Of a stretch of DNA of 64,000 nt, positions 1-64,000 are shown piece by piece. The notes below the pieces were generated by a model that searched no databases, was not told where the DNA came from, and saw only the letters and a list, made by a program, of their open reading frames with translations. This DNA is from Orobanche coerulescens (taxonomy: Eukaryota > Streptophyta > Magnoliopsida > Lamiales > Orobanchaceae): NCBI GenBank assembly GCA_033398695.1, contig CM065805.1:73066762-73130761 (forward strand), read 5' to 3'. Each line of letters opens with the position of its first letter. Within the stretch, counting starts at the first letter, position 1. The position numbers and the translations under genes are program-made.

Positions 1-2
1 TC

Positions 3-1427
3 GACGACGTCGGGGAAAAACAGGAGAATGACCCAATGCTTGTCCAAATGAAGGCGGACGTGGAGAAAGGGAAAGCCCCTGGTTTTATGATCCACGAGGA
101 TGGCATTTTGAAATTTCAAGGTAGGATTTGTGTTCCGAATAACTCAGAGCTGAGACAGAGAATACTCCGAGAAGCCCATGTTACACCTTACTCGATCCAT
201 CCTGGGACGAGTAAAATGTACAAGGATCTTAAAAGGAGTTTTTGGTGGAATAATATGAAGAGAGATGTCACTGAGTTTATGTCAAGGTGTTTGACATGTC
301 AACAAGTCAAAATTGAGCATCAACGGCCGGCCGGGCTGTTGAAACCTCTCCCTATTCCCGAATGGAAATGGGAGGATATTACCATGGATTTCATCACCGG
401 GATGCCGAGGACTAAGTCGGGGATGAATATGATTTGGGTTGTTGTTGACCGGTTAACTAAGTCGGCACATTTTCCTGGCATTAAGGACACGTGGGGACCG
501 GAGCGATTGTCCCGGATTTTTATATCGGAGATTGTGAGATTACACGGTACGCCAAAGTATATTGTTTCCAATCGTGACGGCCGATTCGTGTCGCATTTTT
601 GGAAGGCGGTCCATCAAGCCTTGGGCACCGAATTGAGGTTGAGTACTTCCTTCCACACACAGTCTGACGGTCAGACTGAGCGGACGATCCAGACATTGGA
701 AGATATGCTGAGGGCGTGTGCCCTGGATTGGAGTACCGATTGGGAAATACACCTATCTTTGATCGAGTTCACTTACAATAATAGCTCGCACGCATCGATC
801 AAGATGGCACCTTTTGAGGCATTGTATGGTAGGCGGTGTAGATCCCCACTTTGTTGGGATGAAGCTTCAGATTTGGTCGGGACGGAACCCGATATGTTGA
901 TGGAAACCAAAGAAAAGATTTCCATCATCCGAGACCGACTGTTAACCGCTCAGAGTCGACAAAAATCCTATGCTGACAATCGTCGTTGGCCCTTGGAATT
1001 TGATGTGGGTGATCATGTCCTACTCAAAGTATCACCGATTAGAGGAGTCTTCAGGTTCGGAAAAAGGGGCAAACTTAGTCCGAGATATATTGGACCTTTT
1101 GAGATTCTCGACAGAATTGGGGAACTGGCCTATCGATTGGCTTTACCTCCAGCCCTTAGCCATGTTCACAGTGTGATCCATCTTTCCCAACTGAGGAGGT
1201 ACATCCCTGACCTGAGTCATATCATTGATTACGGGGACATCGAGATCGCAGAGGATGTCACATTTGAAGAGAAGCCAGTGAAAGTACTAGAGCATCGAGT
1301 AAAACAACTCCGGCATAAAACCATACCGTTGGTTAAAGTTCAGTGGTCACGACACGGAGTTGAGGAAGCGACGTGGGAAACCGAAGAGAGCATGCGCACT
1401 AGATACCCAGAGTTATTCATTTCTTAA
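3..1427 (+). CDS. Gypsy pol, integrase plus chromodomain (partial)
   Basis: This open frame enters from outside the window, so its start is not seen; the first Met is at 36. Counting from that Met, the zinc-binding HHCC residues are H48, H55, C85 and C88, and the DDE catalytic triad is D118, D181 and E215. The GPY/F-like region (motif [16 protein letters not shown]) follows, and a chromodomain occupies about residues 413-463. Integrase joins the element cDNA to host DNA, and the chromodomain is thought to guide insertion to particular chromatin. No stop interrupts the frame. A small change, SNRDGR where SDRDGR is usual, leaves the catalytic Asp intact. The stop lies 35 bases before the LTR, as in other Tekay elements. 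Confidence 0.92.
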   Translation, partial: DDVGEKQENDPMLVQMKADVEKGKAPGFMIHEDGILKFQGRICVPNNSELRQRILREAHVTPYSIHPGTSKMYKDLKRSFWWNNMKRDVTEFMSRCLTCQQVKIEHQRPAGLLKPLPIPEWKWEDITMDFITGMPRTKSGMNMIWVVVDRLTKSAHFPGIKDTWGPERLSRIFISEIVRLHGTPKYIVSNRDGRFVSHFWKAVHQALGTELRLSTSFHTQSDGQTERTIQTLEDMLRACALDWSTDWEIHLSLIEFTYNNSSHASIKMAPFEALYGRRCRSPLCWDEASDLVGTEPDMLMETKEKISIIRDRLLTAQSRQKSYADNRRWPLEFDVGDHVLLKVSPIRGVFRFGKRGKLSPRYIGPFEILDRIGELAYRLALPPALSHVHSVIHLSQLRRYIPDLSHIIDYGDIEIAEDVTFEEKPVKVLEHRVKQLRHKTIPLVKVQWSRHGVEEATWETEESMRTRYPELFIS

Positions 1428-1445
1428 GTTTCGGGACGAAACTTC

Positions 1446-1462
1446 ATTTTAGAGGGGGAGGA
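1446..1462 (+). promoter_or_regulatory. Polypurine tract of G1
   Basis: A purine run, AGAGGGGGAGGA, lies directly before the TGTAATACCC start of the LTR. It is the expected primer site for plus-strand DNA synthesis. The upstream block TTTCGGGACGAAACT recurs beside the LTRs of G4 and G7, which ties the three elements to one clade. Confidence 0.85.
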
Positions 1463-1642
1463 TGTAATACCCGTACTTTTTGTAAATCTTCTACTCTTGT
1501 GCTTTGTAATTTTATGCTCGTATAAGTGTTTGGTAAGCTTATATTGATCTTGGAACTCTTGTCAATTGGATTTACCCCTTTTCTTGTTCGGATCGTACTG
1601 TTTCGGATCCTTGATGCGATTATACTACCTTCGTGTAATGGG

Positions 1643-2055
1643 TAGCGCACGCTACGCACACCTTGTAGCGCACGCTAATTTAGTGAGGGTAGCGCCGTTA
1701 TCCATTATAATTAGCGCACGCTACTAATGTATTGAGGCGGACAGTCCGGTAGCTCTTTGGGTGGAAAAAATTCTAGCGTCGCTAGGTGTGACTAATAGCG
1801 TACGCTAGATTTTGGTGGTAGCGCACGCTACGTTACTAGAGTAACGTGGGCTAAAGAGAGAAGGGCTGGGGACGGTAGGTTACGGGTGACCGCGACTGCA
1901 GTAGCGCACGCTATTAGAAATAATTAGCGCACGCTAATTGAAGTCACTAGCGCACGCTATGGGCGGGTGTTAGCGTGCGCTAACGGAGTGGCAGACTCTT
2001 TGGATTGCACTGGTGAGTCCGATAGCGCGCTATTCTTAATGGCTAGCGCACGCTA
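1643..2055 (+). repeat. Phased palindrome array, TAGCGCACGCTA core, three tetrads and a pair
   Basis: Twelve-base near-palindromes begin at 1643, 1666, 1690 and 1712; 1774, 1796, 1819 and 1842; 1902, 1924, 1948 and 1971; then 2023 and 2044. Steps within a group are 21-24 bp, and gaps between groups are 52-62 bp. The TATA box follows 24 bp after the last motif start. The motif at 1971 is in the opposite polarity (TG centre), and the one at 1842 is strongly decayed. Confidence 0.9.
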
Positions 2056-2067
2056 GTCCCTATTTAG

Positions 2068-2075
2068 TATAAATA
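2068..2075 (+). promoter_or_regulatory. LTR TATA box of G1
   Basis: TATAAATA lies 24 bp downstream of the last palindrome start. It is followed by a GGACA stretch and a CT-rich leader. The same TATAAATAGGACA string occurs in both LTRs of G4, so this is very likely the Pol II promoter of the element. Confidence 0.82.
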
Positions 2076-2248
2076 GGACATTTCCGTTCCCAAATCGTCA
2101 TTTCTTCCTACCTTCACCTCCTTGGGCGATTCTAGGCGATTCCGGGCGATTTGTGAGGAGTTCTTCGAGCTGCAATTATCTAGCAACATCTTTGAGTTTC
2201 TAGTTCGGATTTATCAACGTTTAATCCTCTCCGCCGCTCCAAATCAAG

Positions 2249-2987
2249 GTAAAATTCTCACAACCCTAGATTTTCGGGATTTGGGGATTTTCCATCCGAT
2301 TTCTTCGATCCAGCTTGTTGTTATGTTAGAATATATCGATTACGAGTTATCTACCTTGGATACATGTTTTCCTATGGATTTAATTGTGTATTTCTGGAGT
2401 TCTTGAGTGTTTGGGATATTTGACTTGCGATTCACTATCCAAGAGAATTATTCCCGGAACACATGTATCGGGGTAGTAAATTCGGGTGATTCCACCTTAT
2501 TTTCAAGCCAATGGGGTTTTGATAATTGAATTACGAACTTGTCTAGGTTCGGAGTTGTTGAATCCTTCGATCTTGGTACCTTGTCGTTTGTACCCTCTCC
2601 TCTCGTTTCCAGACAAGTGATTCTTGTGAAAGTTATGTTCTTAAATGTAAAAAGTAATGCATGTGATTGTGAGAGTTGCTTTCGTTCACTCCGAGAGGAC
2701 CCGACGGGGTCGAGGAGGGTTCCGCTTATGTTGGTTCCGTGAACATTTGGGTTAGCCACTCCGAGATGATCCGACGGGGTCGAGGAGGGATTCGCGCATT
2801 GTCGAGTCCACGATTAATCAAGAGATATCATCATTTCCAAATATGTTTGGATAATTGTATTTTCCAGAAAATCATTATCATGGCTTTGAATTGGTGCATA
2901 TGCTTTTATGTATAAGACTTGACATTTCACTTGTAATACTTTCCCTAACCCCTCTCGTATGGGGAAAATTACTTTTGTGTTTTTCAG
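2249..2987 (+). other. Predicted 5'-leader intron within the G1 LTR
   Basis: The putative donor AATCAAG|GTAAAATTC is at 2249, and the acceptor GTGTTTTTCAG|GTCC ends at 2987. The body is T-rich, as plant introns are. Equivalent donors follow the TATA box in G4 (CTAAG|GTAATAATC near 10986 and 18630). Splicing is inferred from these sites only. Confidence 0.5.
2687..2797 (+). repeat. Short tandem duplication inside the G1 LTR
   Basis: A block beginning CACTCCGAGA and containing CCGACGGGGTCGAGGAGGG occurs twice, at about 2688 and 2758, a period of about 70 bp. A related block on the opposite strand near 50685-50715 in G7 suggests an old shared feature of this clade. No function is apparent. Confidence 0.7.
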
Positions 2988-3410
2988 GTCCTAAGGAACC
3001 TTACGAGCGAGCGCTGGGACGATACGATGAGGATGGCGAGGCGTGATACTGTGGCTAGTTGTGTTCTACTTTGTTTGGTCGTTGTTCTCTTCGGTCCATT
3101 TTATCCTTGTAATAATAAGTGGTACTCGAGTACTTTAGGAAAGTCCTTTTCCATTGTCGTACAACTTCTTGTATTTCTTCATGGTATTGTTTGTCCGTGG
3201 TCGAACTTCCTTGGTTGTATCGAGTTTATTGATTCCCAAGTGGATTTTATTAAATTTAATACGTTGGGAGCGAGATAAGCCTAGTGAATCCCAAGTCGGG
3301 ATTTACGGCGCTGTGATATTCTCCGAATATCTCGGGGGGGGTGTTACATAAACAACCAATCACACAAGGAAAAGCACAAAAAGATGGCCGAACCCTAACT
3401 GTTCTCGTCG

Positions 3411-3578
3411 TAACGTACGTTACACACATACGTAACGTACGTTACGTCTGCACGTTAGCGCACGTAAGCTACAAGGATTAGTGCACGCTAAGCATGCATT
3501 GGACAGTTCTTCTCAGTTTAGACGACTGCCTTACCTGAGGGTATAACGTACGTAATGCATAGAGCTTAACGTACGTTA
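3411..3578 (-). repeat. Palindrome tetrad and pair, ACGTACGT and TAGCGCACGCTA cores mixed
   Basis: Motifs begin at 3411, 3433, 3456 and 3479, and then at 3544 and 3567. Steps are 22-23 bp, with a gap of 65 bp. The first two are TAACGTACGTTA and the next two are TAGCGCACGTAA and TAGTGCACGCTA, so one tetrad mixes two cores. Confidence 0.85.
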
Positions 3579-4199
3579 TATTCACACATATCTCACTCAT
3601 GTGAATCAGAATAACCCTATGGTGTTGATGTTTACGAATTCCCGGTTAATCCTCCCATCATAAGACTCACTCCAAATATTGATTATAGATCCTCAAAGGT
3701 AGTTCGGAAAATCTGAGGTTGTTACCAACATTAAGTCTATGATCATTATGGAAACACCATACAATATGGTTTATTAATCTCAGAATTTTACCTTACTTGA
3801 TTATCATAACAAGAGTCGGACTATAACGTTCTTAACTCGGGTAACTAAAGCATGAACATTCCAACTTCCAAAAACATGGTGTTCGGATAAAAATCATCTA
3901 TGGAGCTTAATAATCCCGGTGGTATGTTCATAACATCCTTAAGAACACGAATTCAAGGTTGAGGCAGCATTAACATACCTTAATATGAAAGAAACGCAGA
4001 GACAAGAGGTAGCATCCAACTTCGATTGCTTGAATGTCAATCCAAGATGTTTTGTAACTTAAATGACCGAGTCTACGTGTTCTATATGTGTTTTAGAGGG
4101 CTGGAGACCCTCTAGAAATGGAGGAAAACGAATTACAAGTGAAAGGGACGAAGAGAAATGAAATGGTGTGTTGTCCATATATATATAATATTTTGAAAT

Positions 4200-4579
4200 T
4201 TACGTACGTTAGCCTTAGCCATTTACGTACGTAATCGACTTAGCGCACGCTACCCTTCGATCTTAGCGTACGCTATCGTTCACTGATAGCTTACTGTCTC
4301 GTTCTGTACTAGCTTACGTACGTTACTCCCTATGCATTACGTACGTAAGCTACACACATTAGCGTACGCTAGTTACAAACCTTAGCATACGTTAACACCC
4401 GTTGACCCTAAAACTGTCCAGGTTCATCCGCGGGAATCTTTCCGAGCCCCACCACCAGCCGTCTATGTGCTAGCCAGCATGTTCAATAATTGACCTCCTT
4501 ACGTACGCTACGTCTAGCTCGTAGCGTACGCTATTTCCGGTTCGTAACGTACGTTACGCTTACCTGTTAGCGTGCGTTA
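4200..4579 (-). repeat. Phased palindrome array of three tetrads in G2
   Basis: Motif starts are 4200, 4223, 4241 and 4264; 4314, 4337, 4360 and 4383; and 4499, 4522, 4545 and 4568. Eight of the nine steps within groups are 23 bp; the exception is 18 bp (4223 to 4241). Cores alternate between TTACGTACGTAA, TAGCGTACGCTA and TAGCGCACGCTA. The minus-strand TATA-like run lies just left of 4200. Confidence 0.88.
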
Positions 4580-4735
4580 CGACGTAGTTGCATGTGAAGG
4601 ATTAAAGGTTGATATTATCATGCATGAGGATACGAATACGGAAACGGTCGTACTTCGATTATTGATAGCACCATTTCAGGTAATATAGGGTTCAAATACA
4701 GATGAAAATACCCAACAATTTATCCGGATATTACA

Positions 4736-6495
4736 GGTGGCTCGGGTAGAAATATCTCTTTGGAAGAGCATAATGAAACTCCTAAGGAGACATCTGATCA
4801 GGGATCAAGAACCGAACCTATTGTAACACAACCTCCACTTCGAAGGTCTGATAGGGTATCTCACTTACCTGAGAGGTATGGCTATACACATGTCGAGGCG
4901 GGTCTCCACGACACACGATAGCGATGAAAACGACCTGTCACCTATGACCAAGCGATAGTGGATGTAGACTCGATAAATGGCAAGAAGCAATGGAAGTGAG
5001 ATAGACTCGATGCATACCAATCAGTCTGGACTCTAGTAGATCTTCCAAGCGGCATGAGGACTATTGGAAATAAATGGATCTATAAGAAAAGAGGCGATGG
5101 GGATGGCAAGGTTGATGCCTATAAGGCCAGGCTTGTGGCAAAGGGTTATACCCAAAGGGAAGGAATCGATTATCATGATACCTTCTCGCCCGTAGCTATG
5201 ATAAAGTCGATTCGCATGATGCTTGCCATTGCTGCCTATTATGATTATGAAATATGGCAAATGGATGTCAAAACGGCTTTTCTAAATGGATACCTCGAGG
5301 AGGAAATCTATATGGAACAGCCTAAAGGTTTTGTGTCCAAAGCTAATATTCATAAAGTGTGTAAGCTGCAACGAGCCATTTATGGTCTGAAGCAAGCTTC
5401 TCGGAGTTGGAACCTTCAATTTGACGAATCAGTTAAGGACTTTGACTTCGAACGAAATGAGGAGGAACCGTTTGTTTACAAAAAGATCAATGGGAGCAAC
5501 ATTGCGTTCTTAGTACTATATGTAGATGATATTCTACTTATAGGAAATAACATAGCAATGCTCAGCACTGTGAAAGCTTGGCTTTCTAAAACGTTCTCCA
5601 TGAAAGACTTGGGAGAAGCTTCCTATATTCTAGGGATCCGTCTTTACAGAGATAGACCGCGAAGAATGATAGGACTTTCCCAAGCCCTTTATATCGATAA
5701 AATCCTGAGAAGATTCAAGATGGATGAATCTAAAAGAGGGTTCCTTCCCATGCGACATGGAATTCATCTCACCACGAAAATGTGTCCTCAAAGTTAGGAA
5801 GACAAGAGAGAGATGAGTAAGGTACCCTATGCCTCGGCAGTGGGTAGCCTCATGTACGCTATGTTGTGTACGAGACCAGACTTAGCCTACTGTTGTGAGT
5901 ATGGTAAGTCGATTTCAAGAAAACCGGGAAGAGAACATTGGGTAGTAAAGAACATTATTAAGTACTTAAGAAGAACTAGAGATTTAGTTCTTACTTATGG
6001 TGGTGGAAGGCGAAGGTGATTGGATTCACCGATTCTGATTTTCAAGGAGACAATGACGACTCTAAGTCGACATCTGGGTATTTATTTACTCTCAATGGAG
6101 GAGCAGCATCTTGGAGAAGCTCCAAGCAAACCGCTACTGCAGATTCCACCTGCCAAGTAGAGTATCAAGCTGCCTCAGAGGCTAGCAAAGAAGCATTTTG
6201 GATGCAGAAGTTTATACAAGAACTTCAAGTGGTGCCTAACGCGGAGTTGCCTACATCACTATTCTGTGATAATGATGGAGCTGTCGCCCAAGCCAAGGAG
6301 CCGAGGGCTCACCACAACACCAAGCATATAGAGAGAAAGTACCACATCGTTCGAGAGATGGTGGAAAAAGGATATGTTTCATTGGAAAGAGTAGACTCAG
6401 AAGACAATGTCTCTGACCCGCTGACTAAGCCATTATCTCAGGCCGTCTTGGAAAGACATCTGAAGAACATGGGTATTGGATATCATGATGTGTAG
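4736..6495 (+). pseudogene. Copia pol remnant: linker, reverse transcriptase, RNase H
   Basis: The order of domains is the integrase-RT linker (LPERYGY motif near 4870), RT (best frame 5054-5797) and RNase H (6016-6495). The RT retains the YVDD catalytic motif near 5520 and the QMDVKTAFLNG block. RNase H keeps the Asp of TDSDFQGD, the Glu of CQVEYQA and the Asp of FCDNDGA. Breaks include small deletions between 4915 and 5040, a stop near 5796 and a frameshift near 5890-6016. RT copies the element RNA and RNase H removes the template. The downstream signature MSKVPYASAVGSLMYAM is typical of many plant copia elements; I do not assign the lineage. Confidence 0.88.
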
Positions 6496-6505
6496 CATTG
6501 AGTGC

Positions 6506-6516
6506 AAGTGGGAGAT
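6506..6516 (+). promoter_or_regulatory. Polypurine tract of C1
   Basis: AAGTGGGAGA sits directly before the LTR start. The identical string is found before the C6 LTR at 43971, which supports both as plus-strand primer sites. Confidence 0.82.
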
Positions 6517-7512
6517 TGTTAGGAATATGGCCTCGAATGCCACTCAGGGGATGAGAGAGTAGGGGCATTGTACTTGTAATTATGGAATAAATAATAAAAA
6601 GGCAATTCGATTCATTCACTGTTTATTGTATTTCAATTGCATTCTTGACTTGGTAAACATTGAAGTGAAGTCCATGTAAATAAACTGAACATTCCATTCT
6701 CATTATGGGATAAGAGAGAATGTACTGAAAGTGTTTAAAGTTTATTTACGAAAATCGTTCGCAAGTCAATAAACTTAAATGGGCATTAAGTTTTAATAAG
6801 ACTTGTATAACTGATGCTAGGACGTGTGCACGTCTTGATAGCATAGTTATAAAGTATATTGGTGGGACCAGTATACTCGAACACGACTCATACTCGATTC
6901 AGTCACACGGTATTCACTTTCGAAGAGTCGATGACGAATCAAAAGGTTGTGATAGTGTATGTGGACCTTTGACTTGAGGATTGATGAAGATGTGCTGTGA
7001 CGTTTAGTTTGTCATTAGAGTAGTTAGACTCATTTGCTTAATTCTTGAGTCGACCTCGAAGTGCGGACTATACGGGCGGTAGCGATCTTTCTTGTATGCC
7101 AAGAAAGGATTTTATCTCTGTTAGTGAGCGGCGTATGTCCTATACGGTTAGTGGCAAATAAGATCATGAGTCTTTGGCGAAGCATTACGATATAGTCGTA
7201 TTAGATACACTATTAATCGGTCGGTCTTGATTTGCATTAACACATGTATAGAGTCTATTCAATAGTAGGGTTTGACTTTACCGTGACCGAAGACTTGACC
7301 GGACATCGATAAAGGGTCTATCGTATATAGTATTCACGACATAATGGTTACGGAATGATCCCTTCATTCGTTCTCGATCGGGGTTTACGGTGCGGCCCGC
7401 TAAGTGGCTAAGTCTTGCCCGCACTCATTAGTTCCTCCCAATGCCGGGTGAGACGGACCTACGAGTCGCGCATCGGGAGCGTTGACGGATAAATGTGAAT
7501 TTATTATCTCTC

Positions 7513-7520
7513 TATAAATA
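7513..7520 (+). promoter_or_regulatory. Copia LTR TATA box
   Basis: TATAAATA is preceded by ATCTCTC and followed by an AT-rich stretch. The matching copy in the 44444/63099 LTR reads CTCTATTAATTTTAG near 63131 and is degraded; the minus-strand copy near 38500 reads ATATTCATAAAGAGAG. Confidence 0.6.
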
Positions 7521-7738
7521 TTAGATATTGGATATCTAATTATGATTTATTAGATAAATCAAAATAGCGGTCTTATGAATTAAAATTAAGTTCTGGGTGA
7601 TTAATTTAATTCATAAATTATATTTCTTAGAGAAATATATTTGTATTTGATATTATTAATTAATTAGATTAATTAATTAATATAAATACATTGGTGATTA
7701 AGCGGAGTGTATTTAACGAGTCGTTTGTGAGCGTCGGT

Positions 7739-7761
7739 ACGAGCCGAGTGACTCGGCTCGT
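7739..7761 (+). repeat. Conserved inverted repeat in the copia LTR
   Basis: Arms CGAGCCGAGT and ACTCGGCTCG flank a single G, with one further A/T pair outside. The site lies about 225 bp downstream of the TATA box, so it should be transcribed and could fold as a hairpin. Related copies are at about 21984-22004 (minus-strand LTR) and 63368-63389, each with an arm mismatch or two. Confidence 0.8.
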
Positions 7762-8389
7762 TTTCTAGGAAACTTCCACCATGGGCCGCCCTCCCTCTCC
7801 TCACATCACATGGAATCATTTCCATGCATGTGTATGTGTTAGTTGTATTTTTGTTATTATGTGTTGACATTTTATCTCAATTATATGATTTGTATTATAT
7901 GTTTGAGATAATATAAAAACAACATATTATAACAACTACTACACACACACACACTTGAAAAAGTGAGAACTTCTTGGCAAATTGAGAGCTGCCTGCCGAG
8001 AGTATTAAGTGAGGAAGGGAGAGATTTTTTTTTTTCAATTTTCATCTTAGAGGTGAAAGGAATTCAAAAAAAAAAAATTAGAGAGAAAATTCCTATGGTA
8101 ACTTCCTAGCCGTGTTCTTGGAGAACGAAGTTACGTCGAATTTTCCGGGCAACTTCCGACGCGTGTGAAGTAGAGGCTTCGAATTTTCGGTGCTTGGAAC
8201 GAAGGGATTTCGTGTTCGGGATGGGATTGTGATCATCGTCTACACTTTACGAAGATTTATTTCAAAGGCTTCAAGGGTATGAATCTTTATCTTTGTATTT
8301 TTTTTCGTATATACGTTACTTGATCGATCCTGTTTGGGATTCGTATTTATTTCCGCTGCGTATTTCGTTTTATTTTCGGAATCCCAACA

Positions 8390-9931
8390 GATGGTCACCG
8401 TTGGAAGTGGGAAGAGTGTCGAGGCTTCTGATATCGGATCCCTTATGTTGGATTTAGAATCTGGTTTTATTCTTACTTTAGAATATGTACTTGCTTTGCC
8501 CAAGGGGCACAAGAATATTGTATCAATTCCGGTCATGGACCGAAAGGTATTTCACTTCTTTATTGGAAATGGTTCCTATCGTATTTATTTCAGAAATAAA
8601 TTGGTTGGTACTGCTACATTATTAAATGATTTATACCATTTAAATCTAAAGAATAAAACAACTGTGAACACTATAACTAGGAAGCGTGGTAGGGATGAAA
8701 CGAACCAAGCACTTAAGTGACATCTTAGACTTGGTCATATTGGTCAGACCAAGGTTCATAAAATGGAGAAAGATGGGCTTACGGGTCCATTGGGATCAGA
8801 TCCCTATCCAACTTGTGAATCTTGCCTTCAAGGCAAAATGACTAAGTTACCCTTCGCAGGGACTTTTGAAAGAGCTGCTGAAAAACTTGGATTGATCCAT
8901 ACCGATGTCTGTGGCCCTTTTGAAATGGCACGGGATGGCTTTCAGTATTTCATTACATTCACTGATGACCATACCAGGTATGGATTCGTGTACTTAATGA
9001 AACATAAATCTAAAGCTTTTGATATATTCAAAGAATTTAAAGCCCTAGTTGAAAATTAAACAGGTAATCGTGTTAAAACTCTTAGGTCAGACCAAGGTAG
9101 TGAGTACATGAGTACCGAATTTGATGAGTTCTTAAAAGAACTAGGAATAGTCACAATTCACTCCTCCAGCTACTCCACAATCAAATGGTGTATCATAAAG
9201 AAGGAACCGAACCTTGTTAGACATGGTTCGCTCCATGCTTAACTATACTGATCTACCGATTTATCTGTGGGGTTATGCGCTCCTTACTGCTGTGTATATA
9301 TTGAACAGATGTCCTTCCAAATCCATTCCTAAGACTCCACATGGGATGTGGAGATGTAGGAAACCAAGTCTTAATCACATTAGGATTATTTCGGGATGCT
9401 CTGCTTATGTCAAGAAGTCTAAAGTAGAGAAATTGGAAGCTTGGTCTGTGAAAGGTCGTTTCATAGGATATCCAGGGAATTCCATAGGATATCTATTCTG
9501 CATGCATGAAGATCATAGGATCATCGTTGCTATACAAGCACACTTCCTGGAAGATCAGTTTATTTAGGAAGGAGGGACAGGTAGAAATATTTCTTTGGAA
9601 GAAATAAAAGAAACACCAAATGAGATACCTATGCAAGATATTAGAACCCAACCTTCTGAAATACAAACACAACCTCGCAAGTCTAGTAGAATTTCTCAAT
9701 TACCTGAGAGGTATGGCTATCTGCATCAAGAGGAACTGGGTGTCCATGAGATGACAGAAAGTAGTCAAGAGAATGATCCTTCTACATACGACCAAGCGAT
9801 GGTAGATGTTGACTCAACCAAGTGGCAAGAAGCTATGGAAGCTGAGATAGACTCAATGCATGCTAATCAGGTCTGGACTTTAGTAGATCGTCCTAAAGGC
9901 ATAATGCCTATTGGAAACAAATGGATCTATT
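8390..9931 (+). pseudogene. C2: 5'-truncated copia pol (protease end, integrase, RT start)
   Basis: The first frame (8391-8720) covers the protease end and GAG-pre-integrase region, with the motif LPKGHKNIVSIPV. The integrase follows, with the HHCC zinc site (HLRLGH and CESC, 8718-8828), the first Asp in IHTDVCGPF (near 8900) and the second in LRSDQGSEY (near 9092). The Glu segment is broken by a frameshift near 9180-9200. A later frame (9214-9567) is the integrase C-terminus, ending at an in-frame TAG, and 9595-9931 is the linker and RT start. The upstream gag and downstream RT are lost where C1 and G3 abut it. Confidence 0.86.
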
Positions 9932-10008
9932 GGAGATGGTCCTGACGGCTGAGCAAATGGAAAACTACTCTTGGGAGGAATTCAAGGAAGCATTGTATGA
10001 CAAGTATG
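9932..10008 (+). pseudogene. G3: gypsy gag fragment, left of the G4 insertion
   Basis: About 25 codons read as a gypsy gag core (motif WEEFKEALYDKY). The frame stops at the G4 LTR and resumes after it at 20114 with VPKTW, which shows that G4 inserted here. The preceding sequence switches abruptly from copia RT, so this is a remnant stitched between two other elements. Confidence 0.72.
10004..10008 (+). other. Target site duplication GTATG (left, G4)
   Basis: GTATG directly precedes the 5' LTR, and an exact copy directly follows the 3' LTR at 20109-20113. Together with the resumed gag frame on the far side, this shows G4 is a single intact insertion. Confidence 0.93.
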
Positions 10009-10223
10009 TGTAATACCCGGTTGTAATTCAGTAATTATCATTCAGTATTTATCATTCAGTAATTTCACTCATTAATGATCATTTGTCACTCATATTCAAT
10101 CTTGGTATTCACCGTTCAGAGTAATTGTATCGTGTATCAATCGTCGTTCATCACTAATCTAATTCGAGTTCCGTGCCGTGTTTATCATCATTGTCATTTT
10201 CATTGTGGGTTGTGCGTGAGGAG

Positions 10224-10792
10224 TAGCGCACGCTACGTACTCTTTCTAGCACGCGCTAATTGAGTACAGGTAGCGCACGCTACCACTCAGCATTAGCGCA
10301 CGCTAATGTTACCCTGGTTGCAGTCCAGAAGGTACTACACTGTAGGTGAGTTATAAGTAGTGCACGCTACGAGTGGTAAGTAGCGCGCGCTAGTGGGTTG
10401 TAGTAATGCACGCTAATAATTGCTATAGTGCGCGCTAAGGACGGATCAGGTTGAGTCCAGTGGCTACTGGACTGCACTGGATTAATTCATAGCGCACGCT
10501 ATGAGTTGTTTTTAGCGTACGCAATCGATATTATAGCGCACGCTAAATATTGGTTGTAGCGCACGCTACCGAGTCGGTCGAGAGGGACAGGACGGTTTAC
10601 GGATTCCGGATCTTTGGGCATCAAATCATTCGTTAGCGCACGCTAACCATGGGTATTAATGCACGCTAATGGTATGGTTGTAGCGCATGCTACAAAAGGT
10701 ACGTAGCGCACGCTACCGTGTTCGGACAGTGGGTACTGGACTACCCAAAACACCCGTTAGCGCACGCTAAGAGCTGGGGCTAGCGCGCGCTA
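10224..10792 (+). repeat. Phased palindrome array, four tetrads and a pair
   Basis: Starts are 10224, 10247, 10271 and 10294; 10358, 10381, 10404 and 10426; 10490, 10513, 10534 and 10557; 10634, 10657, 10681 and 10704; then 10758 and 10781. Steps are 21-24 bp, mostly 23. Gaps between groups are 64, 64, 77 and 54 bp. The core is TAGCGCACGCTA with variable centre bases. In 11 of 18 copies the bases just outside the core are complementary to each other, extending the dyad. Confidence 0.94.
10455..10472 (+). repeat. Spacer palindrome GTCCAGTRGCTACTGGAC
   Basis: An 18-bp near-palindrome sits in the gap between the second and third tetrads. Related copies sit in the gaps of other arrays: 39094-39111 (perfect), 47570-47587 and 1744-1761 (decayed). 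Its repeated placement between tetrads suggests a second binding or structural site. Confidence 0.75.
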
Positions 10793-10804
10793 AACTGGGA
10801 TTGC

Positions 10805-10812
10805 TATAAATA
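10805..10812 (+). promoter_or_regulatory. TATA box of the G4 5' LTR
   Basis: TATAAATA begins 24 bp after the last palindrome start and is followed by GGACAGTTC, as in the 3' LTR and nearly as in G1. It is the likely promoter for the genomic RNA. Confidence 0.85.
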
Positions 10813-12454
10813 GGACAGTTCAGCCCTTACTCCGTCATTTATCATTTCTCTTCGTTTCTTCGGCGGTTTCGGGCGATTCCGGGCGATTTGGAGAGTGTTC
10901 TTCGAGGAGTAATCATCAATCATCATCTTCAAGCTTATCTTTTGGATTAATCATCATTTCAACATCCTCATCACATCAAATCTAAGGTAATAATCTCTTG
11001 GATCTAGAATTTCGGATTTTTGGGTTTTTCCTTCCGATTTCTTCATGTAAGCTTGGATTATCATTGGAATATGTTAGATATGGATTATCTACCTTGGAAA
11101 AATATATTCCTACGGATTTAATGGCTATTTTCGGAATTATTTCAAGAACCCTTGGAGTTGACTTCGGTTAATTGGGGATTTTCCGATTGATGTTGTTGTA
11201 ATCTTGAATTGTGGATTCCTATTGAATTATTGATATCATTGAAGTGTTTTGATAGTTCGAAATACTAATTTTGGTGTTAGTTTCGATGTATTCGGGAATG
11301 TATATTTTCGTAGTGGTGTGGTTGGTTATGTATTCGTTAGAATGCCCATATGAGTTTGATTATCGTTGTATCGACCTTTGGATTAGTCGTGTTTTGTTGC
11401 TCGATACGTGTATTAAACGGTTGTTGGTAATTATTGTTATTCAAGGTTGTTCGAGCGACCGGTATCTCGATTAGGACGTTGTTCGTGGAAGGACATTGTC
11501 ATCGGTATTGTGCAAGTTGATTCTTACTCGGTTAAAAGGATATTCATTCCTTTTGTTGTTGATCATTCATAATCATATCTCATTCATCATTGCATTAATC
11601 ATATTGAGACTTGTAATTGTCGAATAATCACTTCATTAGCGAGGAACGGCGGTTCCAATCATTTCATTGAAACTATCAATCACTTCATTATCACTTTCAT
11701 ATCGGTGAGTCATTCTTGACTTTGTCAGATTATTATTATTCATTGATATTCATTATGGTCATTCTCGTTCATATGACCTTAAGGTTCATATTGCGTGGCG
11801 GGTGCGGATGTGTGGAATTTTTAGTCGGGCACATGATGGCCATGTATTGGGAGTGATACATTGGGTGTGCACACGGTAACGATTACCTCAGTGAGACTAA
11901 TTAGGTACAGGGCGGGTGTGTCCGGTCATCCGTCTTGTACACTTGCACGAGAACACTACGGGCGTACTATGATACTCCTCTTGACGTAATTCATAACTAA
12001 GGATATTTCATAACCCGGATATATCATGATTGTGTAATTTCAACCCTTGAGGATTGTTGTTACGTATGGCGACCGTTGGGGATTTTATTTTAGTCACGAC
12101 AAGGCAAAGGCACGGGAAGAGCATGTTGACGGCGAGAGTCAGTGATACTAGTAGGGGCCCGGTCATTCCGTTTGTTTGATCATTTGATCATTTCCTTCAT
12201 TTGTATTTTCCATTGCAAATTCCGTTTGAGATGTTTAATTATTCGGGATGGTGTATTTTATCTCCATATAAAATATACTAGTATTCGGTTTGTCTGGTGT
12301 GTTGTACTTAAACTCCTCATCGGAGTACTTGGTAATATAATGTGGTTCGGTACTACAATTATATTATTTAATTCATCATTTTCATTTGCACAGTGGGTCC
12401 CGATCGGGGATTCACGGCCTTTGTAATATCCGCCTAGTTTGTGGTGTTACGAGT

Positions 12455-12466
12455 TGGTATCGGAGA
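12455..12466 (+). promoter_or_regulatory. Primer binding site of G4 (Met-tRNA type)
   Basis: TGGTATCGGAGA lies four bases after the LTR end. It matches the usual plant initiator Met-tRNA site TGGTATCAGAGC at 10 of 12 positions. It primes minus-strand DNA synthesis. Confidence 0.85.
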
Positions 12467-12911
12467 GTGGTTTTGAATACTACCCTCCAAGTCATGTCTC
12501 ATTTGAAATCATCGTCATCGGACTAGTATCATTGGACTTTCGCGTCACGTGTGACTGTGCAAATGGCGAGCCAATCGGACCAAGAACGTAAGATTTCTAA
12601 CGCCATGGTATAATTTCTGGCAAGAATCATTCATTCATAATTCATCAGTTAACAATCCTCAACCATCATTTTCATTTGACCAGGACGGTCATGTTAACTC
12701 GTTAATCACTCAATTCATTTCATTATTCAGTTGTTGATCAGGAAGATCAAATCATTAATCATGTTAACTTGTTCAAGATAATCATGTCACCTCAGTTAAT
12801 CATTCATGTAATCACTGTGTTAGAGCGCATATGCTCATTTTCATCATCTCATGTCATAATCATAACGTGATATTCATGCGGGAAATATAATCGTGACTTT
12901 CCTACTTCAGT
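12467..12911 (+). other. Untranslated leader of G4
   Basis: This 445-bp stretch between primer site and gag has no long open frame. It is AT-rich, with many TCATT repeats. By position it should hold packaging and dimerisation signals, but none is recognisable. Confidence 0.6.
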
Positions 12912-14146
12912 ATGGAGAGGGCAAGAAGAGGACGTGGAGGACGAGGCCGTGGAGCGGGCCGAATCCCGAGAGCTCGTGTGAATACACGTGCAAATGCGAG
13001 AAATAATGCTAATTCATCGAGCAGCGACGCTGCCCCTCATTCACCTGGACGCGATCATTCACTAACGGGGAGTCGTGCAGGACACGGCTCGATCGAGTAG
13101 GTGTCCGGGTTGACCCACTCGCTTTTATGCAGGGCATGATGGCCCAAATGACCCAGATGGCAAAGCTGATGGAGACGATGCATAACTCCATCAATCAAAA
13201 TCAACAGGCTCCTCCGCCGCCACCTCAGAGGCAAGAGAGGAATGTGAGCAATATCATCGGCGACATCTATCGCCAGAGGCCACCTACTTTTGAGGGCTCG
13301 TCTGAGCCGACGGATATTATTCATTGGCTCGAGCATTTCGAGAAGTTGTTTGCTATGGTAGAGTGTCCCGAAGGACACAAAGTTTCTGTTGCGGCTTACT
13401 ACCTGGGCAAGAGCGCACATTCTTGGTGGTTGTCGTTGAAGCCCACCGAAGGATCATGTACTTGGGATCAGTTCAAAACTTTCATGATGGAGAGGTATTA
13501 TACGGCCCCGCTCAGAGAGGCCAAACTGTCAGAATTACTCACCCCCGACCCCTCAGTAGACGAGGATGTTCTCGCCATTGCCGAGAAATTTCAGGAACTT
13601 CTTCCGTTCGCCTCATCTATCATTCATTCCGAGGCAGATAAGATTAAGTATTTCAGCAAGAGGCTGAAACCCCATATGAGACTACAGTTGCTTAATCATA
13701 ATTGCACCACGTTGGCTGAATTCATTGAGAAAGCTCTTACCTATGAGCTTACTGCTAAGGAGATTGCTAAGCAGCAACCTTCATCTGCTAGCAAGAAGTC
13801 CAAGAACCGTAATCAGTCTGACGGCAGTCAGGCCACTTTCAAGAAACCTCGTGCGGGCTCTGTTTTTTCTGAGCGACCTCCTGTGACGTCTAAACCCGCA
13901 GAATCTCAGTCACGAGCGGCCAGTTCGGCCATCACCTATTATAACTGTGGGGATCTTGGTCATGTCAGCACCAAGTGTCCGAGACAGTCTGTCACGTGTC
14001 ATAACTGTGGAATTGTTGGGCATAAGGCCCATTTTTGCCGTAGGGACTCCAAACCTGCTCAGACGTCATCTCATGCCCCTAAGCAGTCAGCCTTTCAGAA
14101 TCAGGCCACTCAATCAGCGTCGTTTAAAACGACAGGAGCGACTTAA
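12912..14146 (+). pseudogene. Gypsy gag of G4 (frameshifted)
   Basis: Translation should start at ATG 12912 with an Arg/Gly-rich tail (MERARRGRGGRGRG), then shift frame near 13085-13127. The main frame (13127-14146) holds the capsid core, with WLEHFEKLF near 13327 and SAHSWWLSL near 13410, and two zinc knuckles near 13935-14035. The first knuckle has Tyr where the first Cys is expected (YYNCGDLGH); the second (CHNCGIVGHKAHFC) is intact. Gag forms the virus-like particle and binds the RNA. A stop ends the frame before the protease. Confidence 0.88.
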
Positions 14147-14583
14147 GGTGGAGCCTATAGCCGTGAGACAGGAGCGTCGGTGCGGGACTAGCAAGCCCAG
14201 GATCTATGAGATGAAGAAGACCGATGATCCGAGAGGCCGAATGATCTCGGTACACTCGATATTCTATCTCAACCTATGTGTACCTGTTTGATCTTTGGTG
14301 CATCGCATTCATTCATTTCCGAGTCATGTTTGAGTAGACTACGTGCAGGTAGTGCTACTAGTTGTGAGCCTAATGTCATTGGTCTACGATGGTAGACGAA
14401 TTATCGGGAATCGTGAGATTGAGCTGTCAGGTTGACTTCATGGTCGTGTATGGCGGCGGACCTAATCGTGGTAGATTTGCCGAGAGGCAGCGTCATCTTG
14501 GGTATTGATTGGATGGATCGTCATGATGCCATCATTAGTGTCCGTAAGCGTATGATCACTATCATTTGAGACGATGGGGTTGA
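14147..14583 (+). pseudogene. Degraded protease of G4
   Basis: In three different frames one can read parts of an aspartic protease: the junction motif PRIYEMKK, a GASHSF segment in which the catalytic D-T-G has become I-F-G, and the downstream [13 protein letters not shown] motif near 14497. Compared with the equivalent open region of G6 (37110-37480), a block near 14405-14460 is scrambled by several short indels. It cannot encode an active enzyme as written. Confidence 0.78.
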
Positions 14584-15111
14584 ATGTGTGTTTCAGGAGG
14601 TAATCCCTACATTACAGTAATCATTAATTTTATGAAAGCAGTGAGATTACTCAATCAGGGGTGTGTTGGTTATTGGTGCTTTATGACCAAAACTGAGAAA
14701 TCATCAGTAATGTTGACGGATATTCCGGTAGTGAAGGAATATGCCGATGTTTTTCCAGACGAGTTGCCTGGTTTGCCTCCACAGAGAGACGTGGAATTCA
14801 CAATTGAGTTGGAGCCCGGTACGTCCCCGATTTCGAAGGCACCGTACCGGATGGCCCCGACCGAAATGCGGGAATTGAAGAATCAACTTGAGGAGTTATT
14901 CGAGAAAGGTTATATCCGACCGAGTGCATCCCCGTGGGGAGCACCAGTGTTGTTTTTCAAGAAAAAGGATGGTTCATTTCGCTTATGTATTGATTATCGG
15001 GAGTTGAACAGGGTGACGATCAAGAATAAGTATCCTTTACCCCGTATCGATGATCTTTTGGATCAACTTCAGGGAGCTTCAGTATTTTCCAAGATCGACT
15101 TAAGATCTTGA
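14584..15111 (+). pseudogene. Reverse transcriptase of G4, first part
   Basis: The frame includes the pre-RT motif [12 protein letters not shown], the SPWGAPVLF block near 14925 and CIDYRELN near 14990. It ends at a TGA inside the motif normally read as LRSGYHQ, which looks like a single GGA-to-TGA change; the same frame continues at once with YHQLRIRES. Confidence 0.88.
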
Positions 15112-15804
15112 TATCATCAATTGCGGATTCGAGAGTCGGATGTCGCGAGGACAGCGTTTCGTACGCGCTATGGTCATTATGAGTTTGTATTTATGCCGTT
15201 CAGACTAACTAACGCACCTGCGGTATTCATGGAGTTAATGAATCGGGTTTTCATCGACTTTTTGGATCAGTTTGTTGTTGTCTTCATCGATGACATTTTG
15301 ATTTATTCTCGTGACCGAGAGGAACACGAGTTTCACCTTCATCAAGTGCTCGACGTGTTGAGACGAGAACAACTTTATGGGAAGTTTTCCAAATGTGAGT
15401 TCTGGATGTCCGAAGTGATGTTTCTCGGACACGTAATTTCATCAGACGGAGTTCGTGTCGATCCTCAGAAAACGGAGGCTATTCGAGATTGGCTACCTCC
15501 GAAGAATGTTAAGGAAATCCGAAGTTTCCTCGGATTAGCGGGTTATTATCGGCGATTTGTGGAGGGATTTTCTAGAATCGCTCAACCCTTGACGAGCCTT
15601 TTACATAAGGATAGGAAATACACGTGGTCCGACGTGTGTCAATGGAGTTTTGAGGAACTCAAGAGGCGGTTAATGTCAGCACCTGTACTTTCCTTGCCGC
15701 AGGGGACGGAAGGATTTGTGGTTTATAGTGATGCATCCGGACAGGGTCTCATATGTGTGCTCATGCAGAATGGAAGGTTATTGCCTATGCTTCGCGGCAA
15801 TTGA
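15112..15804 (+). pseudogene. Reverse transcriptase and RNase H start of G4
   Basis: Reading resumes after the internal stop and covers the RT palm, with the catalytic FIDD motif ([11 protein letters not shown] near 15280) and the GHVIS and GLAGYYRRF motifs. The RNase H begins with the first catalytic Asp in YSDASGQG near 15727. The frame then shifts near 15760, where the sequence should continue [17 protein letters not shown]. Confidence 0.9.
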
Positions 15805-17624
15805 GACCTTACGAGGTTAATTATCCAACACACGACCTGGAGCTAGCAGCCGTGGTGTTCGCTTTGAAGATTTGGCGTCATTATCTTTATGGCGTTACCT
15901 GTCAGATATTCACCGATCATAAGAGTTTAAAGTATATATTTACTCAGAAGGAGTTAGATATGCGACAGAGACGGTGGTTGGAATTAATCAAAGATTATGA
16001 TATCGAGATCCTTTACCACCCGGGCAAGGCGAACGTTGTCGCCGACGCCTTGAGTCGTAAGTCCGTTCAGGAGCAGATGCTTGCCCGTTTAACAGTTCAG
16101 AAGGAACTTCAGCAGGAATTCCTTAGACCCGAGATCGAGGTATGGCTTCAGCGAGTTCAGGGACAACTTGGTATGTTGGAGATCTCATCGTCACTTGAGG
16201 AGGCAATCAGAGAGAATCAGGGTTCAGACCCATCATTGTTACGCATCCGTGAGGATGTGGTTCAGGGGAAAGCCCCTGGATTTGTGGTCCACGAGGATGG
16301 ACTTTTGAGGTTTAAGAATCGGTTGTGCGTACCGGAGAATGACGAGTTGAAAAAGTCGATTTTGAAAGAAGCTCATGCTACCTCTTATTCTGTTCATCTG
16401 GGGTCTAGCAAGATGTACAAGGACTTGAAACAAAATTACTGGTGGAGTAATATGAAACGAGAAGTCGCAGAATTTGTTTCGAGATGCTTAACCTGTCAAC
16501 AAGTTAAGATTGAACATCAGCGGCCGGCGGGTATGCTGAAACCTCTTCCTATTCCCGAATGGAAATGGGAAGACATTTCTATGGATTTCATCACGAGTTT
16601 GCCGACGAGTCATCGTGGCATGAATACGATCTGGGTGATCGTGGACCGCTTAACCAAATCAGCTCATTTCCTTGAGATCAAGGATACGTGGGGTCCCGAG
16701 AGACTTGCCCAGCTATTCATCAAAGAGATAGTGAGACTACACGATACTCCTAAAAGTATCGTTTCCGATCGTGACGGACGGTTTGTGTCTCATTTTTGGA
16801 AATCAGTTCATCGTGCTATGGGAACTCAGCTTAATCTCAGTACCGCCTTTCATCCTCAGTCCGACGGGCAATCAGAGAGGACTATTCAAACATTAGAGGA
16901 CATGTTGAGGGCATGCGTCCTCGATTGGAAAGACGATTGGGAAGCCCAACTACCATTGATTGAGTTCACGTATAATAATAGTTGGCATGCTTCGATTAAG
17001 ATGGCACCTTACGAGGCCTTGTACGGTCGTCGTTGTCGATCTCCTTTGTGTTGGGATGACCTATCAGAATCAATCGGCACCGAGCCCAATATGCTTATAG
17101 CCGCCCGTGAGAAGGTAACTTTGATCAGGAGTCGTTTGTTGACTGCTCAGAGTCGACAGAAATCATATGCAGATATCCGTCGTCGACCTTTAGAGTTCGA
17201 ATCAGGTGACCATGTTTTGGTCAAGGTATCCCCGAGTCGTGGTATCTTCCGTTTCGGGAATAGGGGGAAGTTGAGTCCGAGATTCATTGGACCGTTTGAG
17301 ATTTTGGATCGAGTAGGCGAGTTACCTTATCGACTGGCTTTACCTCCGGCGTTGAGCCGAATTAATAATGTGTTTCATGTCTCTCAGTTGCGGAAGTATG
17401 TTGCCGACCCGAGTCACATACTTCAGTTCGATGAAATCGAGATCGCCGACGATCATTCATATGAGGAGCGTCCTATGCGAGTTTTAGAGCGGCGAATCAA
17501 ACAGTTGAGGAATAAGACGATTCCTTTGGTTAAGATTCAGTGGTCTAGGCACGGAGTCGAAGAGGCTACTTGGGAAACCGAGGATAGTATGCGGGAGAGT
17601 TATCCCGAGTTGTTTGACCCTTAG
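15753..17624 (+). CDS. RNase H end, integrase and chromodomain of G4
   Basis: A 623-codon open frame. Residues about 10-110 are RNase H, with ELAAVVFAL and TDHKSLKY motifs and the ending [10 protein letters not shown]. The integrase follows, with its zinc site (HATSYSVH and CLTC), DDE residues in SMDFIT, SDRDGRF and GQSERT, and the [16 protein letters not shown] motif. A chromodomain ends the protein ([16 protein letters not shown], then EEATWE). It is close to the G1 protein and better preserved at the second catalytic Asp. This is the longest intact pol segment in the window. Confidence 0.93.
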
Positions 17625-17645
17625 TTTCGGGGACGAAACTCTTTT

Positions 17646-17658
17646 AAGGGGGGGTGTA
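17646..17658 (+). promoter_or_regulatory. Polypurine tract of G4
   Basis: AAGGGGGGG followed by TGTA precedes the 3' LTR. It is preceded by TTTCGGGGACGAAACTC, matching G1 and the minus-strand element G7. Confidence 0.85.
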
Positions 17659-17873
17659 TGTAATACCCAGTTGTAATTCAGTAATTATCATTCAGTATTT
17701 ATCATTCAGTAATTTCACTCATTAATGATCATTTGTCACTCATATTCAATCTTGGTATTCACCGTTCAGAGTAATTGTATCGTGTATCAATCGTCGTTCA
17801 TCACTAATCTAATTGGAGTTCCGTGCCGTGTTTATCATCATTATCAATTTCATTGTGGGCTATGCGTGAGAAG

Positions 17874-18439
17874 TAGCACACGCTACGTACTCTTTCTAGC
17901 GCGCGCTAATTGAGTACAGGTAGCGCACGCTACCACTCAGCATTAGTGCACGCTAATGTTACCCTGGTTGCAGTCTAGAAGGTACTGGACTGCAGGTGAG
18001 TTATAAGTAGCGCACACTACGAGTGGTAAGTAGAGCGCGCTAGTGGGTTGTAGTAGCGCACGCTAATAATTGCTGTAGCGCGCGCTAAGGATGGATCAGG
18101 TTGAGTCCAGTGGCTCTTTGGATCGCATCGATTAATTCATAGCGCACGCTATGAGTTGTTTTTAGCGTACGCAATCGATATTATAGCGCACGCTAAATAT
18201 TGGCTGTAGCGCACGCTACCGAGGTCATATCAGAGGACAGACGGTTTCTGGATTCCAGTACTGGGCATCAAATCATTCGTTAGCGCACGCTAACCATGGG
18301 TATTAACACACGCTAATGGTATGGTTGTAGCGCACGCTACAAAAGGTACGTAGCGCACGCTACCGTGTTCGGACAGTGGGTACTGGACTACCCAAAACAC
18401 CAGTTAGCGCACGCTAAGAGCTGGGGCTAGCGCGCGCTA
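17874..18439 (+). repeat. Phased palindrome array in the G4 3' LTR
   Basis: This is the sister of the array at 10224-10792, with the same grouping. The first tetrad starts at 17874, 17897, 17921 and 17944. Individual cores have CpG-to-TpG or CpA changes relative to the 5' copy (for example TAGCACACGCTA and TAGTGCACGCTA), but the 23-bp step is unchanged. Confidence 0.9.
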
Positions 18440-18451
18440 AACTGGGATTGC

Positions 18452-18459
18452 TATAAATA
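18452..18459 (+). promoter_or_regulatory. TATA box of the G4 3' LTR
   Basis: TATAAATA starts 24 bp after the last palindrome start, exactly as in the 5' LTR. Confidence 0.8.
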
Positions 18460-20108
18460 GGACAGTTCAGCCCTTACTCCGTCATTTATCATTTCTCTTC
18501 GTTTCTTCGGCGGTTTCGGGCGATTCCGGGCTATTTGGAGAGTGTTCTTCGAGTAATCATCAATCATCATCTTCAAGCTTATCTTTTGGATTAATCATCA
18601 TTTCAACATCCTCATCACATCAAATCTAAGGTAATAATCTCTTGGATCTAGAATTTCGGATTTTTGGGTTTTTCCTTCCGATTTCTTCGTGTAAGCTTGG
18701 ATTATCATTGGAATATGTTAGATATGGATTATCTACCTTGGACAAATATATTCCTACGGATTTAATGGCTATTTTCGGAATTATTTCAAGAACCCTTGGA
18801 GTTGACTTCGGTTAATTGGGGATTTTCCGATTGATGTTGTTGTAATCTTGAATTGTGGATTCCTATTGGATTATTGATATCATTGAAGTGTTTTGATAGT
18901 TCGAAATACTCATTTTGGTGTTAGTTTCGATGTATTCGGGATTGGATATTTTCGTAGTGGTGTGGTTGGTTACGTATTCGTTAGAATGCCCATATGAGTT
19001 TGATTATCGTTGTATCGACCTTTGGATTAGTCGTGTTTTGTTGCACGATACGTGTATTAAACGGTTGTTGGTAATTATTGTTATTCAAGGTTGTTCGAGC
19101 GACCGGTATCTCGATTAGGACGTTGTTCGTGGAAGGACATTGTCATCGGTATTGTGTAAGTTGATTCTTACTCGGTTAAAAGGATATTCATTCCTTTTGT
19201 TGTTGATCATTCATAATCATAACTCATTCATCATTGCATTAATCATATTGAGACTTGTAATTGTCGAATAATCACTTCATTAGCGAGGAACGGCGGTTCC
19301 AATCATTTCATTGAAACTATCAATCACTTCATTATCACTTTCATATCGGTGAGTCATTCTTGACTTTGTCAGATTATTATTATTCATTGATATTCATTAT
19401 GGTCATTCTCGTTCATATAACCTTCTGGGTTCATATTGCGTGGCCGGGTGCGGATGTGTGGAATTTTTAGTCGGGCACATGATGGCCATGTATTGGGAGT
19501 GATACATTGGACTGTGCACACGATAACGATTACCTCCGTGAGACTAATTAGGTACAAGGACGGGTGTGTCCGGTCATCTGTCTTGTACACTTGCACATAA
19601 CACTACGGGCGTACTATGATACTCCTCTTCAGCGTAATTCATAACTAAGGATATTTCATAACTTCAGATATATCATGATTGTGTAATTTCAACCCTTGAG
19701 GATTGTTGTTACGTATGGCCCGGCCCGTTAGGGATTTTGTTTTCAGTCACGGCAAGGCAAAGGCACGGGAAGAGCATGTTGACGCGAGAGTCCGATGATA
19801 CTAGTAGGGGGCCCCAGTCATTCCGTTTGTTTCAGTCATTTCAGTCATTTCCTTCATTTGTATTTTCCGCTGCAAATTCCGTTTGAGATGTTTAATTGTT
19901 CAGGATGGTGTATTTTATCTCCATATAAAATATACTAGTATTCGGTTTGTCCTGGTGTGTTGTACTTAAACTCCTCATCGGAGTACTTGGTAATATAATG
20001 TGGTTCGGTACTACAATTATATTATTTAATTCATCATTTTCATTTGCCTGGTGGGTCCCAGTCGGGGATTCACGACACTGTAATATCCGCCTAGTTTGGG
20101 GTGTTACA

Positions 20109-20113
20109 GTATG
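20109..20113 (+). other. Target site duplication GTATG (right, G4)
   Basis: Exact partner of 10004-10008. Confidence 0.93.
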
Positions 20114-20618
20114 TTCCAAAAACCTGGTATCCAACTGCAAGAGCTATTGGATTTAGGTTTCATCATATAGAGTGTTTCTCCATGGGGAGCACCTGTCCTT
20201 TTGTGAATAAGAAGGATGGTACAATGAGAATGTGTATAGATTACAGGGAGCTGAACAAGCTCACACTCAAGAACAAGTATCCTCTGCCAAGGATAGATGA
20301 CTTGTTTGACCAACTCAAGGGAAAAATTGTGTTTTGTAAGATAGACCTTAGGTCTAGGTATCATCAGTTGAAGATTAGACCAGAGGATATACCCAAGATA
20401 GCATTCCGAACAAGATATGGACAGTCATGCCATTCGGATTAGCATATGCTCCTGCGGTATTCATGGATCTTATGAACAGAGTGTTCCACCCGTACTTGGA
20501 TAAGTTTGTATTGGTTCTCATAGATGATATTCTCATCTACTCTAGAAATGAGAAAGAGCATGAAGAACATCCCAGGATTGTGTTGGAAACACTGAGAACG
20601 GAGAAACTCTTTGCCAAT
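20114..20618 (+). pseudogene. G3: gypsy gag-to-RT deletion remnant, right of G4
   Basis: The sequence resumes gag at VPKTW and within about 15 codons reads as RT ([20 protein letters not shown]), so the end of gag, the protease and the RT start were deleted before G4 landed. The RT block runs through [11 protein letters not shown] and the catalytic LIDDILIYS near 20519, with frameshifts near 20212 (a short T run) and 20428. It ends near 20618, where minus-strand copia leader begins. Confidence 0.82.
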
Positions 20619-21373
20619 CGAAATGACCAAATAAAAAACTAAGTCCACGAGCTATATCACCATCACATAAGGCATTCCATACAACATGTAATGGCAATTA
20701 AATTAAATAATTATTTTAATATATTAATCCAATTAATATACGAGATTAAACTATTCAATCCCTGCAATAATAATCCAATTAATATTTAGTGGCATTAAAA
20801 TTAAATAATCAATTAATATGTTAATCCAATTACTATAAAAATTAATCTATTCAATTCTAATGGTATTAATCCAATTAATACTAATAATCGTCATTTTAAT
20901 TCGTTCGAAGTCATCCGGCCAAAAATAATATTCTCGTCTAGTTAATTTCCCTTAACAAAAACAAATATTTCAAATATTAATTTACTCAAATTAAAATCCA
21001 ATATAATTTTGGGAAATAATTACAATGAAATATGAACTTAAAACGGACTCCCGGGCTATCTGGTATTAGGCTCAGCCCGTGGCTCGATTCAAGATCGGGC
21101 CAAAATCCCGAGACCCATATGGCCGAGCCATGGCTTGGCCACTCTCGGCAGTTTGGCCGAGAGGCATCTCGTGCTGGCGGCCCAGCAAAGCGCCTTTACT
21201 GCGGCGATCTCAAGCAACCCCGTTTTTCTCGTTTCCAAAACGTGAAAATTACAACGAACAATTAAATATCTCCGATTATACCATTATGATACTAAATCAT
21301 AAACATCAACCAATAGCATTCAAAATGCACAAAAATCGTATATACGGTATCGTTGACCTCGCTCCGATACCAC
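20619..21373 (-). other. C3: copia leader on the minus strand
   Basis: Read on the minus strand, this follows a copia LTR and its primer site and continues into an AT-rich leader. Its promoter-distal end (AACTAAGTCCACGAGCTATA) matches the plus-strand C4 leader near 30505-30530. A GC-rich island at about 21050-21240 matches in position and character the island of C4 at 30060-30235. No gag is present; the leader is cut at the G3 RT. Confidence 0.8.
21361..21372 (-). promoter_or_regulatory. Primer binding site of copia C3
   Basis: On the minus strand this reads TGGTATCGGAGC, one mismatch from the Met-tRNA site TGGTATCAGAGC, one base past the LTR end AACA. It fixes the orientation and LTR border of C3. 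Confidence 0.88.
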
Positions 21374-22181
21374 TGTTGGGATTCCAGAAACAAAAACGAG
21401 TATGCAGCGGAATAATAAAACTCAATGTAAAGAATCCCAAACATGATCGATCAAGTAATGTATATACGAAAATAAATTGACGAAGACAAAGGATCAAAGT
21501 TCCATACCTTTGAAGCCTTTGATAATATCTTCATAATTAGATGATGATCACGAACCCGAGCAAGAGCACAAAATCCCTTCGTCCCTAGCACCGAAAATAC
21601 GATGTCTCTACTTCACACGCGTCGGAACTTGACCGAAAAAATCTACAGCAATCCGTTCTTGATGGAACACGGCTAGGAATTACTATAAGAATTTTTCTCT
21701 CTATTTTTCTTATTTGTATTTCACCTCAAAGATGATGAACAAGTGAAGAAAAAAAAATTTCTCTCCCTCTATCTTAGCTCTCAGCCGAGACCTCCAACAA
21801 TTATGGTGGTTGTGTTGTTTTGGTCTTTGATATCTTATATCAATCAAGAGAGATCCCACTATATAATGTCAGTATGGCATTATATGTTGACTAATCATGG
21901 TGGGCTTACTCATTACAAAACAACAAAAAGAGGAAGCCTCCAAGTAAGATGAGAGGGGGGCGGCCCATGGAGTTTCTAAGAAACGGGCCGAGTCACTCGG
22001 CTCGTGTATCGGATGTTCGTCAAAGGACTCCATTAAATACACTCTGTTTTATCTCCAATGTATTTATACTAATTAATTAATCCATTTAATTAATTATATC
22101 AAATACAAATATATTTCTCTAAGAAATATAATTTTGTGAATTAAATTAAATACCAGTAACTCAATTTCAATTCATAAGACA
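21374..22181 (-). repeat. C3 copia LTR, 3' part, minus strand
   Basis: The plus-strand left end TGTTGGGATTCC is the reverse of the GGAATCCCAACA LTR end seen at 8378-8389. About 800 bp of LTR is present, including the ACTCGGCTCG inverted repeat near 21990. It stops at the gypsy LTR of G5, which appears to have inserted at AATTCATAAGACA. The remainder of this LTR is not found to the right. Confidence 0.86.
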
Positions 22182-22500
22182 TGTAATACCCGAGATTTTT
22201 ATTTCGGTTATCTTGAATTAAATGTCGTGTGATTCCGATTATTCATTTCGTTATGATTGTATGGGGTACGTTTTTCTTTGATTAACTGTATGATATGTAC
22301 TGTTGTGTAATTCGTCGGGTGAGACTTGTGTCGCCGGCGTATCTTTGATTTATATGTGCTTGAGATGTGGCATGTTATGTTTCGTGGATGGCTCGTTATT
22401 GGCTTGAATCGAAGCAGGTGCATTGGGGTGACCGAGACGTCATCGAGTGCCTAACCGGACTGTCGGAACGATCGAGTTTCGGTCGAGAGGCCTGGCCGAG

Positions 22501-22678
22501 TTACGTCCGTAAGGCATAGTTGGTTACGGCCGCAAGGCTGCCGAGTTACGGCCGTAATGCCTTGCCAGTTACGGTCGTAACACACGTTCGTTTTTCGGAC
22601 AGTGAGGCCTAGGGACCCGATTACGGCCGTAAGAACCTGACGAGTACGGCCGTAAGGACCTGCCGGTTATGGACGTAA
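22501..22678 (+). repeat. Phased palindrome array, TTACGGCCGTAA core
   Basis: Starts are 22501, 22524, 22546 and 22569, then 22621, 22644 and 22667. Steps are 22-23 bp and the gap is 52 bp. The core is entirely different from that of G4 and G1, while the arrangement is the same. The TATA box follows 22 bp after the last start. Confidence 0.9.
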
Positions 22679-22688
22679 CGAACGCGCC

Positions 22689-22695
22689 TATAAAT
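22689..22695 (+). promoter_or_regulatory. TATA box of the G5 LTR
   Basis: TATAAAT follows GCGCC one palindrome step (22 bp) after the last motif. A CT-rich leader (TTCTTCATTTTTCTTC) follows, as expected around a plant start site. Confidence 0.75.
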
Positions 22696-24696
22696 GGCCT
22701 GGGCGACGGGTCCTTAGCCAGTTTCTTCATTTTTCTTCTTCTTCTCGCAGCTGTCGGATGAGGTAGACAGGAAGATCGATTCTCGGTCGATTCCACTCAA
22801 TTCCAGGGTGTTTTGGAAGGCCCTTATCGATTATAACAACATCAAATCTTTGTTCTTCGTCGGATCGAGGTAATTTCTTGAAATCTCCTAGGGTTGACTT
22901 TCGGGATTTCTTCTTGATCTTCGTTGTTCGTCCGATTTTGATGAATCGGTTGATGTTATCAAACATTATTAATTGTGTTCTATGGGTTGTATATCCGTAT
23001 TTCGAATTTGTTCAACTCGATTGATGATTTGAGTGTTCTTGGGAGTTATCGAATGTTGAATGTTCGATTAAATGTCCCAATGAGTTCCCATCGATGGTTT
23101 GATGGTATTTCCGTTGTTTTTGGCCTGGATTTTCATTGTGATTGTATCTTCGTTGTTTTTGCCGGAGGATTATAGGTGTTCGAGTATTCCGGTCAAGCTT
23201 CCCATTGTTTCGGTGCTTTGGACTTGAGGCGAGTATCTCGTCTATAATCTTTATACTTTGAGAATGTGACGTGTCGTGGAATTAACATGGACTTGTTAGT
23301 GATTGAACGTTTGATCGTAATTTACTACTAAATGAATATGTGATTCTATGAAAGTAAATACGAGCATAAACTTGAAATTCTTAGAGAATGATAACCACCA
23401 TTTCATGTGTAATGTGTTCGAGACGGATATTTAGAAGTGAGTATTTATCCGAGGAATTGTGGAATATTTGTATTGTTCACTTGTTAGCGGATTTTAAGGG
23501 TCGGAGCATTTTTGTGAAAGCGGATTTTGAAAATATTTTGATGGTGCGATTAAACAAGCAGCTTGTATGGATTTTGAAATCGGTTGGGTTTTGACAAGTT
23601 AATCCTTTCAAATGACACCATCAGACGGTATTTGGAAAAATGTATTTTAATGTATTTCAGGCACTGCAAAATATTACCGTCATCTTCGGTCGTGATCAAA
23701 AGAATTTTGAAAAATTTCTGTTTTGCCAACGACGTTGGGTTTCAAAATTTAAAATGTTATGTGTTTGTTATGTTGTTATGTCCGTCGGAAAATTTTTATA
23801 GTACTTTCTAAGTGCCGAGATACATTGTTAGGAGTCGATCCTTAACCTTCGGCGCCGTTGCGAGACTATTGAGTTGATTCTTTCCATCTTACAGTTAGTT
23901 GTTATGACTGTAAGCTTCTGACTGTCGCGGCAGTACCTTTATCGTTACAATTCTATTGGTGCTCATTATCTATCGTTTAATCCCTGTCGACCTAGTCATA
24001 TGGTCCGTCTGTGATGATTGTGAACTTTAACTGCAGTATCAGTATTGCACTTAGTTGCTTATTCTGTGTGGATATTATTGACCTATTATAAATTGTCAAG
24101 GTTCTTGTTAGTGAGTTATGGGTGTACGCCCAGATGTTATGATTTCATAGTTCGGTTTAATTGTATTATTCTTTGACGTTATCCACATGTGGTAATTGAT
24201 TTGTAGCAATGATGATATATATTGATAAGGTCACTTTGACGACACCGTTGATCGAGTAGATTGATGTTTCAAAATGTTTTGCAAATGATTTTCGAAACGA
24301 AACTGATATGATAATGGGTTCATAGTTTTGATCAAATGACCGAGGTATTAAAAATATTTATTTTCAAAAATTCACTTCAGCGAATTTTTCAAATTCAGAA
24401 ATTTTAAAATGCTATCATTTGGACAAATACCTCGGAAAATTCTGTTTTTTAAAATATTACCCAAATTCGACGATGACGTTATGTTTGTAGTTTTGACCGT
24501 GATTGGTTTGGTAAAGGTCGTACGTTGTGTTGACATAGCTAAGTAAATGATTTATGAATTTGAATTCTGTCGTTGCAGTGATAGTCGTGTATTCGTGTTA
24601 TGACTCAGAATGAGTATTTTATTGTGTTACTGTTGTTTGCCCTATATTGATTATGTGGTGTTTGTTTTGTCATTCTGAATGGTTGTCCGTTCAGTA

Positions 24697-24860
24697 TGCC
24701 GAGAGGTCGGGGTCGTGGTAATCAGTCGCGTGATCAGGACCATGCTATCAGTAATCGCATTATTATTGGTGTTGCTACTATATTCCAGCAGGTGGCAGAT
24801 CAGATGACTCATTTGGCTCAGGCGGTTCAGCGTAACAATGCCGTGAATTACCACGGGTAA
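24697..24860 (+). pseudogene. Gypsy gag N-terminus of G5 (fragment)
   Basis: The ATG at 24697 starts MPRGRGRGNQSRDQDH and continues through VATIFQQVADQMTHLAQAVQRN. This closely matches the gag start of G7 (minus strand from 49588). About 50 codons remain before the similarity ends. Confidence 0.78.
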
Positions 24861-24868
24861 TAAGAAAA

Positions 24869-25102
24869 ATGATTGAAGAGGTTATTGAAGGAATTTTGGC
24901 TGGTAAGATTAGAACTTATTTGAAGGAGTTAAACAGGAAGATGGATGCAATTCTTAATAACAAGGAACCATCTTCTGCACCTGTCTCAGTCAGGATGCCA
25001 TTGGGCATGACAGATTTCATGCACAAGGTGGAAAGCCAACTTGCACACCTAATTGATGCTGGAAAAAAGGGAGAAGAAGAGGAGAAAGAAAAATCCAAAT
25101 AG
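24869..25102 (+). CDS. Unrecognised small ORF, 77 codons
   Basis: I do not recognise this product. It begins MIEEVIEGILAGKIRTYLKE, has a helix-prone N-terminus and a Lys/Glu-rich tail (GEEEEKEKSK). It abuts the G5 gag break by only a few bases. Another coding-like stretch follows at about 25400-25565 (QGGKMFDAYPQ, EIQEICFEIG), in different frames. These could be remains of one gene from an unknown element or a host fragment. Confidence 0.3.
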   Translation: MIEEVIEGILAGKIRTYLKELNRKMDAILNNKEPSSAPVSVRMPLGMTDFMHKVESQLAHLIDAGKKGEEEEKEKSK

Positions 25103-27924
25103 GCATCACTGGTTGTCGTTCCAACCAATCAATTTCCACACCCTGCTGTGCACCCAGCTGACATAACAAGAAGCTCAAAGAAGAGGCCTATCCAGTCTGA
25201 TCCCCAAGTCCAGTCTGATACTTGGATGGATGAACAAAGAATTGTGCCCAGTGGAAGACTTCTTCCTTGAAGAATTTCTTTAGATGTGGCTCATTGCCAA
25301 TAAGCAGTTCTTTGAACAATACTTTATATGGAAAAATCTGCATGACTCTAGGAGTACTCCTCGACAGATTTTCATAGATTATATGGAGCAAAATTAGCCC
25401 TATTCATGGATAATATTGGTAAAGCAGGGTGGAAAAATGTTTGATGCCTACCCTCAGATTAGTTCATTCAGAGCAGAAGAAGCCCCCTTGGATGATGATG
25501 GAAAGTTGGATGATAACGCTCTTCACCAAGAGATTCAGGAAATCTGCTTTGAAATAGGTATGTGACTACTAAAGATCAAGAACTGCCACCCAACAGGTAA
25601 AGAAAAACTATGGGCTAGTCATTGTGCTAGAGAAATCCTATTGGAGGCAAACCGCTAAGGTAGAGAAAGAGGGAGATGAAGAAGTTAAATTGATTTTGCA
25701 ATTTCTTATTATTCTATGCATTTTGTGATTTCTATTTTATCAACATTGTACTGTATTTAACTGAAATTAAAGTATATATAGTCGACTTGAATGACAGAAT
25801 CGAGTTGTCTCAAACATACTGAGTTCTTTTTAGTTTTCCAATTTATTATATGTTTGAGATGCTTTACATTTAAAAACTAAGTTTATGTTTTGCCATCATG
25901 AAATAGGAAAAATTTGTGATGAATACACTTAAGATTTTGATGATGTCATCCATGTAATAGATTCAAATGTAAGTTCAAAGTACTTAGTATTATAAAGAAG
26001 GACCAAACAAGTATCTTCTATATGTCCTAAAGATTCAAATTTTAGGCTAATTATAGTTAGGTCGGAAGCTGAGTTCTAAAATAGCCGACATCTGAGATCG
26101 ATGGACGACAACTTAGTAAATGATTCGACACCTATGATCGGCAACCAAGAAGATGTTTGACAGGTACCTGGATCATCCAAGTAGGATTATCCAAATATGG
26201 AGAGCCAAGTTCTAATACTTAGGTAAATTCCAAGTGTTATTTAGTTTCAATGTCAGCAGCACGACGAAAAGTCAACAAAAATGGCAAAGTAATGTAGACG
26301 TGAAAATAAACAATTCATGGACACACCGAAGGAATCACGCAACATGCATGGAAAGTAGAAATAAAATATTCCTTTAAATTCACGCCCGAAACATCCTATC
26401 ATTAAACAATCAAGGATTGCAGCGACAAGGTTTTATATTGAAGAAAGTCTTCAAAACGGGCATATTTGGAGACACCATCAAGATCCATTACCAGAAAAAA
26501 AAATATTAAACAAATTCGTCTCTCTCCAACAAATAGATTTGTTCAAGAGATGCAACAGCTACGAAGAAGAGCTCAACACCACACTATAAATATCTGTATA
26601 TATGAAGAGCTAAGTACGATGCTAATAACACATTCAATGCAAAAAAAGCAAGCAAGTTATAAACTACGCAATACAATAAATATCACGTGGAGCTAAGATC
26701 AAATATACAAATCAAGAGAAGCTCTTAAGTTGGAGAAACAACTCTTGTCAACTAATTTGAGTTTGGGGTACGTTCTCGAATAAGGTTCTTGAAAGTTGAA
26801 GTTGTGCGACATGCATGTGTTCTTGATTGAAATGTGACAGATAATTTTGGAAATTGTGAAGCATCCAATGGATTTTCATCAAGAGATGAAAAACAACTGA
26901 AGGAAGAATGGTGAAGGATTGTGCCGTATAGTTGAATATTTTTTACCAACTTTAGTGACTCTGTCGTGCTATATTTGTCAGTTACTATTTTAATTAATTA
27001 TAACTTATGTGTCAATTGAAGCATGCGAGGCTGACATATAGGCATTCGAAGTACCAAAATAAAATATGTGACAGTCGAAGCATGAGATGTGGCCACTTAG
27101 GCTTAACATATTATGCATTAGTATATATAGGATAAAAAAACTTATGTAGAAATACAATATGTAGGTTTATGAATTTATTAAGGTAGATTTATGATCTGGT
27201 GAGCCTTTCTTGCTTTACCTTTTTGTTATTTTATGTTTTGATTTAGGATTTAGCATTTTATTACCATATATTTGATCTGATCAAGTTGTGAAGATATATG
27301 TTTGCTAGTTGGATAATTGTATGAACTCGAGTTTGGATCCTACATGCTAATATTTTTAACTGTTTTAATCAATTGGGACTTACGTGTCAACGAAGTATGC
27401 GAGGCTAACACATAAGAGATATAACATGAGAAACAACAATCTAGACTTGATTTATCTTACATTAGATCATATTTAGTGGTGGGTTTTGAGAAGTTTAAAA
27501 TTTTAAATCGACGTGGTTTATGTTTACTTAATGAAGGTTTAAGGTTTGAGGTTTGAATATGAAGTTTGATATCTCAAACTTCCAAAAACCGTCCTCTCCT
27601 CTCCACTTTTTAATTTTTTTAATTATTTTTTATTTTGTTGTTTTAACTTTCTTTGTTTTTTTATGTTTTAGTTATTTTTAGATTTTGGGTATTTTATATT
27701 TTTCATAATATTATAAAACATTCGTTTATGTTCTAAAAAATTTATTGCTGAAATTCTAGACAAATTATTTAGTAATTGTTGAAATTTAAATAATTATTTA
27801 AAGTAGCAATTATTTCTTTAGCTTTCGTCCCATTTTGATTTTTTTTTTATCTCATTATTTGGTGGTTGTAATGTTTTTAGGTCAAATAAAATTAATGTTT
27901 TTTATTTATTTTGCAATATATATA
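25103..27924. other. AT-rich DNA without a recognised gene
   Basis: Only weak features are visible: a coding-like remnant to about 25690; an inverted pair TCTCAAACATA/TATGTTTGAGA around 25807-25859; a stretch near 25925-25960 (AAGATTTTGATGATGTCATC) that recalls SIRE/Maximus-type LTR starts; a TATA-like ACTATAAATATC near 26584; and a 20-30-bp phrase (GCATGCGAGGCTGACATATA) that recurs at about 27024 and 27393. It may be decayed LTR material. Confidence 0.4.
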
Positions 27925-28356
27925 TAGAGAGGAGTAGGAATGTAGCCATATGAACCTCTTAGACTATAAATTATGTCATGCAACTTAATATTGTCAAATT
28001 CTAGTCAATTTTACAACTTGTGGACGATTTTACCTTTCAACCCACCTACTTTTATCTCATCATTTTATTTTCATTTATTATTTTTCTCTCTCTCCTCTTT
28101 TCGTCTTTTCATTCCACCCTTCACTTTCCCCTCCCATCTCATCTTTCTCTCTCCATTTCTTTCTCTTTCTCTATCTAAAAATATTCAAAATCTCGCCGGA
28201 AACCATCGTCGCCGCTACTACCCCACAAACCACCATGAAGCTTGTAATATTCTCGACAGAATTCAAGGTTCGGGATCTTCTCTACTCTCTCTTTCGATTT
28301 TATTTCTCTTTCTCCATATTTCTCTCTCTAGAAAAATCCTAGATCTGGCTTGAAAT
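27925..28356 (+). repeat. Direct repeat, copy 1 (gene-like 5' leader)
   Basis: The copy begins TAGAGAGGAGTAGGAATG and ends ATCCTAG plus TCTGGCTTGAAAT. It includes a long CT-rich stretch, then CCACCATGAAGCTTG and a possible donor ATTCAAG|GTTCGG. It looks like a promoter-proximal leader with a first exon, either of an LTR or of a captured gene. Confidence 0.75.
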
Positions 28357-29292
28357 AATATTATTTTCATATTTATTTTTGATGATTTACAAGTTTTCAT
28401 ATGAATCCTGGTGATTCGTGATATATTTAGGGTGATTTCCGACCGATTTATATGTATTGGTGTTTTAGATCTAGTTTTTCGCATGTTTGCATATGTGGTT
28501 ACGAATTTACAGTTGTTACGATTTATTGATTTCGTACTGGGTTACCATGTTACAATATTGTCATTTCGTATCACTATGCCTTGATTTACTGTTAAGATTT
28601 TATCATTTCGTATCAGTATGAAGTTACGAAATTCGAATTTCATAACACATTTGTGCCGATTTGAAATTTTCGTATTGGAGATTTGGTATACATGTTACGA
28701 ATTCGTAACTGTTACGATTGGTGATTGATAGGATTTGTGGTTGAACTAATAGGTGAATTCATACGAATCTTGCTATTATCGCCTATTGTTCTCAGATCTA
28801 TTACACATGTTACGAAAAATTCAATTTCGTATTAAATATTCTGATACGATTTTACATTTTCGTATTGAAGTAATGGTACGAAAAGCAAGAATAAATGATA
28901 CGAAAATGTGATTTCCATAATAAGTTTATAACTCTCTAACGAACTTAGAATTTCGTATTGGATATTTTGTATCACTGTTACGAAATTCGTATTTGGTATC
29001 GTCATTTTTATGCTTATTGAGTTTTTTGTGCGATTTAGTAACACTGTTAATTATGTTGTTATGAAATTCGTATTTCGTAACAACTATTACCAATTTCGTA
29101 ATAGATGTTACGAATTTCGAAATTCGTAACTAAATCTGTTGTGTGAGATCTGGTTACGAAGTTACGAATTTTAAATTTCGTAACACATTTGGGGTAATGA
29201 TACGAAAAGCAAGAATATGTAATACGAAATGTGATTTTCATAATAAGGTTATAACTTTGTTACGGATTTAGAATTTCGTATTGGATATTTTG
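28357..29292 (+). repeat. AT-rich stretch dense in TTACGAA/TTCGTAA words
   Basis: Between the two direct repeats, words such as TTACGAAATTCGTA and TTTCGTAT and their reverse complements recur many times (28500-29290), often as inverted pairs, for example GTTACGAATTTCGAAATTCGTAAC near 29108. Spacing is irregular, unlike the 23-bp arrays. There is no open frame of note. Confidence 0.65.
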
Positions 29293-29780
29293 TAGAGAGG
29301 AGTAGGAATGTAGCCATATGAACCTCTTAGACTACAGATTATGTCATGCAACTTAATATTGTCAAATTCTAGCCAATTTTACAACTTATGGACGATTTTA
29401 CCCTTCAACCCACCTACTTTTATCTCATCCGTTTCTTTTCATTTATTATTTTTCTCTCTCCTCTCTTTCACCTTTCTCCTCTCCATTTTCTATCTCATCT
29501 TTTTTTTTCTCTCCCCTCTCTTTTCGTCTTTTCATTCCACCCTTCACTTTCTCCTCTCTTCTCATCTTTCTCTCTCCATTTCTTTCTCTTTCTCTATCTA
29601 AAAATATTCAAAATCTCGCCGGAAACCATCGCCGCCGCTGCTACCCCACAAACCACCATGGAGCTCGTAATATTCTCGACAGAATTCAAGGTTCGGGATC
29701 TTCCCTACTCTCTCTTTCAATTTTATTTCTCTTTCTCCATCTTTCTCTCTCTAGAAAATCCTAGGTCTAGCTTGAAATAT
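29293..29780 (+). repeat. Direct repeat, copy 2
   Basis: It matches 27925-28356 closely from TAGAGAGGAGTAGGAATG onward, with about 55 extra bases of CT-rich sequence near 29460-29520. The exon-like part reads CCACCATGGAGCTCG here. Copy 2 leads directly into the end of copia LTR C4. Confidence 0.8.
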
Positions 29781-29831
29781 CCGGGTTGACCGGTTTATGC
29801 GTAACTCGATTTTAATCACCGAATCCCAACA
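29781..29831 (+). repeat. C4: copia LTR end (fragment)
   Basis: The last 50 bases, ending ATCACCGAATCCCAACA, match the 3' end of the C1 LTR. They are followed by a decayed primer site. The rest of the LTR is not recognisable, so either the LTR is replaced by the direct-repeat region or that region belongs to a divergent LTR. Confidence 0.6.
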
Positions 29832-29832
29832 G

Positions 29833-29844
29833 CGGCATCCGAGA
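29833..29844 (+). promoter_or_regulatory. Decayed primer binding site of C4
   Basis: CGGCATCCGAGA one base after AACA aligns with TGGTATCAGAGC with four mismatches. Position and spacing are identical to C3. Confidence 0.6.
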
Positions 29845-31443
29845 GAGGTCCATATGATGTATATTCGATATTTATATTTGGAATGCTTGGTTATTTTGTT
29901 ATGATTTAGAATCATAAATGCTTTAATTGTTAATGTTTAATTGTTCATCTGAAAATTTATTTTCATGATTTTATGTTATAATATAAATCTCTTTTTTTTT
30001 TGAAAAACTAATTTATATGTGTAATATAAAATTTAGAAAAATATTATTTTTGGATTCAGGACGAAAAGACGAGCCAGAAGAGTGGTCGGACCCGGCAAGT
30101 CGGGGGTGTCGGGAGGCTACCGGGACTGCCCGGCAGCAAGCTGCCTACCGAGCAGCATGATGGGCTACTCGTCCAGAGCTAGGCAGCCTCTGTCGGGCCG
30201 CGGGCTTGGCCCGAGCCTTGTGTTTTTCGACTCCATTTTTATTTTTCGTTTGGTAAATTAATTTCCCACAAATTAAATTGGATATAATTTGACTAAAATA
30301 TCATTACAGTAATTTTATTTTTAAGGGAATAAATTTAATAAAATATTAATTTTCGTCGAGAACAAATTAATATTAACGATTGTGTGAATTAATTGAATTA
30401 ATTCTACTAGATGTATTATTTTTATATTGATTAGATCAATATTTACATTATTTTTTTTTGCCATTTATTTTAGTGTAATAGTTGCCTTATTATTTGAATG
30501 GTGATGTAGTTCATGGACTTAGTTTATTGAATCTACATTCAATGGGGTTGTAATTGCCGTTTTGAGTCAATTTAGGTTCTTTTAGTAAATTTGTATAGGA
30601 TGCAAATTTTATTAATGTAATAAATTAGCTATAACGAAGAGCCGAGGACGAACCGTCATGAAGACGAAGATTCAAGACTTGTAATTAGATTACTTGTATT
30701 TTTATCGAGACGATGATGACTCGATACTTAGGAACGGTCCATGAACTGCATGTTGTTAGATTTAGGTTATGTATGTTTTCATATTGTGTGGCAAACAAAC
30801 AAACCGTCAAACCGCACTTATATATGGATTAATGTGCAAAGTGTAACATATAATCGCGTTAAACTCTACTTACAAACACTAAGTTATAAAGGTTACGAGC
30901 TTTCCTACCCTCCGTCAAACTCAAGGAAAATTAAAATCTAAACCGAAATATTATTCTTCCGCGTATGTCGGGGTAATATTTTTGGGGAGGATGATCCTAT
31001 AGTACATTAGATTTCTTTGGTTATGACAAATAAAACCCCTAGAAACTATATGGGTTTTCGGGTGAGATTCAATTGTCACACTAATAAGAGTTGATGATTT
31101 AAACTTAGATAGTCCAGCAAGCCATAGAAACCGTATGAGTTGAGGGCAAGTGAACTAGGGATAAAAGAAGATCGAATCACCCATTAGATGGGTTGGTGTT
31201 AGATACCACTTTATAAAGAATAATATAATAGAAACCGTATGAGTGCCCTCGATTAAACTTTGTAAATAAATCGATTACCACTATGAAGTCGACCATGACT
31301 TTCGGATTTCACATGGGAGTGTGTAAATGCCGATAAAATAGTGGGAGCCGAGTTATGAATAAAGAAAGTCCTTAAATTCTTTACTCGGATAATAATTAAC
31401 GAATCTTAAATTATTCTCTGCAGTTAACAAATATCTCTCAAAA
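29845..31443 (+). other. Untranslated leader of copia C4
   Basis: A very AT-rich leader of about 1.6 kb contains one GC-rich island at about 30060-30235. The island is preceded by TTTTGGATTCAG|GA, a possible splice acceptor. No open frame of note is present. The sequence near 30505-30530 matches the C3 leader on the minus strand. Confidence 0.7.
30060..30235 (+). repeat. GC-rich island in the copia leader
   Basis: About 175 bp of strongly GC-rich sequence with GCCCGG, CCGGG and GGGCCGCGGGC motifs stands in leader DNA that is otherwise mostly A and T. A counterpart lies in the C3 leader (about 21050-21240, minus strand). Similar position in two copies suggests a functional exon or RNA structure rather than chance. 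Confidence 0.65.
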
Positions 31444-32270
31444 TGACAATGAACCCACTCGCTATACTGCTTGAAAAGAACACCCTGACTGGTCCGAACT
31501 ATGTGGATTGGCTTTGGGACTTGAGGATTGTCCTCGCTATGTAAATGTTGGGATACATCTTGGAGGCAGACATCCCAGTGGCTCCTGCAAAAACTCGAGC
31601 CAATCAAGAAAAAGTCGATGCCCATGAGAAATGGGTAAGACGCCGTAAGAGTACACGGGTATATGTTAGGCTCAATGACTAATGAGCTCCAACGTGCCGA
31701 TGAAAAGATGGCATCTTTAAGAGCCATCTTAGCGCACCTGGCTGAGCTCTATGGACAGCATAGTCCAACTGCTACATACGAGATATCAAGCAATTATTCA
31801 GCGATAGGATGAAGAAAGGAGAGAGAGTTGGGGACCATGTCCTCAAGATGATCTCGATGATTGAGAGATTATAAGATCTTGATTTTCAGATGCATGCATC
31901 TCTTCACACTGACCTTATCATGTAGTCACTTCCTGACTCCTTTTCACAATTTGTCATGAACGTCAACTGCAATGAGATTGCCTGTAACTTAGCTGGGCTA
32001 ATGAACAAACAGACGACTGTCCAATCTCAGATGAAGACAAAGAGAAAAGAAGATACACTTGTTATTTCTTCTTTGGTTTGGAAGTCCAAGAATAAGAAGA
32101 AAAAGAACAAAAAGCTGTTAGGTCTAAAAGCCAAGATCGATAAGGGAAAGGGTAAATCCCTAGTGGTTAGAAAGAGCAAGGGGGGCATGAAAATGGACGC
32201 ATGCCTCAACTATGGTGAGCTAGGCCATTAGAGGAAGTATTATCCAAAATTTGACCCAAATGCACCTTCA
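31444..32270 (+). pseudogene. Copia gag of C4 (many breaks)
   Basis: The likely start is ATG 31444 (MTMNPLAILLEKNTLTGPNY). The sequence continues through WLWDLRIVLA, an in-frame stop near 31541, ADEKMASLRAILAHL near 31705 and the CCHC-type region CLNYGELGH near 32203, where a stop (TAG) and altered cysteines break the zinc knuckle. A Lys-rich segment at 32090-32180 precedes it. Gag would form the particle shell. Confidence 0.78.
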
Positions 32271-32517
32271 GGTACGGAACTAATGGTTTTGAAATAAATT
32301 ATTATGTAACTGTATATTCTACTTCATGGATACTTGATTTTGGTGTGTGTTCTCATATTTGTACAATGAATCAGGATCTGTAGCGAAGTAGGAAGCTGGA
32401 TTCAGGAGAGGTGATGGTCACCATCAGAAGTGGACACAGGGTCGAGGCTTATGATATTGGATCCCTTATGTTGAATTTAGAATCTAGTTTTATTGTTGCT
32501 TTAGATGATGTACTTGT
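32271..32517 (+). pseudogene. Copia protease start of C4
   Basis: WILDFGVCSHI near 32330 aligns with the copia protease active site, where the usual D-S-G is now D-F-G. The IGSLMLNLESSFIVALDDVL segment matches C2 at 8430-8500. The frame is cut at the G6 LTR; CTTGT (32513-32517) would be the left target duplication. Confidence 0.78.
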
Positions 32518-32694
32518 TGTAGTACCCTCGCCTTTAATATTGTATTTTATGATTTAAGCTAAGTATTTTCGCACCATATCTGTGATGTTGTAGCGAGTAT
32601 CGACGAATTATGTTAAGTTGGAATCATGGTCATTCATACTATATTAGTTGTTGGGTGATATTGGGAGAATTCCATTTATGCTTGTTATAGTACT

Positions 32695-33021
32695 TAACGT
32701 ACGTTAACCTGTCTTCATAACGTACACTATGTATGTCGCCTTACGTACGTAACATCAATACGTTAACGTACGTAATGCGGGAGATCCTCCAGCAGTCCGC
32801 CTTTCGGCGGGTGGGGCCGAGCGGGGGTAGGTGGTCGGGAGTCGATCGCGACAGCCAAGTCAATGGCTATTACGTACGTAATAGCTATATAGTTACGTAC
32901 GTAACGAATTGCGTGTTTTGAGGCAGAAAGATCTGATGAAATTGGTTACATACGTAATGATCATAAGATTACGTACGTAAGGGCTATAACGTATGTTAAC
33001 CACTTTTGTTAACGTACGTAA
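32695..33021 (+). repeat. Phased palindrome array, ACGTACGT core
   Basis: Starts are 32695, 32718, 32741 and 32764; then 32870 and 32893; then 32946, 32969, 32987 and 33010. Steps are 23 bp except one of 18. Cores are TAACGTACGTTA, TTACGTACGTAA and hybrids. The 106-bp gap holds a G-rich stretch instead of further motifs, possibly a lost pair. The TATA box is 26 bp after the last start. Confidence 0.9.
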
Positions 33022-33035
33022 TGCCAAGTTCAGAT

Positions 33036-33043
33036 TATAAAAG
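33036..33043 (+). promoter_or_regulatory. TATA box of the G6 LTR
   Basis: TATAAAAG lies one step (26 bp) beyond the last palindrome start and is followed by a CT-rich leader. Confidence 0.75.
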
Positions 33044-35132
33044 TATGACTTGCCATTCATTTCCTACTCGACCCTTTCAACCTCCCAACTGAGAAACGAT
33101 CCCTTTCCCTTCCAACTTCATTTCTAAGCCTTTCTAACTTGTGTTGGAGCTTCAGCACTTGATTGATGACTTGGAGAGTTAGAGATTGAAGTTTATCCCT
33201 TGAAGTGTTGGTGTTGTTCTTCATTTTAAGGTTGGTCTTTCTTTAACTCATATCAATTCCGTGCTTATGATGATGTTAGTAGATAAATACTTCACATAAT
33301 GTTAGTTTAAACTAGTGCAAACATGATAAGTTAATTGAATCATGCTCCGACTAAGTGAAGATTAACATTGAAGGTATTAGTGTTACTTCTTTATGTAAAT
33401 AACTTCATAATGTGATTGTGTTGATAATGATATACATAAAACCTGATGTATAACATGATAATCGGAAGTTGATTATAGTCTCAACACTAGGAACATGTTA
33501 GGGATGATATCCTTAATGATTAAAAGTGAGAAATGTTAAATTTGTCTTGAACATTCAATTGATTCTTGAAGGTAGTATGGAACCATGATTTTTGGCCTCT
33601 AAAACCTTTGTAATAAAATTGTTGGAAAGATTATGTTAACCCTTTGAAGATGATCTTCGCTAGATGGGATGAAGTTACTTCAAAAATTTCAAGTATCCAA
33701 TGCTATAACTAGGCTTTTAATGAATTCTTCAAAGTAAAACAATGGATGTTGATAGAAGGAAGTTGTAATCTTCATATGTTTAAATTAATCGATTACGTTA
33801 AAGGGTGCTAATCACTACATTAATAGGTTGATAATGTTCTTAAGAGGATTGTGTTGAATATGATGATACAAATGCGGTCGATGAGTAGCCGAATTCCATT
33901 TCATTAATCCGTGCGTGTTAAGAGACGTAAATTAAGATGATGTTCTTAGTTCACTAAAAACTTAAACTTATGTTTCATATAGTAATCAAGTTTTGAATGT
34001 AATCGTTGGTAAAATAATGAAGAACGTAATTAAACACAAACTTATATCGTAATTGGAAGTGTCGATGATTTGAAAAGATATTTTCACGATATTACATTGA
34101 TAATAAACTAGACATCAAGTATTTGACATTAAGGTTAGAATATGTGAATGAACATGATAAACATACGATGATTTGTAATAAGAACATTAAAATGATCAAT
34201 AGGATAATTGATTTATTCAAGTAAAATTACGAATATTATTTATGTAATAATACCGTTATCGCATTTAATGTGTTGTTGAATGAATTACATTTCATTCAAG
34301 GTTGCTTGTTCACGTGAGTATTGTTAGACGAGGATACCGTTCGTTTGACCATTCAAAGAAAGATTATTCATCTACGGAATTGAGGCAAGTTATCTTGCTT
34401 GGTTATAATGATGGTTGAATTCTTGTGATTATTATGCGTTTCGTGTGTATGAAATGTTCTGATAATCTATGATTCGTGATATGGTGATACCCTTGATCGT
34501 ATTGTCATGGTGTTGGGGATGATATACCCGAAATTACCGTCCTTGTTACCGTTAGTCCTTTTGAGCTTTGTTGACACTTCGGTGAGTTGTTCGATTCCTT
34601 GGTAAAAGTGTAATTCGTTGAGTTTCGTTGTCATGTTGTATCGTGACATCTCTGGAGTCATATCTGCGCGCCAATTGGTTATGTGTAGGATTTTTAGCCG
34701 GGCACTTGATGATCATGCGTGGATGTTTTCCGCATTTAGATCGTGCACACGAGACGTAGTTCGTGAGGCTAATTAGGTACATCGTCCCACGTATATTCTG
34801 GATTCCGTATACGGGGTGGACATGTGCACGGACACATTTCCGGATCGGGCGTACTGTGACGTCCGTCTTGAGCCATATTATATGGTCGTTCGTATATTTG
34901 GTTATGTTCGACACTTGGGACTGATTGTTTATACGCCTTCGGGTTATATTCAGTAGTCGGTGGTTTTCTTTGAGATCAGTATATATATATGAATTGTATA
35001 ATGTCATGAGAATCATTATCATGTATAGCTGACCCTGTGGTTTGGGGCGAAATACTTGTATTTCAGGGCGATGAAAGGGCAAGGCACAGGAGGAGCACAA
35101 TGGCGACGGAGGATTCTGAAGTATGCTATTTC

Positions 35133-35145
35133 GGGGGGGGGGGGG
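35133..35145 (+). repeat. Run of 13 G in the G6 LTR
   Basis: An uninterrupted G homopolymer, GC-flanked. Exact length in such runs is unreliable in most sequencing data. Confidence 0.8.
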
Positions 35146-35448
35146 CCCAAGTCTTTTGGTTGTTCGGTTATGTTTTATTGTGACTTTCATTTTATTTTGT
35201 GTCGGATGAATGTACTAAAATTTGTTAGGTACTGCCCATCGTCATATGGTGCATGCAATTTGGATCCTGTGTATGTTTGCTCGTATTTAAAGACATGAAT
35301 AACTCATACTCCACATCGGGGTTTTGATAAATATTGTGGTACGGTGCCACATTGTCAGATTATAAATATATATTGTGATATCGCTTGGTGGGTCCCGGTA
35401 GGGGTCCACGGCACTGTAATAGCCACTTTTTTGGGCTGTTACAGTAGA

Positions 35449-35460
35449 TGGTATCAGAGA
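35449..35460 (+). promoter_or_regulatory. Primer binding site of G6 (Met-tRNA type)
   Basis: TGGTATCAGAGA lies five bases after the LTR end and matches the Met-tRNA site at 11 of 12 positions. Confidence 0.9.
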
Positions 35461-35858
35461 GTGTGTTTTTATTTTGAGTCATTGTAGAATCGAAATAGCA
35501 TCAAGAAACCTTCGTGCCACGTGTAACCTGTGCAAGCGCCTGACCCGTCAAATACGGTATGTTCTCATGAACCATAATTTGATTACTGGCATGATATTGA
35601 CGATGTATGGGTCTCCTTACTTATCTTGGCATCTTGCCACCATGAGGTAAAATTCATTTGTTTGAGGTGAACCTAAATTAATTATGTGATTGGAATTGTT
35701 TCGACTTGATGTTGATATGATATTGAGTGTGTAACACCTGTGGTGCCAGTGATTCTTTACAAACTGCTTTGTTGGATAGGAAATTCCCTGTTGCTATTAA
35801 CTTAACATGAATTATGATTGATAAATCAAACTATACTTGTGACTTGATTCTTTCAGTA
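35461..35858 (+). other. Untranslated leader of G6
   Basis: About 400 bp between primer site and gag, AT-rich and without a long frame. The block GCCACGTGTAACCTGTGCAAGCG near 35516 resembles the G4 leader near 12545 (GTCACGTGTGACTGTGCAAATG), so part of the leader is conserved. Confidence 0.6.
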
Positions 35859-36788
35859 TGGAAAGGAACCCCAGAGGCCGTGGCAGGGGGGACGAGGCCG
35901 CGGAAGAGGCCGAATTCCGATACCACGAGCCAACAGACGCGCGAATGTGGAACAGAGTTCCGCAGGCAGTGATTTGCCTTCTAGGGACCAATCACACCAC
36001 ACCGGAGAGAATGCACGTGTCGATCCTTACACCGTGATGCAGGGCATGATGGCCCATATGACCCAAATGGGTCGGCTGAAGAAAGCTATGCAGAGGAATA
36101 CCACTGGTCAACAGCAGGGGCAACAGCCTCCACCTCTGGTGCTTGGCGGGATCGTGAGCCGCATTATTAGCGACATATCACGACAGCGACCTCCGACTTT
36201 TGAAGGTTCACCTGAGCCTGCTGATATTGTACACTGGATAGAGCATTTCGAGAAACTGTTCGAGATGGTGGAGTGCCCAGAGGAAAATCGAGTTGCTGTG
36301 GCAGCCTACTACCTTAGTAAGAGTGCCCATACTTGGTGGCTTTCTGTGAGGCTTGCCGAAGGCGCGAGTACTTTAGAGGAATTCCAGAATCTTATGCTAG
36401 ATCGTTACTATCCTGCACCCCTCCGTGAAGCCAAACTGTCCGAATTACTAAACCCCGACCCATCGGAAGACGAGGATGTGTTAGCGATTGCCGAAAAATT
36501 CCAAGCACTTCTCCCTTTTGCTACGTCAGTTGTCCGTTCGGAAGTTGATAAGATCAAATATTTCCTCAAGAGGCTTAAACCCCGAATGAGGATGCAATTA
36601 CTCAACCACCACTGTACGACCTTACCGGAGTTTATTGAGAAGGCTTTGGAGTATGAACTTACTGCGAAGGAGATTTCTAAGAAGCAGCCTCAGTTTTCCA
36701 ACAAGAGATCCAGAACTGCACCCATGGAGACAAGAACGGGGTATTCAAGAAACCCCAGCCTGTACCAAATCCTTCTGAGCGGCCACCT
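35859..36788 (+). pseudogene. Gypsy gag of G6 (two frameshifts)
   Basis: The start is ATG 35859 (MERNPRGRGRG), with a frameshift in a G run near 35886-35891. The main frame from 35947 carries MQGMMAHMTQMGRL and the capsid motifs WIEHFEKLFEMVECPEE near 36237 and SAHTWWLSV near 36323. A second frameshift near 36735 moves reading into the frame that continues to RT. It is very similar to G4 gag. Confidence 0.87.
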
Positions 36789-38054
36789 ATGGCCCCGAAA
36801 CCGGCAGGAATGCACTCTCGGGCAATCAGCTCACCTGTCGTGTGTTATAACTGTGGGGACCAGGAGCATATCAGCTCCAAGTGTCCGAAGCCGGCCGTTG
36901 CCTGTCACACTTGCGGGAAGAACGGTCATCGTGCTCGCTATTTCCGGGGTGGACTCGGGCGTGCTCCAGTAGCATCTCTTGCTCCAGTACAGTCTTCTGT
37001 TCAGGAACGTGCTCCTCCATCCACTTCTCACCGAGACTACCGGGCGAACAAAGGGATGGGCCGTGGAAATCAAGCCGGTACACACCTTGGGGTTGCAAAA
37101 CCCAGAGTCTACGAGATGAAGAAAGCCGATGATCCCAAAGCCAGCATGATTGCAGGTACTCTCGAGATCCACTCTCAGCCCGTTTGTGTTCTTTTTGATA
37201 CTGGTGCTTTACACTCTTTTTTGTCTAGTTCTTGTTTGAGTCATTTGCATTTGAATCATGTTACCGATTGTGAACCTTATGTAATTGGTCTACCCGATGG
37301 TAGAAGAATTATTGGGAGTCGTGAAGTACAGAACTGTCCGATTATCATGAACAACCGTGAGTGGTTGTCCGACTTAATTGTGGTTGATTTACCTAAAGAT
37401 GATGTAATCTTGGGTATCGACTGGATGGATCGTCACGATGCCGTGCTTAGCGTCCGCAAGCGAATGGTGACCATCACATCGGATGATGGCGTCGAGTGTA
37501 TTTTTCGGGGTGATAATCCCAATCATTCTGGGAGAGTCATCGGCGCTATGAAGGCTATGAGATTACTGAACCAGGGATGCATTGGTTATTGGTGTTATAT
37601 AACTAAGACAACTGACCGGCCAGTCAAATTGATTGATATTCCAGTAGTTCGAGATTATCCAGATGTATTTCCAGAAGAGCTTCCAGGAATACCCCCACAA
37701 CGAGAGGTAGAATTCACCATTGAGTTGGAGCCAGGGACGTCCCCGCTTTCGAAAGCACCATATTGTATGGCCACGACTGAGATGCAGGAGTTGAAAAGAC
37801 AACTCGAAGAATTAACCGAGAAAGGATATGTTCGACCCAGTGCATCCCCTTGGGGAGCGCCGGTGTTATTCGTACGGAAGAAGGACGGATCGCTGCGTTT
37901 GTGTATTGATTACCGGGAGCTGAACAAAGTAACAATTAAGAAAAAATATCCTTTACCTCGCATCGATGATCTATTGGATCAGCTCCAGGGAGCCGCTGTA
38001 TTTTCCAAGATCGACTTGAGGTCCGGGTACCACCAATTGCGGATTCGAGAGTCT
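36789..38054 (+). CDS. Gag zinc knuckles, protease and RT start of G6
   Basis: An open frame with no internal stop. Zinc knuckles lie at about 36843-36950: [14 protein letters not shown] is complete, while the second, [14 protein letters not shown], has lost its last Cys. The protease has DTGALHSF near 37198, so the catalytic Asp is kept, and [13 protein letters not shown] near 37407. The RT part includes [29 protein letters not shown] and [13 protein letters not shown], where it is cut; the last few residues of the open frame belong to the neighbour. The YxDD motif and all later domains are missing. Confidence 0.88.
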
Positions 38055-38668
38055 CCAAGGATCAAAAGGTGAGTTGTAATGAAAAGTCTTCCATCCTTTA
38101 TTCAACTCCCACCCACATGATACAATTCATGCCATATGATGTCTAACCCCACAAAGTCATGATCATGCATTAATAAATGGAAGAAAAGACAATGGGAAGG
38201 TAGGTGGAAGCAAAAGGGGCGGCTATCATGAAAAATGGACGAGTTCGGTTCGTTTCGGACTCCCGTGAGTCCAAACAGATAAACTCCGATTTCGTTCCGA
38301 TGTATTTGTGTCGATTAATTAATTCAATAAATTAATCACATTAAATACATAATAACATAATTAATTTCTCCAAGAAATAATTATATTTATGAATTAAATT
38401 AATTATATAGTAATTTATTTAATTCATTAGGCCGTAAATCAATTTATCTAATAAATCAATTTAGACATCTAATGTCCCAAATTAGATATCCAATATCTAA
38501 TATTCATAAAGAGAGAAGAAGCTTGATTCATTCCATCGTCAATCCTATTGCGCGACTCGGTAGGTCCGTCTCAGTTAGCAATAGGAGGAACCAAAGAGTA
38601 GTAGCACCACCTAGCCAGCCTGGCGGCCTACACTGTACCCCAGCTAAGAACGAATGATGGGATCATTT
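38055..38668 (-). repeat. C5: copia LTR on the minus strand, left part
   Basis: AT-rich sequence matching the middle of the C1 LTR in reverse: CCAATATCTAATATTCATAAAGAGAG near 38488 mirrors the C1 TATA region, and CACCTAGCCAGCCTGGCGGCC near 38608 mirrors the GCGGCCCGCTAGGCTGGCTAAG block of the 44444 LTR. The extreme LTR end (TGTTGGGATTCC) is missing at the G6 border. The SIRE-like solo LTR interrupts it at 38669. Confidence 0.82.
38664..38668 (+). other. Target site duplication CATTT (left)
   Basis: Matches CATTT at 40226-40230 on the far side of the solo LTR, and the copia LTR sequence is continuous when the insert is removed. Confidence 0.85.
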
Positions 38669-38763
38669 TGTTGACTCAAAATGTATTTTGATGATTATTC
38701 CATTCAAAAAATTTAATTAGATCAATCTCAGATCGATAGTATTTTGAAGGAGCTAAATAATGT

Positions 38764-39565
38764 TAGCGCACGCTACTCATATTATAGTAGCGCACGCTAT
38801 CGAGATATACATGTACAGCCCAGACAGTCAGCTGCAGCCAAGTGAAGTCACCTGATGGATAGCGCACGCAAGTCAGTCAATATTAGCACACGCTAAGTAA
38901 CTAAAGTCAGCGCACGCTATACAATCCATATTAACGCACGCTATCACATTATTACAGAAGACAGTGAGGTTTGGAAGGAAATTGGAAATGAATTTTGCGC
39001 ACGCAACATACATCAACTTACGTACGCTAAAACAAGGACATAGCGCACGTTACTACTCAGCTCTTTCGCACGCTATCAATATCACGGTCAGTAGTCCAGT
39101 AGCTACTGGACTCAATATGTCAAGGATTTTACGTACGCTACACAGGGCAACGTACGTTACTGAAAGAAAAATTTAGCGCACGCTAAGGTATAGGCATTAG
39201 CGCACGCTAAAAAGGAGTCAGCATATTACCGTTTGATTTTCTACCGTTGGAAGTCAAGAGTCAATGAAGATCCGGAAACATCTGGAAAAGTTGGATTTAA
39301 TTAATGCTAGCGCACGCTATGCATACTTGCTAGCGCACGCTAATCTTAAATTTAGCCGTTGGATAAAGAGTCGTTGGAGAGACAAACGGACATTTTCAAA
39401 GTCAAGATTGAAGACTTGTTGACCAGACGTTAACGCACGCTACCGATACATGACTAGCGCACGCTAGCCATATTATTTTACCGTTGCAACAGTCTTTGTG
39501 ACCGTTCAGAGAAGCCAAGTCAAAGATCGATAGCGCACGCTAGAGGACATTATTAGCGCACGCTA
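38764..39565 (+). repeat. Phased palindrome array in the SIRE-like solo LTR
   Basis: Starts are 38764 and 38788; 38860, 38884, 38908 and 38932; 38995, 39018, 39041 and 39064; 39129, about 39148, 39174 and 39198; 39308 and 39331; 39431 and 39455; 39531 and 39554. Steps are 23-24 bp with one irregular pair. The core is mostly TAGCGCACGCTA, with TTACGTACGCTA variants. This LTR is unrelated to the gypsy LTRs, yet it shares both core and spacing. Confidence 0.92.
39094..39111 (+). repeat. Perfect spacer palindrome GTCCAGTAGCTACTGGAC
   Basis: A perfect 18-bp palindrome in the gap between two tetrads, equivalent to 10455-10472 in G4. Confidence 0.88.
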
Positions 39566-39603
39566 ATAATACGTTCTTCAGCATTTGAAGGATGGCCCTC
39601 ACC

Positions 39604-39611
39604 TATAAATA
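39604..39611 (+). promoter_or_regulatory. TATA box of the SIRE-like LTR
   Basis: TATAAATA lies 50 bp after the last palindrome start, about two steps, and is followed by ACCCAAAGG and repeated CAAGCAT phrases (39647-39690). Confidence 0.78.
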
Positions 39612-40225
39612 CCCAAAGGACTTGGGTATCAATCACACAACTTCAAGCATTCAAGCATACAAGCATACAAGCAATCAAAGCATACTTGAGCTCAGTTTTA
39701 TATCTTTTATTGCATTTCAAGTTGTGAGAAAAGAAAGATACAAGAGTGATTCTCATTGTAATATCTACTATTCTTTGTATTCTTTCATTTGATTGTAAGT
39801 GTTGCATCACTTACACTTGAGCGTAAAAGAAACGAATCAAGAGTCACTAATCCGGTGTTATTAGGATCTTTGATCCGGCATTGTTAGGATTAAACTCCCA
39901 CATTCGTATAGTGAGGATTATCTAGTTCCTATAGAACACTAGATAAACAAACATTTATATTAAGAGAGAGGTTGAGCTTGGACCGATAGAAGACAAGCGA
40001 TTGTAACGGTTGTGAACTCGGACCGATAGAAGACGAGTCAAGATTGTGGTTGTTCTTGAGCCAATAGAAAAAGAATGTCGGAGAGAGGACGTAGGCAAGT
40101 TGCCGAACCTCTATAAATCTTTGAGTCTTTAAATTCCGCACTATCTTTCATTTATTCACAAGAAATTTCGGTATTCCGCATTACCACTATTCAACCCCCC
40201 TTCTAGTGGTAAATTTATCTCTTCA

Positions 40226-40230
40226 CATTT
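40226..40230 (+). other. Target site duplication CATTT (right)
   Basis: Partner of 38664-38668. Confidence 0.85.
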
Positions 40231-41097
40231 AAGAACCATTCTGTCGTGAATACCAGTATACGTATAAACCCTTCTTTCAAATGTCCTGATCAAGTTATAG
40301 GGTCACGGTCAGTCAAATCCTATCTGTACTTGACGCTATGCACATGTTAATGCAAATCGATATCATTGAGCTCTCGTCTATCCAATACAACTAGCTCCAA
40401 TGCTTTGACCAAAGACTTATGATCTCATCTGCCAATAACCGCAAAGGACATATAACACGCTCACTAACGTGGGAAAGAATTCTATCTTAGTATTCAGTAG
40501 GACCTGCTACTTGCCCGTCAAGATGCAAGTCGAGGTTGACCCCCACCTCCCGATTTATAGGGTCGAACTACTATAATGAAAATCTTGACATCACAAGCAC
40601 ATCCCTACTAAATCCTCAAGACGAAGGTTCACGAATACCTATCACAACCTTTCGATTCTGTCATAGACTGTCCCGGAGTGAAATCTGTGTGACGAATCGA
40701 GGGTGAGTCGGTTCGAGTATACTAATCCAATTGGCATACCTATAACGTGTGCTCCCACTAACCATTAGTGCTCGACATGCACTCTCCATGTCAAAGAACA
40801 CGTCATACAAGTCTTCACATAAACTTAACGCCCTGTCAAGTTTCATCGACTTGCGAACGATTAAGTATTTGAGCTATAAACCTTTCCAGTGCCGACCCCC
40901 TTATCTAATAAGGAGTGGAACGTTTTGCTCTCAAATACACAGACTAGTTTCTATATGTATATTTACGAGTTAGGAATGCCAGTAACTACCAGTAAATAAA
41001 GAAACATCCATTGCCTTATATTAATGATTTACATAATTACAAGTACATGCCCTCACTCAACATTCTCTGAGTGGCATTCAAGGGCATACTCCTAACA
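40231..41097 (-). repeat. C5: copia LTR on the minus strand, right part
   Basis: It continues the LTR interrupted at 38668 (AAGAACCATTCTGTCGTGAATACC matches the reverse of ATGGTTCTGGAATG with its flanks in the 44444 LTR). It ends GGGCATACTCCTAACA at 41097, the reverse of the LTR start TGTTAGGAGTATGCCC. No internal region adjoins it; copia pol of C6 in the opposite orientation begins at once. Confidence 0.85.
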
Positions 41098-41816
41098 AGA
41101 AAATAGTCAAGAGAATGATCTTTATGATGACTGCGTGAAGTGACAAGAGGCTATGGAAGTTGAGATAGACTCAATACATCGTCCTAAAGACATGGTGCCT
41201 ATTGGAAATAAATGGATCTATAAAAGAAAGACTGATAGAGATGGAAAGGTAGATACCTATAAGGCTAGGCTTGTGGCAAAGGGTTATTCCCAAAGAGAGG
41301 GAATCGATTACTTCGAAACCTTTTTGCTTGTAGCCATGATTAAGTCTATTGGCATGATGCTTACCATAGAAGCACACTTAAATTATGAAATATGGCGAAT
41401 TAATGTGAAAACAGCATTCCTAAATGGATTCCTCGAGAAAGAAATTTACACGGAACAGCCTAAGGGATTCATCTCTAGAACCGATATTCATAAAGTATGC
41501 AAACTTCAGCGTGCCATTTATGGACTGAAGCAAGCTTCACGAAGTTGGAATCTTCGTTCTAACGAGACAGTTAAAGAGTTTGATTTTATCCAAAATGAAG
41601 AGGAGCCCTGTATTTACAAGAAGGCTATTGGGAGCAAAATTGCATTCTTAATATTTTATGTGGATGATATTCTACTTATAGGAAACGACATAGGAATGCC
41701 CAGTTCTGTGAAAGCTTGGCTTTCTAAAGTGTTCTCAATGAAAGACTTGGGAGAAACTACCTATATTCTGGGTATTCGTCTCTATTGGCGTAGAGCGAAA
41801 ATAATGTTAGGTCTTC
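41098..41816 (+). pseudogene. C6: copia reverse transcriptase, left part
   Basis: The linker (SSQEND near 41108) and RT start are followed by a frame from 41153 with WIYKRKTDRDGK, INVKTAFLNGFLEKEIY and the catalytic YVDD near 41658. One break near 41140 separates linker and RT. The coding sequence is interrupted at 41816 by an Athila-type solo LTR. It is a sister copy of C1. Confidence 0.88.
41812..41816 (+). other. Target site duplication TCTTC (left)
   Basis: Exact copy at 43097-43101. Copia RT resumes beyond it. Confidence 0.9.
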
Positions 41817-42648
41817 TGTTGTGGGAAAATCCCTCACAATATGCCGCAAGTGCACGGTGTCAACAAGTAATAAAGTGATAAGTAAAGTATCGTTCCCTCG
41901 AGGACTGATTTCACTAAGTACCAAAATATAGTCAACTCACAATTTTATTTGAAGAACAATTATATAGAATTTATATCTAAACTAATTTCCAAAAATAATT
42001 AATATTACTACTAATAATAATAATAATAATAATAAGGGTGTAGGATTATGATTTTCACCTCAAATAATCAGGAATGATATTTATTCAATTCAATTCACTT
42101 TTATTCAATTGATTGTAAGGCAGGAATTCCTAAATTATTCTAAAGCCTTTCCCAAGGTCGATAGAAAATACTACGAATTATTAACTCGATATATCCCTAT
42201 TCGAATTAGATAATTAATAGCTAAAACAGTTGAAGAATTCCCACAATAAATAGGCTTCACAATTCCTTGAGTATATCCCTATCTCACGAAAATTATGATT
42301 CGTCTTACAAGAACTATGCCTAAATTTCATCTCCCGAATCCATAAAGACAATCAAAACAAATTAACTGTTGGCCAGACAATTAAAAAGCATTAAGAACAG
42401 TAAGAAGAATCCAATTCAATAGAATAACGAGTAAATCGAAATAATAATAAATAATCAAACTGGCATGAAATCGGCTACAATCACAATCCTACTCGAATAG
42501 ATCTAAAAACTAAGATGCAGAAAAACTAAGAAAAAACGTAGGGAATCCGTGGTCTTGTCGTCGCCCACAAATCTCCTCCTTGTGTTCTTTGCCCTAGCTA
42601 TCGATCCACCTCCGAGTTCCTCCTCTTTTTCTTCAGCCCTTCAATGCT

Positions 42649-42657
42649 TATTTATAG
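42649..42657 (-). promoter_or_regulatory. TATA box of the Athila-type solo LTR
   Basis: The minus strand reads CTATAAATAAGC. The palindrome pairs begin about 100 bp upstream on that strand, the same distance as in A1. Confidence 0.7.
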
Positions 42658-42754
42658 TCATCATCAGCCTCCAAAACGCGTCCGTGTGATTAGGTCGAGA
42701 ACAGGCTCCAAAACGGCCCAGAAACGGGGAGTATTCAGCAAAACCGCCAGGTGG

Positions 42755-42928
42755 GCCGCGGCTCACTTAATCTGTGCCGCGGCCCCTTAACGCCCAGCGC
42801 CCATACCTGGGCGCATTTTTCCTCCTAGGCCGCGGCTCACTTAGGCTGTGCCGCGGCTCACAGTACAGTGTGCTCAGCGCTCGCTGGTTGTCTTCGTGTG
42901 CTGCGGCTCACTTGGTTTGTGCCGCGGC
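42755..42928 (-). repeat. Paired GCCGCGGC palindromes, 21-bp step
   Basis: Starts are 42755 and 42776, 42829 and 42850, 42900 and 42921: three pairs, each exactly 21 bp apart, with gaps of 53 and 50 bp. Most copies extend to GTGCCGCGGCTCA. Confidence 0.92.
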
Positions 42929-43101
42929 TCATGACCAAAAACTGCTGTTTTCGCCCGTTTTTCATCGTTTTGGCTTCCGGACTCCGATTTCCTGCAAAAC
43001 ATATAAGAATAGTGCTTTAAAAGCTCATTTATGCTGAATTAGGCTCAAGATGGACATAAAATAATGATATAAAAGTGCATAAAAATACGCCTAACATCTT
43101 C

Positions 43102-43981
43102 CCCTAGCCCCCTATATATAAAAGATCCTGAAGCGATTTAGGATGGAAGATTCTAATAGAGGGTTCCTACCTATGCAACATGGCATAAAACATTACTTAG
43201 AAATGTGTCCTCAAAGTTAGGAGGACATAAAGGAAATGAGTAAGGTGCCCTATGCTTCGGCAGTGGGTAGCCTCATGTTTGCTATGATTTGCACTAGACC
43301 GGACATAGCCTATGCTGTAAGCGTAGTAAGTCGGTTTCAGTCCCATCCAGGGCAGGAATATTGGACTGCTATAAAGAACATTCCTAAGTACCTAAAAAGG
43401 ACTAAAGGCTTGGTTCTTATGTACGACGGTGTGAACTAAAAGCATAGCGTTATACAATTCAGATTTTTCGGGAGACATGGATGCGAAGATGTCCACTTCA
43501 GGGTATATCTTAACCCTGAATGGTGGAGCAGTATTTTGGAGAAGTGCCAATCAAAGCGCGACTGCAATCTCTACATGTCAATCTAAATATCAGGCAGCCA
43601 CGGAGGCTGCTAAAGAAGCCTTTTGGATTAAGAAGTTCACTGAGGAACTTCAAGTGGTTCCTAATGCAGAGAATCCCGTGACACTGTTTTGCGACAACGA
43701 CAGAGCCGTTGCACTAGCTAAGGAGCCTAGGGCTAACCACAACACCAAACATATTGAGAGAAAGAAACCCAGTCCTTGGAAAGTAGTTGGTTGAATTTAG
43801 ATAATCATTTTGTTAGAGAAATGGTTCAGAAACGGAATATTATACTATAGAGAGTAGACACAATAAATAACATTGTAGATCCACTGACCAAGCCACTATC
43901 TCAAACAGTCTTAGAGCGACATCTGGATAGTATGGGTATTAGATACCATAGTAACTATGGCATTGAGTGCAAGTGGGAGAC
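43102..43981 (+). pseudogene. C6: copia RT end and RNase H, right part
   Basis: RT resumes after the solo LTR, followed by the PYASAVGSLMFAM block (43236-43439) and RNase H (43477-43794). RNase H has STSGYILTLNGGA, the Glu of STCQSKYQAA replaced by Lys (CQSKYQ for CQVEYQ), and FCDNDRA. Frameshifts occur near 43440, and an insertion of about 40 bp near 43770 disrupts the KYHIVRE segment. A polypurine tract (43971-43980) ends the block. Confidence 0.85.
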
Positions 43982-44443
43982 TGTTAGGAATATGCCTTGA
44001 ATGCCACTCATAGGATGAGAGAGTGAGAGTATTGTATTGTAATTATAAATATTTATTAAATAAGGCATTTATTATTACTATATTAGTATATATATCACTG
44101 CCATCATGATTTGGTCTATAGAATAAGAGTCCTTGCATTCGAGAGCAAACAATCCACTCCTTATGGAGATAAGAAGATAGGGACTGGAAGTGTTTAGGGC
44201 TCGAATGCTTAATTACTTCCCAAGTCGATAAAACTTAATTGAGCAGTAAGTTTAGACAAGGCTTGTATAATGTGTACTTTGACATGTAGAGTGTCTGTCT
44301 TCACTAAGGATTAGTGGGAGCACAGGTTATAGGTATGCTAATGGGATTAGTATACTCGAACAGGACTCAACTTGATTCAGTCACATTGATATCACTCAGG
44401 CATTGTCAATGACTGAATCGAAAGGTTTTGATAGGTATATGCG
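43982..44443 (+). repeat. C6: partial 3' LTR
   Basis: It begins TGTTAGGAATATGCC after the polypurine tract and continues about 460 bp before a second copia LTR start. It is a divergent subfamily, with many differences from the next LTR. Confidence 0.82.
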
Positions 44444-45417
44444 TGTTAGGAATATGCCCTTGAATGCCACTCAGGTGATGAGAGAGAAGGGGCATTGTAC
44501 TTGTAATTATGGAACAAGTAGTAAAAGGCAATATGATTCGTTCATTGTTTATTGTATCTCAAATGCATTCTTGATTTGGTAAACATTGAAGTGAAGTCCA
44601 TGTAAATAAGAGCGAACATTCCACTCTCATTATCGGATAAGCGAAAATGCACTGGAAGTGTTTAAAGCTTATTTACTTAAAGCATTCGCAAGTCGATAAA
44701 CTTAGTTGGGCAGTAAGTTTTGAGTAAGACTTGTATAACTGATGCTAGGACATGTGCATGTCTTGATAGCATAATTATAAGTATATTGGTAGGACCAGTG
44801 TACTCGAACACGACTCATACTTGATTCAGTCACATGGTATTCACTCTTGGAGAGTCGATGACAAATTGAAAGGTTGTGATAGTATACGTGGACCTTTAAC
44901 TTGAGGGTTCAGTAAGAGATGTACTTGTGTCATTTAGTTTGTCAGTAGAGTAGTTAGATCCATTTGCTTAATTGTTGGGTCAACCTCGAAGTGCGAACTA
45001 TATGGGCAGGTAGCAGTCTTTACTGTACGCCAAGAAAGGATTCTATCTCCAGTTTGTGAGCAGGCGAATGTCCTATACGGTTAATGGCAAATAAGATCAT
45101 AAGTATTTGGCCAAAGCATTCTGATCTAGTCGTATTGGATACACTAGTAATCAGTCGGTCTTGATTTGCATTAACACATGTATAGTATCTAGTCAACAGT
45201 ATGGTTTGACTTTACTGTGACCCGAAGACTTGATCGGGACATCTGATGAGGGGTCTATATGTATATGGTATTTACGACAAAATGGTTCTGGAATGATCCC
45301 TTCATTCTTTCTCGATCGGGATTTATAGTGCGGCCCGCTAGGCTGGCTAAGTGCTGCCCGCACTTATTGGTTCCTCCCAATGCCGGCTGAGACGGACCTA
45401 CAGAGTCGCGCATCAGG
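44444..45417 (+). repeat. C7: copia LTR, left part
   Basis: It starts TGTTAGGAATATGCCC and is very close to the C1 LTR. G7 interrupts it at GCGCATCAGG; the LTR resumes at 63099. It may be the 5' LTR of a plus-strand copia whose body lies beyond the window, or a solo LTR. Confidence 0.87.
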
Positions 45418-46254
45418 TGTAACACCCCCAATCCTCTCAGGGATATTACACGTCGTAGACTCTTTCCTCAAGGATCTACCAGGCTGGTAAAAAAAATCAA
45501 ACATCTAAACATCGCCTTTAAGACTGAAATGACCCAGTAGACCGATTTGATCTTTTAGTTTAGACATACAATTCGATCTCAAACATGCCCACGCAGGGGT
45601 CAAAATAAAACACTCCCGTACAACGGAAAAATACTGCAGCAGAAATAAACTACAACTAGGCCAACACAACATCGAGTGGGTCCTCATGTGATTGTATCGA
45701 TCATCTTTCATCATTCTTCATGCCAACCCTATGTTATGCTCCCCAAAACCTGAATGCAAAACAGACATCCACCCTCCGATTACTCGGGGGTTAGCAAAAT
45801 CCCACTATTTTGCTAGTGCAAGTACAAAGTACAAATATGAGTCATACAATTCATATTCCAAGAATAATAATAATCACGAATCCCCAAATATTCAAATATA
45901 GCAAAAGATACATCCCGAGGCAAAGGGTTTGAGTAAAACTTCCAAATTCGACAGATCACTAATCAAGAGAACAATTTATGAAATACTTTTAGAAATGAAA
46001 GCCCTTGGGAGTTTTAACAGAAACCATTTAGGATTAATGAATCTTTCTCTTTTCAAAGAAACCGAAAGGGATCACACCCCAAAGATTTACTTTCTCCAAT
46101 AAACACTAACAACAGTTCACAGGGTTCAAAGCCCACGTAACGTGTCCTCGACGGATACAAAGTCAACAGAATATAACCACACAAGATACAAAATCTTGGT
46201 AACACGTCCAAGGTACTCGACCTGGCAAAACACATCCAAAATCAAATCCATACC

Positions 46255-46522
46255 ACCGTGACCACATGCCACATCATCTCACGGTTGGATCAATCACTTG
46301 TTGTCTCCTGACCACATGATCACAAGCCACGTGTCACCGTAGGTTTTCTTATACCACCGTGATCACTTGCCACATCATCTCACGGTTGGATCAATCACTT
46401 GTTGTCTCCTGACCACATGATCGCAAGCCATGTGTCACCGTAGGTATCCTTAGCTCTCACGGTTGGACCAATCACTTTTTGCATCCTGACCACATGATCA
46501 CAAGCCATGTGTCACCGTAGAC
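46255..46522 (-). repeat. Tandem repeat, period about 101 bp, 2.7 copies
   Basis: Units begin ACCGTGAYCACWTGCCACAT at 46255 and 46356, with a third, shortened unit from about 46457. The G7 5' LTR has the same structure at about 52023-52290, so the repeat predates insertion. Confidence 0.85.
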
Positions 46523-47413
46523 CCCGCCCATATCCACACATTCACACACATAACACAGTGCGCCAAGGATATCCAAACAATTCACCCAAAGTCAACAAAC
46601 ACATAGCACCGAAATGGGATAATATATGTATATATGTATATTATCAAATCACAACACCAACATCGAACATATCCATAGGATTCACTCAATCATTTACAAA
46701 CACAACATTCACAAAATACACACGGTTTTGAAAGAGAGCCTTTAACGAGGCTAAGCTGAATCTTTTGAAAGTTCATTCCAAACAACCAAACAAGCACACC
46801 AAAATGATCACCGATCATCGTATCCAAAAAACAAGAAATGTATGAACAAGGTACTTGCCTCGAATAATCACAAACGAGGAGAATCGACCGAAGTTGGACC
46901 ACACGAACCGACTATGAACCCGCCGACTCCGCCGAATGCCAACCCGCGACAATAAACTACGAACGACAATAACAACATTGAATATGAATTCCATAGCACG
47001 ACCTAAAGCCGCTGAATTCAAGGAACAAATGACTAAAGTTCAAGGGTTTCCCCCAAAACAGCCAAGAACACTAATCGACCCGACAAAAACATGAAAACAG
47101 AATTCCAAACCAAAATATGGAAATACAATCCATAGGATATGTTTAACAACATCATTTAACAGCAATCGATTCATCAAAATCGGATAGAAAACGAAATCAA
47201 GAACAAAACTCCCAAAAAGGTCAACTCTAGGGAATCAAGAAAAGTACCTCGATTCGACGAAGGACAATGGATTAGATGATGTTATAATCACTTAGGATAC
47301 TCCAAAACACCTTTGGATGGAAAAAATCGGTCCCGATCACGAACCCTAGTCCTCCACGACTCACACCCGCGGAGAGGAGAGGAAAACAAGTGGAAATGGT
47401 GAAAAACGAATGT

Positions 47414-47435
47414 TGTCCAGTATATATACTGGACA
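47414..47435 (-). promoter_or_regulatory. TATA box centred in a perfect 22-bp palindrome
   Basis: The arms TGTCCAGTATA and their complement form a perfect palindrome around TATATA. The sister LTR (about 53211-53232) has one mismatch. The palindrome array starts immediately beside it. Confidence 0.82.
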
Positions 47436-47438
47436 GCT

Positions 47439-47685
47439 TAGCGTGCGCTAATCTTCACTGATTAGCGTGCGCTATTCAAAGCATCAAAAACAAACGTTCT
47501 GCCAAAACGTACAGTTAGCGTGCGCTAACCACAGTAGTTTAGCGTGCGCTAACGAGACCTACAGACCGAGTCCAGTAGCTTCTAGACTGCCTCGAACTAC
47601 CAGTTAGCGTGCGCTACCAGAACCGTAGCGTGCGCTAACTATATCACCTTAGCGCGTGCTATCCATCTGGATGTAGCGTGCGCTA
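47439..47685 (-). repeat. Phased palindrome array in the G7 3' LTR
   Basis: Starts are 47439 and 47463; 47516 and 47540; 47605, 47626, 47650 and 47674. Steps are 21-24 bp and gaps 53 and 65 bp. The plus strand reads TAGCGTGCGCTA, so the promoter strand reads TAGCGCACGCTA, the same polarity as in G4. The spacer palindrome GTCCAGTAGCTTCTAGAC is at 47570-47587. Confidence 0.9.
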
Positions 47686-48163
47686 TCGACTCAGAATGAC
47701 AGCAATAGTACTCTCAAAAATGGGTACGACGACGGATTTCTCTGACCAAATCTTCAAGTTCAAGATACGCACAGAAAGCTCTAGAATATGATCATACTAA
47801 GAGCTTGAGCTCTAATCAAACTCATACCCACAACTCTGGTAAATACAAAATGGCCTAAAACGCCCGAAATCACGATACGTGATCGAATAACCAAATCGAA
47901 GTTCACAACACATCTAACAAAGTTAAACGGACTTACGGGAAACTGAAACAACAGTTTCGAATGAGATTCGCAAGAATCAAACTCAAGTGCGGAAAAGTCG
48001 CTAAGAAGTACGAAACTCAACAAAATGACACTGAAACGAACTCGGATGTCAAAAAGTGCAAAATTAATCATTCTCAGAATGACGAAATGGTCACAAGCGA
48101 GCCGTCAAAATGGACTCCTGCCAAAAAAAAAATTTACCGAAAATCAAAATTGCGGATATTACA

Positions 48164-48181
48164 TACTACCCTCCTTAAAAG
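48164..48181 (-). promoter_or_regulatory. Polypurine tract of G7
   Basis: The minus strand reads CTTTTAAGGAGGGTAGTA directly before the LTR start, preceded by TTTCGGGACGAAACTTC, as in G1 and G4. Confidence 0.85.
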
Positions 48182-48524
48182 AAGTTTCGTCCCGAAACTT
48201 AAAAATAAGTAGGGAGGAGCAATATCCCACAAGGACTACTCAACGAGATACACAAGAACCACGTAACCTACACCCATCAGCGAAACATTACAAGAAACAC
48301 AAAGAAACATATGACGTGAAATCACGCTCGACAACAACCATCACAATGTCACAAGCAGAAACATAATAAAACCAACCAATGCCAAGTATCACCAAATAGA
48401 TAGCATGATCAAGTCAAGTATACGAACCATCACAAAATCAAAGGTATCTATTGCAAGTAAACAGGCACAGTCGAAGAATAGAAAATAAACACACAACGAT
48501 CCGCGAGGGTAACCACGAAGAACT

Positions 48525-49588
48525 CTAACCATGCCGAAATTCTCGAAAACCACAATAGGCATCTCCGTGTCCTTTCGGAGCGGAGACACAAACTCGATCT
48601 CCAAACCTCTCAGCTACCATCTCGCAATGCACAGCTTGGTATCCCAATTGACCGCAATCAAAATGGATGACTAGCGGTGAACGACAATTCTTCGCGGTAT
48701 GGCCCGCTCGACTACAGTTGTAACACATCTTCGTGCTGCTCACATTACTCACTGCAGGGGTAATACTCTTCCCGTGATCACGCGATCGAGGAACCTTCTT
48801 AGGATGACGTCGCGAAGTCCCAGCCCCAAGAGGCCCACTCCCTGATTTCCTGAAAAGTTCCCAACAGTTTTCTGTTTCTTCGATTCCGACATATGCTTAG
48901 TCGATGCTACAGATAGATTATAGGCTAACACCCTATTCTAATACTGTCTCAATGAAGTAGAAGTGAGACCCGCCATGTACTGACGAATTTTCGGCTTCAT
49001 TCGCCTACTAAAATGACTGATCTTATCTTCCTCTGTCCTGACCTGATCCTGCACGTAGCTGAGCTGTTTGCTATAGTCAATAATAGCTTGAGACAGCGAT
49101 ACATATTGCGGTTTAGCCGAAAAGAATTTATTAATACTCTGATTTCTGATCAGTCCTGGACAAAACTCATCTCTCGTAAATCTCTAGAACTCGGCCTACG
49201 TGACAACACGATCTCGAGGCTTAACAGCCTCCCACCAATTAGCGGCATCCTTGTCAAGAAGATACTGAGCGACAGGCAACTTACGCTCTTCTGGACAATC
49301 AACTACCTCGAATATCTTTTCCAACTAGAAAAGCCAACCATCCCATCCCAATGCTTCTGCGGCACTAGCGAAACGAGGGCGATTCATGCGAACCACTTCT
49401 CGAAGCCACTGATTTGCGTCAATGTTCTGGGTCACATCTGTATTACGTTGAACTGCTTGAGTCAACTGAGTCATCTGTGCAGCTACCTGCTGCAAAATAG
49501 TAGCAACACCGATACCAACACCATCACCGGCAACATGATCCTGATCACGCGTCTGGTCGCCACGACCACGACCTCTGCCCCTCGGCAT
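48525..49588 (-). pseudogene. Gypsy gag of G7 (several breaks)
   Basis: On the minus strand the likely start is ATG 49588 (MPRGRGRGRGDQTRDQDH), matching G5. The capsid region can be followed in pieces through VVDCPEER, ANWWEAVKP and EEDKISHFS, with stops and frameshifts, to zinc knuckles near 48640-48725: CYNCSRAGHTAKNC is intact, and the next reads DCGQLGYQAVHC with its first Cys lost. No pol follows. Confidence 0.82.
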
Positions 49589-51188
49589 ACTGAATAAGTA
49601 ACCACTCAGCACAACAAAAAATGATAACACATAACACCTCAACGATTACCATCGTAAGGCAACACACATACGAAAATCACAGCAACAACGACATCGTTCG
49701 GCGATTTCCATGGCCCAAACGATAACCAGCACACAATTACTAAACATCATGAAAAAATCACAGATGTACATAATCATACAAACCAAAGCTCTAACAGTTC
49801 GCACAGGTGTAATAACACACAAATCACCATGAAGCGACAACATTCAGTACCAACATCACACCTCACACGGAGGGCTAACACAACAAATTCGTGGCGAACG
49901 ACTCGACGCTTACACAACCAATTCAATCACAACTCGGGTGGATAACACCCTAACAACAATGCTAACATCATACACACATTCTCTGACATGAAGTAGGAAT
50001 GATAGGTTTTGAAAAACGAAAACCACCTTTGGAAAATAATTTGGAAAAACCAGTTGATCTTAGGTACCACATTTCGAAAAGTAAGAAAAACAGCGTCATC
50101 GAGACTTTGAAAAATCGTATTGCATTTGATAAAAATGAGGACATCTTTCTTTTAGTTAAAAACTTTCAGAAACACTTGATCTTCGGGTCTAAATAAATGC
50201 GTTTCTAAATTACTGAGAATATCTCAAAATATTTTGGTCCTCAAGGTAGAAGAATTTTGAAACATAGAGTTGTGCTAGTAGGAGCCTTGAAAATATAATC
50301 CATTTTAAAAATACGCCTCGAAATTTATTCTCTAAGGTACTTACGACTTGCAAAAAAAATCCATTAGGCCAGAATGCCCAAAAACTCACACATATTTACA
50401 TTCGCTTACACATCTCATAGTATATTTTCAAAATTCAAAACCAGTCATGTCTTTTCCCAGAAAACAAACAGTCAAATAATCACAATTTGCCTAGGACCGG
50501 GGCGAAACCACTGGTCCCATTTGAGGACTCTAAGGTCCCTCCCGAACTGGCCATAATCATAAATAAAATCACGCACAGGCATCACCTAGGACCGGGGCTA
50601 AACCACTGGTCCCATTGGAGGCCTTTAAGGACCCTCCCGAACTGGCTAGCAAACAAGCTCGTGAATCCGGAGTGAAGTCACGGATTCCCCTCGTCGGACC
50701 CACCCGGAGTGAGCAAAGCACACACATATTATACATCACCATTTCATGTTGAGCATAAAGGTTTCCAAGAATACTTGCAAAACGAGCAAATCATTTTGGA
50801 ATCATTAGCAGCGGACAAAATCAATAGTCACAAATATATTAGCAGCGAAACCACTCCTCATATAAACAAAATATGAGAGTCAAATGACCACATATCACGA
50901 AACCAAAATCTACATAAAGATTCCATATCTTAACAAATAATCATATAAGTAGCTCGTGTCACACGAGGCACAACAGAAAGAAGGGAGACTTACATCCACA
51001 GGTCGCACGAAGATGATGATCACCCCTCGATACTAATCACGACCAATAACTCAGACAACACGTCGCGCACGAATAGTCAGATAAAATCCGATGAAACAAG
51101 ACTCAACAGACATTGTCCAAATGAAAAAACGACTCAACAATGCCCAACTCAACCCGACAGCCTAAGTTTCAAGCTCCTATACTATTTA
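49589..51188 (-). other. Leader region of G7
   Basis: About 1.6 kb between primer site and gag with no coding frame. A duplicated block near 50490-50555 and 50588-50650 contains CTAGGACCGGGGC and AACCACTGGTCCCAT, a period of about 97 bp. Another stretch near 50685-50715 resembles, in reverse, the 2687-2797 repeat of G1. A-rich runs occupy 49990-50350. Confidence 0.65.
51171..51182 (-). promoter_or_regulatory. Decayed primer binding site of G7
   Basis: The minus strand reads TAGTATAGGAGC, three mismatches from TGGTATCAGAGC, a few bases from the LTR end. Confidence 0.6.
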
Positions 51189-53592
51189 TGTAACACCCCC
51201 AATCCTCTCAGGGATATTTCATGTCGTAGACCCTTTCCTCAAGGATCTACCAGGCTGGTAACAAAATAAAACATCTAAACATCGCCTTTAAGGCTGAAAT
51301 AACCCAGTAGACCGATTTGGTCTTTCAGTTTATACATACAATTCGATCTCAAACATGCCCACGCGGGGGTCAAAATAAAACACTCCCGTGCAACGGGAAA
51401 ATACTGCAGTGGAAGTAAACTATAACTAGGCCAACACAACATTGAATGGGTCCTCATGTGATAAGTATCGATCATCTTTCATCATCCTTTATACCCTGTG
51501 TTATGCTCCCCAAAACCTGAATGCAAAACAGACATCCACCCCCCGAATACTCGGGGGTTAGCAAAATTCCACTATTTTGCTAGTGCAAGTACAAAGTGCA
51601 AATACGAGTCATACAATTCATATTCCAAGAATAATAATAATCAGGAATCCCCAAATATTCAAACATAGTGAAAGATACAACCCAAGGCAAAGGGATTGAG
51701 TACAACTTTCCAAATTCGACCGATCACCAATCAAGAGAACAATTTATAAAATACTTTTATAAATGAAAGCCCTAGGGAGTTTTAATAGAAACAATTTAGG
51801 ATTAAAAAATCCTTCTCTTTTCAAAGAAACCGAAAGGGGTCACAGCCCAAAGATTTGCTTTCTCAGATAAAAACTAACAACAATTCACAGGGTTCAAAGC
51901 CCACGTCATGTGTCCTCGACGGACATAAAATCATCAGAATATAACCACCGAAGATACAAAATCTTGGTAACACGTCCAAGGTACTCGACCTGGCAAAACA
52001 CATCCAAAATCATATACATACGACCGTGATCACATGCCACGTTATCTCATGGTTGGATCAATCACTTGTTGCCTCCCTACCACATGATCACAAGCCATGT
52101 GTCACCATAGGTTTTCTTATACCACCGTGATCACTTGCCACATCATCTCACGGTTGGATCAATCACTTGTTGTCTCCTGACCACATGATCGCCAGCCATG
52201 TGTCACCGTCGGTATCCTTAGGCTCTCACGGTTGGATCAGTCACTTGTTGCATCCTGACCACATGATCACAATCCATGTGTCACCGTAGATGCTGCCCAT
52301 ATCCACACATTCACACATATAACACAGTACGTCAAGGATATCCAAACACTTCACCCAAAGGCAACAAACACATAGCACGACACAAACGTCGAGTCACAAC
52401 GCACCGAAATGGGATAACATATGTATATATGTATATTATCAAATCACAACACCAACATCGAACATATCCACAGGATTCACTCAATCATTCACAAACACAA
52501 CATTCACAAAATACACACGGTTTTGAAAGAGATCTTTTAATGAGGCTAAACCGAATCTTTTGAAAGTTCATTCCAAACAACCAAACAAATACACCAAAAC
52601 GATCACCGATCATCATATCCACAAAACAAGAAATGTATGAACAAGGTACTTGCCTTAAATAATCACAAACGCGGATAATTGACCGAAGTGGGATGGCACA
52701 AACCGACTATGAACCTTCCGACTCCGCCGAATGCCAACCCGCAACAATAAACTACGAACGACAATAACAACAATGAAAATGGCTTCCATAGCACGACCTA
52801 AAGCCGCTGAATTCAAGGAACAAACGACGAAAGTTCAAGGGTTTCCCCCAAAACGGCCAAGAACACTAATCGACCCGACAAAAACATGAAAACAAAATTC
52901 CAAACCGAAATATGGATATATAATCCATAGAATATGTTTAACAACATCATTTAACAGCAATCGATTCATCAAAATTGGATGGAAAATGAAATCAAGAAAA
53001 AAATTCCCCAAAAGGTCAACTCTAGGGAATCAAGAAAAATACCTCGACTCGACGAAGAACAAGGGATTAGATGATGTTATAATCACCTAGGATACTCCAA
53101 AACACCTTTAGATGTAACAAAATCGGTCCCGATCATGAAGCCTAGTCGCCCACGACTCACACCCGCAGAGAGAGGAAATGAAGTGAAAATGGTGAAAAAT
53201 GACTATTGTCCTGTATATATACTGGACAGCTTTACGCTAATCTTCCCTGATTAGCATGCACTATCGAAGCATAAAAACAAACGTTCTGCCAAAATGTACA
53301 GTTTGCGTGCACTAACCTCCAGACCCAGTCCAGGCTTCTGGACTGCCTCAAACTACCAGTTAGTGTGCGCTACCACAACCGTAGCGTACGCTAACTACAT
53401 CACCTTAGCGCGCGCTAACCACCTGGATGTAGCGTGCGCTATCGACTCAGAATGACAGCAATAGTACTCTCAAAAATGGGTATGGCGACGGATTTCTCCG
53501 ACCGAATCTTCAAGTTCAAGATACGCGCGGAAAGCTCCAGAATATGATCATACTAAGATCTTGAGCTCTAATCAAACTCATACACAACCATG
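51189..53592 (-). repeat. 5' LTR of G7, left part
   Basis: It closely matches 45418-47820. Its palindrome array (about 53230-53445) is more decayed than its sister, with several cores deleted in part. The Athila element A1 interrupts it at CCATG; it resumes at 62720. Confidence 0.9.
53588..53592 (+). other. Target site duplication CCATG (left, A1)
   Basis: Exact copy at 62715-62719 on the far side of A1. Confidence 0.92.
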
Positions 53593-54905
53593 TGTTGCGA
53601 TATTTCCTACACGCAAGTGCACGTCATCGTTTACAAGTAATAAAGTGATAAGTAGAGTATCGTTCCCACGAGGATTGAATCTCTAACTACCGATTTTTTC
53701 GTATTCCAATTTTATCTGAACAATCGAATTTAGGTTTTGCGATTAATAACTAAAAGAATTAATAAAAGACTAAGCAGTAGAAAACAATATCTTGGATAAA
53801 AGGAATCAAATGATGAATAAGTCTAGGGTTCTGAATCCACCTTAGTTTATCTGAATTTACTCTCGTTTATCCGTAATAAATAATTTTCCCAATTTATTGA
53901 AGGCAGAGATTGCTAATATATTCTACCGCCTCTCCCGAGGTCAATAGATTTATCTAACGGCGACTAACGCACTCTATCCCTAGGTGAATTATTTCGTCGA
54001 TAGGCAAAAAGCATGAAATCTCCTAAAGGCCACGTAGTTTCTATGAGTATATTCCTATCTCACAGAATAAAACGGTCCTCACCAATAGTTCCTCACCAAA
54101 TCTCCTCTCCCGATTCGAAGTGAATGATTAAATCAATACAACTATTGGCCAGATAATTGCAAGCATTAAACATAATTGGGAAAACTCAATAAAAAGGTAA
54201 TAAATTGGATAATCTCAATCAATTCGTCAAAACAAAGGTTTCATCAAAACCCTAGATTAGGGCTTTTAGCCTGACATACTAAAAACTGAAAATACAGAAT
54301 AAATAAACGAAAGCATAAAATTCAAACGCAGATGAAGTTCGGATTCCTCCGTTCTTCAGCTTCCGCCTTCTGCCCTTGAATTCTTCTGCTTTCCTCTTCT
54401 TCTGCCGTCTCCAAGCTTAAGCTCTCCAAGGTTTTAGATTCAATGATTCCAAGATAATTTAATTAGGGTCTTAAACCTTATTTATAGCTCAGCACAACAG
54501 TAAATCGCGTCCGTATCAATCGGTCGGCGGCAAAGCGGCCCAAAATCCGCAGACCTACCAAACCCGCCAAGTGTGCCGCGGCTCACTAAACTGTGCGCGG
54601 CACATCGCAAAAAGCCGAATGCACAGGCGTTAATTAATTCTTCCGTGCCGCGGCTCACAGGTGTGCCGCGGCACGAGTCTGATTACTCGCCCTTGGTGGT
54701 GTCTTCTGTCCGCGGCTCAGATTCCTTGTGCCGCGGCTCAGAGTCCAGTTTTGCCATCTTCGCCCGTTTTGCCTCGTTTTAGCTTCCGGACTTCAATTTC
54801 CTGTCAATCATACAAAATTAAGGCATTAAAAGCTCATTTAGATGATTTCACTCACCAAAACACTACAAAATAATGATAAATAAGCGTATAAAAATACGCC
54901 TAACA
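53593..54905 (-). repeat. 3' LTR of A1
   Basis: The plus-strand ends are TGTTGCGATATTTCC and ACGCCTAACA. The palindrome pairs lie at 54575-54737 and the minus-strand TATA box near 54478. Compared with the other LTR it lacks short pieces around 54525 and 54695. Confidence 0.93.
54575..54737 (-). repeat. Paired GCCGCGGC palindromes in the A1 3' LTR
   Basis: Starts are 54575 and about 54594 (one C short), 54647 and 54665, about 54709 and 54730. This matches the pairing in the 5' LTR, with small indels. Confidence 0.85.
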
Positions 54906-54925
54906 AATACCCCCAAACTTAAGCC
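54906..54925 (-). promoter_or_regulatory. Polypurine tract of A1
   Basis: The minus strand reads GGCTTAAGTTTGGGGGTATT, ending at the LTR border; this form is usual for Athila-like elements. Confidence 0.85.
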
Positions 54926-56202
54926 TTTGCTTGTCCTCAAGCAAAAAGAATTAAAGTCAATAAAAGAATGTCATGAATCATCGTGCAACTCATAGTGTTC
55001 AACCTAATCAATACTATCCTGTAATTCTCTCTAAATAATACGAGTGTCATAAAAGCGAGCTGCACTCAGAATAATGATTCCGCAAAGTAATCAAATTCAG
55101 TCCTAATCATTCGTTCATGAAGAAAACTCAGCTCAAAGGTTAACAAAACGTGAGTCAAATCGACCGCCAATATGAAAGGCTAACACAACCAAGCTAGTTC
55201 GTCCCGTTCCACAGTCTAAAGGCACAATTTTCACGAGTTTCATAACAATTAAACCTCGGACAGTATCCCCTTATATATATGCTCAAGAATTTGATTCGAG
55301 TTGACCACTAGGTTAGGATCTCGGGATGTTTCATCGGGATAATCCTAGGGTGGAACTTCCATTCTCATGTATTAGGAAACCGTTTGACGTAAAAGACACT
55401 CATGGGGCACATAGATGCTTCTAGTTACTAAGTTCCCGTCTACAGCGGAGAAACAACTCGAATATATAATTTCCGCATGTCCGAATCAAGGTTGCCGTTT
55501 TACGCGAGAGTAAACAGCGGGTCACGCGAATACCCCCGGTTACTAGGCTTCCTATCATTGGCACATGTGAAATAACTAAATCACTAATCTAATCAGGGTC
55601 GTCGTTTTACGCGAGAGTAAACAACGGGTCACGCGAATACCCCCGGTTACTAGACTTCCCTTCATAGAACACTATATCTCGATTTTTGGGAAAAACTGAC
55701 CGATTCTAAACTCAATCTAAGTGCCAACACGACTAATGAAACAGTACGACTCACTATCCGAAAAATGTAGCCAAACGTATTGATGGGGATTTCGAAACAA
55801 GTATGTATCGTCTCTTATCTGCCAAGACCTCTACAATCACGAAAAATTTCGGACCTAATTGAATACTAAGCAGAACAGAAATAACTGACTACAACTCGAC
55901 TAAAACTCGACCGCTTCTTCAGAGAGAAAAACAGTGTCGTAACATCAGTATCACACAAATAGAAGCACGAAAAATTCACGAATAAAGGAAAAACTACGAC
56001 AAGCAAGGCTATCTAAAAAAAATTTTACGCCAAGAAATGAAAAGTGCAACGAAATAATGTACAGCAATAAAATAAAGTACAGCAATGAATGTAGACTGAA
56101 AGTAAATCCCCCCCCCCCAAAACTTAGGACGTACATTGACCTCAATGGACAAAAAATGATATGCACTAAAAGTAAAAGGTCAAGTACTCCCCTCCAGTCT
56201 GC
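54926..56202 (-). other. 3' untranslated region of A1
   Basis: No coding frame is seen. A direct repeat of about 64 bp with a period of about 107 bp lies at 55491-55669 (CGTTTTACGCGAGAGTAAAC). An 11-C run at 56108-56118 with CAAAACTTAGG beside it resembles a second polypurine tract on the minus strand. Confidence 0.7.
56108..56128 (-). promoter_or_regulatory. Possible second polypurine tract of A1
   Basis: The minus strand reads CTAAGTTTTG followed by ten more G, close to the TTAAGTTTGGGGG of the main tract at 54906-54925. It lies just after the extra ORF. Confidence 0.45.
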
Positions 56203-57554
56203 TCAGGAGCTAGTGCCGGCATCGTCCGGTGAGGAGGGTGGTGTGGCTGGCCGGGCGGGCGCAATAAATGGCCCGTCAGGATGCATGATGTGGGCCGTCC
56301 ATGCGGCGAGGTGCTCCTGATGATAAGCATCCCTCGCAGCAAGACGCCTCGCCACTCGTCGGCTGGCCCGGCGGGCCTGCTCTCGTATCTCGGCTCTGGC
56401 GGCAGCAACAACGCTCTCCCGCTCCGCCCGCTGCTCCTCCCGCATGGCAGCCATCAAGCTCTCTCTCTCTCTCCTCATCTCATCTCTCTCTCTCCTCAGC
56501 TCCTCTCTATGCTCCTCTCTCTGTCTCCTCAAATCCTCCCGCAGCCCATCAAATAACTCCTCCAACCTCGCTCTGTCGGGCTGCGGGCCGGCATCTCCGT
56601 GCGTCAACAAAAGCGGCTCGGGGGATCCCTCGTGAGCCTCCTCTAGCAAAAATCCTCGCCCCCGAGCGTGTGCCGGCGCTCCGCCCCACTGGTCGAAGTG
56701 TGATATGATGCGGTGGTCGATCGGGGCCTGTGGGGCTAGCATCGGCTCGTTGTCTGACCATGTCAGCCCCGACTGCCGGCATAAAGCGCAGATGAGGGAG
56801 GGGTGCTTCAACCCCGTCTTGCCCCCCCATGGATACTCTGGAAGATAGATCGGACCAGAATGGGGGCCACATCGAACCGCAGCCCGGAAGTGATAGCAAA
56901 AAGTATCCGGGCGCGGGAGAGAAAGACTGTACGGATCTGGGAGGTGGGGTCAATGCGTGCGCAGATAAAGTAAATCCAGGCTCGCCCGAGCCGGTTGAGG
57001 CGCGAGCTCCTGAAGTGAAAAGTGGAAGAGCTCTGTGCTCGCTGCTCCCAGTCGGTACCAGACTGTGCAATGGTCTCAAGAAGGGCCTCCTTAGTGAGGC
57101 TGGTCATCACTCGGGTATAGGCTGACTCGTCAACCACCGGAAACCCAAAAAGCCTCCGAATAGCGGTCGGAGAGAAATCAACTGTAACCCCTCAGACGTC
57201 AACCTGAGTCCGAGACTCTAAAGACGGCAACGTATGCCCTGCCCGGATGTGCTTCAGCAGAGCGCTGGCGTAAAACTCCTGGATGATCGAAATAACCGCT
57301 GGCTCGGGAGGTGCGGTAAATCTGGCCCACCCCATCTCGTCAATCATGGTGAGCAACTCCCCGTCCTGAGGAGCTGGAGTAAAACCTCTCTCGGGAATAA
57401 GTGGTCGCGGCCGGATCTTTTCATTGAATATTTTGTGAATTTCGGGGTCCGAAAATTGATGCCCCTCCGCCTCGGCCCGACCACGAGAAGTCTCCCCTCG
57501 AGTAGGGGATGACTCGGTCCTAGCACGCTTGCTCAGCTTCTTTGTGCGCGCCAT
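56203..57554 (-). pseudogene. Extra ORF of A1: plant transposon protein, env-like position
   Basis: On the minus strand the start is ATG 57554 (MARTKKLSKRAR). Recognisable motifs are IPERGFTPAP, the MGWARF and EFYAS segments, and VDFSPTAIRRLFGFPVV, which resemble the domain called putative plant transposon protein that occurs in Athila-like elements. The C-terminal third is a charged, Arg/Glu-rich probable coiled coil. The total is about 450 codons. There are two breaks: one TGA at 57192 (an apparent CGA-to-TGA change) and a frameshift at a seven-C run near 56822. Its function is unknown; it occupies the position of an env-like gene, but I see no clear membrane segment. Confidence 0.78.
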
Positions 57555-57564
57555 AATCAGTCCT

Positions 57565-58083
57565 GAAAAGTGAAACACGAAGGTTTATTCGCGAAAAAAT
57601 GATAACACTGATCTATGCTCGGCTAAGGATGTCCAGCCAGAAATTCCGAATTTAAGCAAATAACGCATACGCGAGAGAAGGATGAAATTGGACTAAAACA
57701 TGTAACCTGGATGTAAGGGTTGGGCTTTCTGTAAATTCAAAACATATACGTTGCACGAAAATTCAAAACGATTGCCTTTTCAAAGAAAATTTTTCATTTA
57801 GGCAATTTATCAGACACCTTGAGGGCACAAGTTTACTTGAAGAATAAACATAGTTCTAGCTCGATTCAACCCTCAAAATTCAAAACATAAGTCAATCATC
57901 AGTAACTCGGCACATTCAACTCATTGATATTCCGATTTAACCAAGAAAATTCGATGAAACTACCATGTTCTTATCTAACAATCATAAAACTTTTTGAAGG
58001 AAAATAAGCATGTTCCAATCATTCAAAGCATAAAAAACTTCCATAATAACCCATAAGCAAGTCAAGATTAAAGATTGAAACAT
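57565..58083 (-). other. Predicted intron upstream of the A1 extra ORF
   Basis: On the minus strand a donor TTCAAAAAG|GTATGTTTC lies at about 58083, and an acceptor TTTCACTTTTCAG|GACTG ends about 10 bases before the ATG at 57554. The 0.5-kb body is T-rich. Together with the upstream palindrome array this suggests a separate spliced transcript for the ORF. Confidence 0.5.
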
Positions 58084-58247
58084 ACCTTTTTGAAGATTTC
58101 AAGAAAAATCGCAGGGAAAAAAAAATGGAAGAATCGCTTCGGCCGGTCGCGCTGGGGAGGGAAGGCAAGGGAGAAGGGAGGCGTACCTCATAATGCCGGC
58201 TGAATGCGTGTTATATGCTACCTGGCCTTTCGGATTCCGCATAGTGT

Positions 58248-58462
58248 GCCGCGGCACAGATACAGTGAGCCGCGGCACAGGGTACAGTCCCTTTTGCCTG
58301 TGTTCTTGTTTTGTCATGTGCCGCGGCTCAAATTCCGTGTGCCGCGGCTCAGTGCTCAAGTGTGTCGCGGCTCATTAATGCCGTGCCGCGGCACAGGGTA
58401 CAGTTGGTTTAGCTCCCCCTGCGATTGATGTGTGCCGCGGATCACAATACCTGTGCCGCGGC
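58248..58462 (-). repeat. Internal array of GCCGCGGC palindromes in A1
   Basis: Starts are 58248 and 58269; 58320, 58341, 58364 and 58385; 58434 and 58455. Steps are 21-23 bp and gaps 51 and 49 bp. The array lies between the protease stop (58682) and the extra ORF, outside the LTRs. In the LTRs the same array precedes the promoter. Confidence 0.92.
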
Positions 58463-58681
58463 TCATACTTCAGTTTCTTCCCTGGGACCTTCCTGCACAG
58501 AATTTTGAGAAGAAAACGTTAAAAACGAGAGGCAGAAGCAATTTGAAGCACAAAAATGATGAAAAACAAGAATCACGAATGCAAGAAAAATAAAGAAATG
58601 CAAAAATCTACAACTACGAACTCGGGTTGCCTCCCGAGAAGCGCTAAGTTTATAGTCTTCAGCCGGACCTATTGGACAACG

Positions 58682-60091
58682 TTAGTTCACTTTTCGCAAA
58701 CTCCATTTGGTTTCCGCCCCGTTCATCGAACCGTTTATATTTTGGTTAAAATTATGACCATTGGTCATCAGCGGTTCGACTTTCGGTTCGGTCATCAAAT
58801 GTTGTTTGCGAAAAGGTTTCGACTTGAATAACTTTCCGAAACACCCGGTTTCTCCATGACTAATTGTCCGCTTGGCTTTCGGCTCACTCTCCTCCTTCAC
58901 AAACGAACTCACGACTGCAGCAGATTTTTTCTCATGCTCGAGGAACGCCACTCGTTCTACATCCTTCTTAAAACTTGGGCCATTTAACACAAAATCTGAA
59001 TTTTCCCACCGACGATGTTTTCGGTGCTTTCCTCTTTCAACAACATCCACACCTTCAATTTGTGATCCTTTATCAGCACTTCCGGGACATGGGAACGACT
59101 TGAATACTTGAAAAGTAACTTGTTCATCTTGGACCCTCAGAGTTAACTCTCCCTTTTCCACGTCTATAAGGGTTCGGCCCGTCGCTAGAAATGGTCGTCC
59201 CAAGATGATTGGAATATTTTCATCTTCCTCCATGTCTAGTACGATGAAATCGGCAGGAAAGATGAACTTATCAACTTTAACTAAAACATCCTCGATCACT
59301 CCCCTCGGATACTTTATCGATCGATCCGCCAATTGCAATGAGACTGTGGTTGGCTTGGCTTCCCCAATATTCAGTTTTTTGAAAATCGACAGAGGCATGA
59401 GGTTGATACTCGCACCAAGATCGCATAGTGCCTTATTAAATGAAAGATTCCCCATGGTGCAAGGTATGTTGAAGCTTCCCGGATCTTTCAATTTAGGTGG
59501 GAGCTTCTTTTGAAGAATTGCACTGCACTCCTCTGTCAAGGTGACCGTTTCAAACTCCTCAAGCTTTCTCTTCTTCGATAATACCTCTTTCATGAACTTG
59601 ACATAACTCGGCATCTGTTCCAATGCGTCGGCGAACGGAATATTTATGTGAAGCTTTTTGAACACATCAAGGAACTTAGAAAATTGTTTGTCCGCCCTTC
59701 TTTGCTGTAGTCTCTGCGGAAACGGAATGGGGGGGACACATGTCTTCGAGTTATCCGGCTCCAAATCTTTTGACTCCTCTGGCTTTAAATCCTTCGACTC
59801 CTCAATTTCCTTCTTCTCTTTACCCCGCTCGGGCTGATCCAACACCTCTCTCCCGCTTCTCAAGCTAATTGCATTTAGACTCTCTCTAGGATTTGTCTCT
59901 GTTGTACTCGGCAATGCTCCCTCCGGACGAGCTGTCAACGCATTAGCAATTTGGCCCAGCTGGACCTCCAAATTCCGAATGGAAGCAGAATGATTTTGTA
60001 ATGTAGCTTCCGTACGAGTCATAAATTGACTCGTATTTGCCGCCAATTTTGCAAGTCCTTCCTCGAGAGACACTTTGGGAGCGGAAGGGGG
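58682..60091 (-). CDS. Athila-type protease region of A1
   Basis: This frame is open for about 470 codons, continuous with gag apart from one TAG at 60092-60094. After a linker it carries the aspartic protease, with the active-site motif CDLGASINLMPLSIF (D-L-G) and the flap and C-terminal motifs IPIILGRPFLATGRTLIDVE. A Lys/Glu-rich tail follows, and the frame stops at 58682. In complete Athila elements RT would follow; here the protein ends. The protease would process gag. Confidence 0.88.
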   Translation of the reverse strand, partial: PPSAPKVSLEEGLAKLAANTSQFMTRTEATLQNHSASIRNLEVQLGQIANALTARPEGALPSTTETNPRESLNAISLRSGREVLDQPERGKEKKEIEESKDLKPEESKDLEPDNSKTCVPPIPFPQRLQQRRADKQFSKFLDVFKKLHINIPFADALEQMPSYVKFMKEVLSKKRKLEEFETVTLTEECSAILQKKLPPKLKDPGSFNIPCTMGNLSFNKALCDLGASINLMPLSIFKKLNIGEAKPTTVSLQLADRSIKYPRGVIEDVLVKVDKFIFPADFIVLDMEEDENIPIILGRPFLATGRTLIDVEKGELTLRVQDEQVTFQVFKSFPCPGSADKGSQIEGVDVVERGKHRKHRRWENSDFVLNGPSFKKDVERVAFLEHEKKSAAVVSSFVKEESEPKAKRTISHGETGCFGKLFKSKPFRKQHLMTEPKVEPLMTNGHNFNQNINGSMNGAETKWSLRKVN

Positions 60092-61240
60092 CTACTGTTG
60101 ATTCTGGGCGAACGGGGGCTGGTGTGAGTTTTGTCCATTTCTCCATGAAAAGTTAGGATGATTGCGCCACCCCGGATTATAAGTATTGGAGTACGGGTTA
60201 TTCGACCGATTCCCATTTCCTACGAATTGAGCCTGCTCCATCTGATTTTGCTCGAACGGATTTCCAAATTGACATTCTGCACTCGGGTGTGATCCGTTAC
60301 ACCAATTGCATGTCTCTATGGTAACGGGGGCTGGTGCATGCGAAAATGTCTGGAGCTGTTGTGTCAAAGCGGCGACTTGAGATGACAAGGTGGAAATCGG
60401 GTCATTGCTTGAAACTTCCATGACTCTCTTCGGTGTCAATCTTTCTGATGGCCATTGGTATGCGTTTTCGGCCATATCTTCCAAAAGCACGTGTGCCTCG
60501 GCCATAGATTTTCCCATGAAGGTCCCACCGGAGGCCGCATCCACGAGAGTGCGTGTAGAAGCACTCAAACCATTATAGAACGTATGCAGCTGAAGCCAAT
60601 CAGGAATGCCGTGATGAGGGCATCTTCGGAGCAATTCTTTATATCGCTCCCACGCCTCGTGGAGCGATTCCATATCGTACTGAGCAAAAGTGGTTATCTC
60701 GTTTCTCAATCTCGCCGTCTTAGCAGGTGGGAAAAATTTGGCAAGGAAGGCTTGCGCTAACCTCTCCCATGTTGTAATTGACCCCGGCGGTAAGGAATTT
60801 AACCAAAACTTTGCTTTATCCCTCAAAGAGAAAGGGAAAAGCCTCAATCGGATGGCATCGTCGGTGACACCATTAGTCTTGAACGTGTCGCATATCTCAA
60901 GGAAGGAAGCAATATGGGCATTCGGGTCGTCCTTCGGTAGTCCACAGAATGGGCTTGCCTGCACCATCTGAATAATGGCGGGCTTGATCTCAAAATTATT
61001 AGCTTGGATAGTGGGACGCCGAATTCCCGAAAAAATAGCGTTGACCTGCGGCATGGCATAATCCCGAAGAGCTAGTTCCGGTTGAACTTGCCGCACTTGG
61101 TTGTCTCCTCCCTGGATTTCGATATTCTCGGCCATGATGACCGTCGTCTGCAACTCTCTTTTCTCCTTTTTGTTCCTCCTTAGCGTGCACTCGAGATCGG
61201 TGTCCAAAGGTAGTAGGCCTTCGTTACCGAGTCTTCTCAT
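60092..61240 (-). CDS. Athila-type gag of A1
   Basis: An open frame of 382 codons on the minus strand. An upstream Met gives MRRLGNEGLLPL, while MAENIEIQGG about 35 codons later is a plausible alternative start. The capsid core has LRLFPFSLRDKAKFWLNSLP and FLAKFFPPAKTARLRNEI, strongly typical of Athila. A zinc knuckle, CNWCNGSHPSAEC, follows, then an Asn/Gln-rich tail. The frame ends in AQNQQ and TAG. Confidence 0.9.
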   Translation of the reverse strand: MRRLGNEGLLPLDTDLECTLRRNKKEKRELQTTVIMAENIEIQGGDNQVRQVQPELALRDYAMPQVNAIFSGIRRPTIQANNFEIKPAIIQMVQASPFCGLPKDDPNAHIASFLEICDTFKTNGVTDDAIRLRLFPFSLRDKAKFWLNSLPPGSITTWERLAQAFLAKFFPPAKTARLRNEITTFAQYDMESLHEAWERYKELLRRCPHHGIPDWLQLHTFYNGLSASTRTLVDAASGGTFMGKSMAEAHVLLEDMAENAYQWPSERLTPKRVMEVSSNDPISTLSSQVAALTQQLQTFSHAPAPVTIETCNWCNGSHPSAECQFGNPFEQNQMEQAQFVGNGNRSNNPYSNTYNPGWRNHPNFSWRNGQNSHQPPFAQNQQ

Positions 61241-61360
61241 GCACTACACAAAAGGTCCTGAAAGGAAAAACAAATAAACGAAATTAAATACACAAAAAAT
61301 AAAAATAAAACGTTCAAATTAAGACTGGAAATACTTAAATCGATATTAGAAAAATTTCAA

Positions 61361-61378
61361 TCCCCGGCAACGGCGCCA
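61361..61378 (-). promoter_or_regulatory. Primer binding site of A1 (Asp-tRNA type)
   Basis: The minus strand reads TGGCGCCGTTGCCGGGGA, the primer site expected for Athila elements, starting six bases from the LTR end. It separates A1 from the Met-tRNA primed gypsy and copia elements here. Confidence 0.92.
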
Positions 61379-61384
61379 AAAACT

Positions 61385-62714
61385 TGTTGCGATATTTCCT
61401 ACACGCAAGTGCACGTCATCGTTTACAAGTAATAAAGTGATAAGTAGAGTATCATTCCCACGAGGATTGAATCTCTAACTACCGATTTTTTCGTATTCCA
61501 ATTTTATCTGAACAATCGAATTTAGGTTTTGCGATTAATAACTAAAAGAATTAATAAAAGACTAAGCAGTAGAAAATAATATCTTGGATAAAAGGAATCA
61601 AATGATGAATAAGTCTAGGGTTCTGAATCCACCTTAGTTTATCTGAATTTACTCTCGTTTATCCGTAATAAATAATTTTCCCAATTTATTGAAGGCGGAG
61701 ATTGCTAATATATTCTACCGCCTCTCCCGAGGTCAATAGATTTATCTAACGGCGACTAACGCACTCTATCCCTAGGTGAATTATTTCGTCGATAGGCAAA
61801 AAGCATGAAATCTCCTAAAGGCCACGTAGTTTCTATGAGTATATTCCTATCTCACAGAATAAAACGGTCCTCACCAATAGTTCCTCACCAAATCTCCTCT
61901 CCCGATTCGAAGTGAATGCTTAAATCAATACAACTATTGGCCAGATAATTGCAAGCATTAAACATAATTGGGAAAACTCAATAAAAAGGTAATAAATTGG
62001 ATAATCTCAATCAATTCGTCAAAACAAAGGTTTCATCAAAACCCTAGATTAGGGCTTTTAGCCTGACATACTAAAAACTGAAAATACAGAATAAATAAAC
62101 GAAAGCATAAAATTCAAACGCAGATGAAGTTCGGATTCCTCCGTTCTTCAGCTTCCGCCTTCTGCCCTTGAATTCTTCTGCTTTCCTCTTCTTCTGCCGT
62201 CTCCAAGCTTAAGCTCTCCAAGGTTTTAGATTCAATGATTCCAAGATAATTTAATTAGGGTCTTAAACCCTATTTATAGCTCAGCACAACAGTAAATCGC
62301 GTCCGTATCAATCGGTCGAAAACTGGCTTCGAAACGGCCCAAAATCCGCGCAGACCTACCAAACCCGCCAAGTGTGCCGCGGCTCACTAAACCTGTGCCG
62401 CGGCACATCGCAAAAAGCTGAATGCCTGGGCGTTAATTAATTCTTCTGTGCCGCGGCTCACAGGTTGTGCCGCGGCACGTAGTACTGACACTCGCCCTTC
62501 GGCTGGTGTCTTCCTATGCCGCGGCTCAGATTCCTTGTGCCGCGGCTCAGAGTCCAGTTTTGCCGTCTTCGCCCGTTTTGCCTCGTTTTAGCTTCCGGAC
62601 TTCAATTTCCTGTCAATCATACAAAATTAAGGCATTAAAAGCTCATTTAGATGATTTCACTCACCAAAACACTACAAAATAATGATAAATAAGCATATAA
62701 AAATACGCCTAACA
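61385..62714 (-). repeat. 5' LTR of A1
   Basis: The plus-strand ends are TGTTGCGATATTTCC and ACGCCTAACA, 1330 bp. The minus-strand TATA box is CTATAAATAG at 62271-62280, and the palindrome pairs are at 62376-62546. Confidence 0.93.
62376..62546 (-). repeat. Paired GCCGCGGC palindromes in the A1 5' LTR
   Basis: Starts are 62376 and 62397, 62450 and 62469, 62518 and 62539. Steps are 21, 19 and 21 bp, with gaps of 53 and 49 bp. Flanks extend the core to GTGCCGCGGCAC or GTGCCGCGGCTCA. Confidence 0.92.
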
Positions 62715-62719
62715 CCATG
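62715..62719 (+). other. Target site duplication CCATG (right, A1)
   Basis: Partner of 53588-53592. Confidence 0.92.
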
Positions 62720-63093
62720 GAAAGGGTCGAAACAACAATTACGAAGGCGGATACCCACAACTTTGGGAAATTACAAAATGGCCCAAAAGGCCCGAAAATC
62801 ATGATACGTGATCGAATAACCAAACCGAAGTTCACAACACGTCTAACAAAGTTAAACGGACTTACGGGAAACTCGAAACAATAGTTTCGAATGAGATTCG
62901 CAAGAATCAAACTCAAGTGCGGAAAAGTCGTTAAGAAGCACAGAACTCAACAAAACGACACTGAAATGATCTCGGATGTCAAAAAGTGCCTAATTAATCA
63001 TTCTCAGAATGACGAAACGGTCACAAGCGAGCCGTCAAAACGAGCTCCTGCCAAAAAAGAAATTTACCAAAAATCAAAATTGCGGATATTACA
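62720..63093 (-). repeat. 5' LTR of G7, right part
   Basis: It continues the LTR cut at 53592 and ends GCGGATATTACA, matching 47820-48163. Confidence 0.9.
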
Positions 63094-63098
63094 TGAGG
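63094..63098 (+). other. Near-matching target duplication TGAGG (right, G7)
   Basis: It differs from TCAGG at 45413-45417 by one base. The copia LTR is continuous once G7 is removed. Confidence 0.7.
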
Positions 63099-64000
63099 AC
63101 CGTTGACGGCTAAATGTGAATTTACTATCTCTCTATTAATTTTAGATATTGGATATCTAAATTATGATTTATTGGATAAATAAAATAGCGGTCATATGAA
63201 TTGAAATTAAATTACTGGGTGATTAATTTAATTCATAAATTATATTTCTTAGAGAAATATATTTGTATTTGATATAATTAATTAATTGGATTAATTAATT
63301 AGTATAAATATATTGGTGATAAAACGGAGTATATTTAACGGAGTCGTTTGACGAACGTCCTGTACACGAGCCGAGTGACTCGGCCCGTTTCCAAGCACTT
63401 TCCTAGTAGGCCGCCCCCTCCTCATCTCCACATGGGCTGTCTTCTTGTTTTTGGTGGATGGTGACGACTTTCCACTTTATTCCATATATGGTGTTAAGTG
63501 TAGATATTTTTATTGTTATATCTCATCATTTTGTCTTGTGATGAGAATATAATACATATCAACACCACTCCACCAAGTGAGACTTACACCACCATTCGGC
63601 AGAGAGCAAGAGAGAGGGAGAGAAAATAATTTTCTTGAGGTTGTTCTTCATCTTTGAGATAAGAAATAAGCATGAAAAATTAGAGAGAAAATTCCTATGA
63701 TAACTTCCTGGCCGTGTTCTTGAAGAATGGAGTTTTGTTGAATTTTTTCGGGTAACATCTGAAGCGTGTGAAGTAGAGACATCGTACTTTCGGTGTTTGG
63801 GACGAAGGGATTTCAAGCTCGTGCTCGGGTTCGTGATCATCATCAACTTATGAAGATATTATCAAAGGCATCAAAGGTATGGGACTTTGATCCTTTGTCT
63901 TCATTTTTTTTCCGTATATACGTTACTTGATCGATCCTGTTTGGGATTCTTTATATTGAGTTTTATTATTCCACTGCGTACTCGTTTTTGTATCCGGAAT
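63099..64000 (+). repeat. C7: copia LTR, right part
   Basis: It resumes the LTR cut at 45417 (CCGTTGACGGCTAAATGTGAATTTAC matches 7482-7505 of C1) and carries the inverted repeat near 63368. It runs to TATCCGGAAT at the window edge, apparently seven bases short of the CCCAACA end. Confidence 0.87.

Follow-up and report, generated by a model that had tools for sequence, protein, structure and literature searches.

Phased arrays of palindromic sites leading to the TATA box in LTR retrotransposons of Orobanche coerulescens

The window, as the whole stretch of DNA analyzed is called here, is a 64-kb piece (C5:73066762-73130761) of the 3.65-Gb assembly of Orobanche coerulescens, which has 19 large contigs (C1-C19) of 138-237 Mb. 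It contains an LTR retrotransposon, the focal element, with a 5' LTR at 10009..12454 on the plus strand that is 95.3% identical over 2465 columns to its 3' LTR (17659-20110) in a self-BLAST. Pieces of gag and pol in several frames lie at 13127..17624 on the plus strand, with matches to Ty3_capsid, CCHC, RVT_1, RNase H, integrase H2C2 and SH3_Tf2-1, and the three open reading frames of at least 200 aa within the element are all gag or pol. As Ty3_capsid, RVT_1, RNase H and SH3_Tf2-1 were found rather than a Ty1/copia pol, the focal element is not a Sirevirus. A chromodomain is matched only below the Pfam cut-off (18.6 bits against 25.1), and a match of 20.8 bits, also below the cut-off, was obtained in the window at 36-1427 and in another locus, L024. 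In view of the domains present between the LTRs, a Ty3/gypsy, chromovirus-like element is the natural reading, and the gypsy gag and pol domains agree with the Ty3/gypsy setting given to this LTR in an initial annotation of the sequence, the chromodomain being found only below the cut-off. Each focal LTR also has, close within its 5' end, a tandem repeat of 14 bp, ATTCAGTAATTATC (10026-10083 and 17676-17733).

Two dyads are used to describe the control region of this LTR. The first, P1, is a 12-bp palindrome, TWRCG-NN-CGYWA, with the half-sites CGYWA; it was scanned for as TWRCGNNCGYWA, and its main flavor is the exact word TAGCGCACGCTA. The second dyad, P2, is CAGTCCAG-N6-CTGGACTG. On the plus strand of the focal 5' LTR, P1 copies form a first tetrad at 10224..10305 (copies at 10224, 10247, 10271 and 10294), a second at 10358..10437 (10358, 10381, 10404 and 10426), a third at 10490..10568 (10490, 10513, 10534 and 10557), a fourth at 10634..10715 (10634, 10657, 10681 and 10704) and a terminal pair at 10758..10792 (10758 and 10781). 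P2 dyads occupy the plus strand between the first and second tetrads (10321..10342, score 14/16) and between the second and third (10453..10474, score 15/16), with centers in both cases 32 bp from the P1 centers on both sides. No well-placed P2 was found in the 77-bp gap after the third tetrad of this 5' LTR copy, and a weak one follows the fourth (10722..10743, plus strand), with its center 23 bp from the left and 31 bp from the right P1 and a score of 11/16, a score that is reached by 2/82 shuffled gaps. The TATA box, TATAAATA, lies at 10805..10812 on the plus strand, and the same 18-copy array is present in the 3' LTR at 17874..18439, also on the plus strand.

The phased array noticed in the initial annotation is confirmed. 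All 18 near-palindromes, grouped as four tetrads and a pair, were recovered at the positions reported there. The measured steps are 23, 24 and 23 bp in the first tetrad, 23, 23 and 22 in the second, 23, 21 and 23 in the third, 23, 24 and 23 in the fourth and 23 in the pair, with 64, 64, 77 and 54 bp from group to group, matching the 21-24 bp and 54-77 bp given before. The distance of 24 bp to the TATA box also holds, when counted from the start of the last copy; from its end, the distance is 12 bp. Between the two focal LTRs (10224-10792 against 17874-18439), divergence amounts to 9.7% in the array spacers, 3.5% in the remaining LTR and 5.6% in the motifs. The spacer excess is local, and another LTR pair in the window is without it (8.5%, 7.3% and 10%).

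The array has a direction. At the center of the 18 focal copies, CA is found 13 times, CG four times, TA once and TG not at all. In the sampled arrays elsewhere, 197 flank-non-redundant sites (of 334) show CA in 99, TA in 60, CG in 19, TG in 14 and other dinucleotides in 5, in line with the earlier statement that an asymmetric CA center gives the array its direction. Orientation was set from the side of the TATA box; arrays without a TATA box were mostly kept in the fetched orientation for this count, the window array at 3411 was set to minus without one, and that of locus L007 was reversed for the grouping by downstream similarity but not for the center and flank-pairing counts. Pairing of the flanks, which had been taken as a sign of selection on dyad symmetry, stands for the focal array, where 11/18 copies have a first flanking base that is complementary to its mirror base. 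It generalizes poorly: among the same 197 sites, the first flanking bases pair in 65 cases against 50 expected (permutation p=0.0065) and no significant excess is found from the second base on, so symmetry is weak beyond the 12-bp core. Within the core, the half-sites of the arrays covary at positions 3 and 10 (233/292 observed against 218 expected, a value reached by 0/2000 permutations) and at positions 2 and 11 (p=0.0055), as would be expected if the same protein reads each half.

P1 is highly abundant in this genome. The exact word TAGCGCACGCTA occurs 1,017,744 times (510,633 + 507,111), or about 280 times per Mb, against 56 occurrences (23 + 33) of the reversed word used as a control. Exact TWRCGNNCGYWA sites number 90 in the window, compared with 0-2 in any of 5 shuffled versions. 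In 18 arbitrary 10-kb loci, picked by hand at round coordinates, there are 131, against 1-3 when shuffled, the shuffles preserving two-base blocks; arrays of at least four sites, with one mismatch allowed, are present in 8/18 of these loci. The array statistics also include loci L001-L008 and L028, which were taken because they contain P1, with L003, L004 and L006 dropped as duplicates. Close pairs of the exact word, with steps of 12-42 bp, are found at 242,417 places genome-wide (121,839 + 120,578; control 0), and 131,744 pairs (66,333 + 65,411) have a step of exactly 23. A scan of viral contigs returned 0 P1 pairs at this step.

The step is kept, and the sequence between the sites is largely free. 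Among 100 P1 pairs listed (the genome-wide listings give the first 100 matches, which are all on contig C1), the step is 23 in 47 and 24 in 44, or 91/100 together. The 70 distinct spacers of these pairs fall into 52 clusters at 70% identity, and across these unrelated clusters the step is 23 in 22, 24 in 24 and another value in six (46/52 at 23-24). Random spacing in other families, which would have counted against the initial annotation, is therefore not what is seen. In the pairs listed, 19/23 spacer positions carry at most 0.15 bit, and the highest values are those of the base directly following the motif (0.26 and 0.56) and of one position near the end (0.43). The comparison of motif and spacer conservation proposed earlier gave the same picture: across 11 homologous array pairs, identity ranges over 82-96% for sites, 38-73% for spacers and 57-92% for the downstream LTR, and the sites surpass the downstream LTR in each of the 11, although site identities are partly inflated because sites were picked by their match to the pattern. 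In a twelfth pair (22501 against 47439), in which the flavors differ, sites are 49% and spacers 41% identical. A mutational cold spot or protection of the CpGs was considered for this conservation and rejected. After insertion, CpG loss by transition in motifs and elsewhere was 8/38 and 13/91 in one window LTR pair and 5/14 and 34/90 in a second, counts that omit 22 non-transition changes (1 in motifs, 21 elsewhere). Motif CpGs thus decay about like other CpGs, and the conservation of P1 between families is put down to selection on active lineages and not to a cold spot.

Group size is also restricted. In 25 sampled arrays, with four second or partial array copies omitted, 103 groups were counted, of which 45 have four copies, 38 two, 13 one, 6 three and 1 five. 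Pairs or tetrads account for 83/103 groups and at most four copies are present in 102/103, which makes the pair the apparent unit and four copies a nearly constant limit, with the 13 singletons, six triples and one group of five as exceptions. A step of 23.5 bp corresponds to about 2.24 helical turns, and four steps return to roughly the same face of the helix; it is a speculation that this return explains the limit of four. Since a step of 23-24 bp does not amount to a whole number of helical turns, the sites of one group lie on different faces.

The position of the TATA box follows the same spacing. P1 is followed by TATAAATA within 30 bp at 6,389 + 6,400 places genome-wide (control 0). In 95/100 of the matches listed, the offset is 8-13 bp (11 in 49 and 12 in 33), as it is in 28/32 of their spacer clusters, and the TATA box occupies the slot of the next P1 site. 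In 29 fetched arrays, a TATA box was found within 150 bp in 23 and not found in 6; it lies 10-18 bp past the last site in 17 of these 23, both LTRs of two elements being counted. One family, the Sirevirus family described below, has its TATA box at 38 bp.

The second dyad is phased with the first. P2 scores of at least 12/16 are reached in 25/82 gaps and in 0/82 shuffled gaps, and scores of at least 11/16 in 44/82 gaps and in 2 of 82 shuffled gaps; since the P2 word was derived from the gaps that were first scored, only its position and the genome-wide count are independent. Genome-wide, P1 is followed by ACTGGACT within 9-39 bp at 37,375 places (19,652 + 17,723), with 0 for the control. Within the range searched (13-43 bp), the P1-P2 center distance in 100 matches listed is 22-23 bp in 40, 31-34 in 49, 36 in 2 and 43 in 9, and no distances of 24-30 or 37-42 occur; 8/9 of the matches at 43 have a P1-like copy in between. 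With duplicates and these inner-P1 rows removed, 26 spacer clusters remain among the matches listed, at 22-23 (9), 31-34 (15), 36 (1) and 43 (1). These offsets are about one helical turn apart, which suggests helical phasing. The gaps of 47-135 bp between groups look periodic as well, with a Rayleigh z of 11.8 at 10.5 bp and 13.8 at 11 bp for 72 gaps that are not independent. This broad peak has its maximum at 10.75-11 when all 72 gaps are taken and at 11.5 for the 56 gaps that do not exceed 90 bp, and a smaller peak is seen at 13. For exact pairs 43-73 bp apart, 22 listed gaps without an inner copy, chosen by eye, measure 51-54 (5), 63-65 (9), 70-73 (4), 59-61 (three) and 43 bp (one).

Arrays of this kind are carried by many LTRs. 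In the window, nine arrays are present besides the focal one, the partner LTR included, and some of these are of the TTACGTACGTAA or TTACGGCCGTAA types. A P1 array in a related LTR family lies at 1643..2055 (plus strand, TATA +12), and a P1-type array of 6 sites at 3411..3578 is listed without a strand, as no TATA box was found within 150 bp. A mixed TTACGTACGTAA/TAGCGTACGCTA array is found at 4200..4579 on the minus strand, with the TATA box at +12 on that strand, and a TTACGTACGTAA/TAACGTACGTTA array at 32695..33021 (plus strand, TATA +14); downstream of the latter, a gag open reading frame at 35947 shares 72% DNA identity with the focal gag over 523 columns. A TTACGGCCGTAA-type array of 7 sites (22501..22678, plus strand, TATA +10) and an 8-site P1 array (47439..47685, minus strand, TATA +10, in the LTR 45418-47827) have homologous downstream LTR parts, 76% identical over 202 columns, yet they contain different palindromes (TTACGGCCGTAA and TAGCGCACGCTA), and the flavor can therefore change as a set. 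The partner LTR of the second array, 51189-53583, carries a decayed array at 53252..53441 (minus strand). The LTRs of this element (45418-53583) are 2.4 kb long and 89.8% identical, and enclose only about 3.4 kb; the single open stretch of at least 150 aa in this interval gave no Pfam match, and the element may be non-autonomous. Downstream of the array, both its LTRs have a 101-bp tandem duplication (46250-46452 and 52018-52207). In addition, a perfect palindrome, GTGCCGCGGCAC, is present at 54663, 58246, 58383, 62395 and 62467, in or between a 97%-identical repeat pair (53593-54905 and 61385-62714), and may be the box of a further family.

Sorted by the similarity of their downstream parts, the 25 arrays form 12 groups. 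The largest has 10/25, with the focal element and nine more, among them L024, which has a gypsy pol. Eight is the safer number of groups, because four groups of a single array (L001, L002, L027 and window 3411) have no TATA box in register or no sure orientation. Related families are not independent samples.

P1 is also carried by a Ty1/copia element that spans the loci L014, L027 and L045. In L014, 22 P1 boxes precede the TATA box, and copia gag and pol then follow in L027; the domains of the element (Retrotran_gag_2, gag_pre-integrs, rve and RVT_2) are those of Ty1/copia. The window contains a 20-site P1 array of the same family (85% identity over 1478 columns) at 38764..39565 (plus strand, TATA +38), in an apparent solo LTR (~38668-40231). 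The element has three AGGGGGAG tracts, the last at L045:969, exactly 10 bp before the 3' LTR (match from 979). At the junction of 5' LTR and PBS, after the LTR end at L027:166, CA-GTTGG-TATCGGAGC is read where CA-ATTGG-TATCAGAGC has been published, with one change in the interval and one in the PBS. Near the LTR end there is a run of six C, which stops 25 bp short of it; by position, it was compared with the published 19-bp, C-rich integrase signal about 21 bp before the end. Judged by its copia domains, its AGGGGGAG tracts and its boxes upstream of the TATA box, the main features in the available text of PMC2829016, the element is a Sirevirus. Within it, at L027:4994-5260, a P1 tetrad (steps 24, 26 and 24), a further copy and TATATATA stand ahead of an open reading frame (L027:5266-6000) with a weak PF20167 match below the cut-off, and the tetrad with TATATATA is likely an internal promoter. 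P1 and P2 are both common to the Sirevirus and gypsy arrays. The Sirevirus is flanked on opposite sides by an open reading frame with a BED finger (L014:7395-8147) and one with a hAT dimerization domain (L045:2813-3946), apparently having landed within a hAT transposon. The BED-finger frame had been considered as a candidate for the protein that reads P1 and was rejected, as the two frames together look like one interrupted hAT transposon.

Repeated cis-acting boxes are also known, in few copies, from the U3 of the plant LTR element Tnt1, and we know of no tetrads there. The symmetry of Tnt1 box I is mentioned in PMC2829016. The same paper (Bousios et al. 2010) describes, in the text available, palindromic repeated motif (RM) boxes upstream of the TATA box in the LTRs of 13 Sireviruses, with eight to 32 copies in each element and a CGG-CCG core in 12/13 of the Sireviruses; they are called Sirevirus-specific and reported absent from other copia elements. 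The statement in the initial annotation that no element of this design was known to be described is thus not supported. Like the RM boxes in the available account (PMC2829016), the arrays described here consist of many copies of a short palindrome upstream of the TATA box, with family-specific flavors and divergent flanks, and the extra boxes described there before an env-like frame resemble the P1 copies before L027:5266-6000. In contrast to that account, Ty3/gypsy elements also carry the same word here; CG-NN-CG is the prevailing core, TAGCGCACGCTA being without CGG-CCG and the TTACGGCCGTAA flavor having it; and the arrays keep to a fixed step, group size and TATA offset and have a fixed second dyad, with no spacing rule given in the available text of PMC2829016. 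In maize Sireviruses, palindromes are clustered in the LTR control region as they are here, and they are treated as small-RNA hotspots or secondary structure, with no phasing reported in the text available (PMC5311732, PMC10760457). In the text examined from the literature within reach (mostly without subscription papers, and without preprints), gypsy occurrence, sharing between superfamilies and a strict syntax were not found; nor did searches return a palindromic motif with 23 bp and a TATA box or the spacing of repeated motifs in U3. P1 words searched as text strings matched, judging by titles, animal and viral work, perhaps as primers, and no palindromes appear in the available text of an LTR machine-learning paper (PMC11656987) and a sunflower LTR methylation paper (PMC12844716). 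Against this accessible literature, palindromic boxes in LTRs are known, and the gypsy occurrence, the word common to two superfamilies and the strict syntax would be new.

The P1 arrays are probably sites at which dimers of a promoter-proximal activator bind cooperatively, and they stand in register with the TATA box. The array would be the upstream promoter (U3 cis-region) of the retrotransposon. One protein dimer would bind each 12-bp P1 through its CGYWA half-sites, and dimers would load as interacting pairs or tetrads at the step of 23-24 bp. P2, between the groups, would bind another dimer at helically fixed offsets; with the last P1 one array step from the TATA box, TBP would stand in register with the array, and transcription would be activated towards R. 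We infer protein binding, dimers, cooperativity and activation from the fixed step, the free spacers, the even group sizes, the covarying half-sites, the phased P2 and the TATA register, which an assembly of activator dimers fits. The initial proposal of dyad sites that are phased, directional and lead to a TATA box is supported by the same evidence.

Other explanations were weighed against this one. The arrays could be a functionless 23-bp minisatellite made by slippage; repeats in LTRs often expand, and Tandem Repeats Finder reports short 23-bp arrays in the window. This is highly improbable and was rejected, as the spacers are unrelated across copies (52 clusters among the 70 distinct spacers of the pairs listed); in addition, groups stop at four copies in 102/103 cases, P2 stands at fixed offsets in the matches listed, and the grammar is common to families with unrelated downstream parts. 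The palindromes, which the genomic RNA carries in the U3 part of its 3' end, could instead form RNA or DNA hairpins that feed or recruit small-RNA processing, as has been put forward for those of maize Sireviruses, which are reported to be small-RNA hotspots (available text of PMC5311732 and PMC10760457). The 569-nt array does fold better than dinucleotide shuffles (z -6.5, reached by 0/100), but z falls to -1.7 (reached by 4/60) when the motifs are kept and the spacers shuffled, and the excess stability is mostly there because the motifs themselves are palindromic. Flank pairing is not significant past the first base, the favored CA center breaks perfect self-pairing, and folding predicts neither the TATA register nor the P2 offsets; hairpins as the function are thus quite unlikely, and small-RNA capture may be a side effect. 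The link to 23-24-nt small RNAs raised in the initial annotation is not indicated by the step, and a step of small-RNA length was rejected: close pairs of the TTACGGCCGTAA flavor (53,946 places genome-wide) have mostly a step of 22 among the matches listed, with 19-21, 23, 30 and 42 as well, and steps of 18-21 bp occur in the sampled arrays.

The arrays could also be the targets of an anti-silencing protein, encoded by the element or allied to it, comparable to the VANC proteins, which bind motif-dense non-coding repeats of VANDAL elements and strip methylation (PMC5735166, PMC10398659, as far as available). Dense short motifs in one orientation, in non-coding DNA and with flavors that vary by family, are common to both systems; here they lie in a control region, with a CpG in nearly every site, and the wholesale change from TTACGGCCGTAA at 22501 to TAGCGCACGCTA at 47439 recalls the VANC21 and VANC6 motifs (PMC5735166, text available). 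However, the VANC targets are tandem repeats in DNA transposons, for which the available text of PMC5735166 and PMC10398659 mentions no palindromes and gives no spacing rule. The fixed TATA register favors a promoter, the motif CpGs show no reduced decay after insertion, and all three focal frames of at least 200 aa are gag or pol, which makes such a target unlikely.

How the array came to be carried by two superfamilies is a separate matter, and any answer by exchange is compatible with the activator-dimer explanation. The U3 module may have moved between Sirevirus and chromovirus LTRs through template switching instead of arising by convergence, an origin that is possible but somewhat doubtful. 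Both superfamilies have P1 and P2, the L014 array is 80% identical to the focal array over 65 bp, and the 47439 array is 71-74% identical to arrays of the focal clade over 116-182 columns; these short matches consist largely of P1 and P2 themselves, though, and no long match between the Sirevirus and the focal clade is among the matches listed. More broadly, it is tentatively suggested that one grammar of P1 pairs and tetrads, P2 at helical offsets and a TATA slot, in flavors that belong to single families and change as a set, serves a large share of the LTR elements in this genome, Ty1/copia and Ty3/gypsy alike, and that it is read by one set of paralogous dimeric proteins, being exchanged and co-evolving with them.

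If this is true, about a million exact sites would be a huge sink for the reader protein. With an explicit word, TWRCGNNCGYWA, about a million natural sites and many spacing variants, a search for this protein and for its sensitivity to methylation is practical, and the control region is recognizable here by its geometry. To our knowledge, the triggers that activate the elements populating large plant genomes are mostly unknown. A word common to two superfamilies would mean that retrotransposons can share a cis-regulatory code, and such a shared code would mean that silencing or activation could hit many families at once.
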